Shown piece by piece: positions 1 to 64,000 of a DNA stretch of 64,000 bases. The stretch comes from Crossaster papposus (taxonomy: Eukaryota; Echinodermata; Asteroidea; Velatida; Solasteridae): assembly GCA_037893245.1 (NCBI GenBank), contig JBAIAA010000524.1, positions 682,001-746,000 on the forward strand, written 5' to 3'. Numbering within the stretch: position 1 is the first letter of the stretch; every line of letters starts with the position of its first letter. The notes below the pieces were generated by a model. The model was given only the letters and a program-made list of their open reading frames with translations. It was not told the origin of the DNA and searched no databases. The position numbers were made by a program, and so were the translations under genes.

Positions 1-810
1 CGCGCTAACTACACCAAGCTCCCGTACATGTAGTCTGCAAGAGGAAGAGGGAAGGAACAGTAATGTTTGAACCAGGGTCTATTGCAATTTGCATTATGCT
101 CGTAAAGCACTCGTTACGAAACTATGTCTTCTGAGTAAAACTTGCCACTGGGAGAGTTTGGTAGACTGCCTACCGCGCGCTGTCTCGCCGTGGTCATTAA
201 AAGAGCAGGTGGTTTTAGCTGGCATAAGATTTTCATCAATAACTTATGTTTATCATGATGGAGAAGACGTAAGCAAGACACTCGCTGCAGAAAAGAGAAT
301 GTTATTGACCTTAACGGTTTAGTGTTGTTCCTTCGTATCCCAACTGTCTTTATTGACGGCACAGCATCCGACAGCTTCCAGGGATCTGTGTTGAAAAATA
401 TTAAATCTATATCACTCATTCTGTTGCCGGAGTTACCTAAATTGTGCAATAGATAACCATTTATCTTCCAAAGTAGATTTTATCGGGGTATGTATAATAC
501 AGCTTGTACAGGATCTTGCTATAATTTTACGCAAATGGGAACAAAAGTACGACCGTTACGAAACGAAACGGCAGTTGTGCTGCCACGACAACGTGTCTCG
601 CACTTATGTTTTATTTGGAGATATATCTTTTTGTTCTGTTGAGAAAAAGTGCGGCCGTGGATTAATAATGTTATGATTACAAATTGACAATAGCTCACCA
701 TCATGCGATATGGTTCGTGCATACATTATCGAATCGTTTAAATGTTTAGTAAGACGCCACACGTCGTAAATACAGTCGTTTTTCTACATTCACATTGTAA
801 ATTAAAGTCT

Positions 811-1197
811 TAAAGGTAGGACACACCAATTGTGATTGCTTGAATTATCAGGAATAGGTGGATAGTAAATATCGTTTAACTGACCTGTCCGAAGTTTTAC
901 AATCATGAATGCCGAAAAAAAAGCAAGAAAAACGGTGTTGGTTTTCAACTGGGGATGGGCAGTCTTAATTGTTGTTCTTGCTTTTTTAGCGATCGCCGTC
1001 TGGCGATCGTGATTTGTTTTTATTAAATTCAATTTTTAGGAACAACTATAGGATATCTAGCGCAATCATTCTGATCATTATTTACTTTCATGATAAGTAA
1101 CAAAAATATTTCTTAATAATTCGGAAGAAAAGATATGTCTTAATAATTCGGTAGTAAAGATTTTTTCGATGGTTGCCAATGGTGTATCCTACCTTTA
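811..1197 (+). repeat. MITE family 1, copy 1
   Basis: Termini are TTAAAGGTAGGACACACC and (reverse) TATCCTACCTTTA. The interior TATCGTTTAACTGACCTGTC and GATATCTAGCGCAATC is shared with the other copies. The central hairpin is GCGATCGCC/GGCGATCG. A short internal duplication of the TTCTTAATAATTCGG segment is present. Confidence 0.85.
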
Positions 1198-2304
1198 TTA
1201 CATGGATACCCTTCTCTTTTATATCGTCTATTATATTTTATAGTGGTTGGAAAGGTCGCCCAGTATAATGTTCCCGCCAAGGATTATGTTTGACGATTGT
1301 GTCGTCTCTGGGAACGGGTTTAGTTATACCGCTTTACACTATAGCCTATAGCAAATTATCGTCACATGATATATTTTTCTGGATATGTAAATATACTAGA
1401 CGACAGTTTTGTTGGTAAGAATTATTAGTGTATGATGTACATGTATAGGGTTCTTGTGGGATAGACAGCTTGGAGGCTGCTTGATTTTGTTGTTGTTACT
1501 TTGAGATGTGCATCGTGTGACGTTGATCTTGCAAGGCGCCATGTCAAAGACGCTTGTAATTGAAGTTTCCGAAAATACAAGGACCGTAGTCATCGTGATA
1601 CGCCGCCAGAGACGCCACAAGTAACGGCATTCTACGATATAGCAGCAATGTACGCTAATAGGTAAAGCTCTATCGTTGTTCCGCGTGATCGTTTGAGGAG
1701 TAAGGTGAATGTATATACTTTAAATTCGTTGCTTGGTGGAGAAAGTGTGAAGGGATATAACGTTGTTTCCATCGGCCACACAATTAACACAAACATAAAG
1801 ACATGAAAAGGACTCATTTCTTAAACGGACTAATTTCTTAAGCTTCCAGAAGCTAAAATAAGGAAGGGGTATAAACTTATATTGATATACGGGGCTTTTT
1901 GGGATGAAACTCTATACCAAATTGTAAAAACAATTTTGAAGAGAATTTGGTTTGATTTCCAGCCAAGCGGTGCCGCGTACGTGTACCCGCATGTTCACAC
2001 AAGTAAAGTACATGTACGTACACCTACGTAGGCATGCATCTATCCTCACCAAGTTATCGATCAATCTGCTCATGGTAAATTCAACACCAGCAGGACGGGC
2101 ATCGACAACACAGTCACGTATCACGTACAGTATGCAGGTGCACGTGTTCTTGTATGGTGGTTTTTTGGTGGCGCAACATCAGCAACTGGTCAAACCTTGG
2201 TTAAACCCCTGCAGTGTTTTCTTAATGCAGCTTTTAGCCAGCCGACTAAGACTAATTAGTCATGTCGGAATGGTTTGATTTCGTAGCAGGTGCAAATGTC
2301 TTCT

Positions 2305-2649
2305 TCAGAGCTTGTCCTTCGACGCTGCGAAAACTAGATTCTCCTTCTTGGAGATTTCCGTACATTTTGTCGCTACCCTACATATTTCTTCGCGGTGTTT
2401 ATCAGTGAGCTCTCTGCATAAATATTTCATAGGGTGGATCCCCTCACAGGCAAACAAGTTGATTATTTTTCTCTCTCCGGTAAAGCTAGCTGCTTGGATT
2501 TGTAATGCTTCCAAGCCGGATAGCGGACAGAATTTCCTAATCATGTAATTTCTCTGCACGGGGCTCTCGACGAGGAAACCATTAATAAGCCACGTCCTCT
2601 CACTTTTTTGTGACTTGTCCATTTCTTCTAATGACAAACGGTGTACTTG
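2305..2649 (-). other. unassigned open reading frame, about 114 codons
   Basis: The minus-strand frame opens right after ACTGTAG, a possible splice acceptor, and reads SLEEMDKSQKSERTWLINGF and onward to AASKDKL. No family is recognised. Confidence 0.18.
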
Positions 2650-2941
2650 CTACAGTTGCAACCCTAATGCCTGAAAATGTCTAGAAGGATATAAGCGAGT
2701 GCCGTTAATTTTCGGGGGGTTACACATTCGGCTATACGTATGACTATGATGGAACAGGGCAGGACCTGTCTTGAAGACGCGAATTTCAGTCTGCTTCTGG
2801 AGAGTTATCTTGCGCGTTTCGAGTTTCATTCCTTGGACATCATATATCCCGTGGTCTGTTGACGTTCGAAGTGGACTCCTGTCTTTCTTATAGCAGGCAA
2901 GAATGGCTTCGTGTTTAGAGGTAATCCTGCAGTTCCGATGC

Positions 2942-3361
2942 TTAATTGAACGTGTTGCGTTCGTGATTGAAACGTTTCATTATGGAGCAGTTCAGTAAGA
3001 TAAGATCACCCGACAAACAAGGTGCCATGGTATTGGAACACTTGGTATATAGCTGCAGACGTTGAAAAAACAGTCTGTGCTTCAATTTAAACTTGAATAT
3101 TTTAACATTTAAGCAATTCGCCACCCCTATCGTGAAGCCGACTACTTTATAACGAGAACCTCTCTCAAATGTTGGTGATCTTAATGAAAACTTAGGTCTG
3201 TTATTATATATTATACTTTTTCCAACGTATCTCCGGCCGAGTGTATCTATATAAAAACACTCGCGCATCGAGAAAGTGTCGCGCATGAGTTCTGTTTGAC
3301 AACCTGTATCATGCACCAGTTGAGTGTTTGCGAAGTAATGGTCCAGTTCATACCGCTTCAC
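2942..3361 (-). other. unassigned open reading frame, 139 codons
   Basis: The minus-strand frame begins at GTG, not ATG, and reads KRYELDHYFANTQLVHDTGC and onward without stops for 139 codons. No family is recognised. It could be an exon, transposon debris or chance. Confidence 0.15.
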
Positions 3362-3660
3362 CTCCTTCCTTGCATTGTTTCCGCAACGTTTATGGCTGTT
3401 TGTATTTCGGTTTGTTGAAAATTTACCTTACCTGAACTTTTTGTTGTAGAGATATCAGGTCTGCATATCTCTATGCGTTATTAGGTAACTACATGTATTC
3501 ATAACGCCATTCATGTTCGCTCGTACCCGCCGCCCAAACAGGATTAGTTATTTAGGATGCATGGCGTAATTTCTTCGAGCCCCCATTGGATATAATTAGT
3601 TTGAGCAATAACACGGGTCAACACTTCAGGCGCTGGTTCATTTCATACTTCATGTTAATT

Positions 3661-3668
3661 TGACGTCA
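3661..3668. promoter_or_regulatory. palindromic CRE upstream of PRKAR1 exon 1
   Basis: This full TGACGTCA site lies about 1.8 kb upstream of the first PRKAR1 coding exon. Function is unproven. Confidence 0.25.
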
Positions 3669-5453
3669 GAAAACATCATCACCGGAGTTGAAATAATTGT
3701 TCGACCTTTGCGAGTTCGCGGTGCAAAAACTTATTCTGAGGTCACAAATGCGCGTTTGCGTCAAATATTGTTTGAACATTTGTATTATTATTAGAGCTGT
3801 TCACCCTGATATAATAATTTATGTAAATGAGACCCTGAGGCGGAAGTGAATTGCGGCCCCATTGAAAATGTGCAAGGGTCTAATCATTCGGGTAATTTTC
3901 TATCAATTTGTCAAGGATTTCTCGCAATATTTTTCTGGAGAGATACCTTTAAAATCCTAGTAAGTAATATTATCCAGCATGAACTGTTGTTTGTATGCAC
4001 CAAATAAAAACGTTAAAAATGCTTTCGTACAGTGCGCACGATTGTCGACATAAATTAGTAAGGCTCCTTTCCGCAACAGTATCCAAACAAATCCCTTTGC
4101 GAGGATGGGTATCACCATTCATCAATTTTTGAGCAGATTCGCGACGGGCTAGCTGCGCCTGGCGTTCTCGCCTCCCACCTAGTTTTGCAATGTACGAAAC
4201 GAAACAGTGAACCTTGGTGTGGTTAGCAGTGCGATTTGTGTTTCTAAAATAACAATCTTTATTTTGAAGCTTGTATGTTTAGTTTAGTTTGTCAAAACAG
4301 ATATGCAGTCATAGTCTCATAGAGACAGCTTTTCGATTTAGAGACCAAGATGTTAGTTTTACTGATTCTTGATGAGAGATGTTAAGTTCGTATGGAAGAA
4401 GATAATATATTTGGTGGCATACCGATTGAAAATATTCGGATATGGAGTCGAGAGGTTATTTTAGCTCAAATATTGCGTTCGACTTCAGACGTTTCGCGTA
4501 TGCCTCTCGATAATAAATAAACTTATGTGCGCTCAGAATGTATATTGCGGAAACAATTTCGAAACATGAAACGGTAGTCGGGAAGGCGACTTAATCAGTG
4601 GAGAAGAGATCGTTCGCGATCGGCAAACAACTGAAGATTATAGCCTGGTTTATACCCGCTGCTCGTGAAACGTGTCTGGGTTGGGAGGTTCAAAGGCTGT
4701 CATTCATAAAATTCGGGATTGCGTGTACAGGTGGATCGAGGGTGTTCCGATGCTAGGCGTGCATATTAAATGTGCGTACATGTACACATGGCATAATATG
4801 TACAGTATGTGTTGTGCCGTAGATTAAACGCTGCAAATGCAATGTGCATGTGTAGCCTGTAGGGGAGATCGAACGAGTCCGAAACAACGTTAGATTCTGG
4901 CTATACCGCACTTGTAATATTAGGGCTTTCACACACACGAACGTCGAGGCGGCTGGCCCCAGCTCATTTCGTATGAATTCCTAATATACATTTTCCGGAC
5001 GCTCCATGTACCAACGTACGACGGGCACGCGTACACGTACCGTACATGCCAGTAGATAGTAGAGGAATAATACTCGATTCCGATCTCCGCAAAAATCTAG
5101 ATGGATATGGATTCACGTTAGGATGGTCACGAAGCATAGATTTATAGCGGGGCGTCAATTACAATGCACCCCTGGTTGTAATTTAACTCAAACCTGTGAA
5201 TAAAAGGCTTCCTCTACATGACTATTCCGACAACGAAACGGCGTGGCTGGTGATGGCTGAATATGTGAATTAACGGACGGATATATATCGACAACCTGTT
5301 GGGATTCACTTGTGTGTGTGTTTTCTGTGTACAGTCTTCTTCGAGACGTTTTAATACCTGGCGGAGAAAACAAGGTGCGCCGGCGCCTCGTTTGTTGTTG
5401 TTGTTGTTGTTTTTTTTTTACTCCCTTCCAAAAAAAACCAACAACTTGCAATC

Positions 5454-5612
5454 ATGTTGAATTTCTTCCGGAGGAGAAAGAAAGCTTCCAGTGGGAAATC
5501 TTCTTCCACGACTCGTTCTCCTCAAACTGTACCGCAGGACGGCGGTGACACTCAGGGTCATGCCTCATCATCGGACGGCCCTACGCAGGCCAGTCAATCA
5601 CCTCCAGTCAGT
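5454..5612 (+). CDS. PRKAR1A: PRKAR1 first coding exon (alternative N-terminus)
   Basis: The exon holds 53 codons from ATG 5454, beginning [10 protein letters not shown] and ending SQSPPVS, followed by the donor GTGAGT at 5613. It ends in phase 0, as exon 2 requires. The content is basic and then Ser/Thr/Gln-rich, with no docking-domain helices. The exon assignment is by phase and position; no transcript has been seen. Confidence 0.72.
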
Positions 5613-8600
5613 GTGAGTGTCTGATCTGACAATGACATACCAATCATACCAAACATATTTTCACTTGTCACACACAGACATTGGTTTTCTTGATTATTCT
5701 AACATATTTTCCCACCCAAACCTCTAGTAAGTCAATGTACAATATTTGTCTATAACTTAAGTATAACATAGTGTACTAACCCCAGTGAACTAAAATGTAT
5801 TCATTAAAAAAATTAAAAAAATTACAGCAAAAGCAAATGATGTACATTGCCTTTATTAAGTTAACATTGTTCAATAATTATGCTAGGTATTAATATCACA
5901 ATGGGTCAGATATAAACCAAATATTGGACCCAACTTTTTGTCCCAGTGTTTACCAGAAATATTGATAAATCTTTAGGTTTTGATCTTCACCGACTTATTT
6001 GATAACTAGAAAACAGGAGGTCGTGGGTTTGAGTACACCCTGAGTGATGTTTTTTCTAATAATCTCTTGGGATAACACTGAGTATACAGTGTGTATTAAA
6101 TGTCGTTGATGGGCAAAAACTCAATATTGAATTCACATCTCACAGCTTGCACACACTATTTGTAAGTCTAGTTATGCCAACATTAGAGTATTGTTGTACT
6201 GTGTGGGGAGGAAGGTACATATCTCACGATAATATGTTAAACAAATGTCTCAAAAGAGCCGCGCGGATAATCCTTAAATGTACCTTCCTCACCCCTTCAG
6301 AGGATATGTTTGCTCGTCTTAATTGGGCCCTTTTTCAAAAAGAGTCAAGTCAAAAAAGGCTATTCTTGTCTTCAAAAGTATCAACAAAATGACTCCTTTG
6401 TACATGACAAATATTTTCAAACCACTTACAGTAGTTCGCGAAACAAGGCAATCAACCCACACGGCACTGAAAGTTCCTTTCGCCAAAAAAGAATGCTACG
6501 CCACAAGTTTCGCTGTGAGTGGTGCAAATATTTGGAATAATCTGCCCGAACAATTGCGAACATTGGACTCATTAAGCACATTTAAATCAGAGCTCCGACA
6601 TGCCATCTGAGTGTTAGATATTATGCCAATTGCGCTGATCTACAGAGTTAGAACTTGGTTGCCACTATAATGTGGAGCCGGATAGGAATTTCCCCTTCTT
6701 ATTTTTCACCTAAAAGGTTTTTTTATTTGGCGGGTTTTCGCCTATCTCGTAAATCAGAATTAGTATTAATGTTTAGAATTCCTGTAATATCCTTGTATTT
6801 ATAATATGTACTGTTATTTTATTTGATGATGTATGCAGGGCCCCAATGAAAACCAGTTTTAAACTGTTTGGGCACACCCTGGGTAAAGAAATGGAATAAA
6901 TAAATAAATCTCCCTACACAAATACTGTCTTATAAATATAATATAATATTCCTTATTTTTTTGGCTGTAAACATCCTCCACTTAAAAAGTTTCTATTCTC
7001 AGTAATTAAATAAAAATGTAATAACTGTCTAATTAAATGTCAATATACCTTTTGTTTCGGTTAAAAAAATATAATCTGGTAGCCTTTGTTTCTATTATTT
7101 AGATGGGGCAATTTCTGTCTAGACAACTGGCCACCTCAGTGTTACTGTTTAGGTTAGGTGTTTTTTATTGTTAGCAGGGCGGAAAGGAGTTTTGTATAGA
7201 TGTAGTCAGCCATATAGTTAACCTAGTGTTAACACAACAAAAATAAAGACCCAGTCGAAACCATCTAAATATTTAGTCTGTATTGTATTTTCAATGAAGT
7301 CCACAGTAAAACTAGTTAGCTTGTTTTTTATTTTATCATGCAAAATCAGCTGTATTGGTACATGTAATTTGACTTTTAATCTAACTCAACACCAAGTAGT
7401 AGGTGTATTTAAAACAAAGGTAATAATAGGTTCAAGGGTAATATACAACATTTGCGTTTGATGGATGTTTACAAAAATGTGGACGAACTAAGTTTGGTAA
7501 ATTGGTGATAGAATTTAAAAATAGTCGGGTTTTCCCAACAATGGTCAGCCGACCATCGAGGAAAATGGATACAAAAATTAAATGTTTCTTGGAAAATTGA
7601 TAGCACAACCAGCATGACAAGGAGCCGTGATTACACAGGATGCGTATTCGCTTAATAATTAATTAAGGTACAAAATTTTTCGAGTTTATTTGATGTTTGC
7701 GAATGTTGTCCGTTAACTTAAAGAGTGCTTGTCTGGTCTAGCTATTGTAGATCATTTTCTTTTGTGGCACCAGCTCCGGGCTTCTTCGACCAATAGGGTT
7801 ACCAAAATGGGCGTAAGTCGTCTTTAAGAATACATGTGGCGTGTACTCGGCCAGTGGTGCTACCCAAAAATGGCTTCTAGTTTTGTTCACCGGATTGGGC
7901 CATACAGAGAAAGTTCCTACATGTATGATGCGTGCATGTCACCAATGACACGACTGGCTACCTTTTCAAATTCACTGAAACGTCTAAACTGTCAAAATTT
8001 AAGGACCATCCATTTGCATCACATGGAAAGGTTGAAGTGCCGTGTTGCTTTCTGTAGCACGACCATTTGAAGCATGTTTGGCATCCCGCCCCCACACACA
8101 GAACTAACCGACATTTCAGTCCAGTTGTCGAATCAGTAGTAGGCCTTTGGGAAGATCCACGCTTCGGAGAAAATCTGGTGGGAAATTTGAAAGTGACTTC
8201 GGGGTGTTTTGTCTTGGATCTTGAAGTGTTTTTGTAGGCAGGCAGTCACGGATGCGCGACTCGGTGATGGTTTGGATGCATTGTGCGCCATTACCACGTC
8301 GGACGACTTGAATGCTGAAGAGCACTTGAAGATGTTTCATTTACTCTAAGAAAATGCTAATGAGGATGTCAAGAAATACGCTTCGTTGAAATTTCTCTTT
8401 GGAAATTTTGATCTTGAGTGTGACAGTACTAGCGGGGGTGTGATTGTAGCCCACTTCTGGTCCTCTCCAAGTACACCAATCCATACCAACAGTGTCACTG
8501 CTACAATACTCATCCGAGCCTTGGATTAAATGATCTGAGCATTTCTATTCGGTCGAAATGTCAAATCCATCGTTTGTTTGTGCAGGGAATACCTTCAGGT

Positions 8601-11600
8601 GAAATTAATCATAATTCTGTGTATATGTCGATTTATTCCCTCTGCGCGTAGTTCAGTCAGCGAAGGGTATAAATCCTGTAAGTTGTCACTCTACATTTTG
8701 TAGTTTGCTGTTGCCTATGTCGCCGTTGCACTGTGGCTGTGTTTTTTAGTCGTGTTTTGTTAAGAATACCAGGGTTTTGTGAGTTGCTCGTTATTTTACG
8801 GTTTAAGTTAATGCATCTTTCTTGTGCATCACATTTGACTGTATTCGGCTGTATTCGTTTGCAATGTCCGACTGGTCGACTTGGTGGACTTTGAGGTGAT
8901 GGCATCAAATTTGGCAACATTTGAAGAGGTATGTGTGCGAGTGTACACTTGCATCAGCCAGACACGCAGGTTTTCATCATGGAAGTGTTTTGGGCCGTTT
9001 AGTCTTTACTTTCTGTCATCTTAAATGTGAAAAAAACAACTTAAAGGTAGTACACACCATTGGTAATTGCTTGAATTATCATGAATGGGTAGATTTGGGG
9101 GGGTTGTATTTCATAGTAAATATCGTTTAACTGACTTTTCCGAAGTTTTACAATCATGGATGCCGAGAAAAGCACGAAAAACAGCGTTTGTTTTCAACCG
9201 GGGTCGAGCAGTTATTCTTATGTTATCTTTGTTTTTTCGCTCTCGCCGTCCGGCGAGAGCAAATTTTTCTTTATAAAATTCATTTTTTTGGAATAATTAC
9301 AGGATATCTAGCGCAATCCTTTTGCTGAATGCCTAGAATCATTATTTACTTTCAATTAAGTAAGGTATTTCTTAATAATTCAGTAGTAAATATTTTCGAT
9401 ATCTGCAAATGGTGTATACTACCTTTAAACTGGCAAAACAATTGTGGTGCATACACTAAAAAATAGATTGAAATCAAATAAAAAGTTAAACGGTTAATCC
9501 ATGTTCGGTTTTGAAATGTATTGCCATTACCAATAAATGCATAGTTTATAATTTTAAAAACCCCAATGCTTAATTTTTAACGTGAGCTGTATTATTTAAT
9601 ATTATCATCAACCAAAATTTGACATTGTTGAAAAGGAAAATAACTGGCTGGTTCATTCATAATTTTATCAGACATTCATTGTCATTAAAAAGCCAGCGTC
9701 ATTCCCTATCTGTACAATCAATATGCTGCTGTAATTTATTGATGAATTGCACTGACAATAGCCAGTTGAAACATTGTCTCTAACAAGACTGTCAATATTT
9801 TAAATTGGCCTATTTTTAAGAATCGGTCATGCAGCACTAAGTAGAGAACAAATCGTTCAACCTGAAAAGAACTGTGTGGATAACAATTGTATTGTGTGAC
9901 TGGCCTACATACATTGTACGTACATGTAATTACTGATAGCGAGTTTGCATAGTTTTTATCAGTAAAGATGCAGTATATGATGTACATTGTACTATACTTG
10001 TACTGTACTGTACTGTACTGTACATACACATGTACATGTTGTAAGCACCATACATTGTACATGTAATCGTGCCTTTACCACAGTAATTGTGGTAATATAG
10101 CATATTCAATTCAATTCAATTCAATAGAACATTTATTTCCACATTCTTACTCTTAATTACATTGAATAATACATGTACATTAAAACAAGTGTGGAGGCAT
10201 CATCCTAGAAAGCAAAAGCTTGTGGCGGATGTGCCCTACAGAACAGGACAAGATAAGACAAAAACACTGATTACAATATTTAGTCGTGATCACATAATTA
10301 AATAATACATGGATCGGTTAAACATATTAAGTATGGACTTGATATTAAGCAAAACGGATTATTATTGGCTAAAATAACTTAACAGATGACAATAAATTAA
10401 GTACTCTGGGAGTTGAGTAGGAATGATTTCAATTTACATTTGAACGTATTGATTGAAGGGCAATTAGTTACAGACGATGATAGATAATTCCAATTTTTGG
10501 GTCCAGAGAAAAAAATAGTATGTTGAGAAAGAGTTGTTCTAGCAAGAGGTATGTGTATTTTGGATGCAGTTCTAGTATTATAATTATGTATAGATCTGTT
10601 ACGTTGAAACAGGTTATGTAGCGATTCAGGAAGTTGGTTATTTATAAATTTATACATAAAAACGTCTTGTTGAAAGACATTGATATTGTTAAGAGACAAA
10701 AGGTTATATTTCTTAAATAAAGGAGTGGTATGTTCGTTAAAGTGGACCTTAGATACAATACGAATTGCCCTTTTCTGCAGTTTAATCAATCTATCAAGAT
10801 TTGACTTGTACGTGTTAGCCCAAATAACGTTACAATAAGAAAGGTAAGAAAGAATTAATGAACAGTACAAAGTACGCAAAATGCTTGATGGAAGAGTGTA
10901 CTTTAATCTACTCATGATGCCTATATTTGTGGTGGGGCATGTGATGAATATTTAACCACTCTAGTATGTCCTGTATAGAGTTTCGGTTGTTAATTTATTT
11001 TCCTAATGGCTTTGCCCTGAAAATTGGATTTTGTGAAATCTGAGTCGATTGAAACATGTTTTTTAAAATTTTATTTATGAGCATGTTGTAAGTTATTGGC
11101 ATCAAATTTAAAGCGGTGAATAGTACTGCAATATATATTACTTCATCTTGACATTATTAAAGTGTAGCTGATTAAAATAAATGCTTAAATGTTAAAATTA
11201 TAGCGAGAGGGAAATCATGTTTATCAATAAAAACAACTTTTAAATAAAAATGTGTTTGTGGACAAACACAGAGCTGTTTCTGTAAGCCCGATTCAAAGGG
11301 GGCCTAAAAGCACAGCGATTCTCAAAAGTTAAACACGTGGCAATGTCGGCAAATTTTGTGACACAGACTGACACTGTACTATACAGTACAGTACTCTACT
11401 ATGATGAATGTACTCTAGTTGCCTCGTGAAATTATCAAATGAAATGTGCTATCAGCCTCTAAAACAAATTTGTTATAAACATTTTAATGTGAATGTAGGT
11501 ATGTAGGTTAATCGGCAGACACAGAATCCGGAAATTTTATTGCCGAACTTGGGTGAATTAAATTTGAGCTGAAATTTCACGGAATGCCAAGGTCAATATC

Positions 11601-14600
11601 CAGACCAGATTTGATGCAATTATTGCACAATGGACTTGGGACTTTGCACGCATTTATTGTGTCCTAATCAGCACAGATTAAAATGATTTATACAAAAAAA
11701 GGGTAAAGTCTGCACATTTTTGCATTATTTTATTTGCAGAAAGATTTGTTGTACAAATTGGCTGTACTGTGAAATTCACAGCCAGACATTTTGCATTTGT
11801 TTACCGTACTTTCCTACAGATCAGAAACCACAGTTAAATTTATTCCCTTTTGGTTGTTGATTTTGAAAGCTTAACTGAAAATATATATATTTAGATTTTT
11901 TTTATTGCCCAATTCAAGAGCCAAATTCAAAGGCCAAACTCAAAAGCATGTGTGCCATTGTACAAAATAGATAAAGGGTCGTGCATTTATAGACATGTAC
12001 ACATAATGTACATGTACATGTACGTACACGTACAATTTGTGTATACCCTGTTCCTAAACACTCTTTACACACATGTACACATACTGGTATTTGAAGTGGC
12101 TGTGCATTAATTATGCACATGAGCTTGGCAATAATCACATAGTTGGATTACAAACACTGCTACAGTAAAGCACCACTGTAAAATGAACTTGAAAGCTAAT
12201 ATTTTTCTTTTTTCTTACTGTATAATTACCCTAAACAAAAACAAACAAATCGTTCCTCTTGACTCTTAACAGTTGTATTGGAAATTATGTAAATTATGTA
12301 CAATGTACAGGTACTGAGCGCCTTGGCTCAGTGATGTTAAAATAATCCTGGCGCAAACTGGTTAAACAATTCAGATAATAGTCGGCAGCCGACAAAATTG
12401 ACTTTTCTGTTTCAACAAGTTTGAAGTTGTGATACATTGACATATTTTCGCTGTTTGCTCTGTACGAATATATTTCTAGTAGTATTTTAATTTTTTTCGA
12501 ATACAATTCGACAAATAAAAAACTGAAGACAAATTTATATTTGGAAAGTTTTCACGTCTCTGACATCTTTAATGTCGATTGCCAACCAATCCTGACCTTC
12601 GGTTTAACATTGTGGTCAGAGCATCGGAATTAGGAAGCGAGTTGATAGATTACACGCTTTCATCTACCATACATTTGCCTTCCCCAGGATCAGCAGGAGA
12701 AACCCAAAGCTTCCCCCTCCGCGCCCAGTGCCGCACCCCAGACCGAGGAGGCTGAGGAACCCGAGGACACTGCCTCCACACCCCCGGTGGTCCAGCCCAA
12801 GGGACGCCAGCGTCGCGGTGCCTTCAGTGCTGAACCTTTGACAGAAGAGTATGCTGCTTCCTATGTTAAGAAGGTAAAAATCCAACATCATGAAATAAAA
12901 TGCGTCATTGCGATTTTTAAAAACCCTCCGCAGAATGGAAATGTTACGAAGACTGCCAAAATGGGTGGATGGATTTTCAAGGATTTGTGAAGGGTTCAAC
13001 GAAATTAAACTAGATACTTGTGGTGACCAGTATTTCAGTACATACCAATCAGTGTCATGTCCACTTACTGCATTTAATTGTTTACTGCGATAATGAACAT
13101 TTATTGTTTAAAAAAGAATATTAGTAGTATCAGCACATTGATTTATTGTTGAATGCAAATTGACACTGTCCTTACCATTTGAATGGGTACATGTACATGT
13201 AGCATCTAATTACATGCATGTACTGGTATACCGTGGTTTTTTTTTTTGGGGGGGGCTTGTATTTTATAGTAAATATCGTTTAACTGACCTGTCCAGAGTT
13301 TTACAATCATGGATGCCGAGAAAAAAAACAGTGTCGGGCAGTTTTAGTTTTTTTAATAAAATTCAATTTTTTCGAAACAATTATATGTACAGGGTATCTA
13401 GCGCAATCATTTTGCTGGATGCTTAGAATCATTATTTACCTTCAAATAAGTAAGATCTTTCTTAATAATTTGGTAGTAAAAATTGTTGATATCTGCAAAT
13501 GGTGATACATCCTACCTTTAAATATCTACCTGGTCTTCAAAGAGATGCAGTTCAGTATATGAATACAACTTCCAAGAGTATAAAAGCGAGTGCAATGTAC
13601 ACAACAAAAACTGCCTGGACAAGTGAATTGGCACTAGGGATTTGTAAGCTTGTCACACACACCTTGTCAAATTACATGAACTCCAATTCCACAGTATAAA
13701 ATTTGATATGACGACATCTTTGGACGACGAGTGTGATCAATGCAATTAGGAAATGGCAATATATCCGACTATCATTTTATCCTGACTGCATTCAGCGTAT
13801 TTGCTGTCTTGAACGCTATAAGCTGTCAGAGCCTCTTATCGGCATCGCTCAATTATCTCTGCTTCAGTGGCCAGCTAGTCAGAAACTACACATGCATGAA
13901 TGAATACGAGAGATACCCAACTATGCACATCTTTGATCGTGTACGGTACCGTACATGTGCTGACTAATGTTTAGTGTGCATGGACACATAATAACCCGGC
14001 CTACAGTACATGTACAGGATTTTGTTCGGCCAAATTACTGACCGTAAAAACAATTCTACTCTCACATCTGTCCAAAAATATTTGAAATTTATTTTTGAAA
14101 ATAAAAATGTCTTCTCTGTACTTAAAGGTAGTATATACCATTTGCAGATATCGAAAAAATTTACTACCGAATTATTAAGAAATATCTTACTTATTTAAAA
14201 GTAAATAATGATTGTAGGCATCCAGCAAAATAAGGGCCCTAGATATCCTGTAATTGTTCAAAAAAACTGAATTGTATAAACCAAAATTCATTCTCGCCGT
14301 CCGGCGAGCGCGAAAAAACAAAGATAACATAAGAATAACTGCTCGACTCCGGTGGAAAACAAACGCTGTTTTTCATGCTTTTCTCGGCATCCATGAATGT
14401 AAAAATTCGGACAGGTCAGTTAAACGATATTTACTATAAAATACAACCCCCCAAATCCACCCATTCCTGATAATTCAACAAATTACCAATGGTGTATACT
14501 ACCTTTAAACAGAAAAATTAAATGCAATACTGCTAAAAGTGAGGAAAAGAAAAAAAATGTACCCGATACCAATCTGGATATTTTTAGGGCGTTAGTGCAA

Positions 14601-17600
14601 ACGCACAATTTCAATTTTTCAGCCAAATGGGATCTTGTACCGGTACATGTACACGTATTTCTTTTTCTGTAGCGGTATAACCCCAATATTCCATGTACAT
14701 GTACAAGTAAATGTTCTGTAAGACAAAGTAAAATTTCAAACTACTCTAACAATAGACCTAAAAGACCTAATAACATCACCCTTTGTTTACAAGTAAGCTT
14801 TTCTAAGTGATAGCATGTCCCGTCCTTAGTCCCTACTTCGTCTTTACTCCCATAATAAAGTGCATGTAAACAAAGCCATTAGGTCTCGTGTTTATTCTGA
14901 CCAAAAGACCATTAAATTGTTTGATTTTGACACAAAAGGAAATATTTCAGAAAACGGTTTAAATGTTTGACGAGTACCAATTACAGTCGCCTTAGTTGCA
15001 AATACGTAAACATACCGGTACGGTACATGGTCCAATGTAACATGCAAACAAATGTAAATTGAATTTTTAATTTGTTTAAGGAGACCAACAAAAATGTGAC
15101 GGGCAGTTTTAATGATAATGGAATAGCCAAGATGCATTCATATGGCTAGATTGGCAAATACAGCATGGTTTGAGGGGAAGGTAGTGGGAATTACTGGTCC
15201 CGAGGTTTACATAATATACTGAGACTGGTTCCGAAAGGATTATATGCCACAGACTACATGTCTACGAGGCAGATTCCAGAGGGAATTTGTTGTGCTACCA
15301 GAGAGAATACTGCACGGCAGCGAGCTGGATACTCACCGGGATGACGTCACATGGCAGTGTATCATTTTTACTTCCCGGACGCGCGGCGGAATCGACCAAT
15401 GATGCGCTCCAATTTGCTCATGAATATTTATGAGGTATAGTAACAACAAATAACCAACTGCTCTCTTTCTATTGCCAGGTGATCCCCAAAGATTATAAGA
15501 CCATGGCGGCCTTGTCCAAGTCCATCGCTAAGAACGTGCTGTTCTCTCATCTGGACGAGAACGAAAGAAGGTAACGCGTGTTGATACGCAGTGACTGGGG
15601 GATTTGGGCTCAATATAAAGTAGCGGTAGGATTTGACATGGATTAAGGGAGTGGGAAATCACCAGTGTGGACGGTTTTTTGTTTTATGTTTTAGAGTGGG
15701 ATGTAAACGGGCATGTTGAAATTTCACAATTCAGTTTCCCAAGATTTTGCAATGAATAAATGAAACCTATGAACGCTTATTGCTGGGGGCCAATTTTTAG
15801 AGCTGCTGAGTACAAATTTGCTTAGCATAAAAAGTCTTGTTCAGTAAAAAAGAAAACGGTTACCAGCCAAGACTCCATGTGCTTTTCATGATGAGCAAAA
15901 ACCAGCAGAATACCATTACCAGTCACAAACAATATACATGTACATGTACATACTATGTACATCACCAGAAAATTTGGTTTGTAACCCTGTTTTTGCCATG
16001 CAAATTGTTGTGCTTAGCAGCTCTATGAAATTGATTCATGTGTTTTTGACTTGTGTTAATTCCAATTTAATTTGTTCTCTCTCTCTCTTTTGTTTGTTTG
16101 TAGCGATATCTTTGATTCTATGTTCCCAGTCAAACACAGCAAGGATGAAGTCGTTATCAAGCAAGGTATGCTTCTTTGTCTAGTCAAGTTTTGTCAGTTC
16201 TCGAGTTACTCTGTGCAGTTGACTATGACAACATGTACACTCCCTTTAAAGATACGTTTTGTTCTGATATGTTTCCATAAAACGAAGCAGTGATCCCCAC
16301 ATCATGGTTCGTATGCAGCACATGAACATAATTGATTCCTCCTCCGGGCTGCGGCGACGAAACACGAAACCGGTTTACCACAGGGCCTGATTGAGATATT
16401 ACAATACAAAGCAACCCTGCCTGCTTGTTCAATTCCTCCTCTCTCCGCGCTGGAAATATGATCCGTAGCTCCCATTACGCACGCCAAACCGCTCGATATG
16501 TGCTGCGGCCCGCGATACCGGTTCTCTTGAAACGTAGTTGCCTGGAGCCACGGCCGTTAGTGAAGCGGCTCTCGCGCAGGTAGGGGAATTGTTATTAGAT
16601 GAGTATGCCCATTAGTGTCGGGGCAATCCCCGAATGATGGTGGACAAAATCTGGCCAGGAAATTGCAGTTCACTGCAGGGTTACTTCGGGGTGGGGGGAG
16701 GCCGAGGGTTAGGAAAAGACGGGTGCATTATTATACAAGTCTCGCTGCCAGGATTAATTAGTTGGTGAATGAAATTTGCTAAATGGATGTCGGGAACATG
16801 TATCCAATCGTACGATGAGTATGAAAGGTTCAGGGCACCCTTGTCGGTTGCAGGTAGCGATGAACATTTATTCTCCTTTGCTTTGCAAAATTGCAATCTG
16901 CAAATTGCAACAAAAGCAAGGGAAGGAGTTCAAGAAAAAACTGCATTATCTTTAACTTAAGACAAGAGGTTATGATTTGTTGATTATTTAGAATTTCTAC
17001 TGCTCTGCAAATAAATATGAGCCTTACATGAACTACTGGAACATTAGAATTTGACCACATCTCAAGTAAAAATGTGACATTAATTTGAGTATTACAAACT
17101 GAACTCGTTAAAAACAAATTGTTTTTTTTATTGTTCTGGGAGTAATACAATTTCTTTCATAAACAATTTTAGTGTGACTTTTCAAAGCCAATCAAATTAT
17201 TATTCAAACTAACAAAAATATATCTTGCATCAACATAATAATCTTTGTCTAAAACAGTCACTAGACAAAAAAAATACATTGCTTTTTAGAATATTGTAAA
17301 TATTGCAAATATTAAACACAACTTGCAAAAATTAACATGACCACATGGCCGTGAGGGAACTGTTTCTTTGTATTAAACTGCAGAATAGGAGCTCAGCTAT
17401 TGGGGACAAACATACAGTGCTTGCACTATAAATAGGCCATGTTCGAATTGTTGCTATGCTGTTGCTAAGGGCGCGGACAATGACCACCTATAGCAACAGC
17501 ATAGCAATGGCCGAAGTGACAGCCAAAGCCAGCAATTTGAACACGGACATAGTCGGGCTGATTTGTGAAAACAATTTCACTTGATAACAACATGAAATTT

Positions 17601-20600
17601 GGCGCACAATCACAGTTTTTCATGAGAAAGATTTTTGGCTGTAGGGCCATCAAAGATTTGTCCTTTGAAAAAAATTGGTAAAATAAAAAAGCAATTTTCA
17701 AATTTTTCAAGATGGCTGCCATTGCATGTAATACAATACCTGAATAAATCCCTGTCATATCATAGATAAATATTTGATTACGTGCATTGAAATATTCGTT
17801 CTATCGCACGGCTCGCGCCCACACTGTAAAATAGGCTCTATTCAATGGTTTTATTAAACGGTGAATAGAACTTCCGTTGCTCTGACTGATTTATTCAGGC
17901 GTTGAATAAAACAAATAATGAATGTTTCAGGAAAATAATAATAATAATTTCATGATGTGACAGATGGAATGTTCCATTTCATCTATCACATCATGAAATT
18001 ATTCTTACCATCGCACTCACAAACATTCATTATTTATATTTGATTTACTTATATTTTTTCAAAGGTCAAATTTGCGATGGCTCTACATGCCCTATAGCCA
18101 AAAATCTCTCTAATTGAAATTCTACCATATTGTACACCAATATGTCTGACTATAACTTGCACTAACCATGGAGCTAATAAAAACAGATGCTTGCTTAGCC
18201 AAAAATATATTGGCTTTAATAGCGATAACTGGTTACCAGCCAAAACGTTCTGCAATTGATATTGCATGTGACTGGCGACCAGCTGATTTTTGCTTGTAAC
18301 ACAACATTTCGATAAGCAGCATTGCTAAGCTATTATATGACATGTAATTTGGTACTGTTTCTGATAACGAAGTCCTGATTTGTTTCTTTCTTCGTATCAA
18401 TGATTTGTTGTGCAATAACTCGACCTTGATTATAACTGTATGGAACTTGGTTAGCAAAAATTAGTAAAAAAACAGGGTTAACAAACTAAATTTTCAGGTT
18501 ATGTATAATTATTGCCTGTGACTGATATTCAGCTGTTTTTTGCTTAGCATTAAAAACACATGGAGTTTTGGCCGATAATCTGCTTTTACTAAGCAAGACT
18601 TTTTTGTGCTAAGCAAATTATTGTGGTAAACAAATTTTTGTGCTTAGCAGCTCTATCAAATTGGTCATAGGTTTTGCCATCGGTCCGTTTGGATCAATAC
18701 AACGGATAGAAAGAGAATGCATACACCTGTCTGGCTATATTTAGATCCGGATTCCTGCAAAGGAAGAGACTGGCTTGCCGACTCAGGAAAATTAAGCTTT
18801 AGGTGATTTTCGTGGATACTGTAAAAACTGAATTCCAAAAACCGACCAAAATTATTGTTGAAAAGCTTATTTGACTTTAGAGACCCCTTTGGCATGCTGT
18901 TCTTTTGAAGAAAAATAAAGAATTAAAAAAATGCATTTGAGAGATGTATTTTTTGAAATTTCTGTTAGTAGACTCTAATGTGATTCTAGTGTGACGATCA
19001 TGCGACGGTCGTGCGATGAGTCTTTGGTGGTCTTTCATTATCGTGGATGATCGTAAGATTCTCCTGTCGTACTACAGTCACACAACTGTCCATGAATAGT
19101 TGCACAACTAAGCAAGACTAGTCGTACTCCACGGACAAGTCGTATGAACAGTCGCGAGTTGTCCTGCATTGGTTGTGGTTGCACGATTGGTTGTAACCAG
19201 TTGTGCGACAGGACCACTTGTACGTAGTCTTGAGCTGTCGTGCGACAGCCGTGTGATTAGTGGGATATCAGTCAGCAACAAGTCTTCAATACAGGTCGCA
19301 TGACTGGTCTTACAATGTGACTGCTAGGCTCAAATCCCAGGAAATATTCTCGACTACCCACGACCGGCCCTAGTCCCTTTTCCTGAACTGGTCGCAGGAA
19401 AACACAAATGCAAGCTCTGCCATTCTTCAAGCTTAAAAATCAAATAAGTTAAGAGGGCCTAATACTAATATTTTGATCTTAACAAGATCTTTTTCAAGCT
19501 TTTTATAATTTTCTGGTTTTTGTTTGTTTGTTTTCTTGCCAGGTGACGATGGAGACAACTTCTATGTCATCGATGATGGCGAAGTAGATGTGAGTATTGA
19601 TTAGCTTCTAACACCTGTCTATTTCAACCTGTATTTCGAAGACACTTGGTAATTTTGTCTCGCCTGAATGAAGTTCAGAAAGAGACTATGCAATCACTAT
19701 TTCGGTCTGTAGTCCGTACGTACATGTACCCATGCATAGTCTATCTGTATGTGTGTAATTTTTGTAAACTTTTCGAAAAATTTGTCTTGTATGCAAACTT
19801 GAAGTTTAATTGCATCAAACTTGGTTCATAGATGCAGTGTGGAAACTTTCATGTGATGGCGATATTAAAGGTCGCATACTGAGGTCAAAGGTCATTTGAG
19901 GTCGTAGGGTAAAAGGGTAATCTTGAAAAGTAAGCGGGACTTGTGGTTTGAAAACCATCCTTGTTTAGTATTGTTGGGTTCAAGAACCTCGTGTGTGTGT
20001 CTTACATCACATCCAAAATTAAGAATATGTTTATGAAGACTCGGGAAAGAAAATATCTATTCCCGAGAGTTTTCAAGGCATTACGCAGTATAGAATGTAT
20101 ATTGGCTCGGGAAAATTGAATAATCTGTATTCATTTTGAAATTTTATTTCAGTATTTGGAAACTGCAAGTACAATTTTTACATTTTACCCCAAAGCGTTA
20201 TGCAATATGGAACCTGTCTTGAAGATATAATAATACTAATAATAATTGTGCTTATGTAGCGCTTTCCATCGTATAAACGATCTTAAAGCACTTTACAATT
20301 ATTAATATGGGAAGTGATGATGAAATAGTTGTTTTTTGTTTCCTGGCTTAGATCTACGTGGATAACGTAGGTTTGGTGACAACCATTGGGGAAGGTGGTA
20401 GCTTTGGAGAGTTGGCCCTCATCTATGGAACACCAAGAGCTGCTACGGTCAAGGTAAATAATAGCATCTGGATTCTAGATGCTCACCAAAGCACCAGTCT
20501 GTTTTTTAATGGCCATCCTTATTCATATGTTGACCATTGTGTTCCCGGAATCTCAGGAATTCCTTTTAGGTTTCAAGGGGGGATGGGTTAGGTTACAATA

Positions 20601-23600
20601 GTGTTGAGTGCGTATAAAGTATAGGGATAAGAGGGGGGTACCCCTCTGCCACATATCGTGCTGGGTATATCCTTATTCCCCATAATGTACCTTTAAGCAG
20701 ATACCTTTAAGCAGATACCTTTTTCCTCATAATTTATACCATAGAGAGACGAGATATCTCTTTAATGTCACCTCTCCTGTTTGAAGGCAAAATGTTACTG
20801 ATGCAAAACTGCGTGATCAATTGTTTGCAAATGTTGTGAATCAATATCCAATGTCAATTTCAAATCCCCCCCTCCCCTCCCCCTCCCCCCACCCCCCACC
20901 CCCCACCCCCCACCCCCCTACCCCCAGGCTAAAGGTGACTTGAAGCTGTGGGGTATTGACAGAGACAGCTACCGACGTATTCTCATGGGTAGCACCCTGC
21001 GCAAACGCAAGCTGTACGACACATTCTTGTCCAAGGTGTCCATCCTAGGTAAGTTAAGTGCGAGTCATCAAGTTATACTCAGTGGTCAAAGTCCACCCAG
21101 GTCATTCTTCACATATTAGAGTCCAACGTGTGACCATTTGTTTAGATATCATTTTAACCCCAACCCCTAGGAGTTATACTGAACACGATCCTTGGCTCCC
21201 AATTTTTGTGTACAAAAAAAAAAGAACACTGTTGTTGAAAATATGATAACAGATTTATAGAAATCCACTGGGTATATCAAATGCTATTTAGGCCGTTTTT
21301 AATTCTCGAACATCAACCTGCCGTGAAGGAGGGCACCTGATGGATCGGCGGCCGAAATTGCTATCCCATGATGTTCGATTGTTTGTTATACCAGTAGCGG
21401 CATTTCACTGTAAAGATAGAATTTATCAGCAACGGTGGTAGTCCTTTTGAAAATAGTGAAAAATTATTCTACCTATATTTTGTCAGAGAACAAATCTGAC
21501 TATGGCCCTGCAGCTAAATATCTTGCTCATGACGTACTATTATTGTATGCCAAATGCCATGCTTTTATCATTTAATTGAACAATGTTTTAACTACTGTAA
21601 TCTGTCAGACTATCAAGAATGTTCTCGGTCCCAAATCAAAGTCCATTTCCAAAGCCCGACAAGATCACTCACAAATCCAGACATCCTGTGTCGGAGATCT
21701 TGCTTTGGGCGAGAGGCTGCAATTCTCTAAGATCCCAGCTGAGCTGACGTCAAAGTGCTAGCATACGATCAATCACAGCCATCTGCAATCTCAAATTCGC
21801 CTGAATTCGCCTATATAATAGTACTCGCACTTCCTTTAACATATCCAAAATATCAATGTTCATCTATTCTCATAAATTTAGCACATTGAGTGATGCCATC
21901 CCAACCTAAGAAAGTGTTTGGAATGAAATTTTGTCAATTTATGGTTCATTGTATTATTTTGGGGTTCACTGTTTTTACCCGTCCTTGTTACCTAATTATG
22001 ATGCGCTTCTTAGCTTAACCCTAACTTTTCCACATCCTCTAGGATTTAAATACCATGTCATGTTAAGAATTTCCAGGAATTGTTGAAAAAAAAAGAATGA
22101 AATAAAACGCGGCCTCGGACAAAGATACTGACAATTTGGGAGACTGCCAACATAGGGCAAGATAGTTAAGTTGGTAGAGCGTTGGTCCGGTATTCCGAAC
22201 GGTCGCAGGTTCGAGTCCTGCCTTGCCAATTTCACTCTGAAATGTATTTTTGTTAGAGTTACTTTGGCTTTTCATTTATTTGGTTGCCTCCAAATTGACT
22301 GTACAAATTGCCTCGTGGGACTCGGCCCTTAATGCATTTGAGCTTTGTTCTACAATGGAACCTGCAATCACCCCTTGCGTGGTCATTTTGTTGTCTCGTC
22401 CAGAGAGCCTTGACGAATGGGAACGCCTGACAGTTGCCGACTCGCTGGAACCTGTCAACTTTGAAGATGGGGAGAAGATCGTAGTCCAAGGGGATCCTGG
22501 TAATGACTTCTACATCATTGTTGAGGTGAGATAAACCTAAAGGCATTTCAGCCCCAAATCCAGTCGCACTGCTGGTGCCCGTATTGGCTGACGTAATCAA
22601 GAACTGAATCGGTCGTCGGTCATTGGTTGAGCATTTTTATAGCGACCTCGTGATCATGTGACTGTTCCTACCAAGGTTAAACCTCCGGTTGGTTTGGTTG
22701 CCACTTAAAATTTAAGCTGGCTGAAACGTTAACATGTTGCAATTGTTATATTTCTGTTTTGTTTGTTATTCAAAAATATACTTTTGTAAATAAAGTCACA
22801 GCGGTGAATTTAGTGAAAATAAGCCAATTTTGTACTACTTTAAGTTTGTTGAAACAGAAAAGAGAACTCTTGTCGTTGAGTGTTATGTCTGCTACTCAAG
22901 TTGCTTGTAATGTTAGGCCTTGCGTGTGTGTGACAAACAATTCTGGGTAATGCGTTTTTAAGCGTTGAACAAAATTTGTTTCCGGGTAAAAGCCTGCTAT
23001 GAACTGGAATCCCATTCGGCATACCCATGGACATGGCTAATTGGTCAAAGAAGGAACAAATTAGTGTTTGTACCTTTCCAGACTCTTCCTTTTTTTTTTT
23101 TACAAAGACGCAGACAAAAACATTTGTTTGTTTGTTTTTGTTTTTAAGGGACAAGCTTCGGTTCTGCAGAGGCGTGATGAGAAGGATGAGTTCATTGAAG
23201 TGGCCAAGCTAGGACCCTCAGATTACTTTGGTAAGATGAACGATTGGCAATCCCCCCAAAAAAAGTACAAAAAAACCTGAATGTCTGGCACGGGCAAAGC
23301 ATTCCAAATTTCACGGATATTATTCAATTTTGTGCCTGCCCCCGATTTAACTAAATGCTGCGACGCGTCGCAACTAGAGTAACGAAGAGTAACGTGTCGC
23401 ATCTTGCGACGCGTCGTACAATTCATTTCATAAAATTTACCATTCTTGCCTTTACCCTTGCGTTGTTTGCAGGTGAGATTGCCCTCGTCCTCAACCGACC
23501 CCGTGCTGCCACCGTCATTGCCCGCGGCTCCCTCAAATGCGCCAAGCTTGACCGGGAACGCTTTGAGCGTGTCATGGGACCCTGCGCTGACATCCTCAAG

Positions 23601-23645
23601 CGCAACATCACCCAGTACAACAGCTTTGTACAGCTTGTCGTGTAG
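5454..23645 (+). CDS. PRKAR1A: cAMP-dependent protein kinase type I regulatory subunit (10 exons, 381 aa)
   Basis: This protein inhibits the PKA catalytic subunit and releases it when cAMP binds. CDS exons are 5454-5612, 12688-12873, 15479-15570, 16104-16165, 19543-19589, 20352-20453, 20928-21048, 22404-22525, 23149-23230 and 23473-23645; all introns are GT-AG and the phases agree. Visible features are the pseudosubstrate RRGAF at about residues 95-99, cAMP pocket A ([16 protein letters not shown], about 200-215, with E202 and R211), pocket B ([16 protein letters not shown], about 324-339, with E326 and R335), and the C-terminus NSFVQLVV. Total length matches vertebrate RI-alpha. The oddity is that residues 1-53 ([10 protein letters not shown] then Ser/Gly/Gln-rich) replace the usual dimerization/docking helices, so another first exon may lie upstream of the window. 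RI-alpha and RI-beta are probably not separated in invertebrates, so the symbol is by family. Confidence 0.96.
6105..6911 (+). mobile_element. 5'-truncated LINE fragment (reverse transcriptase C-terminus, frameshifted)
   Basis: The piece lies in PRKAR1 intron 1. Reading frames contain [33 protein letters not shown] and [14 protein letters not shown], the conserved post-RT region of CR1/L2/Rex-like LINEs. The frame shifts near 6325-6340, so the copy is dead. It ends in the tail AATAAATAAATAAAT at about 6897-6911. The 5' edge is approximate. Confidence 0.85.
9041..9428 (+). repeat. MITE family 1, copy 2 (full length)
   Basis: This is the best preserved copy, running from TTAAAGGTAGTACACACCAT to TATACTACCTTTAA. 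The central hairpin is CTCTCGCC-GTCC-GGCGAGAG. TTAA or TA target duplication is possible. It lies in PRKAR1 intron 1. Confidence 0.88.
10103..10918 (-). mobile_element. 5'-truncated LINE with 172-codon open frame (reverse transcriptase C-terminus)
   Basis: The minus-strand frame 10915-10397 reads [51 protein letters not shown] and GPKNWNYL. These are the LxYC, QKRAIRI and GPK-WN motifs of the region after the RT domain in CR1/L2-like LINEs. The open frame suggests a fairly recent insertion. The 3' end is a short (ATTGA)n tail at about 10105-10127, seen as ATTCA repeats on the plus strand. It lies in PRKAR1 intron 1. Confidence 0.88.
10397..10915 (-). pseudogene. LINE reverse transcriptase C-terminal fragment
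   Basis: This is the coding remnant of the LINE above, open to its stop and ending [10 protein letters not shown]. It lacks endonuclease and RT catalytic domains, so it is not a working gene. Confidence 0.8.
12315..12365 (-). repeat. half copy of the TTAA MITE
   Basis: GCGCCTTGGCTCAGTGATGT and ATAATCCTGGCGCAAACTGG plus TTAA match one end of the 49.9-kb element in reverse. Confidence 0.65.
12688..12873 (+). CDS. PRKAR1A: PRKAR1 exon 2: acidic linker and pseudosubstrate
   Basis: The acceptor is CCCCAG and the donor is GTAAAA. The 62 codons hold a Glu/Pro-rich linker and [10 protein letters not shown]. Phe at the P+1 side replaces the Ile common in vertebrates. The exon ends YAASYVKK, as in RI subunits, and both ends are phase 0. 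Confidence 0.95.
13245..13522 (+). repeat. MITE family 1, copy 3 (truncated)
   Basis: The left end is lost into a T/G run. The interior AAATATCGTTTAACTGACCT and GGATGCCGAGAAAA is followed by a deletion that removes the hairpin. The right end CTACCTTTAAA is kept. It lies in PRKAR1 intron 2. Confidence 0.8.
14122..14508 (-). repeat. MITE family 1, copy 4 (reverse)
   Basis: This full-length copy is in reverse orientation, TTAAAGGTAGTATATACCAT to GTGTATACTACCTTTAA, with hairpin CTCGCCGTCCGGCGAG. It lies in PRKAR1 intron 2. Confidence 0.88.
15342..15349. promoter_or_regulatory. palindromic CRE upstream of PRKAR1 exon 3
   Basis: TGACGTCA lies in a CpG-rich patch (15300-15400, with CGGACGCGCGGCGGA) that also has CCAAT at about 15397, some 130 bases before exon 3. 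It could mark an internal promoter. Confidence 0.3.
15479..15570 (+). CDS. PRKAR1A: PRKAR1 exon 3
   Basis: The exon encodes [16 protein letters not shown] and continues to FSHLDENER, nearly identical to vertebrate RI. It ends two bases into a Ser codon. The internal Met sits in ACCATGG, a strong initiation context (see findings). Confidence 0.97.
15785..16034. repeat. foldback family 2, copy 1
   Basis: The left arm GGGGCCAATTTTTAGAGCTG and the right arm CTTAGCAGCTCTATGAAATT are inverted versions of each other. Inside are TTGCTTAGCA and ACCAGCCAAGACTCCATGTG. It ends about 70 bases before PRKAR1 exon 4. Confidence 0.8.
16104..16165 (+). CDS. PRKAR1A: PRKAR1 exon 4
   Basis: The exon encodes the start of cAMP-binding domain A ([20 protein letters not shown]). 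Phase is +2 on entry, with one base of a Gly codon left at the donor GTATGC. Confidence 0.96.
17440..17555. repeat. inverted repeat around TTGCTATGCTGTTGCT
   Basis: TTGCTATGCTGTTGCT (from about 17451) is complemented by AGCAACAGCATAGCAA (from about 17492), and GTTCGAATTG by CAATTTGAAC further out. PRKAR1 intron 4. Confidence 0.75.
17940..18005. repeat. strong hairpin
   Basis: AATAATTTCATGATGTGA is followed after about 25 bases by TCACATCATGAAATTATT. The outer flanks AATAATGAATGTTT / AAACATTCATTATT extend the palindrome. PRKAR1 intron 4. Confidence 0.85.
18175..18668. repeat. foldback family 2, copy 2 (composite)
   Basis: Repeated TGCTTAGC/GCTAAGC, GTTACCAGCCAAAACG and a right end CTTAGCAGCTCTATCAAATT match the family. 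Internal order suggests nested or rearranged copies. PRKAR1 intron 4. Confidence 0.65.
18965..19385. repeat. degenerate repeat rich in GTCGTGCGAC-like palindromes
   Basis: Many variants of GTCGTGCGAC, CAGTTGTGCGAC and AGTCGTAC occur on both strands over 400 bases. They suggest an old self-complementary element, not a coding region. Confidence 0.6.
19430..19505 (-). repeat. dispersed repeat with hammerhead-like core, copy 3 (fragment)
   Basis: On the minus strand, AAAGATCTTGTTAAGATC and AGGCCCTCTTAACTTATTTG are present. It lies in PRKAR1 intron 4, about 40 bases before exon 5. Confidence 0.65.
19543..19589 (+). CDS. PRKAR1A: PRKAR1 exon 5
   Basis: This 47-nt exon encodes (G)[15 protein letters not shown], the cyclic-nucleotide-binding beta-hairpin. 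The acceptor is TTGCCAG and the donor is GTGAGT. Confidence 0.96.
19655..19966 (+). repeat. dispersed repeat family 3, copy 1
   Basis: TGTCTCGCCTGAATGAAGTT, ACTATGCAATCACTATTTCG, CTGAGGTCAAAGGTCATTTG and AACCATCCTTGTT are shared with the copy at 57591. It begins 66 bases after PRKAR1 exon 5. Confidence 0.82.
20352..20453 (+). CDS. PRKAR1A: PRKAR1 exon 6: phosphate-binding cassette A
   Basis: The exon encodes [16 protein letters not shown] and then [17 protein letters not shown]. It contains the Glu and Arg that bind cAMP ribose and phosphate in site A. It is 34 codons long, phase 0 at both ends. Confidence 0.97.
20928..21048 (+). CDS. PRKAR1A: PRKAR1 exon 7
   Basis: The exon encodes [19 protein letters not shown], then [21 protein letters not shown], the helix joining domains A and B. 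The acceptor follows an almost pure C/CCCCCA tract (see findings). Confidence 0.97.
22155..22228 (+). repeat. tRNA-derived SINE head
   Basis: GGGCAAGATAGTTAAGTTGG, then AGGTTCGAGTCCTGCCTTGC, gives a cloverleaf-like sequence with an A-box and a B-box (GGTTCGAGTCC at 22208-22218). The anticodon arm does not pair well and the 5' flank TACTGACAATTTGGGAGAC is shared with the 63-kb copies, so this is a SINE, not a tRNA gene. It lies in PRKAR1 intron 7. Confidence 0.8.
22404..22525 (+). CDS. PRKAR1A: PRKAR1 exon 8
   Basis: The exon encodes (E)[22 protein letters not shown] and onward to NDFYIIVE, the start of cAMP-binding domain B. The acceptor is CGTCCAG and the donor is GTGAGA. Confidence 0.97.
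23149..23230 (+). CDS. PRKAR1A: PRKAR1 exon 9
   Basis: The exon encodes [20 protein letters not shown] and LGPSDYF, leaving one base of the Gly in pocket B. The acceptor is TTTTTAAG and the donor is GTAAGA. Confidence 0.97.
23473..23645 (+). CDS. PRKAR1A: PRKAR1 last exon: phosphate-binding cassette B and stop
   Basis: The exon encodes (G)[18 protein letters not shown] and onward to NSFVQLVV, then TAG. A C-rich 3' UTR with a 22-bp triplicate follows. Confidence 0.97.
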
Positions 23646-24250
23646 CGCACCGTCGTTGCCACCACCATCCCCCGCCACCACCCTTCCTAGCCCCCGCCAC
23701 CACCCTTCCTAGCCCTCGCCACCACCCTTCCTCAGCTCCTGTGACCCCAACCCAGCCCTTCACTCTTCACCGAGTGAGTAGTAGTCCCCCAGATTCCCAT
23801 CTAAGACATCCACCTCAAAAAGCTTGAATTAAAAAATAAATAACAAAAAAATCTTCAAAACAGCCTTATGTAATTTGTAGTTCTCAAGTATTTCTCAGAG
23901 AATCACTTCTAGGCGTGGCTAAATTTGCTTCAAACCTGCCAGTCTCACGTACATTATAAAATTCAAAGTGAACAAAGAAAGTAAATTATAAAAGGTATTT
24001 TGTTGATGTACGAAGCGCGACATTTTGTGTATTTTGGGTGATTTGTCTCCGGGACTGTTTTACCTTGTAATGGTTTTTGGACATCCTTTTTCCCATCTCT
24101 GGAAAGTGTCAGTTTCCTGTAGTTTTGCAAAAACATTAAAACAAACAAAAAAACTATTTTTTTGAAAACCCAGGGCCAAGGTCTTGACTGAATGGATGAA
24201 ATGTGCTTTGCAAAAAATAATTTTTTTCTTCATGTTTTTATGGGGGTGAG
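23646..24250 (+). other. PRKAR1 3' UTR, probable
   Basis: The sequence after the stop is C-rich, then A/T-rich, with a canonical AATAAA at 23835-23840 that could end a short transcript. RI-alpha messages often use several poly(A) sites, so the true end could be further downstream. Confidence 0.5.
23666..23735 (+). repeat. 22-bp triplicate in the PRKAR1 3' UTR
   Basis: There are three near-identical units of the form CCCCCGCCACCACCCTTCCT followed by AG, starting just after the stop codon. Confidence 0.85.
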
Positions 24251-25593
24251 CTTGTTAGTGTGTTGAACAGTTCACCTGTGGAATTGCGCTCTAGTTCCAT
24301 CCAATGAGATGGCAGATTTCCACCATAATTACTATTTTATGGACTCGAGCCAGAACTGTATCTTTAACAGTGAAAGAGTAGAACTTTGCTGTGAAATAAG
24401 GGATACTTAATAGTACCGGTTTTTGTTTTAGCAAACCACAAACACTTTGGTTACATTTTTTTACATGTAAACACTGTGCCTAATCAACAATTTAAGTCAA
24501 GTTGTTTGGACTTCTGATAGTCACCACGTGTTTTTGTTTGGAGCTCGCAAAACCTAGTCCCCAACAGCTACAGAAAAATTGTGGGTATTTTAAATGTTTT
24601 TTTCCTGCATTGGTTCGCATGAGAAAAGCCAGAATCAACAGTTTTAACCTGCTGCAAACATTGCACTGCAAGTTGGCCCTCATTTTTCCGTGTCCCTGTA
24701 ACATCTGACACAATTTTGTTTTCCCAAAATCAGAACACTATTATTGGGTAAACCATCTCATGTGACCGATCACTCTCCTAATTATCTTCCCTTTTGTTCG
24801 CAATACCACCAACGAGTCTGCATTTTATGGAATCTGAAATTCAAGCTACACCCAGTTTATTTTTCAATGCCTAGCCAGAAAGAAGGAAATTTTACTTAAT
24901 GCTTGATTGAATCACTTTTAAATGTTCATAATACGTGTATGTCACTATAAAGTAACAACAAAATGTTTAACTGTCATTTCTGTGTGTACAAATGTTTTTG
25001 GTTTTTTTCATGACTGTTTGTGTCTGTTGTATCATTATCCAAAGTGACCAGAATTGTGGGAAAAAAACCAGTGTTATTGAACAATGTAGATGCCTTAAAC
25101 ACATTGTGGAAAAATATTTAACAGTATTTGTATTTTTTGTTTTCTCATTAACCTTGTTATTAGGCAACCTTGTGTTCAATTTACTATCGCTGTGTCACTC
25201 ACCTATTGGTCAATAAGTCTCCGTTTTCACGAACTGCACTGACACGCGCGCACGTCTACACACGGGACATCTACACACGGGACGGTTTCTGTTCGTGAAA
25301 CTGCTTCATGAATAAATTTGGTTTTAACGAACTGACACCCAGATATGTGTACGCAAATCCGACACTGGTTCGTAATAGAAACATGTTTGTTTTCGTGAAC
25401 CGACACGCAGGCATGAGGCGGTAGTACAACTCGGAGAAAAAATTTTTTTGAAAGTTTTGATACGAATTTACTGCGTCTACTTGTTTAGGTTACAACAAAA
25501 GAGCCCTGAAAACCTTTAAACTTTCTGTTCGTGTTCGGTGAAAACAAAAAATACTCGCACTATGAACATCTAACGAACAAACAATGAAAATAT

Positions 25594-26056
25594 ATTGTTA
25601 CTTGGCTCTGAATCTATTGTCACTTGGCACTGAATCTATTGTCACTCGGCACTGAATCTATTGTCACTCGGCACTGAATCTATTGTCACTCGGCACTGAA
25701 TCTATTGTTACTTGGCACTGAATCTATTGTCACTCGGCACTGAATCCATTGTTACTCGGCACTGAATCCATTGTTACTCGGCACTGAATCCATTGTTACT
25801 CGGCACTGAATCCATTGTTACTCGGCACTGAATCCATTGTTACTCGGCACTGAATCCATTGTTACTCGGCACTGAATCCATTGTTACTCGGCACTGAATC
25901 CATTGTTACTCGGCACTGAATCTATTGTTACTCGGCACTGAATCTATTGTTACTCGGCACTGAATCTATTGTTACTCGGCACTGAATCTATTGTTACTCG
26001 GCACTGAATCTATTGTTACTCGGCACTGAATCTATTGTTACTTGGCACTGAATCCA
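25594..26056. repeat. 22-bp minisatellite A (about 21 copies)
   Basis: The unit is GCACTGAATCTATTGTCACT plus CG. Variants are grouped in blocks: TCTATTGTCACT first, then TCCATTGTTACT, then TCTATTGTTACT. Confidence 0.95.
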
Positions 26057-26819
26057 TACTCTGATACAGTTACTTATTCACTGTCAGTTCTGTAAAAAAT
26101 GGGGACGTGCCCACACAGTCAGTGTCAGTTCGTGGTGTCGGTTACAAATGTAATATGTTACTAACATTGTGATGCTTTTGAATACTAATCGGGTAACACA
26201 CTCAGCGCAGACACTAATTAGATATATTCTAAACACCACGACACTTCATAAGGTGAAGACACTTATTTGAGGAGACTATTTTTTAAAAGTTACAATTACA
26301 TGTTTACATGTACCTTGTTACTGAAGTCAGTATTCATAGTTACTATACTAAGAGTTGTATATTGTAAATTGATTGGCATGTCTGGTAGTTAAAAAAGAGT
26401 GGATTCTATACATGTTCAAAATTGTTACAGAAATGGAGACGAAAATACGTATTGGTAGTAATAGCAGCTTATAGAAAGCCTAGACCAAAAATATTTGAAA
26501 AATTGAAGAAATGTAAAAAAAGAAGAAATTGTTTGGGTTTACAAAAACATTGGTATCTACAACATTTTTTGTTATAAAGACTATGGAATATAGAACCGAG
26601 TAAAGTGTGACAATACAAAATGTGTTTATACCACAAGAAAATATTCTAACAGAACAAAGAAAAGAAATTGGGATCTGTTCAGATACGAAAGAATACAATG
26701 TATTTCTGTGAAGAAATGTTAATTGCATTCACTCATAGAAAAGAAAACATCAGTTTAGAAACGAGACTTGTTTTCCTGTGGCCTTGCTAAATATCAGACT
26801 TGATTATTTTTCAGTCTTT

Positions 26820-27184
26820 AGCCGCGTCCTCATTGGACTTTTTTGTTTAACGTACGTACAGCGACCGTTTTGAAAAATGACAAAATTGAATCTAGTGGGA
26901 ACGCGCGGTTGACTAACATCCCTGTCAACTTACCGCGACGGTGATGTAAAACTACAGGCCGAATGTGGTCGCAGAAAGTTTTCGCTCAGCCACGGAAAGT
27001 TATTAGCAATAGCAATGTGTGACATTCTGCCAGCTTTACAGGACCAATAAACATTCCGTCGCGGTAAAACAGTCCAAGTGGGAACAAAATGGTAGAATTA
27101 TTTAAAGGCTCGTCTCGGCTTTTCCTACCTCCATGGTAAGTTTCCACGAGGCCGCGGAAGAAAAAGTCAAATGGGAACACGGCT
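26820..27184. repeat. MITE with GCCGCGT...GACTTTTT ends
   Basis: GCCGCGTCCTCATTGGACTT at the left is inverted at the right as AAGTCAAATGGGAACACGGC. TTTA flanks both sides and may be the target duplication. GTCCAAGTGGGAAC repeats inside. Confidence 0.75.
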
Positions 27185-27947
27185 TTATTCATTTTGAAAT
27201 ACGTGAATCTGGTGATGAGATCGAGAATGCTACTCGAACCCTGAAGGTTGTGGGTAACCTTTAAACCCGCTGTTCTGGTCTCGGTGTCTGATACAGTTTG
27301 GAGGCCGCCACTCGTAGTCTAGTCAAGCGCAAGTTGGCGTCACAAACTCGCACTCGCTTTCATTCCGAGTGCGAACTAAAATTCACAACACGATATTGTT
27401 ATGTAGTTTTAAAGTGCAACACGTACGACTGGTCATTAACAGTAGTTACATTTGTTAAATTCAAGTAAAATGCTGTTTACAAAAGTCGCCTATTCCGTGT
27501 TTTTTTGTATGTATTAACGTCAGACTTATATAGTACAGATTATTTATTGTTTGTCAAATTGTCTATCGACGAGATTTATTTTGCTATTGGTTTTTGGAAA
27601 TTTCAGAATCATCCAAGACCAAGATTGTGTTGGACTGAAAACATAAACTGTTTGTTCCCATTGTCAAATAAAGGATAATTCCAACAATTAAAACGGTGGT
27701 TTTTGTGTGTGTTTTTTTAGTGATAATTGGTCTTTTCATATTGATTATGCGTGGGAATTATGTGCTTGCGTAGTTGGTTAAATACCTGCTCGGAGAATGG
27801 ACGCGATTTTTTTTCATACTTCATTTATTCGATATATAGACTCATATTCAAGCACATTGAATTGCAAGTTAGGTTCTCAGACTTTATTTTCCTTTGGTTG
27901 TTTAGATGTTTATATAATTAGCTAAACCCATTACGTCGTTATTATGG

Positions 27948-27958
27948 AGCGCCCTCTG
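27948..27958 (-). promoter_or_regulatory. CTCF-like 11-mer, site 1
   Basis: The reverse strand reads CAGAGGGCGCT. It lies between PRKAR1 and the PDZ-trefoil gene. Confidence 0.35.
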
Positions 27959-28140
27959 CTGTTATTTTCTATTTGTATATTCACTAATTAGTGGTATTTT
28001 AAAAACTAAGGTGCGCTGCCTGCTACCAAATACGTTCTTAGTCTAAATAATTTTGGGGTTATTTTTAATTGAAGGGGAAAGACACCGACCAGGCCAATTA
28101 AAAAAAAAAAGATGCGTCCTGAATCTTAATTTATATACCC

Positions 28141-28464
28141 AGCACCACTGACCTCTATACATGGACAGATCATCATTGTTTCATTTTGAAGTCGGCATGC
28201 GGAGACGTGCAACATGGCGGACCCACGACGTGACTCTGTGAGCCAATGAAATGTCCAGGTGTTGGTACGATACGTATTACGTAATGTTTATAAATACAAA
28301 ATGTACAGAATAAATCCGCTGACCTCCACACCTGGACATTTCATTGGCTCACGGCAGTGACGTCTCGGGTCCGCCATGTTGCACTTCCAGTTCGCGCCGA
28401 CTTCAAGTGTTAGCACAGCAGAATATGGACAATGGTCCGTCCAGGTGTAGAGGTCAGTGCCCAG
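28141..28464. repeat. long imperfect palindrome
   Basis: GACCTCTATACATGGAC and TGCAACATGGCGGACCCACG at the left pair with CGGGTCCGCCATGTTGCA and GTCCAGGTGTAGAGGTCAG at the right. The centre is a CACCTGGACATTTCATTGGC / complement pair. Confidence 0.85.
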
Positions 28465-29462
28465 CACGCGTATGTGGCTGCGTAGTTTATACACGCTCAA
28501 CACTATTGTTACCTAATAGTAATACATCCCCCTTTGAAATCTAAAATCCTGAGATTCCAGAAACACAATGTTCAACACAAAAGAGGGGGGGGGGGGGGGG
28601 TTCTCTGCCACATAATCGTGCTCAGATTTAGGCGCAATTCAAAATAATGAAAATGATCCGGCAACTTTGGAATTGATCCTAGGATGTTGGGTTTTTCGGA
28701 ATATACAACATTCACAGCATTGCCGGATACATACTGGCTGGGGAAATCCCCATTAGTTTCCCCTCCGTGTATGACGACATCCAATGTGAATCAATTTGTG
28801 TGAAAGTAAAACCAGCCACACTAAAAGCTAAGTTTAAAAAAATGGTTTCTCGTTTTCGCCGCATCTTTTTGATTGTTTTCGCTGTCGCATCAAAACAAGT
28901 TTTGTTTTTCCCGATCCGTTTTTAACATCGTCACTTTTCTCCCGGACGTATTTCCCCTCTTTTTGTTTCTTCTTTCTCCAACCCCCCCCCCCCCCCCCCC
29001 TCCCAGTTCTTAGAACATAGTATGCAAGTCTTATTGTCTTTAATATGACGCGACGCTATATAATTCAGCAATAAAGTCTAAATACACGTCAAGTAAAAAA
29101 GTGCCACCATCCTTCTTTTATTAATTTGGCTTAAACGTTAAGCTCAAAGTACTTTTAGATGAAAAATAAGAGCATTGTCAGGGTGGTAAACACCATTTGC
29201 AAATATTAAAAAAACAAACTACTGATTGTTTATGGAACTTATACCGGTGTCTTACTTGACTGTAGATAAAATAACAGTCTCAAGCATTATGTGTAATCAC
29301 TATACACTTGGTGTGCTGTGGTTTGCAAGAAAAGTTGATTTTTAGCCGCGTCGCAAACGGGGCTCTATAAGAGCGTTGATGATGATGATGATGATGTACC
29401 AAATTCGACATCCGGGAACTTTTTGGTAAAAGACGCCGAATCTAGCACATTGTTAACATTTT

Positions 29463-29850
29463 CAGGGGCCTACTGCAATATAGGTCTAAAAACAGGAATT
29501 CCCACAGAGAACGAATGCAACAATCATCATGTACTTTGCAACAGTGGCACTTTGCTATGAAGGACGTACGCCTTGTTTAGGTCACGTGACTTAGAGGGCG
29601 CAATCGGTCTGTTGGTCTGGGCCTACTGCAGCAGAGGTCTAATAAAACAGAAATTCCCACAGGGAACGAATACTTTCTGGCTGTCATTTGGCAATAATTA
29701 TGTGGTAACTGTAACTGCCTTATCTACTGGGCCACACTGCAGCAGAAGTCTAATAAAACAGGAATTCCCTCAGGGAATGAGTACTTTCTTGGCTATCATT
29801 TGGCAATAATGTGGTCACTGCCATTCCCATATAACTGGCCATTGTTGTCA
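29463..29850 (+). repeat. three imperfect tandem copies of about 115 bp
   Basis: GGCCTACTGCA-TA-AGGTCTA, then AACAGGAATTCCCACAG and GAACGAAT, recur three times. The last two also share TTTGGCAATAAT. Confidence 0.8.
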
Positions 29851-30455
29851 GTTTATAAACTGTTTAGAGTGTGTAGCATATTCACGATTTTAGTCACCAA
29901 CAATTAACGCCGCTCTTGCACGAATTCGTGCTTGCTTTATATGAATGTTCAACGATTGCCAGCAAGCAATCATTGGAAAAACTTGACTATTTCAAACAAT
30001 GCCCCAATGCATTAAATTTCGTTAGTCCACATTTTATTTGCAATCCCATCCGTTAATGTGTGAAGCGCCAACTAGTCTATAGTTTCCTAACCTGATATTT
30101 CCAAAGGAAGGAAGTGAAAAAGGAAGTTTCGAATGAAGAAATTAAAAAAAAAAAACAGACTGCAAGGACAAGATTTTTTTCCTCAGCTTAGTTTTTACAG
30201 CAAGAGCAATTGTTCATGCAGTGTATGCAATACATAAAGGGTAATGGCTGAGGAATTGGCGTGGCCTATGTAAAATCTATGTGCCCCTTCTGGTACTGGG
30301 AATGTGAACAAAAAAGACTGAGTATACAATAAGGCTACAATGTAAGTGCACTGCCAGTGTTGCTCATTCATCATTGACGGCACCGCACAATGCCGCAGTG
30401 TGAACAATAGAGTCCCATTATTACACATTCTGTCCCATTATTTTGGTCATAGAGC

Positions 30456-31228
30456 AATGATTGTATTGGTAATGATGAGTTATTGTGTTGGTAATGATGA
30501 GTTAATGTATTGGTAACGATGAGTTATTGTATTGGTAATGATGAGTTATTGTGTTGGTAATGATGAGTCATTGTGTTGGTAACGATGAGTTAATGTATTG
30601 GTAACGATGAGTTATTGTATTGGTAATGATGAGTTATTGTATTGGTAATGATGAGTTATTATATTGGTAATGATGAGTTATTGTATTGGTAATGATGAGT
30701 TATTGTATTGGTAATGATGAGTTATTGTATTGGTAATGATGAGTTATTGTATTGGTAATGATGAGTTATTGTATTGGTAACGATGAGTTATTGTATTGGT
30801 AATGATGAGTTATTGTATTGGTAACGATGAGTTATTGTATTGGTAATGATGAGTTATTGTATTGGTAATGATGAGTTATTGTATTGGAAGTTATTGTGTT
30901 GGTAATGATGAGTTATATTGTGTTGGTAATGATGAGTTATATTGTGTTGGTAATGATGAGTTAATGTATTGCTAACGATGAGTTATTGTATTGGTAACGA
31001 TGAGTTATTGTATTGGTAATGATGAGTTATTGTATTGGTAATGATGAGTTATTGTATTGGTAATGATGAGTTATTGTGTTGGTAATGATGAGTTATATTG
31101 TGTTGGTAATGATGAGTTATATTGTGTTGGTAATGATGAGTTATATTGTGTTGGTAATGATGAGTTAATGTATTGGTAACGATGAGTTATTGTGTTGGTA
31201 TACGATGAGTTATATTGTGCTGGTAAGG
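30456..31228. repeat. 22-bp minisatellite B (about 35 copies)
   Basis: The unit is TTATTGTATTGGTAATGATG plus AG, with AACGATGAG and GTGTTGG variants, some 24-bp units (TTATATTG) and one truncated unit near 30888. Confidence 0.95.
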
Positions 31229-32329
31229 TTGTGTTTCTGTGTTAACAAGCCATTACCGGCTAGTATTGTCGTGCAGGAACAATAGGAATACTAGGCCTAC
31301 GTCACGCCTAGATTTTACCCTTTTCTGGGAAGGAAAAGACCTATTTTGACCCCACTGCTGGGAACATTAAAGTACCCACTAGCGGTGTACTGTGCAAACG
31401 AGCCCCTGCTGATTTCCTTTGTGCCCTCATCCCCACCCCACCCCCCCCCCCCCCCTGCAAGTAACGTGACCTTTTTTATAGGCGTGTACCAGGGGGGGGG
31501 GCGGAGGGGGGGCCCAACAAAGTGCGCCACCAACGTTGAAATGTATCTCATTCGTTCTTCCACGCTCATGAGCCACACATCTCACACAGTAAATACGTAT
31601 AGATCGCCCTCTCGAAGCGCAGATTGAAACACGTACAAATTTTGTCCGCGCTCGCTCCCCGAATTCAGTGATTCATATAACGTCCGCAAAGCCAGGTACA
31701 CAGGTACACAGGCACGATCTACACGAATTTGTTTTGGGGCGATGTCATTTTCTGCCATTTTCGTTCGAAAACAACACGATAAAACGCAAGGGGTTCACAG
31801 GCAGATTTTTTTAAAAATTCAGTATATAACTGCTACATCCTTTTTTAACGTATCCATGGAAAAAAGTGAGTGGGTTCGAAGCACGATTTTTCACAATTTA
31901 TCGATTATTATTGCCCTTTTTAGGGGAGGTATTTGTCAACGTCGTTTGAGTATTTGTGCACAATCTCCACGCGCATCAACGGTACGTCAACGCTTAATTT
32001 TTTCGACTGCTTTTTTCATTTTCAATACAATTTTTGTCATTGGATGATAAAAATTAAGGTAAATAACAACCTTTTACAACTACAAAAGACAAGATGCTAA
32101 GATTGGATGCCAAAAACTCTTTATTTTTCGCGTGAGAAAATTGTTCCCCCCTATTTTGAGAATGGACGGTACGTCAGCGTTGCGCAATCACAGTCTCGAA
32201 GGGCCCCCCTCCGCCCCCCCCCTGGCGTGTACTTCGCCTGCAACCAACCAGTAGGATTCCTTTCTCTATGGTATAAAATACTACTAGGCCGCGCCAACAA
32301 ACCGAATTCATTTCGTTTGCTAGTACAGC

Positions 32330-32393
32330 GACACGTTCAACCAACTTTTACGCCGGATCGCGGAACATATCGCGTCACATGTTGCACTTGCAG
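32330..32393 (+). other. possible 5' UTR exon of the PDZ-trefoil gene
   Basis: A strong donor, CAG|GTAAGA at 32394, has no coding context. It could pair with the acceptor CTGATTCTAG that ends one base before the start codon at 34031. This is inference only. Confidence 0.25.
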
Positions 32394-32779
32394 GTAAGAT
32401 AAGTTTTGTTGTTGAAATTCGTGTATCGTGAGGTTTATATAAAAGTGATTTTAATGTATTGAATTTAAAGTGACCTGAAAGTTGCTTTATCAAATACGTG
32501 CTATCATCTACTTTAAACAGAACGTCTTTTCGCGTACCAGCTGTCTGTATTCATGAGCTTATATATATATATACATGTAGTGGCTCGTGTTTATATTCAT
32601 GTATAAACGTAGCCTTTAAACAAGGCCACATGTCTGATAGACGCCGAGCGACTAAAAAGAGACTAATCGCGAAAACCTGAGGGAACGCCATTGCGAATTG
32701 CCCAGACAAGTGGCCTTTATCAATCTGGTTTGGATTTCTTATGTTAACCTTTGTTTCCGACTGGAATTCGCTACCGAAA

Positions 32780-33100
32780 TGGTAGCGTCCAATCAGCGAA
32801 CGTATCTCCGCGTGACGTCAGCTTATATTTGAGTTGGACTAGTTCATTTTACAAACAGGGAATGTCCAATCATGTCACTTACAATATTTAGCTCAAATCA
32901 TTAGTTGCTTCCTAATTTATTGCAATTTTGCATGTAAAATAGATTTAAATGTGATATCTTGTATTTATCATTCATATATTCAACTCAGAAGCAAAATTTA
33001 TATACGTTTTTGTACCTTTTCTTACATGCTTTGATATTGAACGAATCACGAACGAAGCCAACTGGGAGATCGCCGTTCTGATTGGGCGTATTTGCATGCT
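32780..33100 (+). promoter_or_regulatory. cluster of CCAAT boxes, a CRE and an octamer
   Basis: CCAAT occurs at 32789 and 32866 and ATTGG at 33081. A full palindromic CRE (TGACGTCA) is at 32813-32820 and an octamer ATTTGCAT at 33090-33097. The cluster lies 0.9-1.2 kb upstream of the PDZ-trefoil start codon, so it may be its promoter or a first-intron enhancer. Confidence 0.3.
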
Positions 33101-33147
33101 AATATGTATCTATGAATAATTCATGCGAGCAGTGAAACCTACATTGC

Positions 33148-33238
33148 AAAAGGCCTCGTGACATTCGTCACTCGGTCGCGCGTTCACCCCGGGTATCTAG
33201 ACTCATCTCAGCCGCTTAGCCAGAGTCACGAGGCCTTG
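33148..33238. repeat. short foldback with AAGGCCTCGTGAC arms
   Basis: AAGGCCTCGTGAC is exactly complemented by GTCACGAGGCCTT 64 bases later. Confidence 0.8.
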
Positions 33239-34030
33239 TCAAAAGGCTAGTATAAACGTTGAATCGATGACAATGGGGCACCGCCAAACTTCGCTTCACT
33301 TGAGCGCACCCCCCCCCCCCCCCCCCCCCCCCCCATTCAGTCCGCCGGGATTCCCGTCCTCCTTGACAACGACACGAGACCGATCAGGGCCAGGAAGAAC
33401 ATGGTAGTAACGGGAAAGAACGCACAGTCATTAACGAGACCGCTTCTAAGATCAACGACCCAAGCCGCTCGATCTTTTGATCATACCGCTGACCGTCAGA
33501 GGTCGAAACCGCATCAGTTCACATTCCATTGACAGACTAGCGAGAACACGAATACAAGACTATAGATAAGATACAAATAGCGTTGGCAGCCACATTATTG
33601 AAACGTTTCATTAAAAAGGCGTTGTTAAAAAAACTGCAAGACGGTTCGTATCTTTCGGGTCCTAACAAATTAAGTTGGAATTTGGAAAAAGAGCAAATTG
33701 AATTTTGACATTATTTATTAACAGTACGTTAAAGTTGCGGCATGGAGGAATAAACTAGTTTATTCCCCGGTACCCGAACCGACAAAAATGAAATCGGATC
33801 TCGGCCGGCCGGTATTCGGGGATATCTGCCGGGTGTCCGGTGTAATTGATACCTGGGGTTTATATTACATTTGGCTTGGTTTTGTAATGAAGCATATGTT
33901 CTTGCAACATTTCAGTAACCGAGGTCACTCAGTATTTGCTGACTGATAACACGTACGGTATCGACTTTTGTTTATATGCAGTGAACTGTACAGCCGCTTC
34001 ACGAGAAGAAACACACTTTCTGATTCTAGC

Positions 34031-34079
34031 ATGATGGAAAACGCCTTAAGAAGTCGTAAGCGTACGTATGACCAAGGAG
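34031..34079 (+). CDS. PDZ-trefoil gene exon with start codon
   Basis: The exon starts ATGATG and encodes MMENALRSRKRTYDQG, with donor GTAAGA. TTCTGATTCTAG lies just before the ATG, so this may be an internal exon whose 5' UTR begins further upstream. Confidence 0.75.
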
Positions 34080-37000
34080 GTAAGAAACACCACTCAAAAT
34101 TAAACAGATTAAGCGTGACTATGTGAAAATCCGTAATGGATATGTCGGCAATGAAAAATAAAAACAAAAACGTGTCGTGATCATGATGGAGTTTTTGTAT
34201 GTATCTTGGTGTTAATTACGGACATGACAAAATGTTACATGGTCTTCATATGTGAGAGCAAAGAATTTTGATAGGAGCTTATAAATCTTCATGTTGGATT
34301 AACACTTTATCCCACTCGAGCCAGTTTCTGATCCTAAACAACCATTATGTTCTCCATAACTGCCCATTTTATCCTTCTGTGACAATGGTCAAATAATTAT
34401 GTAATTGATTAATTAATTGTTCATTGATCCACATTAAGATGAAAGCAAGAAGAAAAGCCGATCGGCTGATAAGGCAACAAGTCCTGAATTAAGTTCAGCT
34501 CAGGAAACCCATCAGACTGCTCCTGTAAGTACTTTATTTGTACGTTTTTTTATGAATTCAGACTTTTATTTGCATGTGGCCTCTCACAGTCACTGGTGGA
34601 GGTTTACAATTAAGTACAACCGCGCCTTTTAGGGGAGGGGCGTCGTAGTACAGGAGGAGGAGCAGAGAGTATCAAATGTTTTACAATTAGCTGGACGAGG
34701 CCTGTCAGTACTGTGTCGTTCCGGTTTTTGTAATAGTTGGTATAAATAAATAAATGTTTGTATCTTGTACACAGCCATTTTATCTCTGAAGAAGATCTTG
34801 TTAAGATCAAAATATTAGGCCATCTTAACTTATTTGATTTGTATATTTCAGGTCATTCCAGCCAGTAAGCAGTTTGCAGCAGTTTTAATCTTATTCAAGT
34901 TTGTAATAATGTTTGATTTGTATCGGATTGTTTCATTCCGATATCGATGTAGAAAATTTGGGGCCACATAAAACTCACATACGAAGGGAAACTGGTGGAC
35001 TTTCATGCTGGCTTGAACGACATAGATGGCGAGTACGTCTTGCAACATGTCACCGAAGATGGCTTAGCTTATTCTGCGGGATTCCGGTAAGAATTGACTC
35101 GACAAATCGCCCATCACAAGGCCAAAGGCCACTCATAGTGTGGGCTACAGAGGAAAGTGTTAAGACACCATGCCCCTCACACTGGAACAAGACAATCTTC
35201 ATAGTATGAATAGGGTGGAAATGGAAAACTAATTAATATGTACAACTCGGTGTTATCTTAAAGCCCCTCACTCCCCCAACACCCCCCTAACACCCCCCCC
35301 CTAACAAAACAAAACAAAAACACAAATAAATAAAAATAATAATAATTATACAACAAATTTTACAAAAATAATTTTTTTTTCTCCAACTGACTCGGTAGGA
35401 GTGGCGATAGGTTGTTTCAGATAAACGGTTCGGACATCAAAGGTTGTGGCATTAAATACATTCTGGAGCTTCTCCGCACATTTAACAGACATCAACTGAT
35501 GCTGGTAAGCATGAGAATGGGACATTCGCGTGTATTATTTTTCTAGGAGGGTTACGGGCAATTATCATTTTACACTGAGGGGAATACACTTAAGTTGTAT
35601 TGCTTACATTGCTGTCCCTTAAAGGTATAGAATACACCATTTGCAGATATCGAAGAAAATAAATACTACCAAATTATTAAGAAATATCTTTCTTATTTGA
35701 AAGTAAATAATAATTCTATGCATCCATCAAAATGATTGTGCTAGATATCCTGTAATTGATCCAAACAATTGATTTTTTTTATATTTTAAATCACGATTGC
35801 CGGACGGCACAAAAAAGCAAGAACAACAAGAGCCGTGCTGCCCGACGCCGGTTCAAAACGAATGGCGTTTTTCTTCAATTATTATCGATTGACAATAACT
35901 TGAGTCGACTGAATGATTTTGCATCGATTGTACGTGTGGCACATGTTAATAAGCTACCATTCCAGGGGCGGGGCCGTTTCACCAAAACACTTTTTCCCCT
36001 CATATTTATTACTCAAAATCACTCAATTAAATATAATCTTTCATTTAAACTAAAAAACATTACATTACATCGGTCCTCTAATGTATATGAAGCAAGTTGT
36101 TACGCTTCTCATGCCATTTATTTATGCGCAGGGTGTTGAGAGGACAGCTGCGGACAAATCTTCGCTGTTTATTTGGGTCATCTTCAAGGTGGTTTGGCAA
36201 GGTAAGTCAGACACGAACATATGACAAACCTTTAGCAGATTTGGTGGTTGTCAAAATATACTGATATATATTAATTACTGTACTGAGAGGTACAGTTGGC
36301 CGTATTTTTATTTACAGCGATACGATTATTTATCTAGCGCGTATTACGATAATTCTTTTGAGGGGAGGAGGGGGACATATTGGACACTAGAGAACGGTAA
36401 ATGCGGAGGATTTTGGGTCAAGCCAAGCACACATCAGACTAATTTATTTAACATAGTATGAAATTGATTGATATCGGACGAATTCCATCTTTGAATGCTG
36501 CCTTTCCGCCACAGCTTAGACAAAATTGAATGTGAGAGTTCATGTGAACTTGAATGAAAAACGTTTTAAAATAACCAGGAAAACTTATAGTAAATATTGC
36601 CAAGACACTTTGTGGTTGAGTATGAACTGGGCAACGTTTCAGATCTTTGTTTGATTAACCTTTTTACCCCCCCCCCCCCCCCCCCAACAGATCTCGTGCC
36701 AAAGATTGAGATTATTGAAACGTTTGAAAACGACATCATCGTATTATTCTCTTATGACGATTCGAGGCCAGTGGTGCAGTATGATATTTACACCGACAAG
36801 GATCCACAACTGTATCTCGGCATACAGGAAGAGAAGGCTGTGTTCAATACGAAGTACAATGAGTTTAGTAAGTACCGTGAACTACTTATCCACAGACAGT
36901 GACAGCAAAATCAGAAGAGAAACGTAAGAAAATATATCAAACAAAACGCAAACAATGACAAAACGTACCGACAATGCCAAGGATGATGACTACATTGACG

Positions 37001-38966
37001 GTGATACTAGATCGACGAGGACGGTGACAATTCACTAATTTTCGAGGTGGGTGTCCAGAAAAAAAACCTGTGTTATTTTGTATGAACACTTTTGCGACCA
37101 ATACAAAACTTGAGCTGTAGTTTGATGTAGTCGTGATTCTAATCGTAGAGAGTTCACCGTTTTCTGACGTGTAAGAAACCGTCAGTATTTGTGCAATATT
37201 TGAGTGAACAATCTCGGAACGGGTAAGACATATAGGTTGGTTTCCTTTCAACCAGATGTTTAAAATAGGATAAACAATCCAAACATAAAAATCTCAGGCA
37301 TTTCAGGACCTAGTGACCTTTCAATAATTATAGTGGGACTTTATTGCAATTTGTTTTCAGGCAAGTTCACTGGGTACTTGTACTACGGCAGCCAACCAGA
37401 AAAAGGCAACGTGTTAGTCTACTTATTACAGATCGACAAGCCCGATTCGCCCCAACCGGTTACTACACTGACGGGTACCGTTAATAATACTGTAGGAGTT
37501 GTGGTAAGTTCGTTAAAAAGGAGAAAATACAAGACCTATATATCCCGATGTATTATGCCTACGAACTTTCGGCCAATCGTTTGTGAATTACAATCAATGT
37601 ACAAATGTATACATATTTAATTCCCGAATGGATAGCTAAAAGTGTTCACACAAAGCGTTACAAACCAGGCCGGCCACACACGTTTTCTTGTATCACGAAG
37701 TGTAGGTTTCCCCGGCTATTTAAAAACATTTTAAAATCAAATTCACAAACTCTCGCATTCCAATTCGTCCGGGAAACAAATTCACACACTTTTACCAAAC
37801 CAATAAGAACATTCGTCATTACAGATCAAATTCGTCTAAGCTGTTGCTTGATCGGAATTTGGTCGGTAACGACGAATATTTTCGATTGCTAGCAAAATGC
37901 AAACTAACTGATTTTGGGATATAGTATTTGAAAGAAGTCAGTTTTTTTCCAAAGCTGATCGGTCGACCAGCGATGGAAATTGATATAAAAATAATTTTCT
38001 TGAAAATGACGGCACACAAGGTGCCATAATTTTACAGGATGCTTTAGACTGTCATTCACCAACAGTCCAGTAAGGTATTTCATAATAATTTGGTATTTTG
38101 TTTATGTTTGCAAATGTTGTATATTTCCTTTAAGCGACAAGATAGCAAAAATACCTCCAACAATCTTATAAGATGAATGTATATAACAAACATAATTGTG
38201 TTTTTGTTGTTGAAGGATTTTCCAGCGTTCATGCTTGAAAAGGCCATTCCTGCCAACCCCCGCTTCTGGTACCAAAAGTTATACAAGAATGGATTTTCCT
38301 TGGAGAGCGTTATGGCGAAAAGTAATATACAATACGATTATTCAAAACTTCGAAAGACACCGTATTAATCAAGTGTCTTTTTGAGGATTTTAAATATTTG
38401 TTTACGGTAGGGGTGCATTCTTAAGGAGTGCACAGTGCGAAAGCGAGAAAACGAACCAACCAACGAACAAAACACTCCCATAAAGCTGTTGAAATTTCAT
38501 TAAGATCGGTCATTTTAGAGAAAAAAAAACTTTGGAAAAACGACCGTCATCTTAGATTTGGCGGCCATTTTTGTTTTTAAAATTGGTAAGAAAATGGTGA
38601 AATTAAAAAAAATATATAATTTCACTGAATTCCTAATACCCCGAAATGGGGATAAATCACCGCCTTTGGTCGGTTTATAATTATTTTGTTTAGGTGTAAA
38701 ATGCATAAATCACTGAAGATGGCCAAAAAAACCACAAAAACCAGTTTCACAGTAAACCACTTTTTCACCAAAAACTTGGCCTCGGGTGTGAAAATCATCA
38801 AAAATGTATATGGGGTTTTTCTACCAAATAACGTTACCCTTATTCTAGGCAAAATGAGAGCTGTAATATCTTTTTCCTTTTTTCCTTTTTGTTTTTTTTT
38901 GTTTTTTTGGGGGGCAGTATTGCCTATTGTCAATGGTTAAAAATGAGCCACTGGGGAAGGAGTGGT

Positions 38967-39003
<37 letters not shown>

Positions 39004-39308
39004 TGCTCGTCATTACCATTTCTCACTTTCTTTGTTTACTGAAAATGGATTCACCATCCACTGTTATAATGATGAGCATTTTCTTTTGAACCTGTTTACG
39101 CCATCCATTGTTATATTGCTGATTTTAGTTCACATTAAACCCATGCATGGTTATTGGTTATTTGTTTTTACCCATTACAGACATGTACCTGGGCGTGGGT
39201 AAGAATGGTGAGGCTGTGCTGTCGAACAAACCAACTGAATTTGGGGTGAGGGCAAGCACGAGGCCGCCTATGGCCAAGCTGGAGAAGTCTGCACCTAAAG
39301 CAACCTAA
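34031..39308 (+). CDS. PDZ plus beta-trefoil (IL-1/FGF-like) protein, 9 exons, 332 aa
   Basis: I know no named orthologue. CDS exons are 34031-34079, 34439-34524, 34953-35086, 35399-35504, 36132-36201, 36691-36867, 37361-37503, 38216-38321 and 39181-39308; phases agree at every junction, and at exon 3 an in-frame TAG forms the acceptor itself. Residues 1-45 are basic (RSRKRTYDQ, SKKKSRS) with no signal peptide or membrane segment. Residues about 48-128 fit a PDZ fold (GLAYSAGFRSGDRLFQING, then ILELLR). Residues about 150-315 carry LYLGIQEEKAVF (189-200), FSLESV (282-287) and NMYLGVGKNGEAVLSN (291-306). The spacing resembles the IL-1 family (LGI strand, then F/S-x-E-S before the last strands); FGF and fascin trefoils share the second type of motif. 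No cysteines pair obviously. The exon chain is sure; the fold is inference from motifs. A nuclear or cytosolic protein released without a signal, as in IL-1 relatives, is a hypothesis. Confidence 0.85.
34439..34524 (+). CDS. PDZ-trefoil gene exon 2
   Basis: The exon encodes DESKKKSRSADKATSPELSS and then AQETHQTAP, a charged and Ser/Thr-rich linker, with donor GTAAGT. Phase fits both neighbours. Confidence 0.8.
34736..34905 (+). repeat. dispersed repeat with hammerhead-like core, copy 1
   Basis: CTCTGAAGAAGATCTTGTTA, AGGCCATCTTAACTTATTTG and CATTCCAGCCAGTAAGCAGT are shared with the 59.5-kb copy in reverse. It ends just before exon 3 of the PDZ-trefoil gene. Confidence 0.7.
34953..35086 (+). 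CDS. PDZ-trefoil gene exon 3: first half of PDZ
   Basis: The exon encodes KIWGHIKLTYEGKLVDF and onward to EDGLAYSAGF. The codon immediately upstream is TAG, which serves as the acceptor AG and fixes the boundary. LVDF takes the place of the usual carboxylate-binding GLGF. Confidence 0.85.
35399..35504 (+). CDS. PDZ-trefoil gene exon 4: second half of PDZ
   Basis: The exon encodes SGDRLFQINGSDIKGCGIKY and then ILELLRTFNRHQLML, with the PDZ GD-x-h-h-x-h-NG motif and the following helix. Donor is GTAAGC. Confidence 0.88.
35619..35877 (-). repeat. MITE family 1, copy 5 (partial, reverse)
   Basis: The sequence TTAAAGGTATAGAATACACC, GATATCGAAG and ATTGCCGGACGGCA is shared with the family. The copy breaks off near 35877. 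It lies in an intron of the PDZ-trefoil gene. Confidence 0.8.
36132..36201 (+). CDS. PDZ-trefoil gene exon 5
   Basis: The exon encodes GVERTAADKSSLFIWVIFKV and then VWQ, and probably includes the last PDZ strand. I chose the donor GTAAGT at 36202 over an internal GTGGTT because only the former keeps phase with exon 6. Confidence 0.78.
36691..36867 (+). CDS. PDZ-trefoil gene exon 6: first trefoil strands
   Basis: The exon encodes DLVPKIEIIETFENDIIVLF and continues to LYLGIQEEKAVFNTKYNEF. The acceptor AACAG follows a run of about 20 C. Donor is GTAAGT. Confidence 0.88.
37361..37503 (+). CDS. PDZ-trefoil gene exon 7
   Basis: The exon encodes SKFTGYLYYGSQPEKGNVLV and onward to GTVNNTVGVV. The acceptor TTGTTTTCAG and donor GTAAGT are both strong. 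Confidence 0.88.
38216..38321 (+). CDS. PDZ-trefoil gene exon 8: FSLES motif
   Basis: The exon encodes DFPAFMLEKAIPANPRFWYQ and then KLYKNGFSLESVMAK. The F-S-L-E-S stretch is placed where IL-1 family proteins carry their signature. Donor is GTAATA. Confidence 0.85.
38958..39001. repeat. poly-G run of about 38 bases
   Basis: This is a homopolymer G run in the last intron of the PDZ-trefoil gene. Other long C or G runs are at 33309-33335, 36667-36685, 50527-50558 and 58216-58238. Lengths in assemblies are unreliable. Confidence 0.9.
39181..39308 (+). CDS. PDZ-trefoil gene last exon
   Basis: The exon encodes NMYLGVGKNGEAVLSNKPTE and then FGVR, followed by a basic tail KLEKSAPKAT and TAA. The acceptor is CCCATTACAG. 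An AATAAA at 39636-39641 is a suitable poly(A) signal. Confidence 0.9.
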
Positions 39309-39660
39309 CTTAGTATATGGAATAACCGCTAGTTGGACAAGCGTCTACGATAATTTTTACGCGAGCAGATTCGGTGTTTAATATTATGAAAAACAAGACT
39401 GCATCTGGACCTCGAGATTTTGTTTATTCAGATCAGCAGGTGCTTCCCATTTCGATATATCGTGACTTTCGTTATAGTTGCTATGTTACAAAAACACGGC
39501 AACCAAATTGGCCAATCATGAGCTTTGTCTACATTTCTGCTCCCCCGTCAGTCGACTCCCGATTGGCCGGCACACTAGGGTCGCATACCTAGGGACTAAC
39601 CCGGACTATATAAGGACTAACCTAGTTAGTGCAATAATAAAAGCCATCGATGCCGTATTT
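39309..39660 (+). other. PDZ-trefoil 3' UTR, probable
   Basis: Noncoding sequence follows TAA, with AATAAA at 39636-39641. Confidence 0.45.
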
Positions 39661-41231
39661 TTTCCAAACTAAAACATTTTTACTCATTAAGTATTTCATA
39701 AGAGAGCATTTTTGGTGTAAACAAAAGTTTCTTTATTTTCACCCGACGGTTTATAGGTGTAAATTTCAAAAATGAATGGAATTGCATTTTACAGTAAAAA
39801 TTGTTTATAGATGCTGGAAAGATAGATTTCTTGTAGTCTGAATCCTCGAGAACCCACTTCAGATGTAACAGAGATTTATAGACGTCAGGGAATTAGCATG
39901 TTTTAGGGAACCAGACTAACTGGCTTGCTCCAATTATAGTCGATTGCAAACAAAATGGGAACTAACTAAAATAAAAAAATTAAAAGGGGCAGTGTTTTAC
40001 GGAAATTTATACCAACATTACACTTTTTATGAAAATGACCACATCAGGTGCTATGGATTTCACAGATCATATGGGGCTTTTTTGAATTCCGGGCTTCGTC
40101 TTCGTCTATGTCTTAGGCTCCTAACTGATGCGAGAACTCCAGCCACATTCTAGTGCCTGTTGTGCTTTAGATAAATTAAATCGGTTGATATGAACCCAAA
40201 TGTTCGAATATTTTCATTTGCTACTGTTTCTAGTGATTCAGAAATCAAAGGCGAAGCCGAAGCCGAAGCCAAAATAAAGCAAAGGTTTCGAAAACCACCA
40301 TTATGATTCCCGGAACTTTATTCAAGTATTTCACAATAGTTTCGTGGGTTTCTTATGTTTGCAAATGTTGTATATTATTTTTAACGGCAAAAAACTTTCC
40401 CGGAATAAAATCTACCTTTGAATGATGCCCGATCTATAGAATCGGTATACGGAAAATGTTATATTATATATGCTTTTGCCAAAAGGTACGTTTAGAAAAG
40501 AAAAAAAACCAGGGTGGCATCACAAATTGGGATATAACTTTATTATTAATATGCGCAAAAATACAGCCAATCTGCCGGTCTGGTCTTATAACAAAAATTT
40601 CAACGAATTGATTATCATATAGTTTACCTTTTGCAACTATCTAAAAAGTAGCCAACCAAATTGCTGCTCAAAAGCCTACCTAATTGATGTAAAGATATTA
40701 TTGACTCAAAAATTCCTGTAAAATTCCTGTAAAATTGTTCCCTCTGGCATGCTGTCATATTTTAAAACAATTTCCATTGCGTAGGCGGTTCCAGTTGGTT
40801 AAAAACCGCATTGGCCAGCATTCACAGAGCTAAAACTTTGTAAGGTTTTATTAGCTGTCAAGCGCCACCCATTAGATTTTTTAGAACGGAGTTTGCTGCT
40901 TTAAACGATAAATGGTAGGTTTAATGTCAAAATCGCAACATTGTATTTGGTTAAATATACTAAATAGGCCTATATCATAGTTTTTGCTAGTTTATAATCA
41001 GTGCATATATTTTTATATAGTTATTGCTAGTTTGTTATCGGTGCTTATATTTTTATATAGTTTTTGCTATTTTGTAATCGGTGCTCGAATTTTGTTAGCA
41101 TTAGTTGAACATTCGAAAGTAGGGAACTTTGGGTGTCGGTCTGTAAATAGGCTTGCCATAATGTGTAGTTTTAATATCACGACGCCTGCATTCTATAGTT
41201 GGTTAAACAATTGGCATAAACAGTGTGTCTA

Positions 41232-41858
41232 AAAACAATTCAAACAAAATATAACGGAATGCCAAACGTATAATGTGTAATCAACATATATATATAATAA
41301 TAGGTATGGTTTAAAAGATAAATATTTCCACTTTAAAGTGGGATATCAAACGCCTAAATCTGATAATGTTTGACAGAGTTATGAGTCATTTCCCAAACGG
41401 GGTCAAATTGACCATGGGACCAATTTTTACGATTTCGTGGGAGTGCAAGTGTTGCAAGCTGTTGTTGTTTTTGCTAAACAATTGCTAAACATCATTGTTC
41501 AAATGGCTAAACACTATATCCACCCTGATGCTAAGCATGTTTAGTATGTAAGCATGTTTACAAACATGAATTTTGTTTACTGGGTAAAGACAGTTTTTGC
41601 AGTGTATGCTAAACAATTTTCCAAGCATAGGCTAACGTTGCCCCAATGCCTATAGAAAAGTAGTCCCATGGTCAATAATAATAATAATAAATAATTTATT
41701 AACTCTGTCAAAACTCATCAGATTTTGACGTTTGATTTCTCATTTTAAAGTAGAAAGTTGTATCTTTCAAACCTTGCATCTTTCAAACCTTGCATGATTA
41801 TCAATGTTGGTAGAATATTCTGTGTGTAGCATTCCATTATATTTTGTTTTCATTTTGT
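41232..41858. repeat. large foldback element (about 625 bp)
   Basis: CAAACAAAATATAACGGAAT and GACAGAGTTATGAGT at the left are inverted at the right as AACTCTGTCAAAACTCATC and ATTCCATTATATTTTGTTTT. GACCATGGGACC/AGTCCCATGGTC lies between them. It is in the gap between the PDZ-trefoil gene and synaptogyrin. Confidence 0.8.
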
Positions 41859-42039
41859 GTTTTTGATATAGACGTACATCACGAATAGACGAATATTATT
41901 ACTCGATCTTTGTATTTACCATTTTGTAATAAAGACATAAAAACATTCTTTGACATTTGAAATGCCCCGTTTGTATCCTTTTTGTATTATCAGCTAGGAA
42001 AACTGGTCTATTTCTAAACCTCATTCTCTAAAGTTATAT

Positions 42040-42175
42040 AGGGGAGTCATCAGGTTGGCACAACGGTTCTTTTCTGTGACCCGGGTTCGAATCTCGTCTT
42101 GGCCAATAACTATGTGGATTTGTATTCAGTCCCAGTGATTATGTGGGTTTTCCTCCCACCTCTAAAACTGTAACT
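42040..42175 (+). repeat. second type of tRNA-derived SINE
   Basis: GGTTGGCACAACGGTTC, then GACCCGGGTTCGAATCTCG, gives the B-box of a tRNA-derived head. TGTGGATTTGTATTCAGTCC and TGTGGGTTTTCCTCCCACC follow as a tail. Confidence 0.7.
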
Positions 42176-42496
42176 TATTGTCTTCTCTCATTTATCCATC
42201 CTGTAATTGGCGCTATTTTGTTGCTAGTGTCCCTAAAGAAGAACGCCTGGTTAAGTTCGAGAATTCGGTCCCCGTCAATATTAAATACAGATACTTTTCA
42301 CATTATAGCTAGCTTGGCGCGCAGATAGCTCCCTACTTTTCGTCGGCATGTGAACTAGTCTTGGGGCATTTTCCAAACCCCTGGCTGCTCTGTTTTTGCT
42401 CAAGCCCATTGCTAAAGTGCATAAATGAAGCCCAAGACGAAGACGAAACTGGGGATTGGAAAACGGCCAAAAACTGCACGTAAAATAATGCAGCCT

Positions 42497-42507
42497 AGCG
42501 CCCTCTG
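42497..42507 (-). promoter_or_regulatory. CTCF-like 11-mer, site 2
   Basis: The reverse strand reads CAGAGGGCGCT, 134 bases upstream of the synaptogyrin start codon. Confidence 0.35.
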
Positions 42508-42640
42508 CCTCTGTACATGTTGTACTACTACTAGCTACTGTGATTGCCACCTGCGTGTTTTTGAAATTCTCTGCAAAATACAATATAATTAGGCCTACGT
42601 CGACTGTTAATTGTTTCTTGTTCGGTGTGAAACAACTGCA

Positions 42641-42742
42641 ATGGAGGGTGGAGCTTATGGAGCTGGTAAAGCGTCAAGTTCAGGGTTAAATCCAGCCGCT
42701 GTCGTCAGGAAACCTCAAGTCATCTTGCGTGCAGTAGCTTGG
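42641..42742 (+). CDS. SYNGR: synaptogyrin exon 1
   Basis: The exon encodes MEGGAYGAGKASSSG and continues to VVRKPQVILRAVAW. Donor is GTAGGT. ATG context is GCAATGG. Confidence 0.96.
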
Positions 42743-45700
42743 GTAGGTTTGTGCTAATGAGTAATGCCAGTATTATTAGTAATGCCGGTTTGTGTTGTGT
42801 GAGGTGACCAAAATGAGTAAGTCATTTTGGTCGTGTTCTCTGGATGTAAATTATTGGTTTACTGTGTGAACTGTTGAATGGGATGGTGCCAGACTATTTT
42901 TGCAGTATAGATGCCTCACTTTCAATATTTTTTAAAGGTAGGATACACCATTGTAATTGCTTTTATGGGTGGATTTGGGGGGGTTGAATTTTATAGTAAA
43001 TTATCATTTAACTGGCCTGTCCGAAGTTCTACAATTAATCATATAGATGCTGAGAAAAGCAAGAAAAACAGCGTTCGTTAATTTCAACCGGTGTCAGGCA
43101 CCAGTGGTTCTTATGATCATTGTCATTGATGTTCTTGTTTTTTTCACGATCGCTGTCTGCCGATCGTGAATTTGTTTTATAAAATCATTTTTCGGAACAA
43201 TTACAGGATATCTAGTGCAATCCTTTTGCTGGATGCCTACAATCATTAATTACTTTCAAATAAGTAAAATATCTCCTCATATTTTGGTAGTAACATTTTT
43301 CCGATATCTGCAAATGTAGACTTGGCATAAAAACATTAACCTTAACCCACCTCAATCCTCTCAATCCTCAAAAGTTCTTGTGTTTTTTTTGGCAGGTGTT
43401 TTCCATCATTGTATTTGGCTGCATTGCAGATAAAGGCTGGGTGCGTGTTGCTGGTGGTAGACTGTGTATCTTCCTTTATGATACAAATGCCTGCAATTTT
43501 GGGATCACTGTTGGCGTTGTTGCGTTCCTCGCTTGCATAGGATTCCTCGTTGTTGATTTTCTGTTTGACAACCTGAGCAACGTGCAGATGCGAAAATATG
43601 CTGTCATAGCCGATTTAGCATTTTCAGGTGAATACAAGTGAAAAAGGATTTATTTAACCTTTTCCTTATCATGTTTTTTTTAATTAGGGTTGTTAGATTT
43701 TAATCATTAATTTAAATCATGATTTAAATCACTGAAAAAAATATAAAATACTAATAAAAATCACTTTAAACTTTTTTTTTTAAATTTCTGTTATTTTTTA
43801 AAGTAAAAACAGTCTTTTATTGAAACAAGACTTTCTTTTAGTTTAAATTGATAATACAAACTATAATAGGGATTTAAATTATTTAAGTTATTATTTTTGC
43901 TTGTTTGTTTGCAGGTCTCTGGACGTTTATGTGGTTTGTCTGCTTTTGTTACCTAGCTGATACCTGGAGACGCACACAACAATTTTTATTTCCCGAAGAA
44001 ACTGGACAGGCAGGGGCGGCCATCGCTTTCAGCTTTTTCTCCATTATTCCCTGGGTAATGAATTCTGTGTTCTTCTAGTATAGAATAGACCTGAGCCATA
44101 ATGACGTAATGGCCTTGTTTACCTGTGTACTTTCTTATGGGAGCAGGGTCAGGATGCCAGACAATCGTCCCCACCCGGAAACCGCAAGAAGGTGCACATA
44201 TAAACAAAGCGTCACGTCATTTACATCTAAGTTTATTGGTTTTGTCCGATTTGGTAACCTTCCCCGCCGCCCCCTTCCTTCACACTGAACCGTCCCAATA
44301 TAAAGTATAATGATAATGAAGATCCCCACAAATATTGAATTGTTGATGGAATTTTTGGTTACAAATCTTTATTTTTTGTTTGTATTTTTTATTTCTGTCA
44401 TCTCTAATAAGGGTAAACTCTGATCAGTACACAGCGCTGCTTTCCATGGAGGCATATACAGTAATAATAAAAACAGTGTACATTATACAAGCTATACAAA
44501 AATCATCGTACGAGATAAAATAACGCATGTATACAAAAAACATCAAAAAGTAAAGAATATATAACAAAGTTACAAAATACAATTTACTATACACATTTAC
44601 AGGTTGATTAAATTTAAAATGTGCTCCTTGACATGTCAAAGGTCATAACTTTAGTTTTTAAAGCATTGACAGTTTATTTGTTATTATGCAATTCTATATT
44701 TAAAACATAGATGAGGTTAAATTATCAAATATGCAGTTGCCGTATTTTCAAAGTACATTATAGAACTAATAGGCTTTGTAAAAAGAAAACAGTAAGACGA
44801 TATAAAAACAATGATCGAGCAAAATATTCTGTAAAATTCAGAAAATGCGATTTGCACGTCTAATATAATATCTGCAGTGTACTCGTGCCAGGTTATTTTT
44901 TTAGGCAAACACGAGGCTTGAACCCTGGACCCATAGTAACTCGGGTGTGAGTATGAATCACTGCATGAGTAGAATGTCACGTGCATGTAATCTAATGCAA
45001 CCAAATGCAACCAAATCACCTTTACATTGTCTGATTAGCAGATACTGGGTCAAGTCTGATTACCAAGTTGACCCTTGACCTGTATTAGTCTGAGCATTTA
45101 GAGAATTACCTGCACATATTTTTTTTACATTGTTTTTATAGGAATTTGTATTTGAAGGATTTATAGCTTTTGCGTGATGTTCATTGAGTTTTTGAAATCT
45201 GTTTGAAATTAAATTACATCTAAGGCCAAGTAAAAAATAATTGGTGCAGCGTCCAAAATCGGAGTGGGCGGGGACAATCAACATGTTATTTTTTTTACTT
45301 GGCCTAATGGAAACTAAAGCTGAGCTTGGAACAGATACTTCCATGTTTTCTTATGCTTTCTTATGCTTTTTAAATTCAAAAATTTCTTGAAGACATTCTT
45401 ATATCACACACTCACGCATCATACATGTGTAACAGTCAAATTAACAGTTGAAATATTGTTACCTTTGAAACAAATGTATTGCAACAAATTGGCCAATTAG
45501 TCCTCTATGTTTAGTGAGTGTTTTAGCACTAACAGTGCTGAATCCATCAGTTTCAATACACATTTTAACGCATTTTAACTGTATTTTAACACATTTTAAC
45601 TGTACATGTAGATGCATTAGTACTTTCATTTTCACTGAACAGTTTTCAGTGTAAATATTCTTAAATTTGTATTAACCGTAACCTCCCTGAATCCATAAAA

Positions 45701-46088
45701 ATCCATACCCCCTTCACGAGCAGGGTCTGTGGTGGCTGACTCGGGTGAGGGTCGAGTATGACGTCGCAGCCAAAACTAACAAGTCGACCTGTGTCTGTAC
45801 TGTACCCAATGTTTGTACGTGTAGCTGGAACATTCAGTATGTTGTACAATATCTTTAATCTTGCTGGTGTTGTTCTCCTTGTATTCGGTACTCCAGGCCG
45901 GATTGACAGTTCTGGCCTTCATGAGGTACCGGCAGGGCTCCCAGGCTGCCTTCTCCCAGAGCTACGAACCCGAGGGCAATGCACCTCCGCCAACTGGACA
46001 GGTTACCAGTGGCGACTCCTACCAGCAACCCCCCTTCTCGGAGAAAACGGAGGTACCACACTCGCAATTCGAGGCGCCAACCTACTAG
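42641..46088 (+). CDS. SYNGR: synaptogyrin (4 exons, 221 aa)
   Basis: Synaptogyrins are four-pass MARVEL-domain proteins of synaptic vesicles and related microvesicles. CDS exons are 42641-42742, 43396-43627, 43915-44054 and 45897-46088, with phases 0, 1 and 0. The N-terminus MEGGAYGAGKA is identical to the vertebrate start. Transmembrane segments are near residues 26-48, 73-95, 112-128 and 145-168, and the luminal loop holds GRLCIFLYDTNACNFG. The cytosolic tail is rich in Gln, Pro and Tyr (SYQQPPFSE) and ends APTY. Length (221) is close to human SYNGR2. Vertebrates split the family into several paralogues, so I give no number. Confidence 0.96.
42932..43317 (+). repeat. MITE family 1, copy 6
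   Basis: TTAAAGGTAGGATACACCAT begins the copy and the hairpin is CACGATCG...CGATCGTG. The last CTACCTTTAA is missing. It lies in synaptogyrin intron 1, ending about 80 bases before exon 2. Confidence 0.85.
43396..43627 (+). CDS. SYNGR: synaptogyrin exon 2
   Basis: The exon encodes VFSIIVFGCIADKGW, the luminal loop, the second membrane segment GVVAFLACIGFLVVDFLF and the cytosolic loop to IADLAFS. Acceptor is TTGGCAG and donor is GTGAAT. Confidence 0.96.
43915..44054 (+). CDS. SYNGR: synaptogyrin exon 3
   Basis: The exon encodes (G)LWTFMWFVCFCYLADTWRR and onward to AAIAFSFFSIIPW, covering the third and the start of the fourth membrane segment. Donor is GTAATG. Confidence 0.96.
44095..44222. 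repeat. short foldback with ATGACGT...TTGTTTA arms
   Basis: ATGACGTAATGGCCTTGTTTA at 44099 is inverted at 44200-44220 as TAAACAAAGCGTCACGTCAT. Synaptogyrin intron 3. Confidence 0.65.
45221..45306. repeat. short foldback with TAAGGCCAAGTAAAAAAT arms
   Basis: AGGCCAAGTAAAAAATAA at the left is inverted at the right as TTATTTTTTTTACTTGGCCT. The loop holds GGAGTGGGCGGGGAC. Synaptogyrin intron 3. Confidence 0.75.
45897..46088 (+). CDS. SYNGR: synaptogyrin exon 4
   Basis: The exon encodes AGLTVLAFMRYRQGSQAAFS, then the Pro/Gln-rich cytosolic tail and TAG. AATAAA at 46554-46559 is a suitable poly(A) signal. Confidence 0.95.
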   Translation, partial: AGLTVLAFMRYRQGSQAAFSQSYEPEGNAPPPTGQVTSGDSYQQPPFSEKTEVPHSQFEAPTY

Positions 46089-46580
46089 GTGAGTTGTTCG
46101 ACGCAGTGCAAGTGGCTTCAGAGGATCAAGGTTTATTTTAAGTACATCTATATGAAGGTTTTTGGATGGCGTTGTTTATAATAAGGGACCAGTTTTTGTA
46201 CTGTGTGTACTTCCTGATTTGAGTGTTGTGTCACACTTTCTAAAATATCAAAACGTGTGTACATTAGGGGAGACTGTTGTTAGTTAGAGCGATTTTCACA
46301 ACAAATTCTTTATTTCACCAGTGAGTGGGATGCTCCTAATTCAAAATTTGAATTTAATTAATTAATTGATTACTTGCCGTTGGCCTATTTCATTTTTTTC
46401 GTGCAATGTTTTATTCAAATGCTCATAACGGATACAATGCTAGAAAATCATCAATTCAATTTGAAAATTGAATTGAATTAAATTGAATAGTGCACAAAAA
46501 GTTGTAAAATAGATTAGAACCTTTATCCAAAAGGCACTTCCTTCATACATCAAAATAAAGTAGAACTTTTATTCAAAGGG
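46089..46580 (+). other. synaptogyrin 3' UTR, probable
   Basis: AT-rich noncoding sequence runs to AATAAA at 46554-46559. A further AATAAA lies near 46910. Confidence 0.45.
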
Positions 46581-49436
46581 CACTTCATTCATATGGTGAA
46601 TGACAGTTTCTTACACTTCTAGATGGCAATAATAAATTAATTCTAGCTGTGTGGAAGTAAATCTCAATGTTTCAACATACCCCATGTTCCAACTAACCCC
46701 AGTCTCCCCTACATGTGATTTTTTTCAATATTGGTAACACTTTCCATTTGTTGCAGTTTAATAAATTGTTTGAGGAAGCACAAAGATAATTATAAGCAAC
46801 CTTTTTTTATTGGAAATTTTGAGATTTAGCTATACAATCAATGGGTTGAATCTAAATTCTTCCAATTCAAATCTGGAGTTCTTGCAATAATTGTGTAATA
46901 TCAGATAAAATAAAACATATTGAATGTCTACTGTATTTGTTAACCCAATGTGCCATACATAAGTCTTACATGTATGTACAGTTTGCATCACCTAGGATAT
47001 GCAAATTAAACCTCATATGGTGTTGGAATTTGCAAGGATTGGGAAGGTATCTAGAAATCACACTGGGACTTTGGGTTAATTTTAATACAAACTATACCCT
47101 AGCAATCCCCATCCAGTCAAACTCCAACACCAGGTTTTGTTGGGATCTGTTAGGATGGGTACTGGACCCCTAAACTGACAGTCTTTTACACTGGGTTAGG
47201 CATACCTCCAGAATCAGAGTCCAACAGTTTGTGCGTACAGTTTGCCAAATGGTGTTGGGATTTTTTAGGATGGGTATGGTTCCTAGTAAAATACACTAGG
47301 AAGAGTAAGGTTAAATTATACAAAATCTGGTTGTAGTGAACGTACAAGCTTATTAGGTTCTGACGGCACATAAATGTGTACAAAAGTGGGCTATATAAGG
47401 GCTCCACTCAAGTTAAGTTGGTTAAAACAAATTGGACACGGCAAATGTTTTTCCTAAGCATGGCTGAGTTTGTACTAACAGTAGTCGATTGTAATTAGTT
47501 TTAAATTTGCTTTGCATGTACATGTACATGGATGTAATTTATCTCAGAAAGGTTTTTGGGATTAATCGATTTGTATTTTGGACAGTTTTTTGCTTTTGTC
47601 TACGATTAGCACGATGGCAGTGAGTAGCAAGAATAATGACTCATTTTGGATAAAACTGGAATAAATAATGAATTGCTGTCTTAGCCATTTATTCAAGTAA
47701 TTATTTTACTTACATGTACATTATTAATTATACAGCTAATTATTTCTTTTGGAATATTGAGTGTAACAGGTGGATTTATTTGTTCGGTCAGGTGAATTTA
47801 TTTACATGTATTTGTAGTTTGGACGATGGTTGAGAAGAAACAAAGAATCGGTCATTCATATTAGAAAATAAATTCTTGCATTTAAATCAATTTATGTAGT
47901 TTCATTAACCTTTGACGAGTACCTTTGGAGTTAATGAAGAAGTTTATGTTCAAGAAAAATGAATTTGTGAATGAGATCATGGTACAACAACCATATTAGT
48001 TATTTTTTATGGTGCACAGTTTTGCTTGGGTTTTGTGTTGTAATATTGGCCCTATAGATGTACTGATGACGTCACAAAATGTTTACTCGGCAAGAACATT
48101 TCCGTTTTCAGAGGCCATGCACCACTCGACGCTTGCTATACTTTTTTTACATGCAAAATGTCGACTTGCGATCAGTTTCCGACTAAAAGAAAGTTAAGTG
48201 TGCAGTTTCTGTCCTGTTGGTCGTGGACGATAACACGTCAGAAGACTGGAAAAGGTGATTATTGTGCTAGGGATTTTCCCCTGGAGTAAACCGTTTGTAA
48301 TGTCATTACTGAGCTATTTCATGAGTGCTTTACAGCCGTCACTGTGCAAAAGTGCTTTTGTTTGCACCTTTAGAAAACAAGTATTCAACCTCATATGTAA
48401 ATTACCATCATTATTATTCAGCCATTTATAGTATACTAATGTATAAACCTAATGGACTAATTAATTAGGACTAATGCAAACCTAATTTCCAGCAAGGCAA
48501 ATTTCGTCAATTATAACATGTGTCCGACCATATGGTGTACAATTACAAAAACACCCCTTTCATCAAAAAATATGTCTAGACTTCCAACAAAGGTGATTTT
48601 TATAGAGCTCACTTGAGCTTATCTGCGGTTCGGCTGCCGTATTTGTCCGTTCCTTGAAATGAACAATGCATGCATGCATGTGTGACATAGTGACTCTGCT
48701 TTACAAGCTGACTCCGGCCAGACTCCGGTTAGCCCCGAGTATGACAGCAGAGCTAAACGACTAGCCTAAGTCAACCCTTGTGAGATAAACCAATGCATTC
48801 AGTAGTATCCAATGAGGGGAATATTGCTCATGGCGATTTTTGGCAAAGTATGCACCCCCCGTACAATGCTGTAGTTAGTGGCAGCGGTGGCAGCTTTTTG
48901 GGTGTTATTTATCACCATTTTTTTTAATGGCCGCCAATATGCTAGTTACCACATATAATTAATCTGGTAACAACCATATTGGCAGCCATTAAAAAAAGAA
49001 TAATAATTAATCTGGTAACAACCATATTGGCGGCCATTTAATAAAAAATAAAAAAATGCCACCGCTTACGCTAAAATGCTATCAAACATTTTCCAACTCT
49101 AGGTGTGCATACCTTGCAAAAAAAATTGCTATAAACTTTACTCCTCTTGATCATTTGAAACCAGTGGCCCAATTTTTGGACCGAGGCGGGTGGCCTACAG
49201 TGTACATGTATAGTTTACCTAAGTTCAAGTAGTATTTCGTAGCTAAGGTTAGAGTTGAAGCTTTTATTATGTTAGCCTAGCTAAATTGTGCAGTGTATCT
49301 AAAGGCCAAAGATCATTTAACAAAACTGAAATATTATTCTTCCTGTGTTAATAAATTGATTGTTATTATAAATTATTTAACGTCCCTCCTAAATAATCTA
49401 ACACCCTCAACAAGTTAATTACCACATGTCTGAGTC

Positions 49437-49694
49437 CTGGGCCAAATTTCTTGGCTCTGCTAACCACCAAATTCTGCGCTTACAATCACTATTTTGTGCT
49501 AACTGCGCGAGTTGAAAAATTGAAAAAAAAACCATGTGAGCACAGAATCCTTAGTTACGGGATGTACGCATGCGCAGAAGCCAAAATTCCTCGCTAATGC
49601 GTGAAATACACTAACCGTAAGCACGGAATTTTCTGCTACAGTAAGTAGGCATTTTTCGCTAACGGTAAGCAGATAGGGCCAAGAAATTGGGATC
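49437..49694. repeat. foldback element with GGCCAAATTTCTTGG ends
   Basis: CTGGGCCAAATTTCTTGGC at the left is inverted at the right as GGGCCAAGAAATTGGG. Internally GCTAACCGTAAGC-like steps repeat. It may be related to family 2 by its GGCCAATTTC-like tip. Confidence 0.7.
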
Positions 49695-49921
49695 TGATGG
49701 TAGATAAGTGTATCTGTCAGCCCAAGTCCATGAAAAGTATGAAAGTTGCTTATAAACGATGGCGTAAACTAAAATGTATATATCTTCACATAAATTGGGA
49801 ACATTATTCATGTCGCATAAATATGCGATACATTTTCAAAATGTTGTTTGCACCAACTTCTAGGTTTATTTCACGGTGAAATTTCTCATTTTGGTCTTTT
49901 TATTCCACCATACAGTTCTTG

Positions 49922-50133
49922 TTAACCAGTTCGCCTCAGGATTATTTTAACATCACCGAGCCAAGGCGCGGGATTATTTTTAATCTGAAGCGGGTTCAGG
50001 CCGATGGTACCGGGAAGCACATACACACGTTTCCGGCCTTGCTTGCTGCTGATGTGACGTATTTATGCGTCATCCGGTTTGAACCTAGAGAAAACTTTGC
50101 GTGTATATACGTCCTCTGGCGCGAACTGGTTAA
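49922..50133. repeat. TTAA-flanked MITE (212 bp)
   Basis: TTAACCAGTTCGCCTCAGGA at the left is inverted at the right as CCTCTGGCGCGAACTGGTTAA. TTAA at both tips fits piggyBac-type target sites. A half copy is at 12315-12365. Confidence 0.8.
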
Positions 50134-51229
50134 GTAAAGATCTAAAAAAAACTGGTAACGGCTTTTTATACAATTACCCTATTACATTACAGTTTGAAAA
50201 TGTTTAGATTTATAATTAAAACATTAATTAACATTATATAAATGACAGTTGAGGTATTTTGAACATTTAATCGACTAATAATTAATTTTACATGTATTTT
50301 GTGTGATTTGATTATTTGTAAATTTTTGGATTTATTTCAGATTTTCATATTATTTCCTACCTTGAATGGTGCGAATAAATTATCAGTTGAAAACTGTTTT
50401 GGTTAATTAATTAACACTCAGGTTAAAGCACTAGTGCGGTTACGTTTGGTTTTGTCTATGGTAGTTCTTTCTCCTGCCCCCAAATTTCTTTTTCTGGACA
50501 ATTAATGAGGTGTTGTTACAAATTCTGGAAGGAGGGGGGGGGGGGGGGGGGGGGGGGGTCTGAAGCTGAAGATGGATAGTGCAATGTATATACATGACAC
50601 ATTTTCAAGATTCGGTACCCTGTGGACGGAGACGGGGCGATTTTACTTACACATCTTTGCTTAAATAACATTTATAAGTGACTTAATAAGTATGAGAACA
50701 TAGTAACAATCAAAATCGGCTATTTTTATACCCTAAAGTTGCACGCATTTACCTTGTCTCCAGATATCATCAATTAGTCTTGCCAAACCTAATAGTATTG
50801 ATAAGCTTCAAATTCACCAAGTTGCTTACTGGCACAGTTATCATATTAAAACTTTATGGGAAATCAGTGAACAATGATAACAATGTGATATTAATCCCAG
50901 CAAACCAAAACGAGGTAAACGAGGTGTCTGTAAATTGGACTAACAAGAGGGTGAAGAATTGCCTGATGTGGCAAACTTGAACAAAGAACATTTTTATAAT
51001 TATTAGTAATGAAACATTATCGTGAAGCTAGTAATTGTAAGCAACAATAATCTTTTATTTGTGGGATTTCCTTTATTTAAGTTTTTTCAGGTTTAGGTGT
51101 TTGCCTAATTTTAGCCCAAATTACTTACACTTAATTTTTTTCCCGTTTAGTATTTTTGGGCCAAATATTAAGATATATGAGAATTCCCATTTACATGTAT
51201 TTTGATTGGGGCAACTATGGGGCAAAAAA

Positions 51230-51240
51230 CAGAGGGCGCT
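51230..51240 (+). promoter_or_regulatory. CTCF-like 11-mer, site 3
   Basis: The plus strand reads CAGAGGGCGCT. It lies between synaptogyrin and G-alpha, facing site 4. Confidence 0.35.
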
Positions 51241-52158
51241 ATACCAAAGATGATCAATGATGGGTTGTTTTCCAAACCCCAGCTTGTGCTGCTGTGGCTC
51301 CATCATGCACCATGGCCAAACTGCATGAACAAAGCCAAATGGCGTGAAGCTTGTAAAACGGCTACAGATTAGCAAATACTATTGTTCTCATGTTGTCGAG
51401 CAGTATGCTTCCACCGTACCTGTGTACTGTACTGTTAAATACCAGGTTGAATATAAAGCAAGCTCTGGGAAGAAGCGCGGCTGGATAGATTACCAGACTA
51501 GAAAAGACGCACCATTTGCACTAACAAAGGCAAAGCATTTATGATGAGAGCCAGGGTACCATTTGATAGTTCAATGACCGCCACACATGTTGACAAAAAA
51601 ATCTGTCGCGAAAAGCCGCAAAGGAGCGAGGGTTTATTTGCAATGGTGTATTAAACTTTGTAAGTGACAAAGTTGCCCTGTTCCCGCAGCAAGAAGACGA
51701 CAGCGAAAGGAAGCTGATCATGGTTTGACTGGGATCGCAAAGGACACTCAAGAAAAGCAGCATATTTGGTTGGTTATCATGTTGTTGTTGTAATATCTCT
51801 TGACAATAATTCAGTCGACTCGATTGTCGAGTGGTGGTACGGGTGGTTTGATAATTCGGTGGTTTAACCATAGAGCAAGGAACCATGGCCCCGCACTAGA
51901 GTAGGCCCTGTGCCGTGGCGCTGTAGGCCATACCGTGTTGAGTGCGCAAAATTACGGATTTTTTTCATGGAATTCATTCGGTTTCAAACTCGGCATGTAC
52001 TACTAGTACTACATGTAGGTTAACTCACGCGCATCGACATTTAGCCAAAATTATGATTTTTTCATGGCTCCGTCTGGTGTAATTTGTCTCTAAATTATGC
52101 AACCAATTAGTGAATTACTAAAGACAGTTAAAATCTATTTCGCGATAAAAGCTAGCAG

Positions 52159-52169
52159 AGCGCCCTCTG
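52159..52169 (-). promoter_or_regulatory. CTCF-like 11-mer, site 4
   Basis: The reverse strand reads CAGAGGGCGCT, about 620 bases upstream of the G-alpha start codon. It is convergent with site 3. Confidence 0.35.
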
Positions 52170-52372
52170 TTGTTCGGGTCTAGACTGTGGTCGAGTATGG
52201 AGTCGAGTCACTGGCTATGTCTTTTGCAGCATATTCCCTTCCCAAGAAATTTAATAAAAAATGGTGCAGTCCGATACAAAACGTGCTGCCTTTTTGGTTC
52301 ACAGCGATTGCCGGAAAATCTTCGCACGGTGCTCCGAATCCTTCACATGGAATTGATGGTACTGTAGTACAA

Positions 52373-52615
52373 CCTGGGGCCAATTTCACGGAGCTGCTAA
52401 GCACAAAAATTTGCTTAGCACAAAAAAGTCTTGCTCATTAAAAACAAGTTATCAGCCAAAATTCTACATTTTGCTAAGCAAAAAAACAGCTGATTATCAA
52501 TTGAAAACAATAAAGATCACGTGAAAATTTGGTCTGTAACCTTGTTTTTACCAAGGACAAATTTTCATGCTAAGCAAATTTTTGTGCTTGGCAGCTCCGT
52601 GAAATTGGCCCCAGG
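52373..52615. repeat. foldback family 2, copy 3 (best inverted repeat)
   Basis: CCTGGGGCCAATTTCACGGA at the left pairs with TCCGTGAAATTGGCCCCAGG at the right; the arms continue through the GCTAAGCACAAAAATTTGCT region with one change. It ends 177 bases before the G-alpha start codon. Confidence 0.9.
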
Positions 52616-52791
52616 AGAGGCGTTACCATCCAGCCAGGACCAGACTTTTTGCCACGCACTGTGACCTCGCGGTCAATCCCATCATCACATCAGATTTTGT
52701 TTTCTTAATTCATTGTTTAGCTTTTCTGAATATCTTGACAGGTTATTTCAATTGATTACCTATTGCCTTCCCCTTCCAACTCTAGAGCAAG

Positions 52792-52915
52792 ATGGGGGCG
52801 TGTATAGGGGTGGACCAGGAAGAGAAGAAAGCAAGGATGCATAGTGAGGCCATAGACAAGCAACTGATACAAATGTCCAAGCAAGAGGAACACATCTTTA
52901 AGATTTTGTTGTTGG
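52792..52915 (+). CDS. GNAV: G-alpha exon 1
   Basis: The exon encodes [20 protein letters not shown] and onward to [10 protein letters not shown], with one base of the P-loop Gly at donor GTAAGT. CTCTAG lies six bases before the ATG, so an upstream 5' UTR exon is possible. Confidence 0.95.
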
Positions 52916-55900
52916 GTAAGTTAACCCTAACCCCCTAGGCCCTTTTTGCTAGCAACCATCCTCAATCCTCCAAAATCCTCATTTTTTTAAAAACCTCATT
53001 TTTTAAAAACCCCATCTAGCCTCAATCCTCAAAAGTCCTCCACACTTAAAACAACATCATGTGCCTCAATTCTCCAAAATCCTCATTTTTTTTAATCCTC
53101 CAAAACTGCAATGAGGAATCTGGGGATTGAAAAAAAGTCAATCCTCCAAAATCCTCATTATGATTTTTTGAAAACCCCACAGCCTCATTCTTCCAAAATC
53201 CTCATTTTTTTGAAAACCCCATTGTGCCTCAATCCTCAAAAATCCTCCACACTTGAAACATTGTGAAACAACATTGTGCCTCAATCCTCAAAAATCCTCA
53301 TTTTTTTAAAACCCCATACAGCCTCAATCCTCAAAAATCCTCCAAAACTGCAATGAGGATTTTTGAGGATTGAGGAGCGTTAGGGTGGATGCTGTTATTG
53401 TTAGGAGTAGTTCAGTAGTCCAACAATTTCAAAACTGTATATGACTATGAGAGTCACAAAACTTAACCCTAAACTTTCCCAAGCCTTTCAACTCCATTGC
53501 TAGATTTTGGATGGTTTGGTACCAAACATTAGCAACTTGTTGTTGGACTTTGTAGTCGAGTCCCTGCAAGTCCATTTACAAGTCCTTTCACGAAGCCAGT
53601 CACAAGTCCTTTCATAAAGGCAGTCATAAGTAACTGGATGAACAATGACAAAGAAATGCTTTTGTCAAAGCTCATTTTAATAGCTTGTGATTTGAATTGG
53701 AACTTGATGACTTGTGATGGACTTGCAGGGACTTGTGGGGACTTGCAGGGACTTGTGGGGACTTGCAGGGACTTGTGATGGACTCGACTACATCCCTGAC
53801 TTTGTTTGACTCTGTACTAAAGGCCCAGGGAGACCCTGTTGAAGTATGTGAAGTTCAGGGCAGAAAGGCATGAGACTTGTAAACAAATTGGAGTTTTAGG
53901 GAATACACAGGATTTAAAAAAAAAAAATATTAAAACAATTTGAAAAAACATTTTTTAAGCGGCAGCAAAAAAGGACTAATTAAAAAAATAAAAAAATAAT
54001 AAGGAACAATTGCCAAAATTTGCCTAAAATGAGGCACCACTCGTCCTCAAGCAGCAGTACTCGGGCCTTATGTGATTCTAATTGTTTCCTCAAGGTGCTG
54101 GTGAGAGTGGCAAGAGTACATTAGTCAAGCAAATGAAGATCATTCATAGCGACGGCTTCACCAATCATGAACTCATGAGTTTCAAGGTAAGACATGTACA
54201 TTGAACAAAAATGTAAACGCCCACAAAAATATAAACGCGCACACAAATATAAACGCCCACAAAAATATAAACGCCCACAAAAATATAAACGCCCACAAAA
54301 ATATAAACGCGCACACAAATATATGTGATGTGGGTGGAATTACTGCATCACTGAGCAATTCCTCACTGGCAGAGATAGACACAAATGTTGTTTACAAATC
54401 AAGACAAATAACCATTTTTGGGGCGTTTATATTTTTGTGGGCGTTTATATTTTTGTGGGCGTTTATATTTTTGTGGGCGTTTATATTTTTGTTCAGTGTA
54501 GTTTAGGAACACCTCCAGTTTTAATACCGGATCTATTAGAAATTGTGTTTGCATTTGACAGCCAATTTTCAAACTGTCTTTTGCAGCCTCAAATGTTTTT
54601 TTGTAGTTTAGATTAACCCGTTTTTTAAATTATGATAAATAGTTTTAAAGAAAACGTGTCCTTTTTAAAAACCTTGTGACTGATATTCAGTGTACCCCTA
54701 TATGGTTTCACTTTTTGCATCAAAGGGGTGAGTGATCCAAACAAATTCCAGGAAATTTGGTTGCATATCCAGCTACCCCAAGCTGGATGTCATACATGTA
54801 CCTTCATCATAGATTTGTGTTGTTGTCATTTGTGACCTGTCATCACAAAATGAGCGTAAAGTCGGCAAAATTAAAAATTGAGATATGGGTATTTCTAAAT
54901 TCTGTGGAAACAGAGCTTTCCAATGGTATATAACACTTGGAGGTTTGATACTCAATATTTCTTTTATTTTTATTTTTTTGTCTGGAGTCTTAATACAGAG
55001 ATTATAAGAAAATGGACATTTCTTGCGAGAAATTGTGTGAATGGCATAGAAAGGCATAGTCAAAATTGTCTCAAAAACTAATTTTGTTTTTATCTGATCG
55101 TCCTGAAAAATTGGGAATTGATTGTTGGGGACTTAGTCTTTAAAAAAACCATATAATCTCAAAATCGACCACCCCTTCAAATTTTGACTTTGACTGGCCG
55201 TACTGGGAAATCACTCTGTGCGACTTTACGCTCATTTTGTGATGACAGGTCACATTTATGGAGTCAATAAAGTAAAGTGTAAGAAGCTGTTGTAAAAAGT
55301 GATATTTGAAGGTTTAAATGTGTGAAGTACGCAGGTTTCAAATGCATATTAACTTTCTAGAATAGAGTGGAGCACTTGCCCCTAGGCATTTGTGACTTTA
55401 TTTGGCTTTATTTATTGATTTTCTTGTCAATTTAATTTAACCTTTTTAATGGAAATTATTCAAAGAATGATTTATCGCCTGGACAAAGTTCATTGTCCAC
55501 AAACCTTTCAGAGACACCTTTAACTAATCAAGGGCCCATGCTGACATGTAAACAAGCCTTTCATTATTGGGTATTGGTGTCAGTGGCTTGGAGCTTGCTG
55601 TAGACATTCCCAGCCTTTTTGCACCCATGGTCCTGAGATAATTGCCATTTGACACCTTTCAGAGCTGAAACTAATATGTGGGGGTTGGTAATGATCAGTC
55701 TAGCCAAGGTTTTTTTTTTGGAATGTGTAAATGGTTTAAAGAAGAGTATACCATTTGTCAGTTTGTATCATTTGTAGCAGCAAAAGTTCTCTGTGAATGC
55801 TGTATATTTACACGCTAGTAATATTCAAAGATTTTGAACCGACTACTGGTACTAAATGGAAATGTCCACAAATGCGTCTCTGAGAGGTATTTGTTACTTC

Positions 55901-58900
55901 TTGCGTTATTTTCTTCAAAATGACAGCATGCCAGGAAGAATGTTTTCACGGGGAGTTTGTGTAACGCTGTAATTTTTTTTACATCAAATAAGATTTTAAA
56001 CAACTTTTTGGGATAGTTGCAAAAGGTATACTGTTTCTTTAGGCGCAATAGTGTTGTCAGTTGGTAGGAAAGCTTTGGTTTAAAAAAAAAATGAAACGAG
56101 TATCTCGGTGTTAAACTAGCCCTTATTCCAATATTATAACAGGACAATTTTTTATCTCGCGAGTATTAATTTGTTACATTACTGATAATACATTTACCTA
56201 TTATAACAAGGTTATTTGTAAAGTTCCAAGAACCTTGTTATAAAGGTGTTCTACTAGTAGAAAACATCTAGAGTAAAACAGAAATTACAAGAGGGGAAAG
56301 GCATATTAAAAAAAATATAGCACATTTCCCTATTACTTTATTCCATATTGATTGATGAATTTGTTTATAACCAAAGAAATTCTTATTCAATACCAAATTG
56401 TTTGGAAATAATGACGGCATTTTAGTGCGTGCAAAAAAAGTGTTGTACAATGCTACACTGTTTGTCCCTATAGTTGAACCCCAGCTGATGAGAAACACAA
56501 AAGATTGGGCAGACAAATAGCATGTAGTCCATTTACAGGTTATGTTTACCAACTCTGTGCAGAACAGAACAATGACTATTGTTAGGCTGCCTACTGAGCC
56601 CAGCCACTGTGTACATAAAGTTACATATATTGCAGCCTAGGTGGGTAAATACACCTGTTTACATACCTGTTGAAACTGTTCACAGGGGCTCAAGGATAAT
56701 CAAAGATAAACATAATAACCTACATGTACATGTACCTTTTGAAATTGCTATAATTGTGTTTTTCAACATATTCCTTTTTTTTTCTCCTAACAAATTTTAA
56801 AATTAAATTGGATGAGTTGTAAGCCAACTTAATTTAACAAAGGAATAATGCTCAATGGAAGGGTGCGTTTTGTCAATGTAAATTTGTAAACTAAATGGAT
56901 TGTCATAATTGTATATTTTTGTAATCCTAATTCCCTACTGCCTATTCGGGGTACTGAATCAAACGCCACCACTACTGGTTTTTATTCACGTTTTCATGCA
57001 TTTGTTTTCGCAGTTATTATGGAATTCCGTGTTCTTATTTTCCATGAAATTCTGTCCGTTTTTCCGTATCACTTTGGACTTCAGACTTTAGGTTAAAGCA
57101 AAGTAAACAAAAACCTTTTTTAAATTTCTTTTAAATTGTTTGTTCATTACAGCCAGCAGTTCTCGATAATCTCCTGAGCTCCATGAAATACGTTCTAAAT
57201 GGCATGGGACTTCTTCGCATTCCACTTGCCAATCCAAGAAACAAGGTAAAGACCATTGTTTATAATGATAAACACACACTGAACTTGAACCTAAAACTCT
57301 AAATGAGAATGTTTCATTAACAAAAAATGAAACATTTCTTCAAACTTAATTTTCTTGCAATTTGCTAGTCTATAATCAAATTGAACACCAAAGACGAATT
57401 AAGTAATGTAAAAGAAGCTACAGTTAGTCTATACATGCTGATGTCAATGCACATTGCGTATACAAGTTTAAGTAATATTTCTACAAGTTTGTTGATCTGA
57501 CAGGTGTTTTTTGGGGGCAGTGAGACCATTATCTAAAACTATTCAATAAAAATGTTTCTAACTGATACAAATGTGTTTTCATTGCATTTTTGTCTCGCCT
57601 AAACGAAGTGAGACTATGCAATAACTATTTATGTATGTAGTCCGTCCGTATCTATGTGTCATTTTAGTTAAAGTTTCAAAATATTGGTCTTGTATGCAAA
57701 GTTGAAGTTGGGTCATAGATGCAATATGGAAACTTGCATGTGATGTTTTTTAAGGTCACATACTGAGGTCAAAGGTCATTTGAGGTCAAGTTGTAGAATA
57801 TGGTCATCAGGAAAGTAGGCGAGAGACTTGTCGTTTGAGAACCATCCTTGTTGTATTAGGAAAAAAATTATTAGGAAAAAACTTTGAAAAAGGTTTTCTT
57901 TTAACTAAGCCATATTCTGTATTCAAGCTGATGCTTTTGAATTTGAGTGAATAAAAAACATATTTCCTCATTCCCAGATCTACGCCCAGACTATTCTACA
58001 GTGCTATCGCTGTTTTGACGATCAGATCAAGATGCGTACATCTATCGCCATCGCCCTATTGGCACTTTGGAATGACACAGGGGTCAGGTCATGCGTAGCC
58101 AGAGGTCACGAATATGAACTCAATGACTCTGCATTGTAGTAAGTCTGGTTTCCTGTCTTAAAAGTTGTATACACCATTGTTAATTGCTTTAATCATCAAG
58201 AATAGGTTGAATGGGGGGGGGGGGGGGGGGGGGGGGGGTTATAGTAACAAATGATATGCCTGTATCATCAAAGGCACAATCCCATGTGATTGAATCTGGA
58301 GTTTGATCTGCTTATATTTGTTCAGAAAGTCTTGCTTTAGTGAAGTGTATACTAGCCCACCATGATGACAGCATGTTGTTTAAAGGTTTCAACCTATTAC
58401 GCATAACAAAAATAAATAATCTGTCAAATACAGACGATAGAGGATAAAGCCAGCAAACAAGTTGTGAAAGGTGAACCTTTTTCGTGACCTCGATTTGTTT
58501 TTCTGAAACAAGTGCCACTGTGTAAATCCATTTAGTGGTAGGAAAAAGCCTTTGAAAATGTCTTCTATTTAAAACCTACATTTTGAACTTTTAAACCAAT
58601 TAGCAGGACCTCAGGCTCTGAACTTTAAATAATTGTATTTCCAAATATTTAGCAGTCAAAGTTTTAAAGCTCTTTGAATAGCCTCCATTTTATAAAACCA
58701 AAATTGTAAATGCGTAACTAAATGACCTTTTATCTTGAATTCCAAAAATAAGTACGATATTAAGTATAAATTTTGTCATTGTTTTTTAATTGTGTTGGGG
58801 TCGGGTGAAAATCAAGTTGAATTGACACCAAAATTCAATTCCATTTCTCCTTTTCTTTTAGCTACTTCGAGAATATGGAGAGGATAACCTCGGAGTACTA

Positions 58901-61900
58901 CAGACCAAGCACAGTAGACGTATTAAGAGCTAGAGTCCGAACGACAGGTGTTATTGAGACACACTTCAAGATCAAAGGCGTGATATTTAGGTAATTAGTA
59001 GGATAATATTTACCCCAGTATCCTTTTCTTCTTTTTTTTTTTTTTTTTTTTTGAACGTGCGTATACACACACACATTTATTTTCATGTTGATATACAATG
59101 CAAGTTGACAATTGATAATCTATGGAGTAAACAATATTATTCATAAAGTTATCTAATTGTAATAATTAAATCAGTAATATAGTATAACAATTACTATACA
59201 GAGCATTACCAACATGTAGGAAGAGCGAAGTAAGCTTTTATGTTCTCCCTATAAGACAAATTACACAAAACTTTCTACCCACATAGAGGCACAAATTACA
59301 CAAAACTTTCTACCCACATAGAGGCAGTGATATTACGAGATCAAATATTATGAGACCAGATTATACATGTATGTAGGATGATACATCAATAATTATTAGT
59401 GACAGATAACAAGCTTAAAGTAGTCAGAACATTTTGCAGCTTGTAAGCTACCAATATCATCAGACTCTGAAGACAAACGATGTAAACTCTGCTCTGATAG
59501 TGAGTGGCAAAGCGCCATGTGAAATTCTATGAATAAGAATAAAACTGCTGCAAACTGCTTACTGGCTGGAATGACCTGAAATATACAAATCAAATAAGTT
59601 AAGAGGGCCTAGCGTTTCGATCTTAACAAGATAAATAAATACAATTGTCTTTATTCGCGAAAATGAAAGATGCAAAATGAAAGATGTCTAACGCTTTTAT
59701 TCCACATATTGTATAATATAACTTCAGTAGATATATCAAAGTTTACAAATATGAATAAATCAAACCAATTTAGGAAAACAAATCCTCATTTTATTTGGTC
59801 CCCATATTGTTTCATTTTGGCCTATAACCAGTTCCGTCTTATTTTGCGTCACATAATGTGACATTTCTACTCGTCATGTTAGGCACAATCATATATGCAA
59901 TTGCCCATTTTTCTTGTTAACAAAATTGAAATCCCAGACTATTCATCAAAAGTACATTATAGCTTGACTTCTTTAGGTAGTTCTTTATTTATTATGGTTG
60001 TAAAAACCAGCGGGTTACTTTGTTGAAACTTTGGGTGAATGATTAATGACCTCTCTCTCAACATTTCAGAATGTATGATGTTGGGGGTCAAAGGTCGGAG
60101 AGAAAGAAATGGATCCAATGTTTTGACGATGTGAAGTCTCTACTCTACGTGACGGCATTGAGTGGTTTTGACATGACGCTCTTTGAAGACCCAGAAGTTG
60201 TGAGTCAATTTCAACAACTTAACTTAACTTTAACACCAACCCTGCCAGCTGCAGCACAGTGCATCAGGAACAAAAAGTCTGGTGCACTTTGATGCATTTA
60301 GCTGTCAACACCAGTGCAGGACCACCACAGTCTAAGACTATTGGGAGCTAGTCCCCATTGAAAAATGCCAGGGATGCATTCTGCTGAGTTGGGTGCAGAG
60401 TGCAGACAAAACCCAAAACCCAGTGTTTTACTGTTCCAAAGAATAGAAAAAAAACGCATACATTTTTATTCAATGTGCAATACACTTGACATCGTGTGTC
60501 GCATAAATTACCCACAGTACCAACAAACAAATGTGGTTTCTTACACGTTCGCTGAAGGTGAACACTTGCGGCTTGACTAACAACTAGCGCTAAAATAGTC
60601 ACATTTTTGTTGGGTCGAAACAATGGACCCCGAAATTCATTCTACACAAGGATAACACAAAAACGTCAGTAGGGTGGTTGTGTGCATGTTTATATCTTAC
60701 TTTGAAATGCTCTTTCCGATTAACATAATCAATTGGGCACTTCTTGGATGTAATGTCCCTTGAAAACAAGCCAGGAAACTTGAATACTGCAATGCTAACT
60801 CGACTGTCAAATTGTAAATTATCCTAGAATCGGTTGAGGGAAAGTCTTCATTTGTTTGAGTCTGTCTGCAACAACTGTTTCTTCAGAAATACTACCATCA
60901 TTCTCTTCCTGAACAAAGTCGACCTGTTCCGACAAAAGATCCTTCACACTGACAGACAACTGAGGCTGTACTTTCCAGAATATCCAGGTTGGTGACTGCA
61001 CTGCAAATTATGTTGTGGGCGAGTCCCTCGCGAGTCAGTCCCACGTCCGTCCCACGTCCGTCCCACGTCCGTCCCACGTCCGTCCCACGTCCGTCCCAAG
61101 TCCGTCCCACGTCTGTCCCAAGTCTGTCCCACGTCCGTCCCACGTTTATCCCCTGTCCATTCCATGTCCGTCCCACAACTTTGGGGCAAGTCTTACTCTA
61201 GCAACCCCCAGCTCCGAAATGGTCTGGTGCCAATTTCATAAAACGTGTTAGCACCAACATTTGCTTAGCATAACATTTCTTCCTTGGGAAAAAACAGGGT
61301 TATAAACAAAAATTTCAGTTGATGTTCCTTATTTGTGACTGTATTCAGCTGTTTTTTTGCTTTGAATGAAAAGCATGTGGAGTTTTGGCCGATAACCTGT
61401 TTTTACTAAGCAAGACTTTTTTTGTGCTAAGCAAATTTTTTGTGCTTACATGTTTTATGAAATTGGCCCCTGTTGTCTTTGTGCTATTCTCATACACTGT
61501 GAACAATGTAATGGTGCTGAGCGTCTCCTGCGTAACTATGCAAGAGCTTGCCCCGAATCACGTGATATAGTAACAGCCCCCTTGATCTATGATTAATGTG
61601 CCAAGCATTTTAAACAAGACAGTGGCTTATTACACGGTAGTATTGTAGTCATTGGTGATTGAAAAAAAAAAATCTAAATATTTCTTATACCAAGTTGGTC
61701 CAATTCCTTGGTGAAATTAGAGCTGTCAAAACAAGGTGCTGTTATGTTTGTTCAATGTTCAATTGTCTCATTGATTGTTTTCAGGTCCGGACTATGATGT
61801 TGAGACGTCCTGTCGTTTCATCCGTAGACGCTTCCAAGACGCCAACCACAACGTTAAGAAACACATCTACCCTCACTTCACCACGGCAACGGACACCACC

Positions 61901-61975
61901 AACGTGGAGGTAGTATTTCAGATCGTCATGGAAACCATCATCAGGGAAAATCTTAAAACGGCGGGTATGTTATAG
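52792..61975 (+). CDS. GNAV: G-protein alpha subunit, Gv class (8 exons, 359 aa)
   Basis: This is the GTP-binding switch subunit of a heterotrimeric G protein. CDS exons are 52792-52915, 54095-54186, 57153-57245, 57978-58138, 58862-58990, 60070-60199, 60828-60987 and 61785-61975, all in phase. Features are MGACIGVDQ (Gly2 and Cys4 for acylation), P-loop GAGESGKST (42-50), switch I with Arg181 and Thr184, [12 protein letters not shown] with Gln207, NKVD (272-275), TTATDT and C-terminus ENLKTAGML. The class is called from the MGAC-GVDQ-EK start, [32 protein letters not shown] and the tail, which fit Gv (the fifth class, lost in mammals) better than Gi, Gq, Gs or G12. No Cys at position -4, so it is not a pertussis-toxin substrate. 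Class assignment rests on recall and needs a tree. Confidence 0.95.
52950..53392. repeat. imperfect tandem/foldback of CCTCAATCCTCAAAAATCC
   Basis: Variants of CCTCAATCCTCAAAAATCCT recur about ten times, separated by poly-T and ACCCCAT. The final unit is inverted (GAGGATTTTTGAGGATTGAG). The same phrase precedes synaptogyrin exon 2 at 43350-43376. It lies in G-alpha intron 1. Confidence 0.75.
53551..53792. repeat. foldback with TGTAGTCGAGTCC ends
   Basis: TGTAGTCGAGTCC at the left is inverted at the right as GGACTCGACTACA. Inside is a tandem of GGGACTTGCAGGGACTTGTG. It lies in G-alpha intron 1. Confidence 0.85.
54095..54186 (+). CDS. GNAV: G-alpha exon 2: P-loop
   Basis: The exon encodes [20 protein letters not shown] and then [11 protein letters not shown]. 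Acceptor is CTCAAG and donor is GTAAGA. Confidence 0.97.
54196..54501. repeat. foldback element made of 18-bp tandem units
   Basis: About seven units of ACAAAAATATAAACGCCC lie at the left, and four inverted units (GGGCGTTTATATTTTTGT) at the right. Outer tips ACATTGAACAAAAATG and TTTTTGTTCAGTGTA are also inverted. It begins about 10 bases after the donor of G-alpha exon 2. Confidence 0.85.
54831..55254. repeat. MITE with perfect 34-bp terminal inverted repeats
   Basis: TGTGACCTGTCATCACAAAA begins the left end, and the right end is its exact complement over 34 bases (to GTAAAGTCG). The element is 424 bp, noncoding, in G-alpha intron 2. Confidence 0.92.
57153..57245 (+). CDS. GNAV: G-alpha exon 3: helical domain
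   Basis: The 31 codons encode [20 protein letters not shown] and then [11 protein letters not shown]. Phase 0 on both sides. Confidence 0.96.
57591..57852 (+). repeat. dispersed repeat family 3, copy 2
   Basis: The same blocks occur in the same order as in copy 1, in the same orientation. It ends about 125 bases before G-alpha exon 4. Confidence 0.82.
57978..58138 (+). CDS. GNAV: G-alpha exon 4: helical domain
   Basis: The exon encodes [20 protein letters not shown] and continues to [13 protein letters not shown]. Acceptor is TTCCCAG and donor is GTAAGT. Confidence 0.97.
58158..58264 (+). repeat. MITE family 1, copy 7 (fragment with expanded G run)
   Basis: TTAAAAGTTGTATACACCAT and the following 40 bases match the left end. 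The family's short G run has grown to about 30 G, and the rest is lost. It lies in the G-alpha intron after exon 4. Confidence 0.75.
58862..58990 (+). CDS. GNAV: G-alpha exon 5: switch I
   Basis: The exon encodes [20 protein letters not shown] and then [15 protein letters not shown], with the catalytic Arg and the Mg-binding Thr. Donor is GTAATT. Confidence 0.97.
59398..59645 (-). repeat. dispersed repeat with hammerhead-like core, copy 2
   Basis: On the minus strand, ATCTTGTTAAGATCGAAACG, AGGCCCTCTTAACTTATTTG and CATTCCAGCCAGTAAGCAGT match copy 1. It lies in G-alpha intron 5. Confidence 0.7.
60070..60199 (+). CDS. GNAV: G-alpha exon 6: switch II
   Basis: The exon encodes [20 protein letters not shown] and onward to MTLFEDPEV. 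It contains the catalytic Gln. Donor is GTGAGT. Confidence 0.97.
60828..60987 (+). CDS. GNAV: G-alpha exon 7: NKxD guanine-binding motif
   Basis: The exon encodes [20 protein letters not shown] and then [14 protein letters not shown] up to YFPEYP. The start at 60828 (ATCCTAG) is required to keep the NRL helix; a better-looking acceptor at 60886 would delete it. Donor is GTTGGT. Confidence 0.95.
61034..61175. repeat. 11-bp array in G-alpha intron 7
   Basis: There are about 13 copies of GTCCCACGTCC and close variants, beginning about 47 bases after the donor of exon 7. Inverted reading gives GGACGTGGGAC. Confidence 0.92.
61224..61471. repeat. foldback family 2, copy 4
   Basis: TGGTGCCAATTTCATAAAAC at the left matches GTTTTATGAAATTGGCCCC at the right, with family 2 interior (GGAGTTTTGGCCGATAACC). 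It lies in the last G-alpha intron. Confidence 0.82.
61785..61975 (+). CDS. GNAV: G-alpha last exon
   Basis: The exon encodes [17 protein letters not shown] and onward to [13 protein letters not shown] and ENLKTAGML, then TAG. AATAAA occurs at 62614-62619 and 62982-62987. Confidence 0.97.
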
Positions 61976-64000
61976 CACATTTGTGTGAATTTTTTTTACC
62001 TGATGGGTGCTGTATATATATATATACATATATATATATACCGAGTTTTGAAGCACTGTATAATATTTTTTCACAAAAATAATGATCAACCAAACAGTAC
62101 TTTTGTCAGGTATTTATAGGGTTGTCATAATTATACTGAACATTTTATCATTAACCAAATATTTGAATAGCTTTTGGCAGGTTCGAATAAGAACAAAATG
62201 TGACTTGCTCCAGGGAAAAGGAATATAAGTCGCAAAAATATAAATGTAGAGTTTTGTACATGGTTATAAAGTCCAGGATATAAGCTTTCATTTGGTACAT
62301 AGTACAGCTCTATAGCCCCTCCCTTTCTATGATATCAAGTTTTCTGATATTAATAGCTTCCATGGAATTCAAATTACAAAACTGAGAAAACAGGCTTTGA
62401 AAGGCAACAAAACTAAGACAATACATTCGAACCATGCACTCTTAAAAAGGAATTTTGTTCCAATTTATTTATTAAAATCCAGCTTTTTGTTAAATAAATC
62501 TGAAAGTTTGGCTATTACACATAAATGCATAGCGAGACTTATATCACCTTTTCTTGGAGCGCGTCACAAGAGCGCGTCACAAATTTGCCCATGCACACAT
62601 GTGATGTCCTTTTAATAAATCATAAAGTTAAATTTGTTAATGTCAGATGACAGTTTTTGGTCGACAGTAACTTTTTTTGTCGACGCCTAGGTTTTTTTGG
62701 AAACAAATTCGGTTGGTTTGGTGAATTCTCTTGAAAGTTTTGCAGTACTTACTGCGAAACACTCCAGTGGCCTAAAATATCTATCGCCAGCCGCATGCAC
62801 ATTTTCACCAGCGGTTAGCTCCAAATTTCTTAACAATGTTTTGCGGGAGAACATTTACAAGAGTATGAGTGTGAATACAGGTAATTTTTTCCTTGTGAGT
62901 ACATGTACGAGTATATTTTTATGAGTACCAAAGAAGTACTCGAGTATGAGTATGTGTTTCATTACTGCCTTACATGCTTGAAATAAACGTTACAAGAACC
63001 ACAATGCAAAATGTCATTTCTAAAACCTGCTCTCCAATAGTGCCATTAAGGTTACATGGATATATTTAAAATTTATCTGGGTTCAAAATTAAGAAATATT
63101 AAAAGGAAATTCATGATTAACTGCATAAATTCTTTACCTTAAACACATGATTATTTCTGTGCCCTGACTAGTGGCCAAGTTTCTATCGTGTCGTATATCA
63201 AAGTGAACAGAGAAACCGGCAAGGCGGTACTTGAACCTGCGACCTCCGGAATACTGGATTAGCGCTCTACCAACTGAGCTATCTTGCCCTATGTTGGCGG
63301 TCTTCAAAATTGTCAGTATCTTTGTTCGAGGGCGCTAGTCAGAAGTCAAAAACACCAGAATGCCGACTGACAAAAGATACTGACAATTTGGGAGACCGCC
63401 AACATAGGGCACGATAGCTCAGTTAGTGGAGGTAGGTTCAAGTCCCGCCTTGCCAATTTCTTTGTTCACTTTGAAATTTATGCAAATTTACCTAGTCAGT
63501 TTCCCTTGTGGTTTGTTTGTGTATGTCTTATAGCAAATGTCGCATTCATGCAGTGACCTCAAGAAATCCACTGCTTGGAATTATAAATAATTTGAATTAT
63601 AGTTATACATTTTAAATGTATTAAACTTAGGCTGAATAGCAATGAATGCAAATAACAATTTTTTAGACGATGCACTCATTTTGCAGTTGCATGGCCAATT
63701 TGTTTTCAGAAAATTTGTTTAGATTGTGTACATAGTGTACATGTATCTATGTTGCTTGCCATTAAAGAAATAGTAACTGTGTAGATGTTTTGATGCCAAA
63801 TTTGTTTTTAAACATTCCACGAAATTAGGTGCAGTAAATGTCAGTTTGGATGCGTTGAATGTTAGAAAATGTTAGTTGAATGTTAGAAAATGTTTGAAAA
63901 ATGTGATGTGTGTTTTATAGAAAGAGGTAAATATTGCCGATATAATTTTGTAGATTTCAAGCAACTTTGTTTTCTTTATTTTCATAATTTCAAACTGACT
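61976..64000. other. G-alpha 3' UTR and downstream flank
   Basis: AATAAA at 62614 and 62982 may end the G-alpha transcript. A (TA)n run lies near 62013-62040, followed by the SINE pair at 63.2-63.5 kb. Nothing coding is recognised to the end. Confidence 0.55.
63180..63480. repeat. head-to-head pair of tRNA-derived SINEs
   Basis: A minus-strand tRNA-like copy (63289-63218) and a plus-strand copy (63407-63454) face each other. Their flanks CCAACATAGGGC and GATACTGACAATTTGGGAG are complementary, giving an inverted repeat about 290 bp long. The plus copy has lost its anticodon arm. Confidence 0.82.

Follow-up and report, generated by a model that had tools for sequence, protein, structure and literature searches.

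A starfish gene joining a PDZ domain to a candidate IL-1/FGF-type beta-trefoil

The window analysed here is a stretch of 64,000 nucleotides from the starfish Crossaster papposus. Between positions 34031 and 39308 of its plus strand lie nine exons with GT-AG introns, and conceptual splicing of these in phase gives an open reading frame of 332 aa. The gene and a signal downstream of it are laid out as follows:

34031..34079, plus strand: exon 1 (aa 1-17), start codon and basic N-terminus, without a hydrophobic leader; the basic stretch RSRKRTYDQGDESKKKSR (aa 7-24) runs from here into exon 2
34439..34524, plus strand: exon 2 (aa 17-45), polar linker
34953..35086, plus strand: exon 3 (aa 46-90), N-terminal half of the PDZ domain
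35399..35504, plus strand: exon 4 (aa 90-125), C-terminal half of the PDZ domain
36132..36201, plus strand: exon 5 (aa 126-149), end of the PDZ domain and linker FIWVIFKVVWQD, followed by a phase 1 intron
36691..36867, plus strand: exon 6 (aa 149-208), first part of the proposed trefoil, with KIEIIETFEND... and LYLGIQEEKAVF
37361..37503, plus strand: exon 7 (aa 208-255), middle of the proposed trefoil, from KFTGYLYYGSQPEKGNVLVYLLQ to NNTVGVV
38216..38321, plus strand: exon 8 (aa 256-291), DFPAFMLEKAIPANPRFWYQKLYKNGFSLESVMAK, an FxF/FES-like region
39181..39308, plus strand: exon 9 (aa 291-332), NMYLGVGKNGEAVLSNKPTEF, with the final hairpin and final strand of the proposed trefoil, then a short tail and stop
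39636..39641, plus strand: AATAAA, candidate polyadenylation signal by sequence

A preliminary description of this DNA had proposed the nine-exon chain, and its donors (GT), acceptors (AG) and reading frame were all present, as were all the words it had quoted from the translation, FSLESV among them. Four junction variants keep the reading frame open (330, 331, 331 and 332 aa), and in the 332-aa variant every donor reads GTAAG or GTAAT. Exon 6 (177 nt) is of phase 1 at both ends, and exon 7 (143 nt) leads from phase 1 to phase 0. Judged by hydropathy, the N-terminus contains no signal-like stretch; among stretches of 19 residues, the five with the highest hydrophobicity begin at residues 136-139 and 150. 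A second copy was not found in the 64-kb window using tblastn (best non-self E 0.82).

A search of 5.8 billion proteins with a starfish pair returned matches from starfish only, with no vertebrate IL-1 or nIL-1F among them, and no relative was found in phage and viral collections. An orthologue search in echinoderms, named as a check by the preliminary description, was answered by genes of Patiria miniata (LOC119737400) and Acanthaster planci (LOC110985596 and LOC110985595), whose alignment spans both the PDZ and the C-terminal domain. Four protein records from these two species (P0001-P0004, of which P0004 is shorter at both ends) are 59%, 54%, 46% and 44% identical to the Crossaster chain, respectively, and together with the Crossaster conceptual protein they form the five-sequence starfish set used below. 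In databases they are named “uncharacterized” or “PDZ domain-containing”. Acanthaster has two gene records for it, compared with the one copy in the Crossaster window. The exon 2 word SAQETHQ is common to the Crossaster protein and Patiria P0001, and in the linker FIWVIFKVVWQD residues F138, W140-K144 and Q148 do not vary among the five sequences. A chain that rests on conceptual splicing might be an artefact of gene prediction, or the gene might have decayed; this is highly improbable here, given nine open exons in phase with canonical splice sites and an identity, across both domains, of ~59-60% to an independent NCBI model in Patiria and of 44-46% to the NCBI models of Acanthaster.

The neighbouring gene encodes a PKA RI subunit identical to human RI-alpha at 222 of 279 positions and to human RI-beta at 219 of 279, the two human proteins sharing 248 of 279 with each other. 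Being equally far from both, this neighbour split off before that vertebrate duplication. The placing of the locus in an invertebrate-type genome is borne out by this comparison and by the starfish-only relatives, which together argue against a vertebrate origin. As for a gene order conserved with vertebrate IL-1 loci (CKAP2L and others), the two neighbours identified, PKA RI and a synaptogyrin, lent it no support.

The identity of the PDZ domain is secure on sequence grounds, in agreement with the preliminary description. PDZ_6 exceeded its curated cut-off of 27 in two of the relatives, Acanthaster P0003 (32.7 bits) and Patiria P0002 (27.1 bits), and fell just under it for the Crossaster protein (25.2 bits, E 1.4e-5), P0001 (25.7) and P0004 (26.2). 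The best PDB matches of this part were the PDZ domains of SNX27 and Shank. At the site of the carboxylate loop the Crossaster protein reads, by eye, GKLVDF and no GLGF, and VDF is invariant in all five starfish sequences. Ligand binding may deviate from the usual.

The C-terminal domain was compared with IL-1 family members over its whole length. Against a profile of seven human members, the Crossaster domain reached a z of 3.2, a score attained by 12 of 4000 shuffles and by 8 of 1000 block shuffles; for the Patiria domain, 8 of 4000 shuffles attained the score. FGF2 itself scores z 4.6 on this profile. The five-sequence starfish profile fitted human IL-18 (score reached by 0/1000 shuffles) and IL-33 (1/1000), compared with 30 to 352 per 1000 for the other five human IL-1s. 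PF00340 (IL1) was the top of 24,736 Pfam models for the Patiria domain, over the FES region, at a sub-threshold E of 0.085. This was the one IL1 match among the five starfish domains, with none above cut-off, and Crossaster's own C-terminal domain had no Pfam match. Failure with PF00340 does not rule out IL-1 membership, because human IL-33 is likewise without a match to this model.

A motif defined post hoc, [FL]E[SC] with an aromatic/hydrophobic pair after it, is present in 5/5 starfish and 6/7 human IL-1 sequences and appeared in 50 of 20,000 shuffles. An F-F and FES-PG-WF region is described for the IL-1 family in PMC12108812. All five starfish sequences contain R-[FL]-W-Y and [FL]ES-x(5)-MYL, and the proline of FES-PG-WF is absent. 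The PROSITE IL-1 signature is found in four of the seven human members and in none of the five starfish sequences. Overall, IL-18, IL-33, IL-1beta and the other IL-1 cytokines have a C-terminal domain of like size and the [FL]ES motif in common with the starfish protein, and the sequence similarity is weak; none of them is known to carry a PDZ domain.

The last hairpin, MYLGxxxNGxAxLS, resembled the FGF hairpin YLAM..DG.L..S over 23 columns (hhalign E 0.0011). In profile-profile comparisons the FGF score of the two-sequence starfish profile was reached in none of 400 column shuffles, and its IL-1 score in 2 of 400. With five sequences, 0/200 column shuffles reached the FGF score in either local or global mode, the local match covering 22 columns of the last hairpin, compared with 6/200 (local) and 3/200 (global) for IL-1. 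In local mode the FGF and IL-1 profiles fitted the Crossaster domain equally well (p 0.008 each). Searched against the PDB, the starfish profile gave no IL-1 chain and three matches at E at or below 10 (a T-cell receptor chain, FGF1 and MtrE), and phmmer with the domain as a single query found nothing there. These results raise the alternative that an FGF- or fascin-type trefoil was fused with a PDZ domain within the echinoderms and serves as a scaffold inside the cell, like the intracellular FGF homologous factors, its likeness to nIL-1F being a convergent joining of domains. We regard this as unlikely. Whole-length fits of the five-sequence profile to single FGFs were at chance for FGF1 and FGF9 (reached by 559 and 368 per 1000 shuffles) and weak for FGF2 (42), and neither FGF (PF00167) nor Fascin was matched among the five domains in Pfam. 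The FGF family, in which no PDZ domain is known, is alike in its YLxM..xGxxxxS hairpin, and alike in its trefoil cytokine fold only if the starfish domain is a trefoil. Of the relation to IL-1-type cytokines proposed in the preliminary description, this much is retained: an invertebrate genome encodes a PDZ domain followed by a C-terminal domain whose features resemble those of IL-1 and FGF. By sequence the domain may belong with either IL-1 or FGF, because the profile-profile comparison favours the FGF hairpin.

Gene structure provides a further comparison. Introns 5, 6 and 7 of the Crossaster gene have phases 1, 1 and 0, and intron 8 has phase 1. For IL-1beta genes, PMC4880838 gives phases 1, 1 and 0 for the last three introns and places the twelve strands within the last three exons. 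The phases are thus shared with introns 5-7, and the starfish gene has the phase 1 intron 8 in addition. In two intron-blind alignments, V255|D256 at the phase 0 intron 7 fell on V85|D86 of IL-1beta, which we take to be its exon 6/7 border. Since FGF core introns at corresponding sites are of phases 1 and 0 as well, two of these three intron matches would not discriminate between the two families. The third, a phase 1 intron ~59 codons upstream, fits IL-1 together with the [FL]ES motif and speaks against the FGF- or fascin-type alternative.

The fold itself was addressed with single-sequence AlphaFold models, which were too poor for fold searching, with a mean pLDDT of 53.5 (exon 6) and 35.5 (Patiria P0001); the weak exon 6 model had four strands. 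A test for an internal three-fold repeat was not significant (p 0.086) and is of little use, because all seven human IL-1s fail it too. The beta-trefoil of the preliminary description is plausible, unproven. The domain could instead be a beta-rich fold other than a trefoil, starfish-specific or fast-evolving, with IL-1-like words arising by chance: it had no significant named match, a z of at least 3 on the IL-1 profile was reached by 2 of 150 translated stretches taken at random from the window, the models were unusable and relatives came from starfish only. We consider this quite unlikely, since the fit to IL-18 and IL-33, the top Pfam match to IL1 and the FGF hairpin coincide in place, and intron phases and positions agree with the other lines. 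Taken together, the evidence for an IL-1/FGF-type beta-trefoil is convergent and of medium weight.

The combination of PDZ and IL-1 domains, put forward as new in the preliminary description, has already been published: nIL-1F of lumpfish, 352 aa long, carries both a PDZ domain and an IL-1 family domain on a single chain (PMC7144542), and PMC7144542 and PMC4929537 describe fish nIL-1F as having no signal peptide. Reports of nIL-1F cover teleosts, the elephant shark and the coelacanth. Zebrafish il1fma is probably the same gene (nIL-1F, or nIL-1Fm). Likened by description only, the starfish protein shares with nIL-1F the PDZ domain, the leaderless N-terminus, a similar length (332 versus 352 aa) and a C-terminal domain, here of ~150-170 aa after the PDZ domain, which also weighs against a non-trefoil fold. 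It differs in its nine coding exons, compared with seven in lumpfish, and in lacking a Pfam IL1 match above cut-off, where lumpfish nIL-1F has an InterPro IL-1 family domain. Among the matches listed in the open-licence literature, the arrangement has so far been described from fish. This precedent makes the IL-1 reading of the starfish domain more likely and speaks against the FGF- or fascin-type one; what is new is then the host, and no longer the architecture.

We think it probable that the protein encoded by the starfish gene has no leader, contains a single PDZ domain and carries a beta-trefoil of the IL-1/FGF cytokine fold in its C-terminal part, and that it is homologous to fish nIL-1F. 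As the most likely scheme, we infer that the full-length protein would stay in the cytoplasm or nucleus, where the PDZ domain would tether it to partners or keep the trefoil inactive. Cell damage or proteolysis of the linker would then let the trefoil reach the outside, and the released trefoil would bind an Ig-TIR receptor of IL-1R type. D149 was considered as a caspase site just ahead of the trefoil and rejected, as it is lost in both Acanthaster sequences.

According to published statements, IL-1 ligands are absent outside vertebrates, and IL-1-like activities have been reported in echinoderms. If true, a starfish nIL-1F-like protein would contradict this absence, and the gene would be a candidate receptor ligand and a candidate source of those activities. 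It would further point to fish nIL-1F as the ancestral form. We tentatively propose, as a possibility somewhat short of even, that the IL-1 family did not originate in jawed vertebrates, and that fish nIL-1F and the starfish gene may be its little-changed descendants, with IL-1, IL-18 and IL-33 as copies that lost the PDZ domain; the common intron phases would tie this lineage to the FGFs as one ancient lineage of trefoil genes.

Nine exons spliced at GT-AG sites, by scripted joining of the window DNA, gave a protein of 332 aa. Four junction combinations were open; the chosen one had GTAAG or GTAAT donors throughout and the length given in the preliminary description. The Pfam model PDZ_6 matched residues 78-129 at 25.2 bits, just short of the cut-off of 27 (E 1.4e-5), and the closest solved PDZ domains by sequence in the PDB were those of SNX27 and Shank. 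The C-terminal part matched none of the Pfam models, searched alone or within the whole protein, and none of the PDB chains when searched alone. Long poly-C and poly-G runs at window 33310-33334 and 38967-39000, near and inside the gene, are possible weak points of the assembly. The gene and its surroundings are as follows.

Features of the window
10397-10951, minus strand: 184-aa open frame without a Pfam match, by eye similar to the C-terminal region of a non-LTR retrotransposon
12751-23636, plus strand: gene for PKA regulatory subunit RI, in nine or more pieces; identity to human RI-alpha and to RI-beta is in each case about 79%
22155-22229, plus strand: tRNA-Thr (GGT) gene, between PKA RI exons
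34031-39308, plus strand: the PDZ gene, nine exons
43294-46088, plus strand: synaptogyrin-like gene with a MARVEL domain (E 1.8e-18)

Over 279 residues, the PKA RI upstream of the PDZ gene was 79.6% identical to human RI-alpha and 78.5% to RI-beta, and the two human proteins were 88.9% alike, which agrees with a probable non-vertebrate origin.

In protein database searches, the isolated window domain had no match at E<=0.001 among 17 candidates. When the whole window protein served as query and the score was taken over residues 128-325, a single one of 131 candidates came in at E<=1, the Patiria miniata 'uncharacterized protein LOC119737400 isoform X1' (P0001; E 5.7e-56, 58% identity). Of the 902 candidates for a profile of these two sequences, 4 had E<=10:

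P0001 and P0002: Patiria miniata, the second another isoform
P0003 and P0004: Acanthaster planci

All four are starfish proteins. All five sequences could be aligned over the PDZ and the C-terminal domain, P0004 being shorter than the others at both ends, and because the four database proteins align with the window protein across both domains, the nine-exon chain first proposed was correct, and the window itself is most probably from a starfish or some other echinoderm. PDZ_6 matched all four, and the bit scores of P0003 (32.7) and P0002 (27.1) exceeded the curated cut-off. The Patiria isoforms X1 and X4 (P0001 and P0002) shared just 68% identity in the C-terminal domain, which suggests that tandem copies or alternative exon sets may have been fused in one gene model. 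The Acanthaster copies carry two consecutive LOC numbers. Residues 1-12 of P0003, MGGIFSKHRAKR, differ from the N-terminus of the window protein and, by eye, resemble an N-myristoylation site accompanied by basic residues; membrane attachment, if P0003 is myristoylated, would suit a PDZ scaffold. P0004, which is shorter, lacks the basic N-terminus seen in the window protein. The linker motif F[IL]WVIFK was common to all five sequences, and the linker (window 36132-36201, aa 126-149) lies outside both domain models, among the best-kept stretches of the family. A simple caspase model with cleavage at D149 is disfavoured, the residue being missing from both Acanthaster copies.

To place the C-terminal domain, residues 128-332 were aligned glocally with a profile built from seven human proteins of the IL-1 family. 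The score was 51.0 (shuffles 18.6 ± 10.1), equalled by 12 of 4000 shuffles and by 8 of 1000 when shuffling was confined to blocks of 20; for the Patiria domain the figure was 8/4000. Among the controls, the reversed domain reached z 1.3, six PKA segments at most 1.3, and 2 of 150 translated window stretches (stops omitted) z 3. Since known IL-1 members, when left out, scored from z 5.0 (IL-33) to 21.7, the starfish domain sits below the most remote of them in profile score. A starfish profile gave z 3.9 with human IL-18, 3.6 with IL-33, 2.2 with IL-1Ra, 1.7 with IL-36gamma, 1.6 with IL-1beta, 0.9 with IL-1alpha and 0.3 with IL-36RN; with FGF2, FGF9 and FGF1 it gave 1.9, 0.3 and -0.2, and with three PKA segments at most 0.9. 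Pairwise Smith-Waterman comparison placed IL-33 first, with a score of 46 that 1.1% of 1000 shuffles attained and an alignment collinear along most of the domain; seven other proteins were weaker, FGF1 being second by rarity (39, 2.4%). For the Patiria domain the top Pfam model was IL1 (E 0.085), ahead of an unrelated model (0.14); the other four starfish domains had no Pfam match.

Other comparisons were mixed or spoke against IL-1: both families were matched, but by column shuffles the FGF match was the rarer. With hhalign, the window domain scored 17.8 against IL-1, reached by 9 of 300 shuffles (left-out IL-33, 19.3). Dynamic programming with 500 shuffles gave p 0.002 glocal and 0.008 local for IL-1, against 0.032 and 0.008 for FGF. 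A two-sequence starfish profile was equalled in 2/400 column shuffles for IL-1 and 0/400 for FGF. The five-sequence profile matched IL-1 at E 0.048 over 84 columns (6/200 shuffles local, 3/200 global) and FGF at E 0.0011 over 23 columns (0/200 in both modes), the FGF signal being the last hairpin. Searched against the PDB, the starfish profile had three matches at E<=10, which included FGF1 and no IL-1 chain.

Intron positions bear on the same choice. Human IL1B has exons of 47, 52, 202, 171 and 131 nt, lengths that give back the phases published for the turtle gene. In FGF2, a phase 1 intron lies ahead of strand 4 and a phase 0 intron past strand 7. The eight introns of the window gene have phases 1,0,2,0,1,1,0,1, and the exons between the 1,1,0 introns measure 177 and 143 nt, versus 171 and 131 in IL1B. 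Intron 7 fell in both alignments on the same residue pair as the IL1B exon 6/7 border; intron 6 was two codons off in one alignment and in a gapped stretch in the other. Turtle IL-1beta has phases (II,0,I,I,0), the last three in IL-1beta genes are typically (1,1,0), and the twelve strands lie within the last three exons (PMC4880838). Introns 6 and 7 thus favour the IL-1/FGF lineage, and intron 5 favours IL-1; the former two are not IL-1-specific, because the FGF2 introns would fit too. Judged from sequence, the C-terminal domain is likely a trefoil of IL-1/FGF type, and we lean towards its being kin to IL-1.

The combination of PDZ and IL-1, described as unfamiliar at first, is a published architecture, because nIL-1F, with a PDZ and an IL-1 family domain, is reported from lumpfish (PMC7144542). 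Lumpfish nIL-1F has 352 aa, seven coding exons and predicted caspase-1 and thrombin sites, and members occur in teleosts, elephant shark and coelacanth (PMC7144542). The trout protein lacks a signal peptide, and its recombinant last 169 aa induced no inflammatory genes and inhibited IL-1beta-induced expression (PMC4929537). The window protein likewise has no hydrophobic leader-like stretch at its N-terminus, and joins a PDZ to a proposed IL-1-type domain. The origin of IL-1 is put in vertebrates (PMC9020223, PMC9382457, PMC5861070); passages of PMC12108812, PMC4090809 and PMC5787515 hold nothing further on invertebrate IL-1 ligands, and no invertebrate PDZ-IL-1 gene appeared among the open-licence titles listed.

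IL-1R-like Ig-TIR receptors are reported in invertebrates, including deuterostomes, by reviews that cite work on the starfish Asterias forbesi (PMC9020223, PMC12108812). We propose that the full-length protein would be kept inside the cell with the PDZ as a tether, that damage would release it, and that the released protein may act on these receptors.
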